A stretch of 64,000 nucleotides of DNA from Corallium rubrum. Its lineage: Eukaryota; Cnidaria; Anthozoa; Scleralcyonacea; Coralliidae. Numbering within the stretch: position 1 is the first letter of the stretch; every line of letters begins with the position of its first letter. This document shows, piece after piece, positions 1 to 64,000 of this stretch. Both the position numbers and the translations under genes were made by a program. Under the pieces are notes generated by a model. It had not been told where the DNA came from, did not search any database, and saw nothing but the letters and a program-made list of their open reading frames with translations. Where the stretch lies: the NCBI GenBank assembly GCA_964035015.1, contig OZ035997.1:87648483-87712482 (forward strand), in the 5' to 3' direction.

Positions 1-42
1 GAAATAAATAAATTATGCGAATAGAAATTAGCAACTACATTA

Positions 43-330
43 TTAGGATGAGAGAACATGCTTGAATGACGAAATCGACTTAATGGTTCTTAGTTCATTT
101 GGCAGGTCATTCCATGTTTTTGCCCCTGAATATTTGAAAGACCTTTTTAGATATTCAGTCCGAGGTTTGGGTAGAGTCAGCCAGTTTTCTCTATTCCTTA
201 AATTATATGTAATATTAGCCGTTGACATAGAGAAAAAAGTCGACAAATATGGTGGGACAATGCCTGGTCCATGTATTATTTTAGACATCATTATTGCTTT
301 ATGCATATTTCGTCTTTCAGACAACGTTCT
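43..330 (-). pseudogene. LINE reverse-transcriptase C-terminal fragment
   Basis: The minus strand is open from the edge of the microsatellite to a stop at 43. It reads as the extreme C-terminus of a non-LTR retrotransposon ORF2: a YNLR stretch, then PKPRTEYLKRSFKYSGA, WNDLP and a final FKHVL. The same pattern ends the broken LINE at 41261-41851 (YNLRGSNHK, PKPKTEALRKSFSYRG), so the two are probably related families. Everything upstream of this piece (endonuclease, RT core) is missing, as expected of a 5'-truncated copy. Its 5' edge abuts the (CAGA)n tract. It encodes no complete function. Family membership is judged from motif wording only. Confidence 0.6.
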
Positions 331-331
331 C

Positions 332-482
<151 letters not shown>

Positions 483-497
483 ATTAATTCGTTTTTC

Positions 498-2389
498 TTA
501 CCGGCACATCCTGCTTTCATTCTTAGTTTCTTCGTTCGATGACAATGGTCCAAGGTTGAACGTCGGACGATTAATATTCTCCTTAGGTTTGAAAAGAATT
601 ATGTAAACTTTTGGAGTAAAGAAACACGTAACCAGTACGGATGACATTAGCGAATTTTTATAACAAGCCATAGCCGACTGTCGGATTACGTTAGAGTTTT
701 GTGCGCCGCTGGCAGAAACAACAAAAATCGCGAGGAATATCGCACAAGAGCCGTACATCGCAAAAGCAATGTACTTTGCTTCGTTGAAATTTTTGGGGAT
801 ATTCCTGCTCTTGTAAGCATAGTAAGTGCAAGCGATCACTAAAACGGCGTTGTAGAATTCAGAAAGTATGAGATGCAACTTCGACGTGCTGCAAACAAGA
901 TAGACTTCGGTCGTTGAAAAGTAAACCAGTTTCTTATCGGGAAAGTCTATTATTGACAATATCAACAGCAGTAGAACTTGGAAAGAAATTAAGCCACAAG
1001 ACAAAAGCAATTGGGAAAGGGACCGAGCCAACGCGGGACGCTTGGTGAAAATACGACTGTCGTCAAATATACGAAATACACGATTGGTCTTTACAACAAT
1101 TGCCACGTATGATATGGTGGTAGGCAGACTGTCGAGGATAAATTGTGCGAAACATTTAAAGCGTGATGGTCTTAAGATGCAAACGAATGGAAATAGATAA
1201 GAAAGAAATAAACCCAAAAGAAGCAAGTAGCACAGCTCACGTCCCGACGCCTTTACAAGTGGAGTGTTGTTGAATCGTAGGAAAACAGAGACAGTGAAAC
1301 CGACGGCTAAAATCCCAATCGCGGACAGAAATAATGATGGAAGAACCAAGGAAAGTGAAAGTGCCTTTCCATCAACGGTGTAATATAGCGCTTGAATTTT
1401 TACACAAGAACCAAGGTTTCTGTCGGGCTTGTAACCTTTTTCACAAACATGGCAATGGGTTTTATTTAAAATAACCGAGTAAGCAGAACATTCCTCGCAG
1501 CTCCAACAACAAGATGGCTTTCCGGGAATCACGCGCTGAATTTTGTGCTTGTCACAGGGTTCGGAACAACGAGATTTCACCGATTTTAGTTTTTGTGACC
1601 AATTGCACGTCAGATTAATGTGCAATGTTCCTTCCCAATAACCTATTTTTATGTACTTGATCGTAAAGTTCTTTCTGTCGCCTATGTAATATATTTCATA
1701 TCCCCCTTCGATATCTCCTTGATCGTTAAATTGCACTTTTCGTCCGGTTAAACTTGTAAAGCTGACATTTCGAATGGCGTGAAGAAATGACTCTCCTGAA
1801 ATTGTACCAGGAGGTTGATTACAGTTTAATGAACTGTCTCCACATGTGTTGTGCTGCATGTAGTGGAGAGCGTGAGCAAAAGCATAAACTGCATCAATAA
1901 CCCTTTCAGCTTGATTCGACGATATTGAACTCCCCAATGTCTGATTAACATCACAGGCAATTTCTGCTAAAAGCGACTGGTTCTTGTTTTTCTGATGCAA
2001 AGAACAGTTCATTTTCTGTTCATAATAATCTTTAAACCACTCTTTTCCTACATTTCCAATCATATTCAGATTTGAGAAGTAATCTTCGAATTCTTGAAAC
2101 CGCTTTGACAATACATTTATACTTATCAATCCTGTTGTTATAAGTCTGAGGTCAGTCGAGCTATACGTCAATATGTCTCTTATCACCTCGTAAGGAATAA
2201 TTAACTGCATTCTTTCAAAATTGCTTATCTGTTTTTGCATTTCAGTTAGAATTGGAACAAGACCTCCTACTACGCAAAAAAGAACGATAACTTTGGAGGA
2301 ATTGTTGACCGTGAGCTTTTTCATAACAGACTTGTATCGATGTTCATCGTAATATACCGGCAGTTCTTCCCCCACAGCAATGCATATGC
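498..2389 (-). CDS. Class C GPCR (metabotropic glutamate receptor-like), exon 2
   Basis: This exon encodes residues 245-874 of an mGluR-like receptor. In order it has the second lobe of the Venus-flytrap ligand domain (beginning ICIAVGEELP), the cysteine-rich domain (about residues 516-575: CSEPC, CCWSCEECSAY, CHVCEKGY), seven membrane segments (about 585-845) and a short cytoplasmic tail. Family signatures are PLVKASGRELCYLLL, KTNRVFRIF, FNEAKYIAFAMY and FTPKVYIILFKPKEN. It starts at a splice acceptor (polypyrimidine stretch then TATAG, ending at 2390). The phase matches exon 1: G|GC completes a Gly codon. The open frame continues 52 nt into the intron to an ATG at 2441, but that hydrophobic stretch is the translated polypyrimidine tract, not a signal peptide. 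The lobe-2 motif SDGWADR, which carries a conserved acidic glutamate contact in canonical mGluRs, is replaced by a LIIPYEVIRD stretch. The ligand may therefore not be glutamate. It probably signals through G proteins at the plasma membrane. Confidence 0.9.
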
Positions 2390-3042
2390 CTATAAAAAAG
2401 TACAAGAATAATAAAAAAAAAACAATTTCAGAAAATGTCATGATCTTCTTGCACTGCCATAAAAAGTTTAAAAAAAATGTCTCTGTGCCATTATCGAGTT
2501 AAAAACAAAAAAAGTCCCAAAAAGCTTGTCAAACACTTGTTTAGCTAATTCGCGCTTGAGGATTACGGAATACTCTAAATGGTCAAAAACGTTAGAAAAT
2601 ATGTTTAATGTTTATAATTATGTATAGGATCGGAATTTCTATTAAGAAATCTATGCATGCTACTGATAAGCGATCGATCGGGAAAGTGAAAGGATCATTT
2701 GCAATTAAGTAATCTTGAAGCTTGTCAAGAAGATATAATTGCCCAGCAAATAATTTCCGAAAAAGCCACAACAATAAAGTTTGGAAAAACATAATTTAAT
2801 TTACTAACGTTTCGTCACTATTCAAGTAACATCTTCCGAGTGATAAGTATTTACACGATTTCGACTAATATACTTAACTGATACAAAAATAGATGTGATG
2901 AAACAAGAGGATAAATCAAATTATGTTTTAACTTTATCGTTATGGCTTTTTTGAAAATTATTTGCTGGGCAATTATCTTTTTGACAAGACTACGCTTTCT
3001 GCCTGGAATACTGTCAATAGTTACTAATCTGGAAGCATTTAT

Positions 3043-3467
<425 letters not shown>

Positions 3468-3970
3468 CTCACTCACTCACTCACTCACTCACTCACTCAC
3501 TCACTCACTCACTCACTCACTCACTCACTCACTCACTCACTCACTCACTCACTCACTCACTCACTCACTCACTCACTCACTCACTCACTCACTCACTCAC
3601 TCACTCACTCACTCACTCACTCACTCACTCACTCACTCACTCACTCACTCACTCACTCACTCACTCACACACTCACTCACTCACTCACCACTCACTCACT
3701 CACTCACTCACTCACTCACTCACTCACTCACTCACTCACTCACTCACTCACTCACTCACTCACTCACTCACTCACTCACTCACTCACTCACTCACTCACT
3801 CACTCACTCACTCACTCACTCACTCACTCACTCACTCACTCACTCACTCACTCACTCACTCACTCACTCACTCACTCACTCACCACTCACTCACTCACTC
3901 ACTCACTCACTCACTCACTCACTCACTCACTCACTCACTCACTCACTCACTCACTCACTCACTCACTCAC
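3468..3970. repeat. (CTCA)n tract forming the LINE 5' end
   Basis: About 125 CTCA units with three single-step slips (near 3666, 3687 and 3882). It ends four bases before the ORF1 start codon. The same CTCA unit reappears as the short 3' tail of the LINE (9042-9060), so it probably belongs to the element rather than to the (CTTA)n target. Confidence 0.95.
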
Positions 3971-3973
3971 AAA

Positions 3974-5467
3974 ATGGCGGATGGTCATGCCGAACGTGGC
4001 TCCGCGAGAATTCGAGCTAATAGCCGTGTTTTGGCACAATCGTTATCAAATTTGTCGGAGAATAACTCCGAAAGTGTAAATGAGGATTTGGGAAATGTAT
4101 TTGTTGCTTCCTTGTCCTCGGAAAATTTGTCAAACTCCATCTCGAAGCAGATTGAAGATATCGAAATTGACATAGCAACGACATGCACCGATTATGTTAA
4201 AGCAAAGCTTTCGAAAGAAAGCTCTGGAAAGCTCAATAATTTGAGAGATAGGATTATAGAGTTCTGCAAGAATTCGTTCCCTGAATTTCCTAAGGACAAA
4301 CCGTCAAGAAGAATAACGCGTTCGGGTGGACGGACAGCGAACGAGAAGTTGGCAAGCGATATTATTGCCTTGGTAAAGTTCTGTGGCTCAGGAGAAGCAA
4401 CGGCTGAGTTAAACGAGGTGTTTCCGAAATCATGTCAACCTGAGGCATCGTTTATGGACATGTTGTCGAATTCGCAAGATCGATGTACCAACGACGAATC
4501 TAGCCAAGAGGAGAGAAAACAACTTATGGCACTCTTGGAGAAATTAGACGTCAAATTCTGCCAGCTCAAGGAAGACTTTGATAAAAAAGTATTGATTTTG
4601 GAGAAAGAAGTGGTCAATTTAAAATCAAATCTGAATGAAAAGCACGCTAAGATCTGCTCCTTAGAATCGGAGCTGGCTGTTTTCAAGGGGAACTATAAAT
4701 CTGATAGGGAGAATATTTCGGACAATTTAGAAAGTCATAAAATACAACTTGCCGTGCTTCAGGAAAATTTGAATAAACTTGAGCAGAAATTATGCAAAAG
4801 CGTAGATAGAACGAGAAAACAATCGTCTTCACAAAGAAATATCATTGACCTAGAATGCCCAGGGGAATCTGCGGGCAAACCGGGCACAAAGACCATTTTG
4901 ACATATGCAAATGCAACGGAGAAAATATCTACAATTGTTGGAGATAATCAGCCTACCGTGGCGTCGGTGGCGAATGGTCTGGAGTTCTCTAAAGATCAAA
5001 CAGACGAGCAGGACGTGGTAGACGACACCTCTACTTTATTTAGAACTCGTTCTCGGTTAACGGGCGTTACAGACCACACTCGACAAAACACCAATAATCA
5101 TTCGGAAAGTCAAACCAAGATTGGTGACGGCCTAAAAGAGAAAGAGCAAGAAGGCGACCCCGAAGCCGAATTCATTGGAGTTGAGAGAAATTATACAAGA
5201 AGAATCTATCTTGGCGGCGTAAAAGAGGGAGTTGGTGCTGAAGTAATAAGAAAGTACATGAGAGATAGAGCTGTTGATCCTTCAGTCGTGCGCCTTATGA
5301 CAAGTAAAAGGAAAGGGACAATTTCGGTGAAAATAAATGTGCTTATAAAGGATTTTTCAAGAGTCATGAATAAAGAATTTTGGCCAATGAATGTCTATGT
5401 TAGACAGTGGTTATCCGTATCAAAGTGGTCTGAAAAACAGAAGGTATTTGACAAAGAGAAGAAATGA
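3974..5467 (+). CDS. LINE ORF1 protein (coiled-coil, putative RNA-binding)
   Basis: 497 residues. LINE ORF1 proteins bind the element's RNA and form multimers. Residues about 179-278 are a heptad-rich coiled coil (LMALLEKLDVKFCQLKEDF, LILEKEVVNLKSNL, ICSLESELAVF). Residues about 397-497 (RIYLGGVKEGV, ISVKINVL, FWPMNVYVRQW) have the beta-alpha pattern of the RRM-like C-terminal domain of several ORF1 families. The middle is basic and polar. The start was set at the ATG at 3974. The frame continues upstream through the (CTCA)n repeat as THSL repeats, which are spurious. The context AAAATGGCGG is a good initiation context and also matches a YY1-type motif. Its TGA at 5465 overlaps the ATG of ORF2. 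Confidence 0.85.
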   Translation: MADGHAERGSARIRANSRVLAQSLSNLSENNSESVNEDLGNVFVASLSSENLSNSISKQIEDIEIDIATTCTDYVKAKLSKESSGKLNNLRDRIIEFCKNSFPEFPKDKPSRRITRSGGRTANEKLASDIIALVKFCGSGEATAELNEVFPKSCQPEASFMDMLSNSQDRCTNDESSQEERKQLMALLEKLDVKFCQLKEDFDKKVLILEKEVVNLKSNLNEKHAKICSLESELAVFKGNYKSDRENISDNLESHKIQLAVLQENLNKLEQKLCKSVDRTRKQSSSQRNIIDLECPGESAGKPGTKTILTYANATEKISTIVGDNQPTVASVANGLEFSKDQTDEQDVVDDTSTLFRTRSRLTGVTDHTRQNTNNHSESQTKIGDGLKEKEQEGDPEAEFIGVERNYTRRIYLGGVKEGVGAEVIRKYMRDRAVDPSVVRLMTSKRKGTISVKINVLIKDFSRVMNKEFWPMNVYVRQWLSVSKWSEKQKVFDKEKK

Positions 5468-8400
5468 CTTGCTTAAATGTTACTTGCTGGAATTGTTCTG
5501 GTATATATGGAAATTACGTTTATGCGAGAAATTTACTTAAGAGTACCGACATCTTGGCAATATCAGAACACTGGCTCTACAATGATGATCTTAGTTTTTT
5601 AGACGGTCTAGACGAAAATTTTTGTTATTATGCATCCAGTTCATACTTAAATGATGATCTGCGCAGGTGGAAGCGTGGTCAAGGTGGTGTGGGTTTATTA
5701 TGGAGAAAAGAATTAAAAGTTAGGAAGCTGTTTGCAACAGACAGAATTATTGCCATTAAAACCAAACTAGGACCCTCTCGGTGGACTATGATATGCAGTG
5801 TATACTTGCCTTCGACCAATCGTTCCATTACTGAATTTAAAGATGCATTAGATGCCTTAGAATTATTCTGTTTGAGAGAGCGCGGTGATGATGATTTAAT
5901 TATTCTCGGTGATTTTAATGCCCATGTCTCCGGGACGAGATACTCGTGCAGAGAAAATACAAGAGGGCGATATGTCAAAGAATTACTACAGAAATTAGAT
6001 CTGACCGCAATCAATTTACTACCCAGTTGTCTTGGACCATCTTATACTTATGAGTCGTCCAGTGCACACACTACCGTCGATTACATCTGTCTCAATAGTA
6101 GCCTCTTACGACTAATGGTACGCTCTGAAGTTATTGGTATACATCCACATAATGTGACGCACCATCTTCCAGTGCAAGCTACCATTCAATTCTCTTGTGG
6201 TTCTGACTTATCGGGAGTAGCTGAAAACGAAACACGTTCGAGAATCGCTTGGAAGAAATGCACCAACATACATTTCGAGAGGTTTCAATGCTATCTCAAC
6301 AGGGAACTTAACTCTACACAAGAATCTGATGGTGAAATCGTAAGTACTGAAGAATATTTCCAATTCATCTTAAAAAGTCTTGACATTGCTAGTAAGACGT
6401 TGCCTCGCATTAGATATAAGAGCTACATCAAGCCTTACTGGAATAATAACCTAACTGTTTTAAAGAAAATGGTCTCTGAGAAGTACAAGTTATGGTTAAA
6501 CGCAGGTAAACCAAGAGGACGAGATCACCAAACGTTCGCTGATTACAAGGAGGCAAAACGCTTGTTTAGGAAGGAGCAGAGATGTTGCGCGGCGGAGTTT
6601 GCGGCGAAAGAATATGAAGAACTTGCAAGTGCTGACGAACAAAATTACGATAGATTCTGGTCATTAATTAACTTACGGAAACGACATAAACAAAGTGTAC
6701 CGATTCTCGAAGTTGATGGTCAAATTTTTGATAAACCACGGAATATCGCCGAAAAATGGGCCGACTACTTTGAAAAGCTTCATACACCAGGCGCAGATGC
6801 TGATGCTGATGTTACACGCGAAGTATATGCGATTGCTGAGCGCCAAAACGACTATGACGACATCCTTGATACACCAATATTGATGTCTGAGTTAAAACAT
6901 GTCATCAGAACTCTACCGAACGGCAAAACACCTGGTTCGGATGGAATTTGTTACGAACATGTAAAATGGGGAGGTGACACTCTGCAATACCACATGCTGC
7001 TGCTTTTTAATGCAATCATGACGGAAGAACAGATTCCAGAAAGCTTTAAAATTGCAATTAAAATTCCAATACCGAAGGGACGCAAAAAGCAAGCAAGAGG
7101 TTTCGATGAACATAGAGGCATAAGCCTTCTCCCAGTTTTTGATAAAATTTTACAAAGGCTTATTCTCAACAGAATTCAAATGCGACCAAGCACACCCATT
7201 CACTTTCTTCAAGGAGCATACCAAAAGGGGCAAGACGCATTAACTACGGCTTTTATGATCGACGAAACTGTAAAGAACTGCTGCGAACAGGGTGACCGCG
7301 TGCATGCCTGTTTCGTAGATATCAGCAAAGCTTTCGACCAAATGTGGATCGATGCGATGTTATACAAACTTTATCATGATGCAAAAATTAAAGGGAAATG
7401 TTGGCGTATCATCAGCAATTGGTATTTGAACATGAAAGAGTTCGTTTACATTAACGGTACGCATTCTAGGACTTACAACCTATTGCAAGGAACACGCCAA
7501 GGTGGGATTCTCTCTCCTTGGCTGTTCTTGGTCTATATAAACGATTTGATCAGTGGTTTGGAAAATAAATGCTGGGGAGTATTCCTGTATCACACATTTT
7601 ACGGCGCACCCATGTTTGCTGACGATCTAACTGTTTTATCAAGACTCAAGACCGGTCTGGACCGACTTCTTAGCTGTTTACACGACTACGCCACAAAGTG
7701 GAGAATTGTATTTAACATCAAGAAAACAGTCATCTTGGTATTTGGAGAAAAAACAGTAAGCTCTGCTTCAGCAAGGATCTGGTCTCTAGGTGATGTCCTA
7801 TTAAATGAAAAGGAAGTTTGGAAAAACTTAGGGAAAATATGGCACATTGATTCTAATTGCAAAGAACCAGTACAGGAATCGATACATAAAGGGTTCGAGG
7901 TCATCTCCAGGCTGGCTAGCATTGGCTGTCGTTCTGGCGGGTTAAATCCTAAGGTTTCCGCTCGTTTATGGAAGGTGATAGCGCTACCACACATGCTGTA
8001 TGGTTGTGAACTCTGGTATCTAAAAGCTCAACAATTTAAGGATCTAGAAAAAGTGTTAAATGTCTTTTGCAGAGCGGTTCAGTCTTTAATTCCTGGCTCA
8101 TCTGGTTCGGCAGCGAGGGGCCTTTTAGGTCTACACAGTATAAAAGCTGAAATTTGTAAAAGGAAATTATATCTCTTAGGTAGAATAATTAATTCAGATT
8201 CTTCTTTGGCCTATAGAAAGCTCTTCATGCGTCGGCTAATAAAATGGAAATGGAATAACAACGCAATGACAGGTTTCATCCCAGACATTATCAAAATTGT
8301 ACAAGAATTTGATCTTTTTGATTACATTGCTGATTTCTTGATAAATGGAACTTTTCCTTCTAAGCGTAGATGGAAGGATATTGTAAAGAGCGCAGTTTAT

Positions 8401-8919
8401 GGTAAAGATCAAAACGATTGGGTCGACAAAATAAACAAGAAATCAGAACTGAAATTTTTCCTTCCCTGTCATCCTCTAATTGGAACTAGCAAGTGGTATG
8501 AATTGTGGTATTATTCACCATCACATTCAAAGAAAATAACAGATGTGATACGATTACTTTGTGGCTCGCTTACAGTAAAGAACGACAGATTTGGAAATGC
8601 CGGAACTCTTGCGGCAACCTGCTCAGCTTGTGGAAACAATTTCACGAATCCAATCCATCATGCATTGCTATTTTGCAGGAAGACTGAACATGCTAGAGAG
8701 AATTGGTGGTTGTGGATTACAGATCATCTCCCTATTTCCATTAGCCACATTTTCAATTCTTTAGATGATCACAGTTTTATTAAGACCTTACTGGGAAATC
8801 ATTCAGTTTTTAGTACAATTGATAGAAACAGCTTAACAAAAGAATTCGGTTTGCAGTGTGCTACATATATCTCGTACTGTGTACAAAACTCGACTTTCGA
8901 CCCGTTCAAAAATAACTAG
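5464..8919 (+). CDS. LINE ORF2 polyprotein: EEP endonuclease and reverse transcriptase
   Basis: 1151 residues. The N-terminal EEP (apurinic-type) endonuclease shows NVTCWNCSG, E35 in ISEHWL, GDFN (D150, N152) and the terminal TVDYI / HHLPV motifs. It nicks the target DNA. The reverse transcriptase spans about residues 470-760, with NGKTPGSDGI, the HRGISLLPVFDKILQRLI fingers, FVDISKAFDQMW, LLQGTRQGGILSPWLF and the active site FADD (718-721). A CSACG...H...C zinc knuckle lies near residues 1053-1072. The start codon overlaps the ORF1 stop (ATGA), which suggests termination-reinitiation. All catalytic residues I checked are present. EEP-type LINEs copy RNA into a nicked chromosome by target-primed reverse transcription. 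The surrounding CTCA/CTTA repeats suggest a microsatellite target. Confidence 0.93.
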   Translation: MTCLNVTCWNCSGIYGNYVYARNLLKSTDILAISEHWLYNDDLSFLDGLDENFCYYASSSYLNDDLRRWKRGQGGVGLLWRKELKVRKLFATDRIIAIKTKLGPSRWTMICSVYLPSTNRSITEFKDALDALELFCLRERGDDDLIILGDFNAHVSGTRYSCRENTRGRYVKELLQKLDLTAINLLPSCLGPSYTYESSSAHTTVDYICLNSSLLRLMVRSEVIGIHPHNVTHHLPVQATIQFSCGSDLSGVAENETRSRIAWKKCTNIHFERFQCYLNRELNSTQESDGEIVSTEEYFQFILKSLDIASKTLPRIRYKSYIKPYWNNNLTVLKKMVSEKYKLWLNAGKPRGRDHQTFADYKEAKRLFRKEQRCCAAEFAAKEYEELASADEQNYDRFWSLINLRKRHKQSVPILEVDGQIFDKPRNIAEKWADYFEKLHTPGADADADVTREVYAIAERQNDYDDILDTPILMSELKHVIRTLPNGKTPGSDGICYEHVKWGGDTLQYHMLLLFNAIMTEEQIPESFKIAIKIPIPKGRKKQARGFDEHRGISLLPVFDKILQRLILNRIQMRPSTPIHFLQGAYQKGQDALTTAFMIDETVKNCCEQGDRVHACFVDISKAFDQMWIDAMLYKLYHDAKIKGKCWRIISNWYLNMKEFVYINGTHSRTYNLLQGTRQGGILSPWLFLVYINDLISGLENKCWGVFLYHTFYGAPMFADDLTVLSRLKTGLDRLLSCLHDYATKWRIVFNIKKTVILVFGEKTVSSASARIWSLGDVLLNEKEVWKNLGKIWHIDSNCKEPVQESIHKGFEVISRLASIGCRSGGLNPKVSARLWKVIALPHMLYGCELWYLKAQQFKDLEKVLNVFCRAVQSLIPGSSGSAARGLLGLHSIKAEICKRKLYLLGRIINSDSSLAYRKLFMRRLIKWKWNNNAMTGFIPDIIKIVQEFDLFDYIADFLINGTFPSKRRWKDIVKSAVYGKDQNDWVDKINKKSELKFFLPCHPLIGTSKWYELWYYSPSHSKKITDVIRLLCGSLTVKNDRFGNAGTLAATCSACGNNFTNPIHHALLFCRKTEHARENWWLWITDHLPISISHIFNSLDDHSFIKTLLGNHSVFSTIDRNSLTKEFGLQCATYISYCVQNSTFDPFKNN

Positions 8920-9031
8920 ACCTTATTAGATTATTTTACAAATTGCCATGTATATAGTTTAGTTTTGTTTTGTTGTTGTTTTTTTCTTTCTTTTTTATGC
9001 TCAGTTTTGTATACTCTTCATATTTGGAGGC

Positions 9032-9037
9032 AATAAA
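9032..9037 (+). promoter_or_regulatory. LINE polyadenylation signal
   Basis: AATAAA 113 bp after the ORF2 stop and a few bases before the CTCA tail. It is in the right place to end the LINE transcript. Confidence 0.6.
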
Positions 9038-9040
9038 GAT

Positions 9041-9303
<263 letters not shown>

Positions 9304-10115
9304 GCGCAAATTATCTTGTACTAGGTTTGTCTGCAATTGTTTGGATATATCTGGGTAGATAGGTACTTTATTAAAAAGAAGCACTTCACAGTTGAAAAAC
9401 TGAATAGTATGTTCATTTTACCTAATTTAACTAACTTCTATAAATATATAATTACTCGGGCTACCTGTGGTAGACGGAGCCTAGGTTTCGGCTCCGTTTT
9501 GTCTATGTCGCGAAATGGCAATTATTGCATTATCCCATCAGGCTTTGCGCCGCTGATGCGTGCTAAATTTCCTGATGTCTGATCAAGTTGTTTGAAGTCA
9601 AGTGTTCTTTTTGGACGTATCCTGCACGTTCACAGACATAGGACCATGCATGTGAGTACCATGGCCAGACATCCCAATAAAAAAATATTATCCGCTAGAT
9701 ACATTTAGCTTTTTAAAGTTTTTCGCACAGATTTATTTGCACGACCAGTAAGAACATATTCATAATACCATTCTTCGTAAATTGTGGAAAACTCTGAGCT
9801 ATAGTAAGCGAAATATTATAGCCTTCAAGTAAACTAATTCGGGCAGTCGCTTCAGACACTGAACACCGTTAGCTCTGAACTTTTATTTACAATATTTGTT
9901 GGCATACGCAGCAAGAATATAGTCAAAAGAATATTCTTCGTAAATTTTGTGAAGTTCTAGGCTAAACTTTTCAAAATATTAGCTTCGACTAAACAAATTA
10001 AAGCCTGCATTTTAATTGTCTCTCCTCGCCCCACCTGAGGAATCACCCAAATAGGCCTTTTAGATGCATTTACAGATAGGTTGTGACTATAACTCTGCGT
10101 TCTGTTTTCACTTAC

Positions 10116-10848
10116 CATGTTTCTCGCCTTCTGTTTTTAAAAGATCAAAACCAACGCGTCCATATGGTTCGTCTGTATACACAACAGAAACGTACGTCCA
10201 ATTGAAGTATTTGAAAAGATCAGTAAGAGCTTTGACTGCAAAAACATCTGATGGTACCGTGCGGGAAAAATATTTGTATTTGGACTTTTCACTTAGTTCA
10301 GAACTAGTGGCGTCGTAACTGATGACTGGGATGTGAAAGACACCAAGGGCCTTGGCAATATCCACTGCTTCTACACTTGTCGGTGGACCAACTACCCCTA
10401 TGACAGGATTTTGACTTGTACATAGAAATTCGTTGTTGTCGGTAGGACTTGTGCCGAGTATAAACCGTTTTAGAACTCGGTCCATTGCAATGTTCGCCCT
10501 TTGACAAGTGTCGAACATCTTGACGTTGAGCGTGGTGTTAGGAAGAATGGTATTGTCTGCATTGATGCGACCCACGGCAAACAACATAGCCTCATAAGAT
10601 TTTATTCCATTTAATGACAGAGAACTTGGCGAGCATTCGCCATCTTTATCAGCTATGTGCAATGAAAATAATCCTCCAAGAGTAACATTGTTGTGAAACA
10701 GTGTTCCTTGAGGAAGTGTCTTGGTGAATCCAGCAAGACCAGCAATTGCATAGCGACATTGCAGCAAAGCCAAAATAGTCAAAACGAAGCAAATCTGTGC
10801 AGGAACATTTCGCTGTCCGACAGATTTTAGAAAAAGAAATGTGTGCAT
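10116..10848 (-). CDS. Class C GPCR (metabotropic glutamate receptor-like), exon 1
   Basis: This exon encodes residues 1-244 of the same receptor: a signal peptide (start MHTFLFLK; hydrophobic ICFVLTILALLQ) and lobe 1 of the Venus-flytrap domain. Recognisable family segments are GIKSYEAMLFAVGRIN, VIGVVGPPTSVEAVDIAK, IPVISYDATSSELS, FSRTVPSD and FNWTYVSVVYTDEPYG. The equivalents of the lobe-1 glutamate contacts are partly kept (TS in the GPPTS loop, DATS, Y of PYG). It ends at a consensus donor, G|GTAAGT (10115-10110), in phase 1, and joins exon 2 to read EKHG-ICIAVGEE, a typical mGluR sequence. The ATG at 10848 was chosen because it directly precedes the signal peptide. The frame runs on upstream into the satellite only because that repeat has no stops. 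The joined protein is 874 residues, normal for mGluRs. Confidence 0.88.
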
Positions 10849-10918
10849 TGCTATATATACCTTTCTTTTCACGTCACATTGACCTGTAGAATAGAATAAA
10901 TAAATAAATAACAAATGA
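10849..10918 (-). promoter_or_regulatory. 5' UTR end of the GPCR gene with likely splice acceptor
   Basis: On the minus strand a T-rich stretch ends in TTCTACAG (AG at 10885-10884), a strong 3' splice site just before the coding exon. The coding exon probably begins at 10883, with an untranslated exon further upstream beyond the satellite. A CRE-like TGACGTGA (10877-10870) and a TATATA stretch lie between the acceptor and the ATG. They could instead be promoter elements if transcription starts here. I cannot tell which from sequence alone. Confidence 0.5.
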
Positions 10919-13900
10919 GGAAACAAACAAACAAACAAACAAACAAACAAACAAACAAACAAACAAACAAACAAACAAACAAACAAACAAACAAACAAAC
11001 AAGCAAACAAACAGACAAACAGACAAACAGACAAACAGACAAACAGACAAACAGACAAACAGACAAACAAACAAACAGACAAACAAACAAACAGACAAAC
11101 AAACAAACAAACAAACAAACAAACAAACAGACAAACAAACAAACAAACAAACAAACAAACAGACAAACAAACAAACAAACAAACAAACAAACAAACAAAC
11201 AAACAAACAAACAAACAAACAAACAAACAAACAGACAAACAGACAAACAAACAAACAGACAAACAAACAAACAGACAAACAAACAAACAAACAAACAAAC
11301 AAACAGACAGACAAACAACAAACAGACAGACAGACAGACAAACAAACGGACAAACAGACAAACAGACAAACAGACAAACAGACAAACAGACAAACAGACA
11401 AACAAACAAACAAACAAACAAACAGACAAACAGACAAACAGACAAACAGACAAACAGACAAACAGACAAACAGACAAACAGACAAACAGACAAACAGACA
11501 AACAGACAAACAGACAAACAGACAAACAGACAAACAGACAAACAGACAAACAGACAAACAGACAGACAAACAGACAAACAGACAAACAAACAAACAAACA
11601 AACAAACAGACAAACAGACAGACAGACAAACAGACAAACAGACAAACAGACAAACAGACAAACAGACAAACAGACAAACAGACAAACAGACAAACAGACA
11701 AACAGACAAACAGACAGACAAACAGACAAACAGACAAACAGACAAACAGACAAACAGACAAACAGACAAACAAACAGACAAACAGACAAACAGACAAACA
11801 GACAAACAGACAAACAGACAAACAGACAAACAGACAAACAGACAAACAAACAGACAGACAAACAGACAAACAGACAAACAGACAAACAGACAAACAGACA
11901 AACAGACAAACAGACAAACAGACAAACAGACAAACAGACAAACAGACAAACAGACAAACAGACAAACAGACAAACAAACAAACAGACAAACAGACAAACA
12001 GACAAACAGACAAACAAACAGACAAACAGACAAACAGACAAACAGACAAACAGACAAACAGACAACAGACAAACAGACAAACAGACAGACAAACAGACAA
12101 ACAGACAAACAGACAAACAGACAAACAGACAAACAGACAAACAGACAAACAGACAAACAGACAAACAGACAAACAGACAAACAGACAAACAGACAAACAG
12201 ACAAACAGACAAACAGACAAACAGACAAACAGACAAACAGACAAACAGACAAACAGACAAACAGACAAACAGACAGACAAACAGACAAACAGACAAACAG
12301 ACAAACAGACAAACAGACAAACAGACAAACAGACAAACAGACAAACAGACAAACAAACAAACAGACAAACAGACAAACAGACAAACAAACAGACAAACAG
12401 ACAAACAGACAAACAGACAAACAGACAAACAGACAAACAGACAAACAGACAAACAGACAAACAGACAAACAGACAAACAGACAAACAGACAAACAGACAA
12501 ACAGACAAACAGACAAACAGACAAACAGACAAACAGACAGACAAACAGACAAACAGACAAACAAACAGACAAACAAACAGACAAACAGACAAACAGACAA
12601 ACAGACAAACAGACAAACAGACAAACAGACAAACAGACAAACAGACAGACAAACAGACAAACAGACAAACAGACAAACAGACAAACAGACAAACAGACAA
12701 ACAGACAAACAGACAAACAGACAAACAGACAAACAGACAAACAGACAAACAGACAAACAGACAAACAGACAAACAGACAAACAGACAAACAGACAAACAG
12801 ACAAACAGACAGACAAACAGACAAACAGACAAACAGACAAACAGACAAACAGACAAACAGACAAACAGACAAACAGACAAACAGACAAACAGACAAACAG
12901 ACAAACAGACAAACAGACAAACAGACAAACAGACAAACAGACAAACAGACAAACAGACAAACAGACAAACAGACAAACAGACAAACAAAAACAGACAAAC
13001 AGACAAACGGACAAACGGACAAACGGACAAACGGACAAACGGACAAACGGACAAACGGACAAACGGACAAACGGACAAACGGACAAACGGACAAACGGAC
13101 AAACGGACAAACGGACAAACGGACAAACGGACAAACGGACAAACGGACAAACGGACAAACGGACAAACGGACAAACGGACAAACGGACAAACGGACAAAC
13201 GGACAAACGGACAAACGGACAAACGGACAAACGGACAAACAGACAAACGGACAAACGGACAAACGGACAAACAGACAAACGCACAAACAGACAAACAGAC
13301 AAACGGACAAACGGACAAACGGACAAACGGACAAACGGACAAACGGACAAACGGACAAACGGACAAACGGACAAACGGACAAACGGACAAACGGACAAAC
13401 GGACAAACGGACAAACGGACAAACGGACAAACGGACAGACAAACAGACAAACAGACAAACACACAAACACACAAACACACAAACACACAAACGGACAAAC
13501 GGACAAACGGACAAACGGACAAACGGACAAACGGACAAACGGACAAACGGACAAACGGACAAACGGACAAACGGACAAACGGACAAACGGACAAACGGAC
13601 AAACGGACAGACAAACAGACAAACAGACAAACAGACAAACAGACAAACACACAAACACACAAACGGACAAACGGACAAACGGACAAACGGACAAACGGAC
13701 AAACGGACAAACGGACAAACGGACAAACGGACAAACGGACAAACGGACAAACACACAAACGGACAAACGGACAAACGGACAAACGGACAAACGGACAAAC
13801 GGACAAACGGACAAACGGACAAACGGACAAACGGACAAACGGACAAACGGACAAACGGACAAACGGACAAACGGACAAACGGACAAACGGACAAACGGAC

Positions 13901-15494
13901 AAACGGACAAACGGACAAACGCACAAACGCACAAACGGACAAACGGACAAACGGACAAACGGACAAACGGACAAACGGACAAACGGACAAACGGACAAAC
14001 GGACAAACGGACAAACGGACAAACGGACAAACGGACAAACGGACAAACGGACAAACGGACAAACGGACAAACGGACAAACGGAAAACGGACAAACGGAAA
14101 ACGGACAAACGGACAAACGGACAAACGGACAAACGGACAAACGGACAAACGGACAAACGGACAAACGGACAAACGGACAAACGGACAAACGGACAAACGG
14201 ACAAACGGACAAACGGACAAACGGACAAACGGACAAACGGACAGACAAACAGACAAACAGACAAACACACAAACACACAAACACACAAACACGACAAACG
14301 GACAAACGGACAAACGGACAAACGGACAAACGGACAAACGGACAAACGGACAAACGGACAAACGGACAAACGGACAAACGGACAAACGGACAAACGGACA
14401 AACGGACAAACGGACAGACAAACAGACAAACAGACAAACAGACAAACAGACAAACACACAAACACACAAACACACAAACGGACAAACGGACAAACGGACA
14501 AACGGACAAACGGACAAACGGACAAACGGACAAACGGACAAACGGACAAACGGACAAACGGACAAACGGACAAACGGACAAACGGACAAACGGACAAACG
14601 GACAAACGGACAAACGGACAAACGGACAAACGGACAAACGGACAAACGGACAAACGGACAAACGGACAAACGGACAAACGGACAAACGGACAAACGGACA
14701 AACGGACAAACGGACAAACCGACAAACGCACAAACGGACAAACGGACAAACGGACAAACGGACAAACGGACAAACGGACAAACGGACAAACGGACAAACG
14801 GACAAACGGACAAACGGACAAACGGACAAACGGACAAACGGACAAACGGACAAACGGACAAACGGACAAACGGACAAACGGACAAACGGACAAACGGACA
14901 AACGGACAAACGGACAAACGGACAAACGGACAAACGGACAAACGGACAAACGGACAGACAAACAGACAAACAGACAAACAGACAAACAGACAAACAGACA
15001 AACACACAAACAGACAAACAGACAAACAGACAAACAGACAAACAGACAAACAGACAAACAGACAAACGGACAAACACACAAACAGACAAACAGACAAACG
15101 GACAAACGGACAAACGGACAAACGGACAAACAGGACAAACACAAACGACAAACGGACAAACGGACAAACGGACAAACAGACAAACGGACAAACGACAAAC
15201 GGACAAACAGACAAACAGGACAAACGGACAAACAGACAAACAGACAAACAGACAGACAAACGGACAAACGGACAAACAGACAAACAGACAAACGGACAAA
15301 CGGACAAACGGACAAACGGACAAACGGACAAACGGACAAACGGACAAACGGACAAACAGACAAACAGACAAACAGACAACAAACAAACAAACAAACAAAC
15401 AAACAAACAAACAAACAAACAAACAAACAAACAAACAAACAAACAAACAAACAAACAAACAAACAAACAAACAAACAAACAAACAAACAAACAA
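10919..15494. repeat. 4.6 kb hierarchical tetranucleotide satellite (ACAA/ACAG/ACGG)
   Basis: The array is built from 4-bp units in ordered blocks: pure (ACAA)n at 10919-11010 and 15378-15494, mixed ACAA/ACAG to about 11350, 8-bp dimers (ACAGACAA) to about 13000, then 8-bp dimers (ACGGACAA) to about 15360. Within the last block a cassette recurs near 13434, 13606, 14240, 14412 and 14952: ACGGACAG, a few ACAAACAG, then ACACACAA in most copies before ACGG returns. Very long frames exist on both strands because the repeat lacks stops in most phases. They are not genes. The tract probably lies in the 5' intron of the receptor gene. Confidence 0.95.
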
Positions 15495-16462
15495 GGCTCT
15501 TATATAATATTCTATTTTATATATAGAATTTTTGTACTTTTTTTGACTTGAATAAATTAAATCAAAAGCAGTCAATAACTGCGCGCTTATATTAAAGGAA
15601 TAAAAGACTGGGGGATAATCATCCCTACTTGCAGCTGCATGCCTAAGCATCCCTGCATGAGCCGCGCTTTTACTTTTGAAAAGTGCTGCTATTTATTCAG
15701 ATCGTAATCGTAAAATCAGTTCTCCGTTCATCAGCATTCTTTATATATAATGCCCATTCGTTCTTGATATACTAAGATTTGTTTGACATGTATAAGTGAT
15801 CCTCACTTTGACGTCAGACTGCAGGATGATTTGCTAAAAAGCCTGTCTATATGGATTATCTAACCCGTATACCCAATGATACTAAAAGCTTAGCTTACGA
15901 TTCGATTATGCAGTGTGACGTTAAAGTAACGATCATTTACATATCAAACAAATCTTAATAACACAAGAACGACGTGAGATATGGAATAGTTGTAAACGCC
16001 AATCTTTATACATTCTATAAGAGAGTTTATTTTTAAATAATTGTTTCACTGCAGAAGCACTTTAAGTAAGGGTGAAACAATGATCACTAATGTGATAAAA
16101 GGTTTATATGTATAATCGCGAGTTAAGCTTATATAAGCCAACTTATCTCACGACTCTTCCACAATTAAATCATTTTTTTATACCGACAAAGAAACTTCAA
16201 GAGTTAGAAATCAAAACACTGATTGGTATGCGATAAAAGGTGTGGTATATAAGTGGTTATCGCACTCTGATAAGTGATTACCGCACTCTTTTCTATTCAA
16301 AAGAGTGTAATAATCATTTTTCATTAATAATTCATGACGAAAACACAAAGAAAATCAGTACCATGTCCATGGTTTTATGCCTGATAAAACTTCTTGGCGT
16401 CAGAAAGAATACTAATGAACAATGAATAACATCCAATAACAAATCGTTTATGAAGCCATTCA
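15495..16462. other. No gene recognised
   Basis: AT-rich unique sequence between the satellite and a foldback element. I see no coding, RNA or repeat signal beyond short AT runs. Confidence 0.6.
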
Positions 16463-16938
16463 AAACACTCGCATCACGTGTTTTATCAGATCTAAAACAC
16501 TCGGGCTGCGCCCTCGTAGTTTTAAAGTGCCTATGAAGCGAAAAATATTATTGTCTTAAATGAAAGAACTCTTAAAACTACAACGTAACATCTTTTCCAG
16601 ATCTTCGTTTCTGTGCTTCGTTGTTGAGATATTCCAGTTTCTTTGATATGCAAATTAAACACTTTGACATCACACGTGTATAATGAGAAAGTTCCATATT
16701 AGATCTTTGCTATTATCAAACGAAATCACTTCGAAGCCGATCCTGCACGTCTATTTCGCATACAGCATTAGACATACAGATTTTTAATTGATTTCGTTTG
16801 ATAATAATCAAAAATTTGAAATATCTCAACAAAGGAGGCACGGAAACGAAGATCTGCAAAAGATGTTATACTTTGTCGTTTTAAGAGTTATTTCATTTAG
16901 GCACTTTAAATCTGATAAAACACTCCTGCTCGTGTTTT
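16463..16938. mobile_element. Foldback/MITE-like element
   Basis: Two imperfect inverted arms of roughly 150-170 bp, 16463-16650 and 16790-16938. Matching stretches include GTTTTATCAGAT, TTTAAAGTGCCTA, ACTCTTAAAAC, AACATCTTTT and CAGATCTTCGTTTC. The left arm carries an extra palindromic insert, ACTCGGGCTGCGCCCTCGT (about 16499-16517), absent from the right arm. No protein is encoded. Confidence 0.75.
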
Positions 16939-19900
16939 AAATATTACACCACACAGTGTGCATATTCATCAGTTGAATAAGAGATTTAACAGCTCGATCT
17001 GTTAAAACAATGAAATGTGGGTGCATGCAGTGTCGTGAAATAAGATGCCTATATAGATTTACTTTACAACGTCTTTGCGCATGCAAACTGCACATTTTCC
17101 ATTTTATTACTATATTATTTACCAGTGTAACTATAAATATCACACTGATTTATATTGAAAGAACGCAAATTTTTACTGCATTTACTTTGCCTTACCCAAC
17201 CAATTTTTCCCTATAGTACCCACCCTTGGGATAAATACATAAACTAGAAATACATTCAACAACCCTTCGTGTTTATTGTTAAAATGCACTGCAAATGCGT
17301 AAACACTGTCGTATAGTCAATTTTTCGTCACGGTAAATTATTTTTTAAAATATGGGAATACAATTTTGGCTCGAATTGCTTAATTTTTCAATTTTGTTTT
17401 TTAATTTTTGTATTAACCGGTTTTGACCGATTTCTAAAGGCCGTCAAGGAACCAAGCAGATTGCAGAAAAATTACCTTAGACCGCTCACGTGACAGAGCT
17501 ATTGATTAACAAGACACCTGGGTCAGGTGTTCACTAGGGCTACTGGAAAGTGCAGAGGTCTCTATAACACGCGAGCAAAGAGGTTGTATTGGGTCGAGGA
17601 AGATCAGACCGAAGGCTGAATACAGATGCACTAGCAAATATGCAATAGGTGACTAATATGCAATAGGTACTAGTAAAATATACCCACACCCTACATCTAT
17701 GCAATATCTTCATACAACATGAATCCTGATTCCATGTTTTTGCTTTAAAGCATGTTGGGAAGGCTCTTCAACTCTGCACAGCTGGTACTGTAATTGAATG
17801 TCAGACACTCTAATTTCTCTATACATTTTGGTACCATCAGCATATAATACACACTTATATTATGAGGAACATGAATGGTTCAAAGTTATTTTTATGATGA
17901 ATATCTTAATACTCAATCTATGCATCAAAATTTATATCAAAAGAAACATCAAGATATCGATAACATACTTGTGACAAAATTACATACTCAAAGGTTCGAA
18001 GCACTTACAACATTGAATATAAATCCTAATGGATCAATAAGTATACTGTCCATTGCCGACATTAAACTCAAAGACAAGCAACAGTCAGTAAAAACACAAA
18101 TGGTACATAGAACATACATTAGAACATACTGCATATATTAGAACATACATGTGTATACAAGCTTCCTACTCAGCATAATAAACAAATATAAAAATCGTTT
18201 AGTAATATTAAAAGCACATAAATAATATGCAAAAATATAAAGATACTGTCGCGATCAATGTCAACAAACAGGAGAAAGCCGTTACTAGATAACAGTACGT
18301 ATATGTTCTTTGATATGCTGTGGCCCTTTCTTGTGTCTCGCGCGATCTAGTCCTCAAGCCAAACTTCCTAGGTACTGATGCCAACACGGCATTTCTTCGC
18401 GTCTGTAATAAATTCACCTACTGTGTCTTCAAGGACAAACCTTGTCAGCAACATTACTGATGAATTCACCAATACCGTCGAAAAACAACTCAACCCAACT
18501 CGATATATCAAAGGCAAAATAACTGCCAGTATCCGTTCCGAAATCCGACCCTTGCCCTTGTAAAAAGCAACCCTTGCCGAAAATATTTACCTTAAGAACT
18601 GCCCGAAGCTTTAGGATAATAGTTTCATGTTTTTAAGACGGAGTGCAAACTTTTTCTAGACTAAGTACAGACCGACCAAAACGGCAAATAGCATATCTAT
18701 TTTCTTAAATTTTCGAAATTTGTTTTAAAGGCAACAGTGTCGCCATATTGCAAACTAGCCTCAATTGGATACCAAACCAAAAAATAAGTAAAAAGTTCTC
18801 AGTGTCGGTACATACTAAAGTACGAAACGAAGTATGGAGACCTGCTAGCAACAGCCAGCTGGGCCGTTCAACCACGTGCGGCGATCCAATTTCATGGCAA
18901 GATAAATTAATATAATTACAAGACTTTTATTTAGGGAAAAAAAATTGTTTGTAAAATATATTTGCCTTAAATATTAACATTTTATGAATAAAATCGACTT
19001 TCTTTGCTGTCTGAACAAGAACACTTAGCTTATTTTAGTATATATATATATTTTAAAATAAGTATAACATATTTTGTGTAGTTAGCTCTAAATACACATG
19101 TACAGTATGTATTGCGACGTCTTATGGTGAGGTGCCAATTCAAGTATTTTGCCAAGTATTGACAAATTCAAGTATATTACTGTATAACTATGAAACTATA
19201 TTTCTTGTAGAGACAAGAAGTAGATGAATACATGAAGTTTCTCTTAGCTTGCTCCAAATGCAAGCACATGCATGGGTGATGATTTCAACGCACTTCCGTG
19301 TGATAGCAAGTATACACGCGTTTATTTCCACAAAATACAGTTCACATCGGTTATGTAATAGGATGCATACAAATAATAACGATAAACTTCCTACAAACTA
19401 GTATATAAGTAAGAAACTAAGTCATTATACTTACTCATATGTGACCTTCAATAAAACAAAAACAACTCCAAACTTGTCCTAACGGCTAGTTATCGCGATT
19501 GACGCGATCATGTCGCACTTGCAGCTGCTTAATAAATATTCTCTAAAGACATACTTACTTTAATAAATATCATAAATATACAAACTGATACAATAATTTA
19601 TTTGACTACTTACGGACGGCAAACAGTTCAACTAAAGTCGTAAAAAAACAATTTTAGAAATACGATTTGGGGCAACTTGTAAATCTAAAATAATATATTA
19701 CCTGTTGGAGGGAGTACTTTTAAAACACGTTAAATAAGTGCCCGTGCAATATAAATTTATTTTTTTTATTTTCCGGAAAAAAATATTCTTGTGACAGGTT
19801 GAACTTAAAAGTTAATACAACCTCGTTTGATCAGAAAATGGTTTGGGAGGAATGAAAAGCCTCTTAGATTCAATTGTGAATTACAGCAATTCGTTAACAA

Positions 19901-20591
19901 AATTAGTAAAAACAAAACTGCCAAACGATTTCGCGTCGCCATTAAAAAAAAACACGCTGCATGACCCCCCTGTAACAGTAACAGTAACAGTAACAGCTAG
20001 CTATGGCTCGTTTGCCTCATTTGGAGAGATTAACGTTTAGGATGCCCAGACCGCAATAATTTCCTTACGAGATTAAATAAAAATATAGTATAGTGTCGTC
20101 GTTTAATATAACACTAATTTTATTATTATAACCGAGTCCTTACCCAAAAATTGCAATCTTATATAATAAAGGTAGGTTGGACCTCTAGATGTTAAACTGT
20201 GGATAGGTTTCTAAGCGTAGTGTACGTATAGAAAACATAAAATATATATCATTATGAAATAATAGTGGGTGCGCGTGCGACTGGAATTACGTTGGAAAAA
20301 AGATAAAGGCGTATAGAGTTTATGTACTGGTAAGTTTGTGTTCTTTCCATTCTCGCTAAGCACTATAATCTCTGAATAAATAGTTCTTCGAATGACTTAG
20401 CACGGTAAATATTTTGGACTTACCATTTTTTGCTTGATAAATAAAGGCTTGTCCTTGTTTTGCTCAATATACAACATGAAAAAGCAATGATCAAGAACAG
20501 CAAAATCTTGCAAACAGAAACCACACTGGAAAGTAGATTTATGCGGGGTATTTCTTTACCCCTTCAGTTTGATACTTTCTGTTGCCAGCCA
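16939..20591. other. Long non-coding stretch
   Basis: AT-rich sequence with no gene I can support. It holds a short (ACAGTA)n run near 19974-19996 and a TATATA stretch near 19040. An 88-codon open frame at 17875-18141 has no recognisable domain. Confidence 0.5.
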
Positions 20592-20592
20592 G

Positions 20593-20674
<82 letters not shown>
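20592..20674. repeat. (TA)n microsatellite
   Basis: About 41 uninterrupted TA dinucleotides. Confidence 0.97.
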
Positions 20675-20676
<2 letters not shown>

Positions 20677-21012
20677 CATTCGGCAGGCATGGCTTTAAAC
20701 GAAAAAAGGTAATTTGTCATATGCATAATTAATTTTAATTACAATTAAGAGCTCCATTACTCATTAGCCTCGCTCTGCAGATGTTTTTATGTATTATTTA
20801 AACGTATTTTATTGCATTTTCCCGACCCCAAGAGTTATATAATAAGCTCAGAGAGGGGGCTTATAGACATATACTTAGTCTAACGTCTTCTCATACGAAT
20901 GCTATACATCTAGATTCTAGAAATCTAGATGTGACAAATGGGAGCAACACATTTCAAATCTGCATGTAAGAAGCTTATACCCAATGAACTTGGTCGTCCT
21001 AGCTTGCTTAGT

Positions 21013-21110
21013 TAAGCTCCGGAGCATGTTCCCTGGAAAAAAATTAAAATTTGAAATCTGCCGGAATCTCTGAAATGCCATTTCCTGCATTATAGAGGAA
21101 GATTTTAAAA
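21013..21110. repeat. Dispersed repeat, copy 1
   Basis: Shares an ordered set of short blocks with 22411-22515: GGAGCATG/GGGGCATG, CCTGGAAAAA/CCCGGAAAAA, TCTCTGAAAT and GCATTTCCTGCATT-type matches. The two copies are in the same orientation and about 25% diverged by eye. Family unknown. Confidence 0.55.
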
Positions 21111-21592
21111 TATTTTTTTTTGTCAAGCATTTAAAAGGTTTTTTTCATTGTCAAGCATGTCAAACACCGACAAACAGAGGTCCATACTTTTGCTAAATTC
21201 AAGATCAGAGAGTGCGACGAACGTCTAATATATTATATAATTACAGTCGTAGTCTATAGCTATATACCTTATATATAACTTATTTATATATCAGCACGTT
21301 AATTCTGCCTTGCGTATATTGTTGAATATGAAAATTCCGTAGCGCCCACTACCGCCCTGCTACGTACGATACAACAAAAACGTCGACAACTGATCAAGTC
21401 ATAAACAAAGTGCTCCAATTTTAAAGTCAGATGGCGTTGACATGCACTAATATACATGAGCAATGTTTTAAAATTATACGAGTTAAAATAGATAGCTGAA
21501 TGTACCGATTAGCAAAAAGCAATTAAATGAATTAGCTTTCATCAAATAAAAGGCTTCTGTTAATTGTCATGGAAACAGTACATTAATTTTTA

Positions 21593-21596
<4 letters not shown>

Positions 21597-21662
<66 letters not shown>
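21597..21662. repeat. (TA)n microsatellite
   Basis: About 33 TA units in otherwise plain AT-rich sequence. Confidence 0.97.
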
Positions 21663-21666
<4 letters not shown>

Positions 21667-24108
21667 GTTGGGATTAGACAAACAGTTTTGCTCTTGCCTT
21701 ACTGGTTTTGTTTTATAACGGCCAGCTTGCATGCTTTGCGTCAAAACGTTGCAACGCGTTAGTAAAATAATTTCGACAACAAAATCAACTGAAGGAAGTC
21801 GACACAGAGATCCCTAATTTTTTTGAGGTATACGTTCGTTTCTCTTTCGTATTGATCTTTTATCAGGAAACTTGAATCACCAAAGGTGTTTTTCATCAGG
21901 GTCCTCACAAAAAGATAACAACATGGGCAGAAACGAGGGTCAGTCAGCGCAATGCATCGCCGGCGCATAAATTAGCCAACTTCTACGCCTGGATAGGAAT
22001 ATCAGACATCTTAAAAGAAATTTAGAACCTAGAATAAAACAAAAGAACTTAGAATAATATAAATTTAAACCAGTTAAACAATGCTTATGTGTCAAAGATT
22101 TCTTGAATGTATAATCTTTTAATGAAATGAACACAATATTTCATAACTTTACAAGTACAAAAGTTCACCAAAATATATTGAATTTGGAGGGATTTTGCAT
22201 TTTGGAGCCCTTCGTACCTCATAAAGTTAGGCAGCGGCGGCTGTACGTATAAATGCAGTGGCGGATACAGGATTTTTGCAAGGGGGGTGACTATAAGGTG
22301 CTCAGTTGTTTCTTTCAGAATATTTAACAAGGGCGCGCGGGGTGGGGGGGGGTGGGGGGATGGGGCAAAACAGGCAATACTTACTACGTGGGGGCAGGGT
22401 GAAGATGCGACAAACGGATCCAGGGGGATCCGGGGGCATGCTCCCCCGGAAAAATTTTGAATTTTAGAGTCTCTGAAATAGCATTTCCTGCATTTTGAGG
22501 GGGATTTGAAAGAGTTTTGAAGGATATAAATTACCAAACAAAATACCCAAATATATGAATACACCATATGCCGTCATTGTCCTGGACTCATGGGGATACG
22601 TTTTATACGTTTATGTTCCAAAATTACTATGTATATTCAGATTTCAGATTGAGATTGTATACAATACGTCTATATAATCGTGATTCTTACTGTTTTAAAA
22701 TTGGGGTTTCAAATTTACAAGATATTAGCGTATCATGATGTCCAATCTTATTGCAAAGGAGAGGCCATAGCTACGGCCTTTATCAATAAGCATTGTTATA
22801 CAATATAATTTATGCACGTTTTACACACGAGTAACTGTTGTGATTTGTATAAACAGCTGCTGGTATATCGCTGTATAATCCTGTATTGGTTGGGGCAGGG
22901 TAGGGGGTGACTAGTCACCCAGTCAACACCCCCCCCCCCTGTATCTGCCCGTGAAATGTTTTCATGATCAAAATGGTTGACAAGAAGGCACTGAAACGCT
23001 CGTAATTTTGGAGGATTTCGCACTTTGTCTTCTTTGGCATGCTTGCATTTGTAACAGGATCAGCTTGCATGTTTTCATAAAAACAGACTATTTTAAATGT
23101 GTTTGGCCGAGCGAAGACAAGCTAAGATGTCTCTAAATTAACACAAAATGAAGAATCGAACATCGTATAAGAACTGTGGACTTGTGCAGTTCATCGTCGA
23201 ACACTTCGAACAACACTACACTGGCCTGAACTTAGCAAACAATGGGGATTTTACTGTATTAAGAGGAGTTCACGTTGCGAGATAATATTGTAAAATTGAC
23301 TTACTCGGGCCGAATATTGGCAAATCGTGACACATCAAGAGTTTACAAGCCCACTCATTGAGGTGTTTTATAGATTTGTAGACTTGTGCACTTTGCAAAT
23401 TCTGTTATGTTTCAGTATGCGCTTCGCATTTGTATGTTTTTAGTGTTAAAGCTTATATTATTTCCGACATCTTGAATTCGCAAAATTGGTTAGTTGTGTG
23501 CATACTGTAGCTAGCAGCCATACTGTCCCTAATTTCTGGACATAAATACAAAATAACTAGAAATACATAAACGCAACCCCCTCGCCCGCTTTTAACACAT
23601 TAAATATACATAATCCCCCCCCCCCCCCCAGATTAAAATAAGCACCTGATTTGTTTTTGTATACAAATATAAACACCCTTGCCCTCCTGGCCTCCTTTAC
23701 ATCCTATTTTATCACTTTTATGAATGTAGTTTTTCTATTATTGACCAATTTCCAAAGCAATGTTTTATTCCAAAATAATAAAGCAGTGGCTGAGGAAAAA
23801 CTTGTGTCACGACCTAACTTAATAGCACCAGAAACTGATAGCAAAAACAAACAATAATTACAGACGCTTATATCCAGGTGCCTATTAAATTGTTTTAATA
23901 ATATTATTCCTCATGTTCCAAATATAATGTTGAACCTCAACGAAAAACATCAGAACAGAAAAAAACGTGGGTAACAGCTTGAAAACTATAGGTATAAGAG
24001 AGGAAAAACTAACCAGGGAACTAGGGAAGAACTATAACTTAATGCAAAGTTTTACTCGAGCCATGGAAAAAAACGCCTGGGAAAATGTATATTATTTGAC
24101 AAGATTTT
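21663..24108. other. Non-coding stretch with repeat fragments and C/G homopolymers
   Basis: No gene recognised. G-rich tracts at about 22338-22360 and C-rich tracts at about 22930-22940 and 23612-23630 mark repeat fragments. GGCGGATACAGG (about 22260) and its inverted partner CTGTATCTGCC (about 22940) suggest two opposed copies of one family. A block AACTAGAAATACATAAACGCAACC (in part) near 23557 recurs in altered form near 24855, each copy followed by a C-tract. Confidence 0.5.
22411..22515. repeat. Dispersed repeat, copy 2
   Basis: Second copy of the family at 21013-21110. It contains the self-complementary centre CCGGGGGCATGCTCCCCCGG. Confidence 0.55.
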
Positions 24109-24658
24109 TGCTGTTTTAACTGCAGAGTTTAATTAATACTGAAAAGGTTTCAGATATATATACCGACTCTAATCAGCTAAAGAAATGGCTGGTAAGTTAA
24201 ATACGAATCACTGCTTACCGTTAAATTTTCTTTTGGCTCTTCTCAGATGCTGCAAACACTGCCATACGGGCTACGGCGTTTGGTTTCCGTGTTTTTTTCG
24301 TTCGGTTCTTAGCAAAAAGCAATCAATTATCTTCAAAATGTGAAAAGCTATTTGTGATGATGTTCCTTTCAATTCACTGTTCTCTCTCGAGCCAAGATAT
24401 ACCAGTGCATAAGTCTTTTGCTGGCTTTAAACAGACACACGAAGAAACATCTTTTTGTTTTTTTCAGTCACATTTGGCGGCATCTTTTCCGATCTTTATC
24501 GCAATTTTCCACGCTTTTTCAATGGTTTCTAGTCGTGTTTAATATTGTTTGGTTCAACCCACTGCAACATCTCTTCTTGGCTTTCGTTTTTCGGTCATTT
24601 GTAAACCAATTTTTCTTACAAAGATTTTGTTTCGCTAGAGCCGCGAAAGTTGGCGATT

Positions 24659-24697
<39 letters not shown>

Positions 24698-24826
24698 CAA
24701 ACATCTCGCAGAATTTCTTTCCCACTCGCGTGTAATTTCGCATGTAAGTGGACTCCACGCGTGTCGAGATTAGCACCCTCACCGGGCTCCGGGCCTTCGG
24801 CCCGTCGCCCGGCTCGGGGATCAATT
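24109..24826. repeat. Dispersed ~0.75 kb repeat, copy 1
   Basis: Aligns with 29398-30212 in the same orientation through TTTTAACT, GTTAAATACGAATC, ACCGTTAAA, CAAACACTGCC, an internal (TA)n at 24662-24691, then CATCTCGCAGAATTTCTTTC and GAGATTAGCACCCTCACCGG. The 3' end holds a GC-rich hairpin (GGGCC..GGCCC, about 24785-24812) that copy 2 lacks. Non-coding. Confidence 0.65.
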
Positions 24827-25199
24827 AAAGTAAAACAAGAAAAATCAGAGGTATACTAGAACTACGTGAACGCAACAACCCCTCGCCCGCTTTATATGCA
24901 TTTTTTAACCCCCCTTCTCCCCCCCCCCCCCCCCCCTAATTTCTGGTTTTGTTGTATTATATAATGAACACAGATCAGAAAACATAGCCCGGCATAGGCG
25001 TACGAGCCGGGGGGGGGGGCTGGGGGGGCTGCAGCCCCTCCAGATTCGGTGAACCAGCCATTTTTCGGGCAATATATTAAGGTTTTTCGGGCAGAAACAT
25101 AAGAGAATGACTGAATGAGACCATATATATAGCATAGAAATATAATTGTATACTTGTAAAATGAAATCGCTCGCGGTTTACGTTTTGAATACTATAATA

Positions 25200-25452
25200 C
25201 TTACTACCATTTGCGATCAACCGTTAGGCGTGAGCGTTTAAACGCGTATGTTTACGTTTCAAACGTGCAAGTTTCACAGGAAAATGTTGACACTTCAACA
25301 ATAGTTTCATGATCATCCGCGCATTTTTTGACAAATGATTGATTAGGCTATTGTTGAAGTGTCAAAATTTTCCTATGAAACTTGCACGTTTGAAACGTAA
25401 ACATACGCGTTTAAACGCTCACGCCTAACGGTTGATCGCAAATGGTAGTAAG
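25200..25452. mobile_element. Foldback element with 105-bp arms, nested in the hAT
   Basis: Arms 25200-25304 and 25348-25452 are almost perfectly complementary, starting CTTACTACCATTTGCGATC, with a 43-nt loop. No coding capacity. It lies in the hAT 5' non-coding region, so it either inserted there or is part of that region's structure. Confidence 0.85.
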
Positions 25453-25953
25453 ACCTCGCGCAATAACATTTTACAATGTGATGTGAGTCTTGTGAGACCG
25501 ACACGCCAGAACATTCTAGATTTTAGATTATTGATATTTGATATGCTACATTACTCACATTAGACTGCTTGTGCTTTGTCACGCTTGCGTAAGCGGTAAG
25601 CTTCACGCTGCATAAGCTTGAACTATAAATAGTATATCAAGTAATTTCTGATTATAGACATTATACAATTACCTAAAATAGCTTGAGATGAAACACTATT
25701 CACAACATTGTTGATTGTTGTTTTTGCTAAGATTAGAGTTGTTGTTTATAATAAATAGAACGTGTGGTAAAGTTATTGTATTGAGGAGCGTTTTACATGT
25801 AGGAGCTCGTGTGCAGAGTGGATCTATCGTGTGGTTTATACTTTATAATAAGTACATTAAAAAAATTTAATTGCCTCGACTAAGATTCTTTTTACGGTGT
25901 TCGTAACAAGACACAGGACACTAGTCTCAGTCCGCTCATCACCTAATAGATTT

Positions 25954-28834
25954 ATGGATGGCAAACGGTCTAAACAGTCTCAGAAGAGTCAGAATCACGC
26001 TTACCGTCTTCGCGTCAGTTGTTCTGAATGCAGTAAAGTCATTGACTCCGATTACAAAGACCGCCATGCCAAAAGTCAACACCTCGGAAAAAATGTGAAA
26101 TTTACTACAGTCATATCTCCTTCTCAAACCCAACTGAACTTCACCAGGAAAGATGACAATGAACCCGTAGGCGTAGCCAAACGACCTAAACTAGATCCGA
26201 CTCCAAACGATTCTGTGAAAAGTGTGGTGAATTTATCTGAGAGTGTTTGGGATACATCGGAACAAGGAAAACTTGTAGACACGTCAAAATGTGAAGACAA
26301 CACGGACAACACGACTATATCACAATTTGATACAAATTCAGTCTCATCGGATGCATTTCAGTTAGAAGAAATTTCATTGTCTTTGGTCCCTTTGGTTCCA
26401 CCGATATGTGGAACAAACGCAGAATCATTGGAAACACGTAAAAGTAATACAAACTCGGACTGCTTGGATATACCGTCAACTACATTTGATTATAATCATT
26501 TGGTCGATTCCCAGCCTGAGAATATGGGCGAATTCCCTTCTTCACCTGGAGATAGCTCTCTATCGCCGGAGATTAATCGTATAATCGAGTCTCCAGAAAT
26601 AAATTTTGACCAGAAAGAAAAAGAATCCTACGATCCCAATGGCGACGTTCCGGTGATGTCGAATAGCGACCTGGATGGCCCTCGACAACCAGTACTGGAC
26701 AAGTATAATCCCACCACGTTTGGCAACGAGTCTTTCCAGAGAGATTTCCAGGCAGGATGGTACAAACAGTACCCTTGGCTGAACTATTCGATTGTCAATC
26801 ACGAGGCGTCTTGTTTCGCATGTGAACGCTTTTTGAATGATGATTCTTTTCATTTCACCAACTGGAAGAAAACGAAGCGACTAAAGAAACACCACATCAG
26901 CGCGAACCACGAAGAAGCCATGGCTAAATGGATAATTAAGCTATCGATCGAACATGAGACAACAAACATCTGTCATGAAACAACTGCATACCGCTCACAA
27001 GGACTTTGTTGAAGTGAACCGCAAGTATATGAAAGTCATTATGGAATCTTTATTCTACACGGCCCAACAGAACATCGCCCAAAGAGGGCATGAAGAGAAA
27101 CGTGATGATATCGGCTTCTTCTCCAACGGAAACCGTGGCAAATTTCTGGAATTGCCGCGTTTACGCTGCATCGACATTCCATGGCTCGAACAAAAGTTGA
27201 AAACTCAGTTAAAAAAACATGCTCAATGGACTGCGCCAGAGATTCAAAACGAAATTCTTCAAATATTAGCTGATCTTATACTAGAAAGAATTCAGCAGGA
27301 TTGCATCGCTAGTGGGCCGTTTGGTGTGATCGTGGACGAAACATCCGACATCAGTCGTCATGAGCAAGTCTCCATATGCCTTAGTTTTATCGCCGATGGG
27401 GTTAAAAAAGAAGCTTTCGTCGGCTTTTACGAAACGAAAACAACCGATGGCAAAACGCTATACGATCTGATAACGAAGGCGATCTCCGATCTCAACCTGG
27501 ACTTGATCAATATAGTTGGCGAATGTTTTGACGGTGCAGCTAACATGAGTGGCAAAGAAAAGGGAGTAGCCGCGCGGATGAAGGACTGTTCTCCACGTGC
27601 GATATATGTGCATTGTTACGGACATTTACTTAACCCAGCGTTGCAAGACACGATGTCAGAAGTCGAACCACTGCGTAATGCACTCGGGACTATTCAGAGT
27701 CTGTACAATCTCCTTGAGGCAAGTTCGAAACGGCACGCCATGTTCGGTGATTTTATTTTATTTTTTTAAAATAAAATAAAATAAAATAAAATAAAATTTG
27801 ATGTTGACACTTAAATCCCTAAGTGTAACGCGTTGGTCTTGTCGATGGGAAGCGGTCAAGGCTGTAACTGAACAGATCGAGCGAATTGTGAAAGCCCTAA
27901 TTAAACTGGCCAACGACAAAGACCCTAAAACTTATTCCGATAGCAGAGCCCTGCTAAATGCCATCTGCGATTTTGAGTTTGTTCTGGGACTATGTATACT
28001 GAAAGTCATCTTGTCAAACACCAGTGCTCTGAGTACTTATTTACAGGGTAAGAACGTTGATGTTATTAACGCTCGACGAAACGCGACACTTACCATGAAG
28101 ACATTGAGAGAATGCCGTACCGAGGAAAGCTACGAACTGATTTGGAAACGAGCCGATCAAATTAGCAGTGACATTAAAAGCTGGACCCAGAATACTAAAT
28201 TTGTCAACTTTCGCGATGCACGTGTACCACGGAAAAAACCTTCTCGCCGTGTACAATATCTCGTTGGCGAGTCATGCAGCACTATAGAGTCAATACCTAT
28301 TACAAATCTCTTGACCAGGTTTTGGCAGAGCTGGATACTCGTTTTCAAGGAGATGACCAAGACGTGCTCTGTGCTTTGGGTGCAGTTGTTCTGAGCGAAA
28401 AACCATCAGAGTCAGATTACGAACTCGTTGGTAACTTCTATGGTCTCGACAAAGATCTAATAGAAGTCGATCAGAGACTTTTTAACCAATTCAAACAAAG
28501 TAACGCTGACGCCTCTTGCGATCGTGTACTAACAGCTTCAAATGTCATAGATCTGCTTTACAAAAACGAATTGTGTGAAATGGTGCCCGAGTTCACGAAA
28601 GCCGCTACCATTTTAGCAGTGATTCCGGCAACATCGTGTTCCGCCGAAAGGTCATTCAGCGGGCTGCGAAGATTGAAGACGTACCTTCGGAGTACCATGG
28701 GCGAAAAGAGGCTTGGCAACATAGCACTGATAAACATTGAAAGGGAGTACGCAAATCGTGTGATGAAAGAAGACATGGAAAGAATGATAGACATTTTTGG
28801 CAAACGGAAAGGTCGCAATGCCTATTTCTTTTAA
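25954..28834 (+). pseudogene. hAT-family transposase (ZMYM/TTF-type), frameshifted
   Basis: Four overlapping open segments (25954-27012, 26954-27769, 27798-28394, 28274-28834) together cover a hAT transposase. The N-terminus has Cys/His clusters (CSECSKV...H...H, then CFACERFLND...HH...H of a TTF-type zinc finger). The catalytic core shows VDETSDISRHEQVSICL and CFDGAANMSG, and a C-terminal dimerisation domain reads ATSCSAERSFSGLRRLK. The frame changes near 26950-27010, at a (TTTTA)/(AAAAT)n expansion at 27752-27797, and near 28265-28280. These shifts look like decay rather than introns, because no clear splice sites bracket them. The ATG at 25954 precedes the first zinc cluster. An upstream in-frame ATG exists at 25897. 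Confidence 0.82.
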
Positions 28835-29397
28835 CTTGCATGCGATAAACAAGATCTGCGAGAGATTGTATATATATATATATATATTTGTAATGGTATG
28901 GGAGAAAAGACTCTGAGACTCTGAGACTGCTTCTGAAAGACTTGATAGCTTCCGATTCCCATTGAGGGGAACATTACGTTGTTTTTTGCATAACATATTG
29001 CAAATTTATATTGTTTTGTAATTGTAAATAATTAAAAATAAATAATCGTCACAACTTTGTGGAAAACTCGTTTTAGTTAATGATTGATTCATTTTGAAAA
29101 TTCGGGTGACAAAGAAAATTTTCGGGCAAATAGCCTCAGCCCTCCCCAATTGAGATTGGCCCCGTACGCCTATGCATAGTCGTGTATTATTTCCATGGTA
29201 TTGACACACCGAAAAGACATGCAATGTCAATATTAAAAAGAAAACAAAACGAGATGAACCGAATGACAAATTTTCATTCAAGGATATATATAAACAGTGG
29301 CCAAGAAAAGACACAAATCACACAATGTCAACGTCCTAGCGTTGAAAGACAATTCTAGACAATATATTATTTATATTAATTTTCATTTTCAAGATTT

Positions 29398-30042
29398 CTT
29401 CTGTTTTAACTCAGCTAAACTGTTAAATACGAATCTCCTACCGTTAAACTTTCTTCTGCTTTTGTGACCACAAACACTGCCAATTCAGTCTACTCTTTTC
29501 GGATTGTTTTTCTCGTTCGTGGTTTCTTACTTTTTTCGTTGTTGACACATAAATATGACAAGGCATCATTCAGTTCTCTTCATGATCTAAAAAGCCGTTT
29601 GTTTCAAAATTTCTTCATCGTTCCCTCTCGAGTTATGTAGAATACACCAGAGAAAAATTCTTTACCGGCTTTGAACAGTTTCAGGACACATCCTTCTTCT
29701 TTCATTTACATTTCGGTCGGCATCGTTTTCTATCTTTATCGTATTAGTTTTTAGGATTTTTCCAGTGGTTTTAAGTCGTATTTATTGTTGTCTTTTTCTC
29801 GCTGCCACATCTCTTGTTAGCCTTCTTTCCTTGTTCTTTTTTCATAGTAATATTAATGTACATTTTAGCTGAAACCATTTTTTCCGGCAAAGACTTCTTT
29901 CGTCATGATTGTTGAAAAACTATTTTGTAATCCAACCGAACTTATAAATTATAATTTGCTGACGTAAATTTAAATAATTTGAATAATTTAACGGATTAGT
30001 TACCAGTACCCTGCTATTCGAACTGCGCAAGTTGTGGATTTG

Positions 30043-30101
<59 letters not shown>

Positions 30102-30212
30102 ATCTCGCAGAATTTCTTTCCCACTTGCGTGTAATTTCGCGTGTACTACACGCGTGTAAATTGGACTCCACGCGTTTCGAGATTAGCACCCTCACCGGGC
30201 TCGGGGATTATA
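29398..30212. repeat. Dispersed ~0.8 kb repeat, copy 2
   Basis: Partner of 24109-24826. It has a longer internal (TA)n (30043-30098). After CATCTCGCAGAATTTCTTTC it contains an extra ACACGCGTGT palindrome missing from copy 1. Confidence 0.65.
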
Positions 30213-30245
30213 GAGATTGAGCCTATAGCATGTAGGTTAAATAGA

Positions 30246-30337
30246 GAATAATACATGGATGTGCGGAAATATGAAATTTATAAAAATAATTTATAGAGAA
30301 ATAAATTTCATATTTCCAAGGATCCATGTATTGTTCT
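30246..30337. repeat. Inverted repeat, ~33-bp arms
   Basis: ATAATACATGGAT...GGAAATATGAAATTTA pairs with TAAATTTCATATTTCC...ATCCATGTATTGTT across a short AT-rich loop. The arms have small mismatches. Confidence 0.7.
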
Positions 30338-30405
30338 GTTTATTATGTAAAAAATTGTCCTATTGCCTTGCAAAAATTGCATTAAACTATATAATGTTGA
30401 TTCAG

Positions 30406-30460
30406 CGATAATCGTCACATGTGCGATTATAATAAATAATCGCAAATGTGAGATTATCAC
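30406..30460. repeat. Short palindrome
   Basis: GATAATCGTCACATGTGCGATTAT faces ATAATCGCAAATGTGAGATTATC across a 6-nt spacer. This would form a compact hairpin of about 23 bp. Confidence 0.7.
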
Positions 30461-32133
30461 TTTTATTAATGGCTGAAAAATCAATAAAACACTCTATTTT
30501 ATGTGGCAATTTATAGTTTATACAAATTATGGTTAGTGATATAGCAATTTCACTCTGCACTGTGCACGAAGTCATCGATCACGTGCTTAGCTAATAGTCC
30601 ATACATGACTATCGTACACAAACAACCAATTGTCCCAAGAATACAATCTTTTCCTGTGCCACAACAAAGGCACCACACAACTAAGCACTAATCCTAGGTA
30701 TGCCCATTAGTCAGAAAGTTACTCTGATACTGCATAGTCAAAGATAAAGAAAGTAAAGTAAAAAAAAAAAGTTGGCCTCATTCATGTCGTCAAGCCTCAG
30801 GTAGTTCACCATCTGGCTTGGTCCACCGACTTAATGAAAGACAATCGTCTTGTCCTTGACTGCCACAACCATAATTTTCGAGCAAGCCATTACAAAGGCT
30901 CTGGTATGCAACCACAAGGCCCGCCATCAGAGTAAAGTATTTTTGAGTATGCTCCCTGCTTCCCCGTGCCTAGCATATATACTTGTGTCTTCACATCGCT
31001 TGAGGTTTGGGATTTCCTTCCTTACTAGAACTCGAGAATAACTTATTGCGGTCAAATGACTCGGCCCGCTTAATACTTGTTGACAGCCACTCCAGTCTCG
31101 GTCAGTCGACGATAAATATGATACAACAAGAAAGAAAAGAATAGTATTTATTCAAATAATGAGGTAATCACATAACTGTTCGAAACCTTCGATAATATTT
31201 CAATACTCTAAACGAACGCGTTAATTTCTGACGCGAAATACTTAAACGCGTGATCGTCCCGTTCAAGTCCCATTGTCATTTCATCTAATAATTCAACGAA
31301 CCCAAACATAATCTGTTTCTCAAAATATCCAGCAGTTCAAACCCAACTTTAACTCGTTATGCTGCGGCTACCACGATACCGTATACATACCCCGAAACCT
31401 GACGAAGGAACATCACTTAGTCAATAAAGCACCCTGAAAGCACAAGGACACATTCTTAAGAAATCGATAAGAAGTACATACGCCGTCTGTCGTTTGACAA
31501 AACATTCGCCATTCAAGGCACGATACGGAACGGCACAGTACCGCTTCAAATTTTAAAGAATTTTCCCTGCGCGCGCTTTATATAAATACTTTTTAACTAG
31601 TCACACTAGCTAGCGCATGGAGATCGCAATGTGTTAACAGACATGGACCAAGCACACAGTACTCGCGCTGGTATGTTTGTGGCAGGTTACGAAAACCTGT
31701 TTTTCTTCCAAATATTTTAGCCTACAATCACTGCAGAGTCCCCGACTATTAGTTTCCCTCCGCTCCACCGCTCTCACGATATGCGCTTGCACAACCCTTC
31801 CCTTTGTTTCTTTGCGTGTTTTTTATCCCCCCCCCTCTTTGTTTTGCTTTGCTTTGCTTGTCCTTTTTTCTTGTTATACCAATATTAGATGACAGGTTTT
31901 GGCAAACCACAGACCCAAAAACCACCAAAAACCAAGACGGAAGGCACGTTGCCACAGCGATATGACCCTTATTGGTCTACATCCGGTTTGTTCAATTATT
32001 CCAACTTCCCGTATAGATTTATTATAATTTATAAATACCAGATTTTGTATATAAGATACATACATATAACATATAAACTAAATATAAACTTGTTAAAACA
32101 TTAAAACATTAAAACAGTATTTAGCTACCAAAG
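30461..32133. other. No gene recognised
   Basis: Unique-looking AT-rich sequence. Open frames here are short and have no domain signal. Confidence 0.5.
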
Positions 32134-32530
32134 TCATGACCTGGAATACATGAAAAGGTCTTGATAGCTAAATTTAGAAAACGAGTTATTTATTTTACAG
32201 AGACTTTCCATAAAATTAACTCTAAGATCGGCGAACTTTGTGTTTCTGCATGACATTAAAAGGTGTTGTTCGTTCCCAACCTCATTTAGATCACAATGTT
32301 TGCATAATCTTTCACTGTATGAAACATTTCTGTATCGGCCAGTTTCAACAGGTAATTTATGAGCTGAAATTCTTAATTTTGTAACCGCTTGACGATGTTT
32401 GAAGTTGCGAATTGAAGAAAGATATTTTTCAAAGCCAAAATTTATTTTCAGTTTTTTAAAGACTCTTAATTTGCCATTGTTTCCACCTTGTTAAATCTGC
32501 TCTTTCCAGTATTCAGTATAAAACTCATGT
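32134..32530 (-). pseudogene. LINE ORF2 C-terminal zinc-knuckle fragment
   Basis: The minus strand reads, without a start codon, GKLRVFKKLKINFGFEKYL, then RISAHKLPVETGRY, ERLCKHCDLNEVGNEQHLLMSC and a stop near 32134. This is the C-terminal Cys/His region common to many LINE RT proteins. An in-frame stop lies just upstream (after EYWKEQI), so the fragment is dead. It differs from the C-terminus of the intact LINE at 5464-8919, so it belongs to another family. Confidence 0.65.
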
Positions 32531-33215
32531 AATTTATTCCTCGTATGTCAAGTTGATGTCAACGCAGAGACAGAAGTAGATTAAGGTAAAGACTCTCCTT
32601 ACGCACCCACGCAAGTTCAGAACATAACCGCAATTGACGCAAAAAAAAACAAGGCGTTTTTTCAGTTCCACAATAGCCTATTCTAATTCTGACCAACATC
32701 GTCACCCCTAACCAGTACTCAAACAAACCACGCGTAAAAATTACAGATCCAATAATAACAACCTAGAACCAATTTCCCATTGTATACTAACTATAACTTG
32801 GCGTTGTTTCGTAAGATACTGACAGTCGGCACAAAATTTGTAACATAACTGCTTTGTGGAGAAGCTGCTGGTTTCGTTTTGGCTCCACCGAACTTTTTCC
32901 TGTCACTGGCTTTTCCCACAGGGTTTTTACCAGCGTCAGGTTATTTCTGGCCTCCCTGACATTCCAGCATGCAACTTGCTTCGAGTGTCGGTATCTGCCT
33001 AACAACACATCCGTTTTTCCAAGCCTCGTTTAACACTTAGGTAATACAACTAGGGTCAACTGCGGTTATTACAGCTTATTTATACATATGTATATATACA
33101 TAAATATTCTAAATTTTTCAGAATTTACGTATAAGTCTGGGACTGCACGCAGGCTAGCTGTACACAGACGATATAAAATAGATAGATATAGGGCAGAATG
33201 ATGTTCTAAAAGAAA

Positions 33216-33643
33216 ATGTCTCTAGAGACAATTAATGGCAGGTAGTGGTGTCCTCCAGGCCAGACTTCACCCACAGTGAAGCTCGCGCCAGGACATGAGG
33301 GCAAGGTCCTATCCAAATGGAGTGAGGGCCCTTACTCTCACTCCCATCTTGCCCTCCTGTTTTCTGAGGGCCCTTACTCTCAGAACTGCACTACCTGTCC
33401 TAGATAATAAGGCATTTAGAAGTTACTCCAAGATATTAGGCTTCACGTGGGAATTGTCTCTAGTTCCAATTGGTGGCGGGAAGTGGTGTCCTCCAGGCCA
33501 CACTTCACCCACGGTGAAGCCCACGCTGGGACATGAGGGCAAGGTCCGATCCAATTCAGGAGTGCCAGGGCCCTTACTCTCACTCCGACCTTGTTCCTCA
33601 CGTTTTCTGAGGGCCCTTACCCACAGAACTTTACTTTCCGTCA
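33216..33643. repeat. Direct repeat of ~190 bp with ~237-bp period
   Basis: 33216-33402 and 33453-33643 share TGTCTCTAG, AGTGGTGTCCTCCAGGCCA, CTTCACCCAC, GGACATGAGGGCAAGGTCC and GAGGGCCCTTACTCTC-type blocks, with moderate divergence. Each unit contains GAGGGCCCTTACTCTCA twice. Non-coding. Confidence 0.75.
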
Positions 33644-33649
33644 CCCTAA

Positions 33650-35097
33650 CTTTGCCACAAAAATCGTGTATAATCATTAAATAATAAATTACTACAACAT
33701 GAAAGAATGAAAATTAGGATGTTATTTACAAGATATTTGCTAATATTTTTTAAAAAACATGTAAATTATAAATGGAACACAAAGCCATGTCAAGCTCATT
33801 CCTGTCATCGGAAGCACGTTACAAGTATCCAGTGACCCAGGGGCTCTGGAAGCTTTCCAAAGTTGTGGGTGTCCTGCGTCTCGCAGTGCCTTCAGAGAAT
33901 AGATAACTAATAACTATACATACATAACATACAAGATAACATCACAAGTTCACAACAACTTCAAGAACTTTAAAAAAAAGTATTATAAAAAGAGGTATTA
34001 TTGTGTACGAAGAACGAAAAGATGCGTACGCGTCAACATTCAACAACACCAATTATCAATAGACACCGGCTGCTTCCAGAGCCCTTGCAGTGACCCCAAC
34101 ACCGTTTTGCTTGAGGTTTACAAATATTGGACATGTGTCTAATATTGTAATTGTGAGTATTCTTATTAAAAGTAATATAAAAATCATAATCGGTTGAATT
34201 AGTCATGCTTTTATGCATGCAGATACAGCTGCGAAGTTTTCTTCTGATTTTGAGTGGTTTCCATCAGCTAACTGTAGCTGAGGGGTAGTGGATATTCGCC
34301 GAGCCGCAAAGCGGCGATGTGAATATCTACATGCACTATTCACCGACACTGAGGGGAATAATAATTGTTTTAGCATAATACCTCCTAAATGAAATAAAAA
34401 AGTTTAACATTCTAATATTTTTCGATATTTTCATATAAAAGCAACAAGACACGCCCGCTAGCAACTTGGCGTACCCAGTATTCGTCGACAAAACCGTTTT
34501 TACAACTTTTGAATAAATTAATGGCTAGAAAATTGTTAAGAAACATACCTGTGGACACTCTTCAAGTTAATTTTGTTGAAGGTTCTCGTTTTTTACTACA
34601 CCAGCCCTGTTTATCAACAAAATCTCCTGCTTCGGTAAACAAAGCAAAACTGGCCGCCATTTTGTTTTGCCCGCTATAATTTTAAGTCTTCTTTCAAACT
34701 TAAATTTCGTTTATTGGCACTTTAACGGTGTACGTACTTCCTTCGGAAAATTTTGGACTTGAGCCACGCCGCCCTGTTGAACAGCTGCCACTACGGCACT
34801 GACATCAACACTGATAATGCTTGAGGTCCCAGTAACACCGGCGATACCGGATTGCTTTTCGTAACGGATTGTCCAGTCTAATCCGATATGAAAGAGCAAC
34901 CCGTTTACGTTCTATATAGTTACGCGCAGTACCGGATTGATAATTTCAAAAACAAAAAAGGGCCTTTCTTCGCGTGGGTTTGATTAAAAGACGTGCTTCT
35001 TCGAAATTGATGGCTACATTTAGACAGCAAAACTAAAAAGGTGCATGTGAAAACAAAATTATTGAAAGCTTAATTTCGTCCATATTTATAATTTTGT
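33650..35097. other. No gene recognised
   Basis: Mostly unique sequence. A palindrome with centre GCCGAGCCGCAAAGCGGCG lies near 34297-34315, flanked by GGATATTC / GAATATCT, and is probably the core of another foldback repeat. Confidence 0.45.
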
Positions 35098-37475
35098 TCA
35101 GTATAAATTTACATGTTTATAATGCAAATCTTCGAATTTCATTGGCTATTGCAGGAGTTTATAATTAACAATTAGACAACGAGCCCGAGTTTTCTATGAG
35201 CGAATAGTTAACGAGGCGAAGCCGAGTTGACTATCGCTCATGATCATAGAAAACGAGGGCGAGTTATCTAATTGTTTTAGTATAAATTTGCCAACAAAAG
35301 TTAAATAAATTCTCGACCATAACATATTCTTTGAGGCTCATTTGATACATTTTTTTACCGTCAACAACTAATTTTCAACAGTCATTTCGGACATTTCCTT
35401 GGCCCGTGCGGTAACTGATGGAAAAGTAGAGTTTTCTTGCCTAATTCAGCATGGATTTTCATGTACAATATTGAAACAATATATATCCACTCATTTGATT
35501 TGTAAAAGTCACAAAAAGTTGAAAGAAACATTAAATTTAGCATATAGTTTACACCACGAAATCTTGTCAACAGCAAGCGAAATTTTGAAATGTGTTTTGT
35601 TTGCAATTATTTCGTTTTAGACGAATACAGATAAACAATTTAACGCTCTTACCATTAATAATTTCCATTCTAACAATTCTGTAGCCGTTTTTGCTTTCTG
35701 TAGACCGTATTGCATCGCCTAAGTGTTCAATTTCTTCTTTCATTTGCACACTCCGTTATAATTTCGGCGCCATTGTTGCTTAGCAAAACAACCGCTGGCT
35801 CTAATGATCATTGTTCGTGCTATACTACGCATTTTATCATTGGTCAATTTTTTTAAAAGAATGACTTTCATTGGTTTATCCCAGAGGTTTATATCACCAA
35901 TTAGTATAAATTTACAAGTTTATAATGCAAATCCTCGAATTTCATTGGCTATTGCAGGAGTTTATAATTGGTGATATAAACCTCTTGGATAAACCAATGA
36001 AAGTCATTCTTTAAAAAAAATTGACCAATCACAAAATGCGTAGTATAACACGAACAATGATCATTAGAGCCAGCGGTTGTTCTGTTAAGCAACAATGGCG
36101 CCAAAATTATAACGGAGTATGCAAATGAAAGAAGAAATTGAACATTTAGGCGAAGCAATACGTTCTACAGATAACAAAAACGGCTACAAATTTTTAGAAT
36201 GGAAATTATTAATGGTAAGAGCGTTAAATTGTTTTTCTGTGTTCGTTTAAAACGAAATAACTGCAAACAAAAGACATTTCAAAATTACGCTTGCTGTTGA
36301 CAAGATTTCGTGATGTAAACTATATGCTAAATTGAATGTTCCTTTCAACTTTTTGTCACTTTTACAAGTCAAATGAGTGGATATATATTGTTTCAATATT
36401 GTACATGAAAATTCATGCTAAATTATGCAAGAAAACTTTACTTTTCCATCAGTTACTGTACGGGCAAGGAGATGTCCGAAATGACGGTTGAACGTTTGTT
36501 GTTGGCAGTTAAAAAAATGTATTAAACGAGCCTCAAAGAATATGTTATGGTCGATAATTTATTTAACTTTTGCTGGTAAATTTAAGCTAAAACAATTAGC
36601 CAACTCGCCCTCGTTTTCTATGAGCGATAGTCAACTCGGCTTCGCCTCGTTGACTATTCGCTCATAGAAAACTCGGGCTCGTTGTCTAATTGTTAATTAT
36701 AAACTCTGCAATAGCCAATGGAATTCGAGGATTTGCATTATAAACTTGAAAATTTATACTAATTGGTGATATAAACCTCTGGGATAAAACAATGAATTAA
36801 AAAAAAAAATTGACCAATGACAAAATGCGTAGTATAGCACGAACAATGAATCATTAGAGCTAGCGGTTGTTCTGTTAAGCAATAATGGCGGCGAAATTAT
36901 AACGGAGTGGGCAAAATATGAAAGAAGAAATTGAACATTTAGGCGAAGCAATACATTCTACAGAAAACAAAAACGGCTACAAACTATGGTTAGAATGGAA
37001 ATTATTAATGGTAAGATCGTTAAATTGTTTATCTGTGTTTGTTTAAAACGAAATAACTGGAAACAAAACACATTTCAAAATTACGCTTGCTGTTGACAAG
37101 ATTTCGTGATGTACTGAAACTATATGCTAAATTGAATGTTTCTTTCAACTTTTTGTCACTTTTTCAAATCAAATGAGTGGATATATATCATGAAAGTCCA
37201 TGCTAAATTATGCAAGAAAACTTTACTTTTCCATTTGTTACTATATATACGGGCAAAGGAGATGTCCGGCATGACTGTTGAACGTTAGTTGTTGCAGTTA
37301 AAAAATATATCAAACGAGCCTCAAAGAATACGTTACGGTCGAGAATTTATTTAACTTTTGTTGATGAATTTATACTAAAACAATTAGACAACTCGCCCTC
37401 GTTTTCTCATGAGCGATAGTTCGCCTCGTTGACTATTCGCTCATTGAAAACTCGGGCTCGTTGTCTAATTGTTAA
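35098..37475. mobile_element. Three-copy inverted-repeat complex
   Basis: One ~0.75-0.85 kb module occurs three times: copy A (about 35260-35895) inverted relative to copy B (about 35930-36600) and copy C (about 36765-37385). Each outer side carries the palindromic block CAACGAGCCCGAG ... CGAGGCGAAGCCGAG ... CTCGCCCTCG (35180-35275, 36600-36690, 37380-37465). A 50-bp segment (TTTATAATGCAAATC...CTATTGCAGGAG) marks internal junctions. Each copy includes a short open segment beginning MKEEIEHLGEAI and ending at a GTAAGA donor-like site. Confidence 0.7.
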
Positions 37476-37864
37476 ATATAGTGTCTGCGGCCAAAATACA
37501 ATAGAATCTACAAACACTTTACAGAAGGCTCCGCTTGTAGGATATCTTTTTTAAAGGTGCCCCTCACTACGTTCTACGCATGTACGAATTGTTAATGTTT
37601 ACACCTTTATTTACGAAAAAAAATACAGATACCTCTTTCGAGATTGATAGATACGATAGATTCCTAAGTGAATAAATAGATGAATTAATGTTAGGAAGAA
37701 TATCATTCATACAATTTGTGATCTCGATATTCCACTATACTGTTAAACGTTTTCTTGGTCAGATGATATCGACGGCGATGAAGGTTATCCAGGTTTGTAA
37801 TTGATAATCTGTCACAGTGGGATTTTACAGGAGAAATAATTGATAATATACGCTTTTGAAATCG

Positions 37865-39318
37865 TTCAATGTTATCACTCACTTGATCGAGCTCTTTCTA
37901 ACAAATGAACCAAGTAATTTCATTTCGTACGGTGTTTCTTGCACAGGCATCAGTGATCATGCATAGTCTAATTTATGTTGCACGTAAATATAAACGTCAA
38001 AAATGCCAAGTGAAAGTTGTCAGGAGCAGGCAGTATAAGAATTTTAATTTTGATGATTTTTATGATATTGAACTTGCAGCTCCCGTGGCATGAAATTTTG
38101 GAATGGGATGACCCTATCGAGTCATTGGAAATTTGGAAATTACAATTTCAGTGCATCGCTAACTACCATACACCTTGGGAAAGCAAACGTGTAAGAAACA
38201 AAAGAACCCCGTGGCTTACTCCTGATATTAAGAGGAAAATTTGGGAAAGAGATCGATTAAAAAGAGTAGCTATTATTAGCAACCAAATTATCAGTGTGGG
38301 ACAATTTTAAGAAGCTTAAGAACCAAATCAACCATGAAATAAAATTAAGCAAAAAATGCTATTTTCACTCTTACTTCGCTGACAATTTTGCTAATATCAA
38401 AGGTACTTGGAAGGGGATCAACTCGTTGCTTTCTACTAAAACACAAGCAAATAACATAACAAAACTGGTGATAGGTGATACTGAGATCAGCGATCCTGTG
38501 GAGATTAGCAATGCTTTTAACAACTATTTTACGGAAATTGGGCCAAAACTTGTTGCTAAAATGGTGATATCAGGTGATATAAGTTATGAACACATTCAAC
38601 ACCCTGAGTCTCCTTTTCAAGTACTGGAGATTAGTACAAGTGAGATTTTACGTATCATAAATACAATTTCCCGTTGGTAAAGCTAGCAGCCTTGATGAAA
38701 TTCTGGCTTTTCTGTTAAGAGCGAGTATGCCAGTCACTCTGGGATCGCTGACTCATAAAATTAATCTAGCTATCAGAAAGGGTCTTATTCCTACTGACTG
38801 GAAAAAGGCTAGAGTTATTCTTATATATAAAGAACGCTCTAAATCTGACCCGGATAATTATAGACCTATTTCTATTTTGTCTGTGATTTCAAAGGTTGTT
38901 GAAAAAAACTATTTTCAATCAAACTTATAAGTTTCTCAATGATAATAACTTAATTTCCGAAACTCATTCTGGGTTTAGATCCTAACATTCCACTTTAACA
39001 GCGTTATTGGATGCTACTGATAGTCGGTTTAAAAACATGGATAATGGAATGATCAACGGTGTTTTACTTGTTGATTTAAAAAAGGTATGATATTCTTTAA
39101 AAGAAATTTGGCATGTTATGAATTTCAATCCCATACAGTTAATCTAGTTAGGAATTACCTAACTGAGCGAAGTAAAATTACTCTTGTTAATAATATTCCC
39201 TCAGAGACTCGTGAAATAACATGTGGAGTTCTCCAGGGATCCATATTGGGACCATTATTGTTTTTATTGTATATCAACGACTGCCTAACTGTAATCTTTC
39301 TTCATTAGTCGAATTTAT
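37865..39318 (+). pseudogene. Broken LINE ORF2, 5' segment (up to the RT active site)
   Basis: Shifting frames read the end of an endonuclease domain (ISYGVSCTGISDHA), the linker (RNKRTPWLTPDIKRKIWERD), and RT fingers (WKKARVILIYKERSKSDPDNYRPISILSVISKVVEK, SGFRS) through GVLQGSILGPLLFLLYIND and NLSSLVEF. Several frameshifts and stops are present (near 38090, 38300, 38680, 38930, 38985, 39090 and 39290). The wording is that of CR1/L2-like LINEs. The reading breaks off exactly where the catalytic ADD motif should follow and resumes at 41261. Confidence 0.8.
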
Positions 39319-41260
39319 ATTAGAAGACGGAAACTTGTCTAAGACGGGAAACGCGTCTTGGACGAGAAACTCGCCAGGTGTAAATCTGGTAAACGACGAG
39401 TGTGCCGTCTTTAATTTGTCCGTCCATTTTCCCGTCGTTAAGACGAGAAAGTCAGACGAGAAATTTGTCTTAAATTCACATTAAACGAATAAATCAGGAC
39501 GGGTTTTAGCAGTAAAGCCGGAAAAAAAGACTGGGGCGACAGGGCCAGCAAGCACTCTGGGATAAAAAATGTCGACGAGAAAGAGGCCCTGAGTGAAGGA
39601 GAGTAAGAAAAAGTTAAAAGGATTGCCTGAAAACAAGAGAAATAAAGTTTGGTCGGAGGAAGAGATGAACATATACGCAAGAGTTTTATCCAACACTGAC
39701 GGAAAAGAACGTTACTGGTTATTTCGATTTACTCTTAGTCTCTTTTTAAACTGATTGTTTGCCCAATTTTGTCATCCATAATCCCGCCATTGGCTGTTTC
39801 TTTTTTCTATTGGGCCTTTGGGTTTCCTCTCTTTTACAGAAGAACAACCGACCGTAGCTGTTATCTTTTGTAATAATATACATGACAAAATTACTGCATC
39901 CTGATTGGTCGAGAGGAGTGCAATTTCAATGTAATACAGCGCAGAAAAGGTGTAATACAGTGCAGAAAAATTAAATACAGTGCAAATTTCAATGAGTATT
40001 AAGCATTCTGATTGGCTAAAAAACAACCGGAAACTACCAGAAAGCCAATGAAATGCCTATGCGGATTTTGAAGGACGGTTTTTCCTTCAAGAGAAAATCC
40101 AATATCACGACCAAAACAAGTTGTCGAAGAACATTTCGATGAAATACAGAGTGAATTTTGCTTTAATATTGTCATAAAAGTCCCTGCAAGAAGATTAGAA
40201 GAGGTTAGATGTTATGAGTAAAACGTTTGACGTATTTAGTGAACAAAATGAAGCAGTTTTCAACCATTAAAGCTTCGAGAAGTGGAGTAATGAGTGGTAT
40301 GTAACTTCGTAGCTGGAAGAAAATGTTGTCTAACATTTTCATGTATATTATTAATAAGTAATAGCATGGTTTCGAGTGCAACCTCGTCCCCAGGGCATTT
40401 TGCCTCCACGTTCGGAGGTCGGCGAAAATGGCCCTGGCATCGGCTGGTCGATTCTATAATCGGATTGGCCGGTTTAAAAACTTGATTAATTCAGATACAG
40501 TGTAATTTATTCATCAAAAAATGAATTGCAATAAATCCACTCTGCGAAGTTCATCTAAAGAATTGTAACGATAGCTTTGGTTAAAGTCAAGAACAACATT
40601 AGATATATGTTTCTTCCCGACATTTAAATGTATCCTGGATAATCGTGGGGAGTATCATGGTGAATAATGCTAGCCAGTTGCATTTATGATAAAGGTTCAC
40701 ATGAGTGATTCGGCAGAGCGTTAAATATTTCTTATTTATTATTCATGTATACGTATTATACAAAAATGAAACACAAAGACCGCATACATTTTCTTGCCAA
40801 AACACCCCAAAATTCTGGGTGTCACGTGACTAGCCAATGCCAGGGTCATTTTTGCCGACTCCCAACGCGGAGGCAAAATGCTCTGGGGACGAGGTTGGTT
40901 TCGAGTGCAATTTTGAAAAAACACGCACTCCGTTAGTTTTTCAAAGACCTCAAATAGCACTCGTCCTTCGGAATCGGGCAATTTTGACAGTCTCTGAAAC
41001 ACTCACTCGTGCATGTTTTTTCCAAATTGCACTCGAAACAATGCTATTACCTATACAAATTGTTCCTCATTGTCGATTATTGAACACCTTAGTTTTTTGT
41101 AACGGCGATTTCTTGATCTAAAGTATTGTATCACATACTTACCTGCGGCTTTTCGCTTTCGTTCTAATATAAGCTTCTGAACAAATACTGTGGAACTGCC
41201 ATACTCGCCCGAGTCTCATTCATCGATCACTCGGGATTGTTCAAGGTTCTCATGATCGCG
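39319..41260. mobile_element. ~1.9 kb insertion splitting a LINE at its RT active site
   Basis: The LINE reads LVEF before this segment and TDDTNLLT after it, so the intervening 1.9 kb is an insertion. It holds GACGGGAAAC/GACGAGAAAC repeats (39325-39475), a three-fold TAATACAGTGCAGAAAA run (39930-39985) and a nested foldback (40357-41050). I see no transposase. Terminal inverted repeats and target duplication are not obvious, so it may be composite. Confidence 0.6.
40357..41050. mobile_element. Nested foldback element
   Basis: The outer ends TAATAGCATGGTTTCGAGTGC and GCACTCGAAACAATGCTATTA are inverted (21 bp, minor mismatch). Inside them, CCTCGTCCCCAGGGCATTTTG (40382-40402) faces CAAAATGCTCTGGGGACGAGG (about 40874-40894), with further pairing through the GCCAATGCCAGGGTCATTTT region. 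A second, smaller foldback (about 40899-41040) shares the GTTTCGAGTGCAATTT end. Confidence 0.7.
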
Positions 41261-41851
41261 TCACTGATGATACCAATCTCCTGACGTATATGCAAATCAG
41301 GGTCATGAAAAATTCTATCCTGTTATGAATCAGGATTTGCTTGAGTTAAACCATTGGCTTGAGGCAAACATGCTCAGTTTTAATGCTGTTAAAACTAAGT
41401 GTATGGTTCTTGGCAGTCGTCAAAGATTAATACTAAGTCATTTTAATTACTGTGACAGTGTTTGGGGAAATCTCGGTAAGGGTTTAGCCAACAAGCTTGA
41501 TAAACTATAGGCCAGAGCGGCGAGAATTATATTGGGAGTTGATTACTCAACTCGGTCAATCGACTTGTTGGCTCATCTAAATTGGCCTACACTTTCTGAC
41601 CGACGCTCTAGACATCTCAAAATTGTTATGTATAAAACCTTAAATAACGCTATGCTTCCTCACTATCGATATAATTTGCGAGGATCTAATCATAAAATTT
41701 ATCGTCCAAAACCGAAAACTGAGGCTCTCAGGAAAAGCTTTTCGTACCGGGGGGGGGGGGGGGGGGGGGGGCTGTTCATTGGAACAGTCTAACTGTACGA
41801 GAAGCAAATGCTCCTTCTTTAGCAACATTTAAGACTTTAAGCGATCTTTGA
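41261..41851 (+). pseudogene. Broken LINE ORF2, 3' segment
   Basis: Continuation of 37865-39318: TDDTNLLT (catalytic pair), LLELNHWLEANMLSFNAVKTKCMVLGSRQRL, then a deletion to LSHFNYCDSVWGNLGKGLANKLDKL, a stop, and ARAARIILGVDYSTRS through SFSYRG. It ends at a TGA at 41849 after WNSLTVREANAPSLATFKTL. A 21-bp G-run (41750-41770) has expanded inside the codons between SYRG and WNSL. Confidence 0.78.
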
Positions 41852-42805
41852 GATGACTGGCGTTAAGGATATAGGTCTCAAGTGTTTGTTTATCTCGCGA
41901 ACTGGTGTTTCTTAAATCTTAACTGCATGGTGATTGTAAGCTTCTCTCACTTCCTCTTCATTACTTTTACTCGAAAACCCCCAACATTTTAAGAAGAAAT
42001 AGAAGAAATGCGAACAGATATCTTCGCCGAATCGCTTCGTTTTCTGAGTACTTCGTGTATTTAGCTACGAATGTCATGTGTTTAATGGAACAAAGATGGC
42101 GGATCATGCGCAGAACAGAGTGGACGGCACTTTCAAAGAACCGTTAAATTTGTGAATTATTTATATCGTATGAAAAGAAATTTCACTTCAGTGTTTTAAG
42201 ATTGTATTTGGAAGAACATTAAGATAATTAAAAATTGCTTTTACATGCCTTTCAAATCTTGCCCCATTTTTGAGTTATTGGCTATGCAATTTGAGCAATA
42301 ACGTCACACGTTGTATGTGGGAGAAAACGGAAAGCCAGCTGTCATATATTTGAATTGGTTTAACTACCCGAAACCGCATATTGCAGGTGTAATTGTAATT
42401 AGACCATACCCATGGCAAATTTCCAACGTTTAATTCAGTTTAGTCAAACTAATCCAAAAATATGACTGATTTTTGATATAATACTCAACCGGTGGTCTAG
42501 ACGTTTTACTGGCTCATGACAATTTACCGATTAATAATCTTTTATTTGCTGACGACCAATTTAATTACTTCTTGCCAATGTACATTATTTTAACTCAGAA
42601 AAATTAAAAATATTACACATTTTGTTCAATTCAATTACACATGTTATTGCGGTTCAATCTTAAAATCAAGTATTTGTTCATGACTTGATTAAATTATGCA
42701 AGGAAATTCAAATTTATCTTAAGTTTAAGCAACCTGCCATTGTGCAAACAGTTGTCAACATAACGCCGACGGACTGGCAATAAAAAATGCCACACTGAAC
42801 AAAAA
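41852..42805. other. No gene recognised
   Basis: Plain AT-rich sequence between the broken LINE and the signal-peptide exon. It presumably includes the promoter of the PAN-domain gene, but I see no distinct elements. Confidence 0.45.
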
Positions 42806-42926
42806 ATGTTGCGTATGTACTTTTCAGCGTTGTTTCTCTTCTGCAAGATTTTGTTATTCTTGATTATAGCTTTTTTATCTTCTATGTCGGAGCAAAGACA
42901 AGCCCATTTTCATCTAGCAAAAACTG
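42806..42926 (+). CDS. Signal-peptide exon of a PAN-domain protein (exon 1)
   Basis: The ATG at 42806 begins a hydrophobic leader (MLRMYFSALFLFCKILLFLIIAFLSS) followed by MSEQRQAHFHLAKT and a consensus donor, G|GTAAGT (42927-42932), in phase 1. The open frame runs on to 43018, but that part is intron. Exon 2 at 45142 starts with GA after an AG and completes the Gly codon, giving LAKT-GDRLTTDV. The compatible phase and sensible protein support one secreted gene. The partner assignment is inferred, not proven. Confidence 0.6.
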
Positions 42927-43517
42927 GTAAGTCGAAATTTTTACCATCTGCGTGCTATAAGCCATTCGAAGAACCAAAACTATCAGTACCCAGTGTAAAT
43001 TTTTGCATTATTAGTTAGTTATAATTATACGTTACAGCCTTGACTGGCGATGCTATATGATCGTGTGTTAGTTTATTTTTTAAATTTGTAAACTGATACC
43101 ATTAACCCAATTGCGATCGATGCTGACCTTATTATACTGAGCGTTTGCTGAATGACTATGGGGACGTGCTATAATATATCTTGTGTGTAATTTGTTAACC
43201 TAATTACATGCTTTTGCGTTCAACCAATTTTGCGAAAAAACGAATAAGAAATACATTCGGCTTTGCCAACTACCTTGCCTCTCAGAACTCAGGTTTGCTA
43301 TATATTGGCTTGAATTTGTCCACGAAGTTTTTTTCAAGTTTTTCTTCTATTGACACTGTGTCTTTAATAGCTACAAAAATAGTACAAGTATGTATGGAAA
43401 AGGCAGAGGGGATTGCAGCGGGGCATTTACACGCGCATTTCTATATATAGACTGAAAATAGAAATTGAAAATTTTGAACGTTGAAAATGTTTTTTGTTTT
43501 GTTCATGCACGGATTGA

Positions 43518-43536
43518 GTTGTGTTATTATTATTAC

Positions 43537-43567
<31 letters not shown>

Positions 43568-43620
43568 GTTATTATTATTATTATTATTATTACTATTATT
43601 AATGATAATAATATTATTAT
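43518..43620. repeat. (TTA)n microsatellite
   Basis: About 30 trinucleotide units with GTT, ACT and GATAA interruptions. Confidence 0.9.
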
Positions 43621-43775
43621 GTGTTATGCATAACATGTCAAAATATATAACGCGAGATACAGATATGATGCCGTAAAGGCTGTTGCCTTCTAATTCACTA
43701 TATACGTTCAACCGAATTGAACGTAAATTATTTTCCCCTTAAATGCTTCGTCAACAACAGACAACAACAGGTTTG

Positions 43776-44020
43776 ATGTAAGGATTTTGGGTGAAGGAAA
43801 ATTCCAGTGTAGAATATATACATTTTAAGAACGCGAGTTCTGTATATAATAAGGTGGAAATGCCAGGAGAGAATTGGGTATATTATAAGTAATATTGGGC
43901 ATTTCACTCGATTACATAGCATGTTCTAAGGATTTTGGGTGAAGGAAAATTCGAGTGTAGAATATATACATTTGTAATCGAGTGAAATGCCCAATATTAC
44001 TTATAATATATCCAACAGGT
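43776..44020. mobile_element. Foldback repeat family, copy without SINE
   Basis: Contains GGATTTTGGGTGAAGGAAAATT...GTAGAATATATACATTT at both 43777 and 43929. GGTATATTATAAGTAATATTGGGCATTTCACTCG (in part, 43878-43911) is inverted at 43980-44018. It matches 46505-46827 but lacks the ~130-bp tRNA-derived insertion found there. Confidence 0.7.
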
Positions 44021-44486
44021 TTGATGGTCGGATAATAATAATGTATCTCGCAGTGAATACGCACGGTTTGATCGAGTCGTTAATCTGTTGGGTTTCTGAT
44101 TTCGCTACCTGGGCGAGATTTTTTTGCGTTATCAATGGGTGTAGTCACAAATAAAGCAATTCTCCATGCGGCTGACACTACAAACCATTTAATCTGGAAG
44201 TGTAAAAAAGCAGAGGGCTGTGTAGGCAGTGTTTTAGATAGAACAAAGTCGGAAATTGTGAAAATGTAGTAAATTGTCGTGTAGATACTTTTGATGACGA
44301 AATGTTGATGTTTCTAGCGGAGCCCTTCGTGCATGATTCGCGTGAAAAGTATCACATTTCACTCTCAATAGAAGGCTCCGCTCGAAACGTCAGTATATAT
44401 TTCGTTATCAAAACTATTCTCGCGCCAGTTTACCACCTTTTCAATTTGCTCTATTTAATCTGGATTTCTGTAGATATACTATATAT

Positions 44487-44820
44487 TAGAATATGATCAT
44501 ACCCACTCAGCCAATCAGCGCCCAGAATTTTCATGCTCTATATTCCATAGTGTTCACTAGTGAGTTTATGTAACTAATTAGTATGCTCTATATACTCATT
44601 AGTATGCTCTATATAGAGCATACTAATGAGTGTATAGAGCATACTAATTAGTTACATAAACTCACTAGAAGATATTCATAACCAAAAAATAATGCAAACA
44701 TCAACAACAACGAAAAAAATCTGTTCTTTCTAACCCAATAAAAGCATACATTTTCTGCCAGAAACATAGAATATAGATTCTTCCACAGAATTAGCTGAGT
44801 GGGGTATGATCATATTCTAA
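44487..44820. mobile_element. TIR element enclosing a 112-bp palindrome
   Basis: TTAGAATATGATCATACCC (44487-) and GGGTATGATCATATTCTAA (to 44820) are inverted ends and continue into CACTCAGC / GCTGAGTG. Inside, 44557-44668 is a 112-bp palindrome with one mismatch around the centre CTCTATATAGAG. It is itself built from a repeated ATTAGTATGCTCTATA motif. Non-coding, MITE-like. Confidence 0.8.
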
Positions 44821-44823
44821 GTC

Positions 44824-44961
44824 GGTTAGATAATGAACTCTCGTGTCCTATGGGATATAGTGCCTCGCATAGATAGAAAGCCACTCGGCCTGCGGCCCTC
44901 GTGGCTTTCTATCTATGCTCGGCACTATATCCCATAGAACACTCGAGTTCATTATCTAACC
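44824..44961. repeat. 138-bp near-perfect palindrome
   Basis: The arms run GGTTAGATAATGAACTC...AGATAGAAAGCCAC against the reverse complement, around the GC-rich centre TCGGCCTGCGGCCCTC. It lies 3 bp from the preceding TIR element. Confidence 0.88.
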
Positions 44962-45141
44962 TATACTTCTTCTGTAAAAAACTTTGCACAGAACGTTTGA
45001 GTTCTACATTATAATAATCAGCAGGCCTACTGTAACAGACATCATCAACCTTTTATTTATACGGGAATTTTTCTTTACTCTAAATATCACATGCATTCTA
45101 CAGTTTTCGTAATAAGAAAGTCAATATTGTTCTAAATTAAG

Positions 45142-45374
45142 GAGATCGTTTGACAACCGATGTTATATCAAGCCACAACGTGGAATCCATGGCAGAGTGT
45201 GGTCAGCATTGTCTTGGTAGTGAAACATGCGTTGGTATCAATTACAGATTAGCAAACAAAAACGGTGAAAAAAATTGTCAACTTACAAGTAAACACTCTG
45301 AAGCTGAGGAATATGAGCAGGAAACAAACAATACTCGTGATTGGACATTTTATAAAGCTCTGGATATTCAATCA
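45142..45374 (+). CDS. PAN/apple-domain exon (exon 2)
   Basis: This exon encodes LTTDVISSHNVESMAECGQHCLGSETCVGINYRLANK, then KNCQLTSKHSEAE and DWTFYKALDIQS. The spacing of the cysteines (ECGQHC, TCVGINYR, NCQL) and the C..HC...C.GINY pattern are those of a PAN/apple domain, an extracellular module for protein or carbohydrate binding. It begins after AATTAAG (AG at 45140-45141) and ends at the donor GTAAGT (45375-45380). The frame stays closed with exon 1 (phase 1 in, phase 0 out). A TAA just upstream of the acceptor rules out a longer exon. No later exon was found before the tandem array, so the gene is incomplete here or continues beyond it. Confidence 0.7.
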
Positions 45375-45629
45375 GTAAGTTTCAATTACTTTTTCACCAA
45401 TCAGTTTAAAAATTAAACTACCTAACATTCCCACGACAGCTTAAACAGATATATTGCGATAATGAATTAGTGAGAATGAGTCAAAGATTGGTAAAAGTCT
45501 TCCTGAATACACAATTTATTTTTCTTCCTAAAGACAAGACAAGCATTTTATTTGTACCCAAATAGAATTATTGTATTGCGGCTCTAATTGAGCACTCTTA
45601 AGCACTCTTAACGCCACTGTATTTAAATC

Positions 45630-45699
<70 letters not shown>
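45630..45699. repeat. (TA)n microsatellite
   Basis: About 34 TA units after a short unique stretch that shows no gene. Confidence 0.95.
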
Positions 45700-45703
<4 letters not shown>

Positions 45704-45871
45704 TTATAAAATAATGTGCCCTCTACGCACGCTCTGATTGGCTGGGCTCCGTGCATTTATAAGAGAACATACATCATGAATGACGTAAAATGGCGTCAGC
45801 AGGCCGGAAAAGCCCGCCAAATTCCAAAACTAGCTCACTTTTAGTTTGATTTTTCCTCTTCTTATTTTATA

Positions 45872-46063
45872 AAACAAATAAAACATATCGCTCCTGTGCA
45901 TATGTACTCTTATAAAGGTACATTTGACGTGATTTGAACACGAAAGAAGTGTAAAGGCACTCGGCTATCGCCTCGTGCCTCTACTCGACTTCTTTCGTGT
46001 TCAAATGACGTCAAACGTGCCTTTATAAGAGTACATATGCACGAAGCTTTATGTTTTATTTGT

Positions 46064-46064
<1 letters not shown>
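45872..46064. mobile_element. Foldback element
   Basis: The left arm AACAAATAAAACAT...GTGCATATGTACTC...TTTGACGTGATTTGAACACG pairs with the right arm CGTGTTCAAATGACGTCAAA...GAGTACATATGCAC...ATGTTTTATTTGTT. The centre is GCACTCGGCTATCGCCTCGTGC (in part). It is bordered on the right by (TA)n. Confidence 0.8.
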
Positions 46065-46106
<42 letters not shown>

Positions 46107-46119
46107 CAATACAGGTACA

Positions 46120-46156
<37 letters not shown>
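46064..46156. repeat. Two (TA)n tracts
   Basis: 46066-46104 and 46121-46156, separated by TTACAATACAGGTACAG. The AGGTACAGTGT spacer is unrelated to the neighbouring foldback. Confidence 0.9.
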
Positions 46157-46160
<4 letters not shown>

Positions 46161-46504
46161 ATACTTGTGCCTTTATCAGGGTGATAACAGCGGGTGATAA
46201 AAACGATATGTCCCGCTGTTCTGTATTTGCCCCGCCATATCTCCCGCTGTCCTGCGCTGCGAGTCAAACACGGCGGACTCGCGATTCGAGTCAGTCAAGG
46301 TGGTTGCCGGATCATAGCTGAGAAGAAAAATGACAACACAATAAAGAAAACGTCAAGTGTCCTACGTGTCTTAAGAAGTTGCTTAAAGAGGCACATGTTA
46401 CTGAGAACTTATTAAAACGTTTTTATTTTTGCATTAATACGGTACTTTATATTGTTGTTTGATCGGCATTACTGATAAAGGTACAAGTATGTGATAAACA
46501 TGTT

Positions 46505-46827
46505 CTAGGGATTTTAGGTGAAGGAAAAATCGAGTGTAGAATATATACATTTTAAGACCAAACCGGGACAAGTTGCGAAAAATGCAACTACACAGGCCTT
46601 CCGGCAGGAATTGAACCCACGACCTTGCGATTCTAGTGCAATGCTCTGACCACTGAGCCATGGAGGCCGTTGCCGAGAGCTTGATCGTGAGTTCTGTATA
46701 CATGAAGGTGGTAATGCCAGGAGAGAATTGGGTTTATTAGAAGTAATATTGGGCATTTCACTCGATTACATAGCATGTTCTAGGGATTTTAGGTGAAAGA
46801 AAATTCGAGTGTAGAATATATACATTT
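46505..46827. mobile_element. Foldback repeat family, copy carrying a SINE
   Basis: Same family as 43776-44020: GGATTTTAGGTGAAGGAAAA...GTAGAATATATACATTTTAAGA at 46510, GTGAGTTCTGTATA, GCCAGGAGAGAATTGGGT, AATATTGGGCATTTCACTCG, and a second GGATTTTAGGTGAAAG at 46788. It is interrupted at about 46559-46687 by the tRNA-derived segment. Confidence 0.75.
46595..46668 (-). ncRNA. tRNA-derived SINE head or tRNA pseudogene
   Basis: The minus strand folds as a 74-nt cloverleaf: acceptor GGCCTCC / GGAAGGCC (one bulge), A box TGGCTCAGTGGTCAGAGC (46660-46643), anticodon stem-loop TTGCA-CTAGAAT-CGCAA, and B box GGGTTCAATTCC (46618-46607). The A and B boxes are near-consensus RNA polymerase III promoter elements. 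The acceptor mismatch, and its place inside an insertion within a foldback repeat, favour a SINE over a working tRNA gene. Confidence 0.65.
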
Positions 46828-46832
46828 TATCA

Positions 46833-47400
46833 GGTTATTACATTCATGACTCGGTGATATCATTATTTTCAGGTTATTACATTCGTGACTCGGTGATATC
46901 AGTTTTATCGCTTTCAGGACGATATCATAATTGTCCCTCTTTCGCTGCGCTCACTCGTGACAAGAACAATATCGTCCCTCACGCGATAAAACTGACATCA
47001 CCTCGCCCCAACACCGCTGCCAAACGTTTTGCGCATGCGCGACGTCCGAGCTCGTCCCAGACTCGTCCTCGGAAAAAGAGCGGGAAAACACTGAAATATT
47101 TGGATTTGTCCAAGAGTCCGACACAAACGTTAAAATCATAAGCATGCTACCAAAAAGATAAGGTAGGTAATTTGTACATGGCTTCCTTGTCAATATTGTA
47201 ACATATTCTGAATTTACCCCTTCGTAATTTTCTTTACCCTTTTTATAAAACACAAATGAATAGTCGAGTCTTACTTGGTCTTCACTGTCTGGTAGTTGTC
47301 GCCACGGCTAGTTCCCACTTCTCTTGCAATGTTTACCCAGCGAATTCACACATGCGCAAACGTTTGGCAGCGGTGTTCCTCGCACCTCATGTGATAACCT
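46833..47400. mobile_element. MITE-like inverted-repeat region beside the array
   Basis: AGGTTATTACATT(C/T)GTGACTCGGTGATATCA occurs twice in tandem (46835 and 46871). AACACCGCTGCCAAACGTTTTGCGCATG (in part, 47009-47036) is inverted at 47350-47380 (CATGCGCAAACGTTTGGCAG), and the right end GTGATAACCT mirrors the left AGGTTAT. Non-coding. Confidence 0.6.
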
Positions 47401-47410
47401 ATACATATAG

Positions 47411-47439
47411 CTATATCTATCTATCTATCTACCTACCTA
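47411..47439. repeat. (TATC)n(TACC)n microsatellite, left flank of the array
   Basis: CTATCTATCTATCTACCTACCTA ends in the TA (47438-47439) that directly borders the array. The same TACC repeat resumes after the right end at 63715. Confidence 0.95.
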
Positions 47440-47693
47440 CAATCATTGACAAAATTAGTTGGAACATGTACACGAAAGTAAGACATTTCACAATGTTTTT
47501 ATATCCCCCCATCCCCCCTATTCAATGTTGGCTTTCCATCAACGGAAATGTGATGAGAACCTATAGAGAACAAATCACGAATGTTTTGTGGTGATACAAC
47601 ATTGTTTAGGGGGAGGGGGGGTCGAGTAATGTAGGCGGAGTGATGCAAAACATGTTAATGTTGCTTTTGTTACAACAATTTTGTCAATGATTG
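47440..47693. repeat. T module 1 (left outer end)
   Basis: 254 bp with inverted ends CAATCATTGACAAAATT / AATTTTGTCAATGATTG. Subterminal C-tracts near 47506-47518 (CCCCCCATCCCCCC) face a G-tract near 47629-47642 (G5AG7), followed and preceded by CAATGTTG in inverted order, so the whole module could fold. It is bordered by TA on the left and by TCTGA of core 1 on the right. The G-tract length equals that of module 5 only. Confidence 0.92.
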
Positions 47694-47865
47694 TCTGAAA
47701 ATGATGGTATCTTTGTATTAACGTTTAACCTTTAAAATTTAACTAAATGTATGCGCTAATGTTAAGAAACTGCTTTACAAATAAAGTGCTAGCATTCCTC
47801 TTTAAAATTATCAAAATTGATTATATTGGATAAATTAAATGACGTCACAATGAGTTCTTTCAAAA

Positions 47866-48963
47866 ATGGTGTTCAAAGGACGACTTACGGCCTTGCAATG
47901 CGCACACGCACTTGTGTTGGCTCAGCAAGGGGGATACTCTCTTGCAAAGATTGCCTACAAGACGAAAATGTCGAGAACAAGTGTTTGGCGACTTCTACAT
48001 GCAGAAGAAATTGAAAGGGGAAAAAAGGAAAGAAAGCAGCCGGGGAAAAAAGTTGGCAGACCTCAGGTTATGACAGCGCGTGATAAACGGAAACTTAAAA
48101 GAGCTATTGCGAAAATCCGCCAACACAATCCAAATTTTACTGTTATGGACGTCGTGAAGACAAGTGGAATCAGTCTTGATACCGCCCATTACAGGACCTT
48201 TTTAAGACAAATTCGGAAACTGGGATTCCAATTTCAACAAAGTCGTAGAAAGGGGATCCTTACTGCGAAGGATCTAAAGCAACGACGTACATTTGCAAGG
48301 GCAATGTGTGCAAAAAATGCCGATTATTGGACGAAAGACGTGGCATTTTATTTGGACGGAGTATCCTTCATCTACAAAGGAAACCCGATGAGTGATGCGA
48401 TGAAACCAAAGAACAGAGTTTGGCGAAAAAGAAGCGAGGGTCTCGTAGTAACGACGAAAGGAAGTAAAGATCTGGCCGGAGGCAAACGATTGCATCTCAT
48501 TGTCGCCATATCATATGGGAAAGGAGTAATTTTAGCCGAGCCATACGAAAAAATGAACGGAAAATTTTTCGCGCAATTTATAACACGACATTTTCCAAAT
48601 TTGTTCGAAATAGCTGGAAAAGGTGAAACAGATGAGAAAATATTTGTGATGGACAACGACCCTTCACAAACGTCTTCAAAAGCAAGAACATGTTTGGCAG
48701 ACCACGGCATTAGCATGCAAGCCATTCCACCAAGATCGCCAGACCTTAACCCGATTGAGAATATATTCCATGTCGTTAGAAAGCGCATTGAAGCCCAAGT
48801 GAGAAAGAATAACATCACACATCAGACATGGGATGAGTTCTGCAGTGCAGTTAAATACAATATTTGGTCAACGTCTAAAGAGTACACTGATAAGACAATA
48901 TCCAGTATGCCGAAAAGACTAAAGCATATTGTGAAAACTAAGGGTCGACGAACAAAATACTGA
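47866..48963 (+). CDS. Tc1-type DD34E transposase, copy 1
   Basis: 365 residues. The N-terminus has two helix-turn-helix units (residues about 1-48, LTALQCAHALVLAQQGGYSL..IA, and about 70-135), joined by an AT-hook-like GRPQV, the bipartite DNA-binding layout of Tc1/mariner enzymes. The DDE catalytic domain has D164 (FYLDGVSF), D263 (VMDNDPSQTS) and E298 (SPDLNPIENIFH). 34 residues separate the last two, hence DD34E. It should cut at the CAATCATTGAC ends and insert at TA. The start at 47866 puts the first helix at the N-terminus. An AATAAA lies at 49130. It is convergent with Rep, with their stops about 600 bp apart. All catalytic residues are intact. Confidence 0.95.
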   Translation: MVFKGRLTALQCAHALVLAQQGGYSLAKIAYKTKMSRTSVWRLLHAEEIERGKKERKQPGKKVGRPQVMTARDKRKLKRAIAKIRQHNPNFTVMDVVKTSGISLDTAHYRTFLRQIRKLGFQFQQSRRKGILTAKDLKQRRTFARAMCAKNADYWTKDVAFYLDGVSFIYKGNPMSDAMKPKNRVWRKRSEGLVVTTKGSKDLAGGKRLHLIVAISYGKGVILAEPYEKMNGKFFAQFITRHFPNLFEIAGKGETDEKIFVMDNDPSQTSSKARTCLADHGISMQAIPPRSPDLNPIENIFHVVRKRIEAQVRKNNITHQTWDEFCSAVKYNIWSTSKEYTDKTISSMPKRLKHIVKTKGRRTKY

Positions 48964-49558
48964 ACTCACTTACTAATTAAACCGTATCAATATTATCAAC
49001 ACATGTTGTGCAAAACAGCAATTCAATGTTATACATGGTCATAATAATTTGTATTTAATGTAAACTACAACTTGAGAATTAGTGATAACAAATAACCCGA
49101 ATTTCAAAGACTGTATGTGAGTTTGAAGGAATAAACTAATTGTTTTGAAGTTGCCATGCAACTCTGCCGTATTTAATAACGATGGTGTCGTATATCATAT
49201 GCAGTTACTCGTCACTTTATATCAGTGTATATGATGGTAACAAATACATTTTATTAAAAATTTACGGTTAAACAAGCTTTCTTAAATCGAATTATATCAT
49301 ATTAATTCACTTTACCATGGCAAAATCATAATTTTTCATACACTTTACCACACTTTACCACACTTTACCACAAACAGTGTATAATAATAGGATACTTAAT
49401 TTAATTTATAAACACCGCTGTGGTAAAGTGTGGTAAAGTGTGGTAAAGTGTATGAAAAATAATCGTATACCTATGGTAAAGTGTACTCATATGAAACGCT
49501 ACATCATAAGGATTAACATGATGGTTTGGCATTAACACAAAATAGAAAATATAGGAAG
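48964..49558. other. Convergent intergenic region of core 1
   Basis: Lies between the transposase and Rep stops. It contains AATAAA signals for both directions (49130-49135 on plus; TTTATT at about 49249 for minus) and the iteron hairpin. No ORF is supported. Confidence 0.7.
49331..49460. promoter_or_regulatory. Iteron hairpin, putative Rep origin, copy 1
   Basis: A perfect 42-bp inverted repeat (49331-49372 / 49419-49460) with a 46-nt AT-rich loop. Each arm consists of three tandem 10-mers (CACTTTACCA / TGGTAAAGTG). A fourth copy stands outside each arm (49308-49318 and 49473-49484). Direct iterons flanking a stem-loop are the usual architecture of CRESS-type replication origins, where Rep binds the iterons and nicks the loop. 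The loop contains GTGTATAATAATAGGATAC, a possible nick region, but no exact TAATATTAC-type nonanucleotide. Origin function is inferred. Confidence 0.75.
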
Positions 49559-51073
49559 TTATAGCACAATATCTAATATAAGTCGTGCGAAACATGAACC
49601 ACAGGGTTGCACTTCCTTTTGTTCATGCTGGGCAATCTGGCGAGTAAAATTGAAAATTTTCCATCTGACGGCCATCATCTCCGTCTCTCGTTCGTCGATT
49701 TGTCCGTTCTTCACATAAACGATCGGTCGTTTCGAAGTGCAAAAGATTGGTGTATCTCCGTCGAATGTCGTGTCCTTGGCAAAATGGGATTTAGGGGCAG
49801 GTAAATGAACCAGTTGCCCCTCCAACATGAGAAGCAGATCGTGCCACGCTAAAATTTGAGGAGACCACCTGAAGTCATTAAGAAAAACGACTTCAGCGTT
49901 CTCCGCTCCTACCCACGCAAAACTTGTGCATGCCGGATTGGTGAAGGTGTGGTAAATTCTGTTGAGAGGATTTAATAGGAAGGTTTTACCACAATTTGCA
50001 GGTCCCGTCAACATTATGTTCCGGTATTTCCCTCTACCCCTTTCAAGTAGTTCCCTCATTGATTTGGCAAACAGTTCTCGCGGTATGTGGTTGTTCTGCA
50101 GTAGCTGTAACGCACACATCTCCCACTCTCTTTCCGTTTCACAAGTGCATTTTGTGTCATATGCTTCTTTTAGCAAATCTATTCGCGATTTTTTGTTTCG
50201 TTCATTAGTGCGTTCTGCGCTTTCCATCTCCCATGCATTAGTTAGCAGTTCATTCACAACTTTTGTTCCCCGGTTGATGACGAATTCTGCCAAATCACTC
50301 TTCCCATGCCGTTTTTGCATATTAGCAAAAGCTAGCAAAGCATTTCGATTTCGAAGATTCTTTGCTACTATGATCTCCGATACGTCAAATGCACTGAGTC
50401 GTTTCCGCTTCTTCGCCGGCCCTTTCTTCTTCGTATCCGTATCCGAGTTCGACTCATCATCAGTAATGTCGGCGTCTTCTTCATCGCTTGACTTCAGTGG
50501 CATACGTTTCTTTCTGCGTTGTTTGAAAGTTTCGTGGGCTCTCATAGTTGCAGGTCCATTGCTGTTGGTTAAATCTGGGTGGTTGTCGCTTTGTTCGTAT
50601 GCCGTATCTTCTTTCGTAACATACTTCCACGCGGTGAAATAGTTTGCGTGGACGCTTGAGAAATGGACAGATATGCCATGTTTTTTTTGCAATGCTTTCT
50701 TTGAAGGCAACCATCGTTGAATTCTATCAAGCTTCACACAAACATGATAGTGTATTCCCGATTTTTTGTGCAACTCTTTCGAACAACACCATTGTAAAAC
50801 GACTACAGATCGCGCGCAGAAAGAATCAACAATAGCTTCTGCGAAAGATTGTCGTGTGGGAAACTTTTGAGTATCCGCTTGGCTCAAAGTAACCAAATAT
50901 ACCTGACGAACTTCGCGAGTATGTAATTCTTCATCTTCTGATGATGTACTCGACCTATCGCTATTATAACATTGTAATAATTCCATTCCATTCAGTTGAA
51001 TGTGAACTACGAAGACACAGTGGGTGTCACAATGGCAGTGTAATATGAGAAAAGGTGTTATAGTACACGCCAT
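49559..51073 (-). CDS. CRESS-like Rep: HUH endonuclease and SF3 helicase, copy 1
   Basis: 504 residues. The endonuclease domain has motif I VYLVTLSQ (58-65), the HUH motif GIHYHV (H108, H110) and catalytic YVTK (Y151, K154). A linker rich in acidic residues and KKKGPAKKRKR (about 216-226, nuclear-localisation-like) leads to a superfamily 3 helicase: Walker A GPANCGKT (357-364), Walker B VVFLNDF (D400), motif C IFCTSK (444-448) and an arginine-finger candidate R470. In motif C the usual final Asn is Lys. Such proteins nick an origin and drive rolling-circle replication. The first 29 residues are hydrophobic and may not be translated; M30 is an alternative start. Copy 1 has D230, the others H230. 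The nearest relatives (virus, plasmid or eukaryotic captured Rep) cannot be fixed without a search. Confidence 0.93.
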   Translation of the reverse strand: MACTITPFLILHCHCDTHCVFVVHIQLNGMELLQCYNSDRSSTSSEDEELHTREVRQVYLVTLSQADTQKFPTRQSFAEAIVDSFCARSVVVLQWCCSKELHKKSGIHYHVCVKLDRIQRWLPSKKALQKKHGISVHFSSVHANYFTAWKYVTKEDTAYEQSDNHPDLTNSNGPATMRAHETFKQRRKKRMPLKSSDEEDADITDDESNSDTDTKKKGPAKKRKRLSAFDVSEIIVAKNLRNRNALLAFANMQKRHGKSDLAEFVINRGTKVVNELLTNAWEMESAERTNERNKKSRIDLLKEAYDTKCTCETEREWEMCALQLLQNNHIPRELFAKSMRELLERGRGKYRNIMLTGPANCGKTFLLNPLNRIYHTFTNPACTSFAWVGAENAEVVFLNDFRWSPQILAWHDLLLMLEGQLVHLPAPKSHFAKDTTFDGDTPIFCTSKRPIVYVKNGQIDERETEMMAVRWKIFNFTRQIAQHEQKEVQPCGSCFARLILDIVL

Positions 51074-51445
51074 GACACTTTGGAGACAATTTTTAAGGGA
51101 ATACTACGACCTCATTCTGACCATGAATAACAAAAGTAAAGGAGTGCATGGCGTAAGCCATTTCTCGCAATCTGCATTGTGTAAAATACAAGGTAATAGA
51201 CAAAAATATAGTTACCAAGTGCCGTTACGTAAACGCGTGTTCGCAACTTGCCAAGTTATGATTTCTGAATTATGACGAAAATCAATTCAAATGCATAATT
51301 TGTATAATATATTATAAAATATACTTCATTAAAACAATTAGGTGCTTAATTTTCACGTATTCTAAGTAATATTTGATGAAATTATTTAGTTAAAATTTGT
51401 TTTTCTCTTGAAAATAATCTTAAAATTTTGCATAAAAAACTCAGA
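51074..51445. other. Region upstream of Rep in core 1
   Basis: AT-rich, between the Rep start and module 2, so it likely contains the Rep promoter. A plus-strand 83-codon frame overlapping the Rep start has no domain signal. The core ends in ACTCAGA, which mirrors its TCTGA start. Confidence 0.55.
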
Positions 51446-51698
51446 CAATCATTGACAAAATTAGTTGGAACATGTACACGAAAGTAAGACATTTCACAAT
51501 GTTTTTATATCCCCCCATCCCCCCTATTCAATGTTGGCTTTCCATCAACGGAAATGTGATGAGAACCTATAGAGAACAAATCACGAATGTTTTGTGGTGA
51601 TACAACATTGTTTAGGGGGAGGGGGGTCGAGTAATGTAGGCGGAGTGATGCAAAACATGTTAATGTTGCTTTTGTTACAACAATTTTGTCAATGATTG
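51446..51698. repeat. T module 2
   Basis: 253 bp, with G-tract G5AG6. Unlike the outer modules it is bordered by core sequence TCAGA on the left and TCTGA on the right, which extends the inverted repeat by five bases and leaves no TA. Confidence 0.92.
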
Positions 51699-51870
51699 TC
51701 TGAAAATGATGGTATCTTTGTATTAACGTTTAACCTTTAAAATTTAACTAAATGTATGCGCTAATGTTAAGAAACTGCTTTACAAATAAAGTGCTAGCAT
51801 TCCTCTTTAAAATTATCAAAATTGATTATATTGGATAAATTAAATGACGTCACAATGAGTTCTTTCAAAA

Positions 51871-52969
51871 ATGGTGTTCAAAGGACGACTTACGGCCTTG
51901 CAATGCGCACACGCACTTGTGTTGGCTCAGCAAGGGGGATACTCTCTTGCAAAGATTGCCTACAAGACGAAAATGTCGAGAACAAGTGTTTGGCGACTTC
52001 TACATGCAGAAGAAATTGAAAGGGGAAAAAAGGAAAGAAAGCAGCCGGGGAAAAAAGTTGGCAGACCTCAGGTTATGACAGCGCGTGATAAACGGAAACT
52101 TAAAAGAGCTATTGCGAAAATCCGCCAACACAATCCAAATTTTACTGTTATGGACGTCGTGAAGACAAGTGGAATCAGTCTTGATACAGCCCATTACAGG
52201 ACCTTTTTAAGACAAATTCGGAAACTGGGATTCCAATTTCAACAAAGTCGTAGAAAGGGGATCCTTACTGCGAAGGATCTAAAGCAACGACGTACATTTG
52301 CAAGGGCAATGTGTGCAAAAAATGCCGATTATTGGACGAAAGACGTGGCATTTTATTTGGACGGAGTATCCTTCATCTACAAAGGAAACCCGATGAGTGA
52401 TGCGATGAAACCAAAGAACAGAGTTTGGCGAAAAAGAAGCGAGGGTCTCGTAGTAACGACGAAAGGAAGTAAAGATCTGGCCGGAGGCAAACGATTGCAT
52501 CTCATTGTCGCCATATCATATGGGAAAGGAGTAATTTTAGCCGAGCCATACGAAAAAATGAACGGAAAATTTTTCGCGCAATTTATAACACGACATTTTC
52601 CAAATTTGTTCGAAATAGCTGGAAAAGGTGAAACAGATGAGAAAATATTTGTGATGGACAACGACCCTTCACAAACGTCTTCAAAAGCAAGAACATGTTT
52701 GGCAGACCACGGCATTAGCATGCAAGCCATTCCAACCAAGATCGCCAGACCTTAACCCGATTGAGAATATATTCCATGTCGTTAGAAAGCGCATTGAAGC
52801 CCAAGTGAGAAAGAATAACATCACACATCAGACATGGGATGAGTTCTGCAGTGCAGTTAAATACAATATTTGGTCAACGTCTAAAGAGTACACTGATAAG
52901 ACAATATCCAGTATGCCGAAAAGACTAAAGCATATTGTGAAAACTAAGGGTCGACGAACAAAATACTGA
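51871..52969 (+). pseudogene. Tc1-type transposase, copy 2, frameshifted
   Basis: Identical to copy 1 in translation up to AIP at about residue 289. An extra A near 52734 then shifts the frame, ending the protein at 294 residues. D164 and D263 remain but the catalytic E is lost, so this copy should be inactive. The downstream sequence is otherwise unchanged to the normal stop at 52967. Confidence 0.92.
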
Positions 52970-53336
52970 ACTCACTTACTAATTAAACCGTATCAATATT
53001 ATCAACACATGTTGTGCAAAACAGCAATTCAATGTTATACATGGTCATAATAATTTGTATTTAATGTAAACTACAACTTGAGAATTAGTGATAACAAATA
53101 ACCCGAATTTCAAAGACTGTATGTGAGTTTGAAGGAATAAACTAATTGTTTTGAAGTTGCCATGCAACTCTGCCGTATTTAATAACGATGGTGTCGTATA
53201 TCATATGCAGTTACTCGTCACTTTATATCAGTGTATATGATGGTAACAAATACATTTTATTAAAAATTTACGGTTAAACAAGCTTTCTTAAATCGAATTA
53301 TATCATATTAATTCACTTTACCATGGCAAAATCATA

Positions 53337-53466
53337 ATTTTTCATACACTTTACCACACTTTACCACACTTTACCACAAACAGTGTATAATAATAGGATA
53401 CTTAATTTAATTTATAAACACCGCTGTGGTAAAGTGTGGTAAAGTGTGGTAAAGTGTATGAAAAAT
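53337..53466. promoter_or_regulatory. Iteron hairpin, copy 2
   Basis: Same arms and loop as copy 1, without a change I can see. Confidence 0.75.
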
Positions 53467-53564
53467 AATCGTATACCTATGGTAAAGTGTACTCATATGA
53501 AACGCTACATCATAAGGATTAACATGATGGTTTGGCATTAACACAAAATAGAAAATATAGGAAG

Positions 53565-55079
53565 TTATAGCACAATATCTAATATAAGTCGTGCGAAACA
53601 TGAACCACAGGGTTGCACTTCCTTTTGTTCATGCTGGGCAATCTGGCGAGTAAAATTGAAAATTTTCCATCTGACGGCCATCATCTCCGTCTCTCGTTCG
53701 TCGATTTGTCCGTTCTTCACATAAACGATCGGTCGTTTCGAAGTGCAAAAGATTGGTGTATCTCCGTCGAATGTCGTGTCCTTGGCAAAATGGGATTTAG
53801 GGGCAGGTAAATGAACCAGTTGCCCCTCCAACATGAGAAGCAGATCGTGCCACGCTAAAATTTGAGGAGACCACCTGAAGTCATTAAGAAAAACGACTTC
53901 AGCGTTCTCCGCTCCTACCCACGCAAAACTTGTGCATGCCGGATTGGTGAAGGTGTGGTAAATTCTGTTGAGAGGATTTAATAGGAAGGTTTTACCACAA
54001 TTTGCAGGTCCCGTCAACATTATGTTCCGGTATTTCCCTCTACCCCTTTCAAGTAGTTCCCTCATTGATTTGGCAAACAGTTCTCGCGGTATGTGGTTGT
54101 TCTGCAGTAGCTGTAACGCACACATCTCCCACTCTCTTTCCGTTTCACAAGTGCATTTTGTGTCATATGCTTCTTTTAGCAAATCTATTCGCGATTTTTT
54201 GTTTCGTTCATTAGTGCGTTCTGCGCTTTCCATCTCCCATGCATTAGTTAGCAGTTCATTCACAACTTTTGTTCCCCGGTTGATGACGAATTCTGCCAAA
54301 TCACTCTTCCCATGCCGTTTTTGCATATTAGCAAAAGCTAGCAAAGCATTTCGATTTCGAAGATTCTTTGCTACTATGATCTCCGATACGTGAAATGCAC
54401 TGAGTCGTTTCCGCTTCTTCGCCGGCCCTTTCTTCTTCGTATCCGTATCCGAGTTCGACTCATCATCAGTAATGTCGGCGTCTTCTTCATCGCTTGACTT
54501 CAGTGGCATACGTTTCTTTCTGCGTTGTTTGAAAGTTTCGTGGGCTCTCATAGTTGCAGGTCCATTGCTGTTGGTTAAATCTGGGTGGTTGTCGCTTTGT
54601 TCGTATGCCGTATCTTCTTTCGTAACATACTTCCACGCGGTGAAATAGTTTGCGTGGACGCTTGAGAAATGGACAGATATGCCATGTTTTTTTTGCAATG
54701 CTTTCTTTGAAGGCAACCATCGTTGAATTCTATCAAGCTTCACACAAACATGATAGTGTATTCCCGATTTTTTGTGCAACTCTTTCGAACAACACCATTG
54801 TAAAACGACTACAGATCGCGCGCAGAAAGAATCAACAATAGCTTCTGCGAAAGATTGTCGTGTGGGAAACTTTTGAGTATCCGCTTGGCTCAAAGTAACC
54901 AAATATACCTGACGAACTTCGCGAGTATGTAATTCTTCATCTTCTGATGATGTACTCGACCTATCGCTATTATAACATTGTAATAATTCCATTCCATTCA
55001 GTTGAATGTGAACTACGAAGACACAGTGGGTGTCACAATGGCAGTGTAATATGAGAAAAGGTGTTATAGTACACGCCAT
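53565..55079 (-). CDS. CRESS-like Rep, copy 2
   Basis: 504 residues, all HUH and helicase motifs intact. Differs from copy 1 at residue 230 (His instead of Asp, next to the basic linker). Confidence 0.93.
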   Translation of the reverse strand: MACTITPFLILHCHCDTHCVFVVHIQLNGMELLQCYNSDRSSTSSEDEELHTREVRQVYLVTLSQADTQKFPTRQSFAEAIVDSFCARSVVVLQWCCSKELHKKSGIHYHVCVKLDRIQRWLPSKKALQKKHGISVHFSSVHANYFTAWKYVTKEDTAYEQSDNHPDLTNSNGPATMRAHETFKQRRKKRMPLKSSDEEDADITDDESNSDTDTKKKGPAKKRKRLSAFHVSEIIVAKNLRNRNALLAFANMQKRHGKSDLAEFVINRGTKVVNELLTNAWEMESAERTNERNKKSRIDLLKEAYDTKCTCETEREWEMCALQLLQNNHIPRELFAKSMRELLERGRGKYRNIMLTGPANCGKTFLLNPLNRIYHTFTNPACTSFAWVGAENAEVVFLNDFRWSPQILAWHDLLLMLEGQLVHLPAPKSHFAKDTTFDGDTPIFCTSKRPIVYVKNGQIDERETEMMAVRWKIFNFTRQIAQHEQKEVQPCGSCFARLILDIVL

Positions 55080-55451
55080 GACACTTTGGAGACAATTTTT
55101 AAGGGAATACTACGACCTCATTCTGACCATGAATAACAAAAGTAAAGGAGTGCATGGCGTAAGCCATTTCTCGCAATCTGCATTGTGTAAAATACAAGGT
55201 AATAGACAAAAATATAGTTACCAAGTGCCGTTACGTAAACGCGTGTTCGCAACTTGCCAAGTTATGATTTCTGAATTATGACGAAAATCAATTCAAATGC
55301 ATAATTTGTATAATATATTATAAAATATACTTCATTAAAACAATTAGGTGCTTAATTTTCACGTATTCTAAGTAATATTTGATGAAATTATTTAGTTAAA
55401 ATTTGTTTTTCTCTTGAAAATAATCTTAAAATTTTGCATAAAAAACTCAGA

Positions 55452-55704
55452 CAATCATTGACAAAATTAGTTGGAACATGTACACGAAAGTAAGACATTT
55501 CACAATGTTTTTATATCCCCCCATCCCCCCTATTCAATGTTGGCTTTCCATCAACGGAAATGTGATGAGAACCTATAGAGAACAAATCACGAATGTTTTG
55601 TGGTGATACAACATTGTTTAGGGGGAGGGGGGTCGAGTAATGTAGGCGGAGTGATGCAAAACATGTTAATGTTGCTTTTGTTACAACAATTTTGTCAATG
55701 ATTG
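55452..55704. repeat. T module 3
   Basis: 253 bp, G5AG6, with internal TCAGA/TCTGA borders as in module 2. Confidence 0.92.
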
Positions 55705-55876
55705 TCTGAAAATGATGGTATCTTTGTATTAACGTTTAACCTTTAAAATTTAACTAAATGTATGCGCTAATGTTAAGAAACTGCTTTACAAATAAAGTGC
55801 TAGCATTCCTCTTTAAAATTATCAAAATTGATTATATTGGATAAATTAAATGACGTCACAATGAGTTCTTTCAAAA

Positions 55877-56974
55877 ATGGTGTTCAAAGGACGACTTACG
55901 GCCTTGCAATGCGCACACGCACTTGTGTTGGCTCAGCAAGGGGGATACTCTCTTGCAAAGATTGCCTACAAGACGAAAATGTCGAGAACAAGTGTTTGGC
56001 GACTTCTACATGCAGAAGAAATTGAAAGGGGAAAAAAGGAAAGAAAGCAGCCGGGGAAAAAAGTTGGCAGACCTCAGGTTATGACAGCGCGTGATAAACG
56101 GAAACTTAAAAGAGCTATTGCGAAAATCCGCCAACACAATCCAAATTTTACTGTTATGGACGTCGTGAAGACAAGTGGAATCAGTCTTGATACAGCCCAT
56201 TACAGGACCTTTTTAAGACAAATTCGGAAACTGGGATTCCAATTTCAACAAAGTCGTAGAAAGGGGATCCTTACTGCGAAGGATCTAAAGCAACGACGTA
56301 CATTTGCAAGGGCAATGTGTGCAAAAAATGCCGATTATTGGACGAAAGACGTGGCATTTTATTTGGACGGAGTATCCTTCATCTACAAAGGAAACCCGAT
56401 GAGTGATGCGATGAAACCAAAGAACAGAGTTTGGCGAAAAAGAAGCGAGGGTCTCGTAGTAACGACGAAAGGAAGTAAAGATCTGGCCGGAGGCAAACGA
56501 TTGCATCTCATTGTCGCCATATCATATGGGAAAGGAGTAATTTTAGCCGAGCCATACGAAAAAATGAACGGAAAATTTTTCGCGCAATTTATAACACGAC
56601 ATTTTCCAAATTTGTTCGAAATAGCTGGAAAAGGTGAAACAGATGAGAAAATATTTGTGATGGACAACGACCCTTCACAAACGTCTTCAAAAGCAAGAAC
56701 ATGTTTGGCAGACCACGGCATTAGCATGCAAGCCATTCCACCAAGATCGCCAGACCTTAACCCGATTGAGAATATATTCCATGTCGTTAGAAAGCGCATT
56801 GAAGCCCAAGTGAGAAAGAATAACATCACACATCAGACATGGGATGAGTTCTGCAGTGCAGTTAAATACAATATTTGGTCAACGTCTAAAGAGTACACTG
56901 ATAAGACAATATCCAGTATGCCGAAAAGACTAAAGCATATTGTGAAAACTAAGGGTCGACGAACAAAATACTGA
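55877..56974 (+). CDS. Tc1-type DD34E transposase, copy 3
   Basis: 365 residues, same translation as copy 1 with the full catalytic triad. Shares with copies 2 and 4 the silent change ACC to ACA (about 56190) relative to copy 1. Confidence 0.95.
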   Translation: MVFKGRLTALQCAHALVLAQQGGYSLAKIAYKTKMSRTSVWRLLHAEEIERGKKERKQPGKKVGRPQVMTARDKRKLKRAIAKIRQHNPNFTVMDVVKTSGISLDTAHYRTFLRQIRKLGFQFQQSRRKGILTAKDLKQRRTFARAMCAKNADYWTKDVAFYLDGVSFIYKGNPMSDAMKPKNRVWRKRSEGLVVTTKGSKDLAGGKRLHLIVAISYGKGVILAEPYEKMNGKFFAQFITRHFPNLFEIAGKGETDEKIFVMDNDPSQTSSKARTCLADHGISMQAIPPRSPDLNPIENIFHVVRKRIEAQVRKNNITHQTWDEFCSAVKYNIWSTSKEYTDKTISSMPKRLKHIVKTKGRRTKY

Positions 56975-57341
56975 ACTCACTTACTAATTAAACCGTATCA
57001 ATATTATCAACACATGTTGTGCAAAACAGCAATTCAATGTTATACATGGTCATAATAATTTGTATTTAATGTAAACTACAACTTGAGAATTAGTGATAAC
57101 AAATAACCCGAATTTCAAAGACTGTATGTGAGTTTGAAGGAATAAACTAATTGTTTTGAAGTTGCCATGCAACTCTGCCGTATTTAATAACGATGGTGTC
57201 GTATATCATATGCAGTTACTCGTCACTTTATATCAGTGTATATGATGGTAACAAATACATTTTATTAAAAATTTACGGTTAAACAAGCTTTCTTAAATCG
57301 AATTATATCATATTAATTCACTTTACCATGGCAAAATCATA

Positions 57342-57471
57342 ATTTTTCATACACTTTACCACACTTTACCACACTTTACCACAAACAGTGTATAATAATA
57401 GGATACTTAATTTAATTTATAAACACCGCTGTGGTAAAGTGTGGTAAAGTGTGGTAAAGTGTATGAAAAAT
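57342..57471. promoter_or_regulatory. Iteron hairpin, copy 3
   Basis: Arms and loop unchanged from copy 1. Confidence 0.75.
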
Positions 57472-57569
57472 AATCGTATACCTATGGTAAAGTGTACTCA
57501 TATGAAACGCTACATCATAAGGATTAACATGATGGTTTGGCATTAACACAAAATAGAAAATATAGGAAG

Positions 57570-59084
57570 TTATAGCACAATATCTAATATAAGTCGTGCG
57601 AAACATGAACCACAGGGTTGCACTTCCTTTTGTTCATGCTGGGCAATCTGGCGAGTAAAATTGAAAATTTTCCATCTGACGGCCATCATCTCCGTCTCTC
57701 GTTCGTCGATTTGTCCGTTCTTCACATAAACGATCGGTCGTTTCGAAGTGCAAAAGATTGGTGTATCTCCGTCGAATGTCGTGTCCTTGGCAAAATGGGA
57801 TTTAGGGGCAGGTAAATGAACCAGTTGCCCCTCCAACATGAGAAGCAGATCGTGCCACGCTAAAATTTGAGGAGACCACCTGAAGTCATTAAGAAAAACG
57901 ACTTCAGCGTTCTCCGCTCCTACCCACGCAAAACTTGTGCATGCCGGATTGGTGAAGGTGTGGTAAATTCTGTTGAGAGGATTTAATAGGAAGGTTTTAC
58001 CACAATTTGCAGGTCCCGTCAACATTATGTTCCGGTATTTCCCTCTACCCCTTTCAAGTAGTTCCCTCATTGATTTGGCAAACAGTTCTCGCGGTATGTG
58101 GTTGTTCTGCAGTAGCTGTAACGCACACATCTCCCACTCTCTTTCCGTTTCACAAGTGCATTTTGTGTCATATGCTTCTTTTAGCAAATCTATTCGCGAT
58201 TTTTTGTTTCGTTCATTAGTGCGTTCTGCGCTTTCCATCTCCCATGCATTAGTTAGCAGTTCATTCACAACTTTTGTTCCCCGGTTGATGACGAATTCTG
58301 CCAAATCACTCTTCCCATGCCGTTTTTGCATATTAGCAAAAGCTAGCAAAGCATTTCGATTTCGAAGATTCTTTGCTACTATGATCTCCGATACGTGAAA
58401 TGCACTGAGTCGTTTCCGCTTCTTCGCCGGCCCTTTCTTCTTCGTATCCGTATCCGAGTTCGACTCATCATCAGTAATGTCGGCGTCTTCTTCATCGCTT
58501 GACTTCAGTGGCATACGTTTCTTTCTGCGTTGTTTGAAAGTTTCGTGGGCTCTCATAGTTGCAGGTCCATTGCTGTTGGTTAAATCTGGGTGGTTGTCGC
58601 TTTGTTCGTATGCCGTATCTTCTTTCGTAACATACTTCCACGCGGTGAAATAGTTTGCGTGGACGCTTGAGAAATGGACAGATATGCCATGTTTTTTTTG
58701 CAATGCTTTCTTTGAAGGCAACCATCGTTGAATTCTATCAAGCTTCACACAAACATGATAGTGTATTCCCGATTTTTTGTGCAACTCTTTCGAACAACAC
58801 CATTGTAAAACGACTACAGATCGCGCGCAGAAAGAATCAACAATAGCTTCTGCGAAAGATTGTCGTGTGGGAAACTTTTGAGTATCCGCTTGGCTCAAAG
58901 TAACCAAATATACCTGACGAACTTCGCGAGTATGTAATTCTTCATCTTCTGATGATGTACTCGACCTATCGCTATTATAACATTGTAATAATTCCATTCC
59001 ATTCAGTTGAATGTGAACTACGAAGACACAGTGGGTGTCACAATGGCAGTGTAATATGAGAAAAGGTGTTATAGTACACGCCAT
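57570..59084 (-). CDS. CRESS-like Rep, copy 3
   Basis: 504 residues, translation equal to copy 2 (H230). Intact. Confidence 0.93.
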   Translation of the reverse strand: MACTITPFLILHCHCDTHCVFVVHIQLNGMELLQCYNSDRSSTSSEDEELHTREVRQVYLVTLSQADTQKFPTRQSFAEAIVDSFCARSVVVLQWCCSKELHKKSGIHYHVCVKLDRIQRWLPSKKALQKKHGISVHFSSVHANYFTAWKYVTKEDTAYEQSDNHPDLTNSNGPATMRAHETFKQRRKKRMPLKSSDEEDADITDDESNSDTDTKKKGPAKKRKRLSAFHVSEIIVAKNLRNRNALLAFANMQKRHGKSDLAEFVINRGTKVVNELLTNAWEMESAERTNERNKKSRIDLLKEAYDTKCTCETEREWEMCALQLLQNNHIPRELFAKSMRELLERGRGKYRNIMLTGPANCGKTFLLNPLNRIYHTFTNPACTSFAWVGAENAEVVFLNDFRWSPQILAWHDLLLMLEGQLVHLPAPKSHFAKDTTFDGDTPIFCTSKRPIVYVKNGQIDERETEMMAVRWKIFNFTRQIAQHEQKEVQPCGSCFARLILDIVL

Positions 59085-59456
59085 GACACTTTGGAGACAA
59101 TTTTTAAGGGAATACTACGACCTCATTCTGACCATGAATAACAAAAGTAAAGGAGTGCATGGCGTAAGCCATTTCTCGCAATCTGCATTGTGTAAAATAC
59201 AAGGTAATAGACAAAAATATAGTTACCAAGTGCCGTTACGTAAACGCGTGTTCGCAACTTGCCAAGTTATGATTTCTGAATTATGACGAAAATCAATTCA
59301 AATGCATAATTTGTATAATATATTATAAAATATACTTCATTAAAACAATTAGGTGCTTAATTTTCACGTATTCTAAGTAATATTTGATGAAATTATTTAG
59401 TTAAAATTTGTTTTTCTCTTGAAAATAATCTTAAAATTTTGCATAAAAAACTCAGA

Positions 59457-59708
59457 CAATCATTGACAAAATTAGTTGGAACATGTACACGAAAGTAAGA
59501 CATTTCACAATGTTTTTATATCCCCCCATCCCCCCTATTCAATGTTGGCTTTCCATCAACGGAAATGTGATGAGAACCTATAGAGAACAAATCACGAATG
59601 TTTTGTGGTGATACAACATTGTTTAGGGGAGGGGGGTCGAGTAATGTAGGCGGAGTGATGCAAAACATGTTAATGTTGCTTTTGTTACAACAATTTTGTC
59701 AATGATTG
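59457..59708. repeat. T module 4
   Basis: 252 bp, the shortest, with G-tract G4AG6. Internal borders TCAGA/TCTGA. Confidence 0.92.
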
Positions 59709-59880
59709 TCTGAAAATGATGGTATCTTTGTATTAACGTTTAACCTTTAAAATTTAACTAAATGTATGCGCTAATGTTAAGAAACTGCTTTACAAATAAA
59801 GTGCTAGCATTCCTCTTTAAAATTATCAAAATTGATTATATTGGATAAATTAAATGACGTCACAATGAGTTCTTTCAAAA

Positions 59881-60978
59881 ATGGTGTTCAAAGGACGACT
59901 TACGGCCTTGCAATGCGCACACGCACTTGTGTTGGCTCAGCAAGGGGGATACTCTCTTGCAAAGATTGCCTACAAGACGAAAATGTCGAGAACAAGTGTT
60001 TGGCGACTTCTACATGCAGAAGAAATTGAAAGGGGAAAAAAAGGAAAGAAAGCAGCCGGGGAAAAAGTTGGCAGACCTCAGGTTATGACAGCGCGTGATA
60101 AACGGAAACTTAAAAGAGCTATTGCGAAAATCCGCCAACACAATCCAAATTTTACTGTTATGGACGTCGTGAAGACAAGTGGAATCAGTCTTGATACAGC
60201 CCATTACAGGACCTTTTTAAGACAAATTCGGAAACTGGGATTCCAATTTCAACAAAGTCGTAGAAAGGGGATCCTTACTGCGAAGGATCTAAAGCAACGA
60301 CGTACATTTGCAAGGGCAATGTGTGCAAAAAATGCCGATTATTGGACGAAAGACGTGGCATTTTATTTGGACGGAGTATCCTTCATCTACAAAGGAAACC
60401 CGATGAGTGATGCGATGAAACCAAAGAACAGAGTTTGGCGAAAAAGAAGCGAGGGTCTCGTAGTAACGACGAAAGGAAGTAAAGATCTGGCCGGAGGCAA
60501 ACGATTGCATCTCATTGTCGCCATATCATATGGGAAAGGAGTAATTTTAGCCGAGCCATACGAAAAAATGAACGGAAAATTTTTCGCGCAATTTATAACA
60601 CGACATTTTCCAAATTTGTTCGAAATAGCTGGAAAAGGTGAAACAGATGAGAAAATATTTGTGATGGACAACGACCCTTCACAAACGTCTTCAAAAGCAA
60701 GAACATGTTTGGCAGACCACGGCATTAGCATGCAAGCCATTCCACCAAGATCGCCAGACCTTAACCCGATTGAGAATATATTCCATGTCGTTAGAAAGCG
60801 CATTGAAGCCCAAGTGAGAAAGAATAACATCACACATCAGACATGGGATGAGTTCTGCAGTGCAGTTAAATACAATATTTGGTCAACGTCTAAAGAGTAC
60901 ATTGATAAGACAATATCCAGTATGCCGAAAAGACTAAAGCATATTGTGAAAACTAAGGGTCGACGAACAAAATACTGA
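59881..60978 (+). CDS. Tc1-type DD34E transposase, copy 4 (variant linker)
   Basis: 365 residues. A one-base gain and a one-base loss about 40 bp apart (60030-60066) shift the frame and restore it, replacing residues about 55-61 with GKKAAGE in the basic stretch before the AT-hook. T345 is Ile (EYIDK). The catalytic triad is intact. The local change could affect DNA binding. Confidence 0.93.
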   Translation: MVFKGRLTALQCAHALVLAQQGGYSLAKIAYKTKMSRTSVWRLLHAEEIERGKKGKKAAGEKVGRPQVMTARDKRKLKRAIAKIRQHNPNFTVMDVVKTSGISLDTAHYRTFLRQIRKLGFQFQQSRRKGILTAKDLKQRRTFARAMCAKNADYWTKDVAFYLDGVSFIYKGNPMSDAMKPKNRVWRKRSEGLVVTTKGSKDLAGGKRLHLIVAISYGKGVILAEPYEKMNGKFFAQFITRHFPNLFEIAGKGETDEKIFVMDNDPSQTSSKARTCLADHGISMQAIPPRSPDLNPIENIFHVVRKRIEAQVRKNNITHQTWDEFCSAVKYNIWSTSKEYIDKTISSMPKRLKHIVKTKGRRTKY

Positions 60979-61345
60979 ACTCACTTACTAATTAAACCGT
61001 ATCAATATTATCAACACATGTTGTGCAAAACAGCAATTCAATGTTATACATGGTCATAATAATTTGTATTTAATGTAAACTACAACTTGAGAATTAGTGA
61101 TAACAAATAACCCGAATTTCAAAGACTGTATGTGAGTTTGAAGGAATAAACTAATTGTTTTGAAGTTGCCATGCAACTCTGCCGTATTTAATAACGATGG
61201 TGTCGTATATCATATGCAGTTACTCGTCACTTTATATCAGTGTATATGATGGTAACAAATACATTTTATTAAAAATTTACGGTTAAACAAGCTTTCTTAA
61301 ATCGAATTATATCATATTAATTCACTTTACCATGGCAAAATCATA

Positions 61346-61475
61346 ATTTTTCATACACTTTACCACACTTTACCACACTTTACCACAAACAGTGTATAAT
61401 AATAGGATACTTAATTTAATTTATAAACACCGCTGTGGTAAAGTGTGGTAAAGTGTGGTAAAGTGTATGAAAAAT
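61346..61475. promoter_or_regulatory. Iteron hairpin, copy 4
   Basis: Arms and loop unchanged from copy 1. Confidence 0.75.
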
Positions 61476-61573
61476 AATCGTATACCTATGGTAAAGTGTA
61501 CTCATATGAAACGCTACATCATAAGGATTAACATGATGGTTTGGCATTAACACAAAATAGAAAATATAGGAAG

Positions 61574-63088
61574 TTATAGCACAATATCTAATATAAGTCG
61601 TGCGAAACATGAACCACAGGGTTGCACTTCCTTTTGTTCATGCTGGGCAATCTGGCGAGTAAAATTGAAAATTTTCCATCTGACGGCCATCATCTCCGTC
61701 TCTCGTTCGTCGATTTGTCCGTTCTTCACATAAACGATCGGTCGTTTCGAAGTGCAAAAGATTGGTGTATCTCCGTCGAATGTCGTGTCCTTGGCAAAAT
61801 GGGATTTAGGGGCAGGTAAATGAACCAGTTGCCCCTCCAACATGAGAAGCAGATCGTGCCACGCTAAAATTTGAGGAGACCACCTGAAGTCATTAAGAAA
61901 AACGACTTCAGCGTTCTCCGCTCCTACCCACGCAAAACTTGTGCATGCCGGATTGGTGAAGGTGTGGTAAATTCTGTTGAGAGGATTTAATAGGAAGGTT
62001 TTACCACAATTTGCAGGTCCCGTCAACATTATGTTCCGGTATTTCCCTCTACCCCTTTCAAGTAGTTCCCTCATTGATTTGGCAAACAGTTCTCGCGGTA
62101 TGTGGTTGTTCTGCAGTAGCTGTAACGCACACATCTCCCACTCTCTTTCCGTTTCACAAGTGCATTTTGTGTCATATGCTTCTTTTAGCAAATCTATTCG
62201 CGATTTTTTGTTTCGTTCATTAGTGCGTTCTGCGCTTTCCATCTCCCATGCATTAGTTAGCAGTTCATTCACAACTTTTGTTCCCCGGTTGATGACGAAT
62301 TCTGCCAAATCACTCTTCCCATGCCGTTTTTGCATATTAGCAAAAGCTAGCAAAGCATTTCGATTTCGAAGATTCTTTGCTACTATGATCTCCGATACGT
62401 GAAATGCACTGAGTCGTTTCCGCTTCTTCGCCGGCCCTTTCTTCTTCGTATCCGTATCCGAGTTCGACTCATCATCAGTAATGTCGGCGTCTTCTTCATC
62501 GCTTGACTTCAGTGGCATACGTTTCTTTCTGCGTTGTTTGAAAGTTTCGTGGGCTCTCATAGTTGCAGGTCCATTGCTGTTGGTTAAATCTGGGTGGTTG
62601 TCGCTTTGTTCGTATGCCGTATCTTCTTTCGTAACATACTTCCACGCGGTGAAATAGTTTGCGTGGACGCTTGAGAAATGGACAGATATGCCATGTTTTT
62701 TTTGCAATGCTTTCTTTGAAGGCAACCATCGTTGAATTCTATCAAGCTTCACACAAACATGATAGTGTATTCCCGATTTTTTGTGCAACTCTTTCGAACA
62801 ACACCATTGTAAAACGACTACAGATCGCGCGCAGAAAGAATCAACAATAGCTTCTGCGAAAGATTGTCGTGTGGGAAACTTTTGAGTATCCGCTTGGCTC
62901 AAAGTAACCAAATATACCTGACGAACTTCGCGAGTATGTAATTCTTCATCTTCTGATGATGTACTCGACCTATCGCTATTATAACATTGTAATAATTCCA
63001 TTCCATTCAGTTGAATGTGAACTACGAAGACACAGTGGGTGTCACAATGGCAGTGTAATATGAGAAAAGGTGTTATAGTACACGCCAT
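61574..63088 (-). CDS. CRESS-like Rep, copy 4
   Basis: 504 residues, translation equal to copies 2 and 3. Intact. Confidence 0.93.
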   Translation of the reverse strand: MACTITPFLILHCHCDTHCVFVVHIQLNGMELLQCYNSDRSSTSSEDEELHTREVRQVYLVTLSQADTQKFPTRQSFAEAIVDSFCARSVVVLQWCCSKELHKKSGIHYHVCVKLDRIQRWLPSKKALQKKHGISVHFSSVHANYFTAWKYVTKEDTAYEQSDNHPDLTNSNGPATMRAHETFKQRRKKRMPLKSSDEEDADITDDESNSDTDTKKKGPAKKRKRLSAFHVSEIIVAKNLRNRNALLAFANMQKRHGKSDLAEFVINRGTKVVNELLTNAWEMESAERTNERNKKSRIDLLKEAYDTKCTCETEREWEMCALQLLQNNHIPRELFAKSMRELLERGRGKYRNIMLTGPANCGKTFLLNPLNRIYHTFTNPACTSFAWVGAENAEVVFLNDFRWSPQILAWHDLLLMLEGQLVHLPAPKSHFAKDTTFDGDTPIFCTSKRPIVYVKNGQIDERETEMMAVRWKIFNFTRQIAQHEQKEVQPCGSCFARLILDIVL

Positions 63089-63460
63089 GACACTTTGGAG
63101 ACAATTTTTAAGGGAATACTACGACCTCATTCTGACCATGAATAACAAAAGTAAAGGAGTGCATGGCGTAAGCCATTTCTCGCAATCTGCATTGTGTAAA
63201 ATACAAGGTAATAGACAAAAATATAGTTACCAAGTGCCGTTACGTAAACGCGTGTTCGCAACTTGCCAAGTTATGATTTCTGAATTATGACGAAAATCAA
63301 TTCAAATGCATAATTTGTATAATATATTATAAAATATACTTCATTAAAACAATTAGGTGCTTAATTTTCACGTATTCTAAGTAATATTTGATGAAATTAT
63401 TTAGTTAAAATTTGTTTTTCTCTTGAAAATAATCTTAAAATTTTGCATAAAAAACTCAGA

Positions 63461-63714
63461 CAATCATTGACAAAATTAGTTGGAACATGTACACGAAAGT
63501 AAGACATTTCACAATGTTTTTATATCCCCCCATCCCCCCTATTCAATGTTGGCTTTCCATCAACGGAAATGTGATGAGAACCTATAGAGAACAAATCACG
63601 AATGTTTTGTGGTGATACAACATTGTTTAGGGGGAGGGGGGGTCGAGTAATGTAGGCGGAGTGATGCAAAACATGTTAATGTTGCTTTTGTTACAACAAT
63701 TTTGTCAATGATTG
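63461..63714. repeat. T module 5 (right outer end)
   Basis: 254 bp, G5AG7 as in module 1. The left border is TCAGA of core 4; the right border is TA followed directly by the TACC repeat. Confidence 0.92.
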
Positions 63715-63817
63715 TACCTACCTACCTACCTACCTACCTACCTACCTACCTACCTACCTACCTACCTACCTACCTACCTACCTACCTACCTACCTACCTG
63801 CTTACCTACCTACCTAT
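63715..63817. repeat. (TACC)n microsatellite, right flank of the array
   Basis: About 25 TACC units with TGCT and TATC variants at the far end. It is the continuation of the left flank at 47431-47439 and identifies the integration target. Confidence 0.97.
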
Positions 63818-64000
63818 CTCGAGAATCAGATATTTATATCAACATTGCTGTCTCATCATGTCTGTTTCTAATTTGACACTTCAATACTTTATTGCTCTAT
63901 TTATACACTTGAGTAATAACCGTCTTGATCTTAGATTTCGACTTGGTCTAAATCATAGGGTATATTTGATATTTTTGTTCAATAATTTTGCTCATTTTGA
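63818..64000. other. Unique flank, no feature seen
   Basis: AT-rich sequence to the window end without coding or repeat signal. Confidence 0.6.

Follow-up and report, generated by a model that had tools for sequence, protein, structure and literature searches.

Cut-and-paste transposons do not copy themselves and rely on host replication or repair. Can such an element carry a replication initiator of its own? This question is raised by a locus in Corallium rubrum, in which genes for a Tc1-type transposase and an HUH-SF3 Rep protein share one repeated unit. The original prediction, made on the 64-kb stretch of DNA analyzed here (the window), took the locus for a hybrid replicon-transposon.

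Array architecture, ends, and flanks

The predicted tandem array of four ∼4.0-kb units was borne out by self-alignment, and its ends lie exactly at positions 47440 and 63714. The array has the structure (R-I)x4-R, in which four I units (3752-3753 bp) are separated and bounded by five R boxes (252-254 bp), so that R plus I make up the ∼4.0-kb head-to-tail period. Because R is present five times, one more than I, the array is terminally redundant. A 17-bp perfect inverted repeat bounds both ends of every R and hence both ends of the array. Within each unit, a Tc1-type DD34E transposase gene is convergent to an HUH-SF3 Rep gene, with intact ORFs for Rep in 4/4 units and for the transposase in 3/4. 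Among array ORFs of at least 120 aa, we found only the transposase, Rep, and frames antisense to both, and no capsid gene. The features are as follows.

47438..47439: left flanking TA, preceded by CTACCTACCTA; target-site duplication in (TACC)n
47440..47693: first R box, at the left array end; its 17-bp inverted repeats occupy 47440-47456 and 47677-47693
47866..48963, plus strand: transposase of unit 1, 365 aa, intact; Pfam DDE_3 at 1.5e-15, Sleeping Beauty at 1.2e-12
49331..49460: 42-bp perfect hairpin of unit 1, between the gene 3' ends; 10-bp repeat three times per arm
49559..51073, minus strand: Rep of unit 1, intact ORF of 504 aa (475 aa from the likely start at 50986)
51446..51698: R box copy 2
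51871..52755, plus strand: transposase of unit 2, 294 aa, frameshifted, E298 lost
53346..53457: hairpin repeats of unit 2
53565..55079, minus strand: Rep of unit 2, intact
55452..55704: R box copy 3
55877..56974, plus strand: transposase of unit 3, intact
57351..57462: hairpin repeats of unit 3
57570..59084, minus strand: Rep of unit 3, intact
59457..59708: R box copy 4
59881..60978, plus strand: transposase of unit 4, intact 365-aa ORF, a short stretch of which is altered
61355..61466: hairpin repeats of unit 4
61574..63088, minus strand: Rep of unit 4, intact
63461..63714: R box copy 5, right array end; outer inverted repeat at 63698-63714
63715..63716: right flanking TA

The R/I makeup, the 17-bp repeats, the TA flanks, and the 42-bp hairpin had been missed earlier.

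On each side, a TA adjoins the array within a (TACC)n microsatellite (one insertion only), and excising the array plus one TA restores uninterrupted (TACC)n. The flanking TA pair is a target-site duplication, as expected of a Tc1-type insertion. Could R alone have been the inserted element? In that case, R would be an independent 254-bp nonautonomous Tc1-type element (MITE) in the microsatellite, R-I circles would have been joined to it by homologous recombination, and the transposase would move R only. R by itself has both inverted repeats and would leave TA flanks, and the inner junctions read TCAGA-R-TCTGA, without TA. However, an exact search found the R end motif nowhere else in the 64-kb window, and a circular R-I replicon would be required anyway. 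Because it too needs this replicon, the account overlaps mostly with the explanation that we favor below, and we consider it improbable in its own right.

The units are 99.79-99.90% identical to one another, and some of the indels between them fall in single-base runs and could be read errors, as might be seen if the assembly had falsely repeated one unit. Against such an artefact, units 1, 2, and 4 have private differences, three of which are base changes, and the array ends are sharp against unique flanks with the TA-bounded microsatellite. We regard an artefact as very improbable.

The original prediction had named beforehand, as one outcome that would count against it, a chance insertion of a Tc1 element into a Rep locus. 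Under this explanation, an endogenous virus-like Rep replicon was hit by a ∼1.5-kb Tc1 element, and the whole was then duplicated. A weak imperfect inverted repeat (24/30 bases) does surround the transposase gene (47723-47752 and 49244-49273), and its score was reached by 0/200 single-base shuffles. The same score, however, was reached by 9/1000 dinucleotide shuffles and by 41/1000 control pairs drawn from host sequence in the window; no TA adjoins this repeat, and there is no exact repeat of at least 12 bases around the transposase alone. It is the entire array that is enclosed by TA-flanked inverted repeats, and the pairing of the two genes probably recurs in four diverged relatives (see below). 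These data leave a nested insertion with little credibility.

The two enzymes and their affinities

A DD34E transposase (D164, D263, E298) had been predicted in every unit. The triad is real and present in three of the four units, but "every unit" was wrong, because the transposase of unit 2 is frameshifted to 294 aa and has lost E298. When the window protein was aligned with 145 relatives among the matches listed (146 sequences), D164 was conserved in 146/146, D263 in 145/146 (one gap), and E298 in 141/146 (two Q, three gaps), and the D-to-E spacing was 34 in 141/141 transposases having both residues. Models suggest that the protein groups with Sleeping Beauty and Mos1. N-terminal helices appear in its model, in keeping with a helix-turn-helix DNA-binding region, and Pfam matched the N terminus to HTH_Tnp_Tc3_2 (7e-6) and to further HTH entries, all below the curated cutoffs. 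Comparison with PHROGs returned 12 weak families for the transposase (best, 0.0012) and 0 families for Rep.

For Rep, the predicted HUH endonuclease-SF3 helicase holds, with H108/H110, Y151, and Walker A (357-364) confirmed and all four copies intact, but its length needs revision. In an alignment of 19 sequences, M30 is nearly invariant (≥90%), and it is the start residue in most relatives, which makes the protein probably 475 aa long rather than 504. The nicking tyrosine and the Walker lysine are conserved in 121/121 aligned Rep sequences, and because these catalytic residues are kept and all four ORFs are open, Rep seems to be under selection. The label "CRESS-like" suits the nuclease domain, which resembles geminivirus and vientovirus Rep when the model is compared with known structures, but not the helicase half, for which AAV Rep, B19 NS1, and papillomavirus E1 rank highest (a ranking, not a phylogeny). 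Judging by these models, Rep would join a geminivirus-like nuclease to a parvovirus/papillomavirus-like SF3 helicase. Weak Pfam matches in the Rep family were to PPV_E1_C (27/65) and Parvo_NS1 (17/65). The single Rep sequence had no match at E 0.01 among solved structures; with the Rep profile, three matches (E 0.1 to 0.75), to a GTPase and two ribosomal proteins, were taken as chance.

To our knowledge, Tc1/mariner elements are compact and encode a transposase alone. The coral element has a DDE_3-type DD34E transposase, an HTH region, TIRs, and a TA duplication, as in the IS630-Tc1-mariner group, but its 4.0-kb unit contains a second conserved gene, and because of this gene we file it as a Tc1 variant and not as a plain Tc1. 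Sleeping Beauty, Mos1, and Bari1 have in common with it the transposase fold, the DDE triad (in the DD34E form of Tc1 types), TIRs, and a TA target; the coral element adds a replication gene and direct R boxes. As in CRESS-DNA viruses (Cressdnaviricota), including the geminiviruses, an HUH domain (HxH and YxxK, the latter naming the HUH nuclease motif) is joined to an SF3 helicase in one Rep. In contrast to these viruses, the element shows no capsid gene among ORFs of at least 120 aa, has TIR/TA ends, and lies in an integrated tandem array, and the helicase half of its Rep ranks nearer to parvo- and papillomavirus proteins. Helitrons, too, are eukaryotic transposons that encode an HUH nuclease-helicase, and rolling-circle copying has been proposed for them. 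Their RepHel protein has an SF1-type helicase, and they have no TIRs and no target-site duplication, whereas the helicase half of the coral Rep matches SF3 structures, TIRs and TA flanks are present, and a separate DDE transposase is encoded.

CRESS origins consist of a hairpin bearing the NANTATTAC nonanucleotide. Unit 1 has this motif twice on its minus strand (50982 and 51374), in neither case within the hairpin. The DNA fold of positions 49270-49520 has a z-score of −13.4, reached by 0/200 shuffles. We consider the hairpin a candidate replication origin or terminator; given its place between the gene 3' ends, it may be a terminator.

Probable recurrence of the pairing and precedents

Do the two genes occur together in relatives? 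Viral and genome contigs scanned with the Rep and transposase alignments gave 48, 7, 19, and 39 pattern matches and 0 confirmed loci, and for this reason adjacency in relatives rests on contigs of equal size. Five Rep/transposase pairs sit on such contigs, of which four are long enough for both ORFs; the fifth (2691) is too short for both and was taken as chance. Each of the four pairs probably lies on one shared contig, with the two genes travelling together, and on this ground the pairing seems conserved. Permutation tests of the size matches were borderline (6/120; 2/24 with the window fixed). A wider and weaker comparison, made with 600 shifts on contigs shorter than 5 kb and without source labels, gave five size matches against a mean of 1.61 (reached by 14/600 shifts) for all contigs, five against 0.94 (2/600) for those of at least 2300 bases, and three against 0.86 (34/600) for those of at least 2800 bases. 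Several Rep contigs near unit size (e.g., 4036, 3706, 3545, and 3414) have no equal-sized transposase contig among the matches listed, and none of 25 further proteins from a transposase profile search (P0241-P0265) was size matched, by eye, to a listed Rep contig. The size spectrum, drawn without a control set, has a second hump at 3.25-4.25 kb (30/72 Rep and 24/77 transposase contigs under 5 kb), which would fit a unit-length element. Plasmids and phages contained no match to Rep (tblastn, Rep query only).

It had also been claimed that no named family shows this pairing. Among the papers listed in searches of open-licence PMC literature, none on a DD34E plus HUH-SF3 element in animals was seen, but a decayed element combining a geminivirus-like Rep, a transposase, and TIRs was described in Tuber melanosporum by Liu et al. 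in 2011 (PMC3198968). It has 37-bp TIRs and no obvious target duplication; its Rep is interrupted, as is one transposase, and the other transposase is truncated (PMC3198968). By description, both elements hold Rep-like and transposase genes within one TIR-bounded repeat. In the portion consulted, the account of the fungal element names no transposase class, direct terminal repeats, or tandem array (PMC3198968). The virus-like repeat DENSOV_HM of Hydra (Repbase, via PMC3198968) invites comparison, again by description, with the weak PPV_E1_C and Parvo_NS1 matches of the coral Rep family; the passage on it mentions no transposase. Teratorn (PMC10175614) and the rotifer Terminons (PMC6431247) are similarly transposable elements joined to replication genes, but they are far larger and have another transposase or a retroelement. 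Terminons can carry Rep proteins, which according to the authors may point to circular intermediates (PMC6431247). Parvo/denso-like sequences of a sea anemone and a starfish, also marine invertebrates, are thought to be host integrations and are covered by piRNA-like RNAs, and the excerpt describing them mentions no transposase (PMC6085071). A ciliate paper offered, in its relevant part, no precedent for Rep (PMC3408717). As far as this literature was searched, the intact enzymes, LTR-like R boxes, TA-flanked tandem array, and repeat-motif hairpin are new.

A possible cycle of excision, copying, and reinsertion

How might such an array arise? With moderate confidence, we favor one reading, namely, a Tc1/mariner-type transposon with its own HUH-SF3 initiator that would form a circle, be copied by rolling circle, and reinsert as a multimer. 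The DD34E transposase would bind the repeats at the R ends, cut there, and insert the DNA at a TA. With R at both ends, as in an LTR element, an excised R-I-R could close into an R-I circle when its two R boxes recombine. Rep would nick this circle, perhaps at the repeat-bearing hairpin between the genes, and drive rolling-circle copying into head-to-tail multimers. Cutting where two R boxes end on the outside, the transposase would then reinsert the multimer as (R-I)n-R, so that copy-out replication would be coupled to cut-and-paste insertion.

Ordinary recombination between R boxes could also build a tandem array. A Tc1-type transposon might have captured Rep and inserted as a single R-I-R, after which R boxes in the chromosome enlarged the array through gene conversion or unequal crossing-over, with Rep taking no part in copying. 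The direct R boxes suit unequal exchange, all units are at one locus, and Bari1 likewise forms an array, of 80 copies, in Drosophila (PMC3828361). This history, however, accords poorly with a Rep that seems selected for (tyrosine and Walker lysine in 121/121, four open ORFs), and capture alone leaves the terminal redundancy of the array unexplained. We judge it rather unlikely. The predicted hybrid replicon-transposon thus stands as to its parts, with both kinds of enzyme and their catalytic residues, Tc1-type ends, TA flanks, and probable joint travel in four contigs, but the array could also have been built by R-box recombination.

A broader form of the rolling-circle reading can be offered tentatively. 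The element may be a DNA-only counterpart of LTR elements, in which R-I-R circularizes, Rep copies the circle, and the DD34E transposase integrates multimers at TA, with free and chromosomal phases alternating widely in marine invertebrates. The truffle case is decayed, but here each gene has intact copies with conserved catalytic residues, so that the idea is directly testable. If true, one insertion of four near-identical copies could reflect copying as a circle followed by pasting into the chromosome, and possession of a replication initiator would free such an element from the dependence of cut-and-paste transposons on the host. It would also provide an intact link between eukaryotic single-stranded DNA replicons, with their geminivirus-, parvovirus-, and papillomavirus-like Reps, and DDE transposons.

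Organization and ends of the array

Window positions 47440-63714 hold a tandem array, (R-I)x4-R, in which R is a box of about 254 bp and I is a 3.75-kb unit body. Self-alignment revealed 99.79 to 99.90% identity between units, confirming the four-unit tandem array of the original prediction.

Features of the array
R boxes, in array order: 254, 253, 253, 252 and 254 bp
I segments, in array order: 3752, 3753, 3752 and 3752 bp
51441-51445 and 51699-51703: TCAGA and TCTGA at an inner R box (equivalent places at the other inner R boxes)
47723-47752 and 49244-49273: weak 30-bp inverted repeat around the transposase gene, 24 matches

Every R opens with CAATCATTGACAAAATT and is closed by the reverse complement, perfect over 17 bases. 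The outer ends of the array abut TA directly: the left flank ends in ...CTACCTACCTA and the right flank starts with TACCTACC.... Once the array and one TA are removed from the window sequence, (TACC)n is unbroken; thus, a TA duplication is the simplest account. At the inner junctions, R lies not between TA but between TCAGA and TCTGA, which add five bases per side and lengthen the inverted repeat from 17 to 22 bp. The remainder of the window holds other repeats and gene-like segments, and the repeat stretch at 46500-47400 is perhaps MITE-like.

Features elsewhere in the window
501-2498 (-): class C GPCR, 7tm_3 and ligand-binding region
3091-3970 and 9044-9303: arrays of 4-bp units
5452-8919: non-LTR retrotransposon-like ORF with endonuclease and reverse transcriptase domains
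near 10108: second ligand-binding-like piece (by eye)
10921-15493: 4.6-kb array of the 8-bp unit AAACAGAC, ~580 copies
25861-28834: hAT-type transposase-like gene in pieces, in several frames, with DUF4371 and hAT dimerisation domains
~46500-46830, left of the Rep/transposase array: repeat with partial copies at 43779-44015
46892-47002: imperfect palindrome
~47000-47390: additional inverted repeat (by eye)

Genes of the unit and a candidate origin

In each unit, a transposase ORF (+) of the Tc1-type DD34E class converges with an ORF (-) for Rep, an HUH-SF3 replication initiator. The predicted convergent pair stands for every unit, with the 504-aa Rep ORF intact in all four, but the 365-aa transposase ORF is intact in only three; that of unit 2 carries a frameshift upstream of the last catalytic residue. 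Because the start in most Rep relatives falls at methionine 30 of the ORF, the protein itself probably has 475 residues rather than the 504 first proposed. The nuclease half of this Rep family matches geminivirus-type Rep, and the helicase half ranks nearest the parvo/papillomavirus types; the family is possibly an old nuclease/helicase chimera. The remaining array ORFs of at least 120 aa were all antisense to transposase or Rep, and none was capsid-like.

Each inner R box separates the 5' ends of a transposase and a Rep gene that diverge from it. Between the 3' ends of the convergent pair is a hairpin, perfect over 42 bp, that closes a 46-base loop, and the 251-base stretch that contains it, folded as single-stranded DNA, gave a z of -13.4 and beat 200 of 200 shuffles. 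The repeat CACTTTACC is present in unit 1 in four copies per orientation, with no copy in the window outside the array. The hairpin with CACTTTACC could be a Rep-binding origin; given its position between gene 3' ends, it also suits the role of a terminator.

Could the unit be a Tc1 element dropped by chance into a Rep locus, the refutation named in the original prediction? Such a nest predicts TA-flanked terminal inverted repeats (TIRs) around the transposase alone. Our check found only the weak 24/30 inverted repeat, without TA. This repeat beats all 200 single-base shuffles but is marginal, as it was matched by 9 of 1000 dinucleotide shuffles and by 41 of 1000 control pairs drawn from the host part of the window.

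Relatives of Rep and transposase

Protein searches at E 1e-3 revealed 609 relatives of Rep and 711 of the transposase (120 of each listed); the Rep search scored the 7997 candidates with most words in common. The sources named among the matches listed were anthozoans, Acropora and Porites for Rep and Dendronephthya, Paramuricea and Exaiptasia for the transposase. No confirmed relative of either protein was found in viral or prokaryotic contigs, nor any Rep relative in plasmid and phage records. The family is probably widespread.

Do the two genes travel together? We took the longest contig per relative and compared the two lists for equal length and same source. Five pairs matched among the matches listed (2671, 2691, 3386, 3915 and 4090), versus a mean of 0.93 and a maximum of 4 when one list was shifted 200 times. 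The 2691 contig lacks room for the two ORFs, so this pair was dropped as chance; on the other four, both fit. If these four pairs are real, Rep and transposase should diverge in parallel. Contigs 4090 and 3915 were the closest pair for both genes (Rep 69%, transposase 68%), followed by the window and contig 2671 (63% and 64%, the 2671 transposase being a 260-aa fragment). Across ten comparisons, the correlation between Rep and transposase divergence was 0.73, a value reached by 389 of 20000 sets of four transposases picked at random, by 6 of 120 label permutations and by 2 of the 24 that keep the window fixed. Among the nearest relatives (18 Rep and 28 transposase contigs), a subset picked post hoc, there were 4 size matches versus a mean of 0.15, reached in 0 of 600 shifts. 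Broader comparisons were weaker: according to the length cut, 14, 2 or 34 of 600 shifts gave at least as many matches as observed. Against pairing, several Rep contigs close to one unit in length had no transposase contig of equal size among the matches listed. Overall, these data make it quite likely that the pairing is conserved in relatives.

Proposed life cycle and known systems

Both enzymes (as genes), a terminally redundant array, TIRs and TA are directly established. In the mechanism that we propose, a circle would form via R, Rep would drive multimer synthesis, and the transposase would cut two R boxes at their outer edges. Alternatively, the last step may be the nicking of a circle in both strands, each at a different edge of a single R, with repair then duplicating R. 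The main rival is that the array arose by unequal exchange between R boxes in the chromosome, and the Bari1 array (PMC3828361) shows that a tandem arrangement is possible for a Tc1-type element.

The original prediction knew of no named family with this pairing. That view needs some qualification: reports on a decayed Rep-plus-transposase element of the truffle Tuber melanosporum (Liu et al. 2011, PMC3198968), on Rep that rotifer Terminons can carry (PMC6431247) and on parvo/denso-like sequences in sea anemone and starfish, thought to be integrations (PMC6085071), make Rep-plus-transposase elements known in principle. Among the open-licence papers listed by our literature searches, none described an intact element that combines DD34E, HUH-SF3, R boxes and a multimer bounded by TA. 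The array element is real, and its proposed life cycle is unusual and testable.
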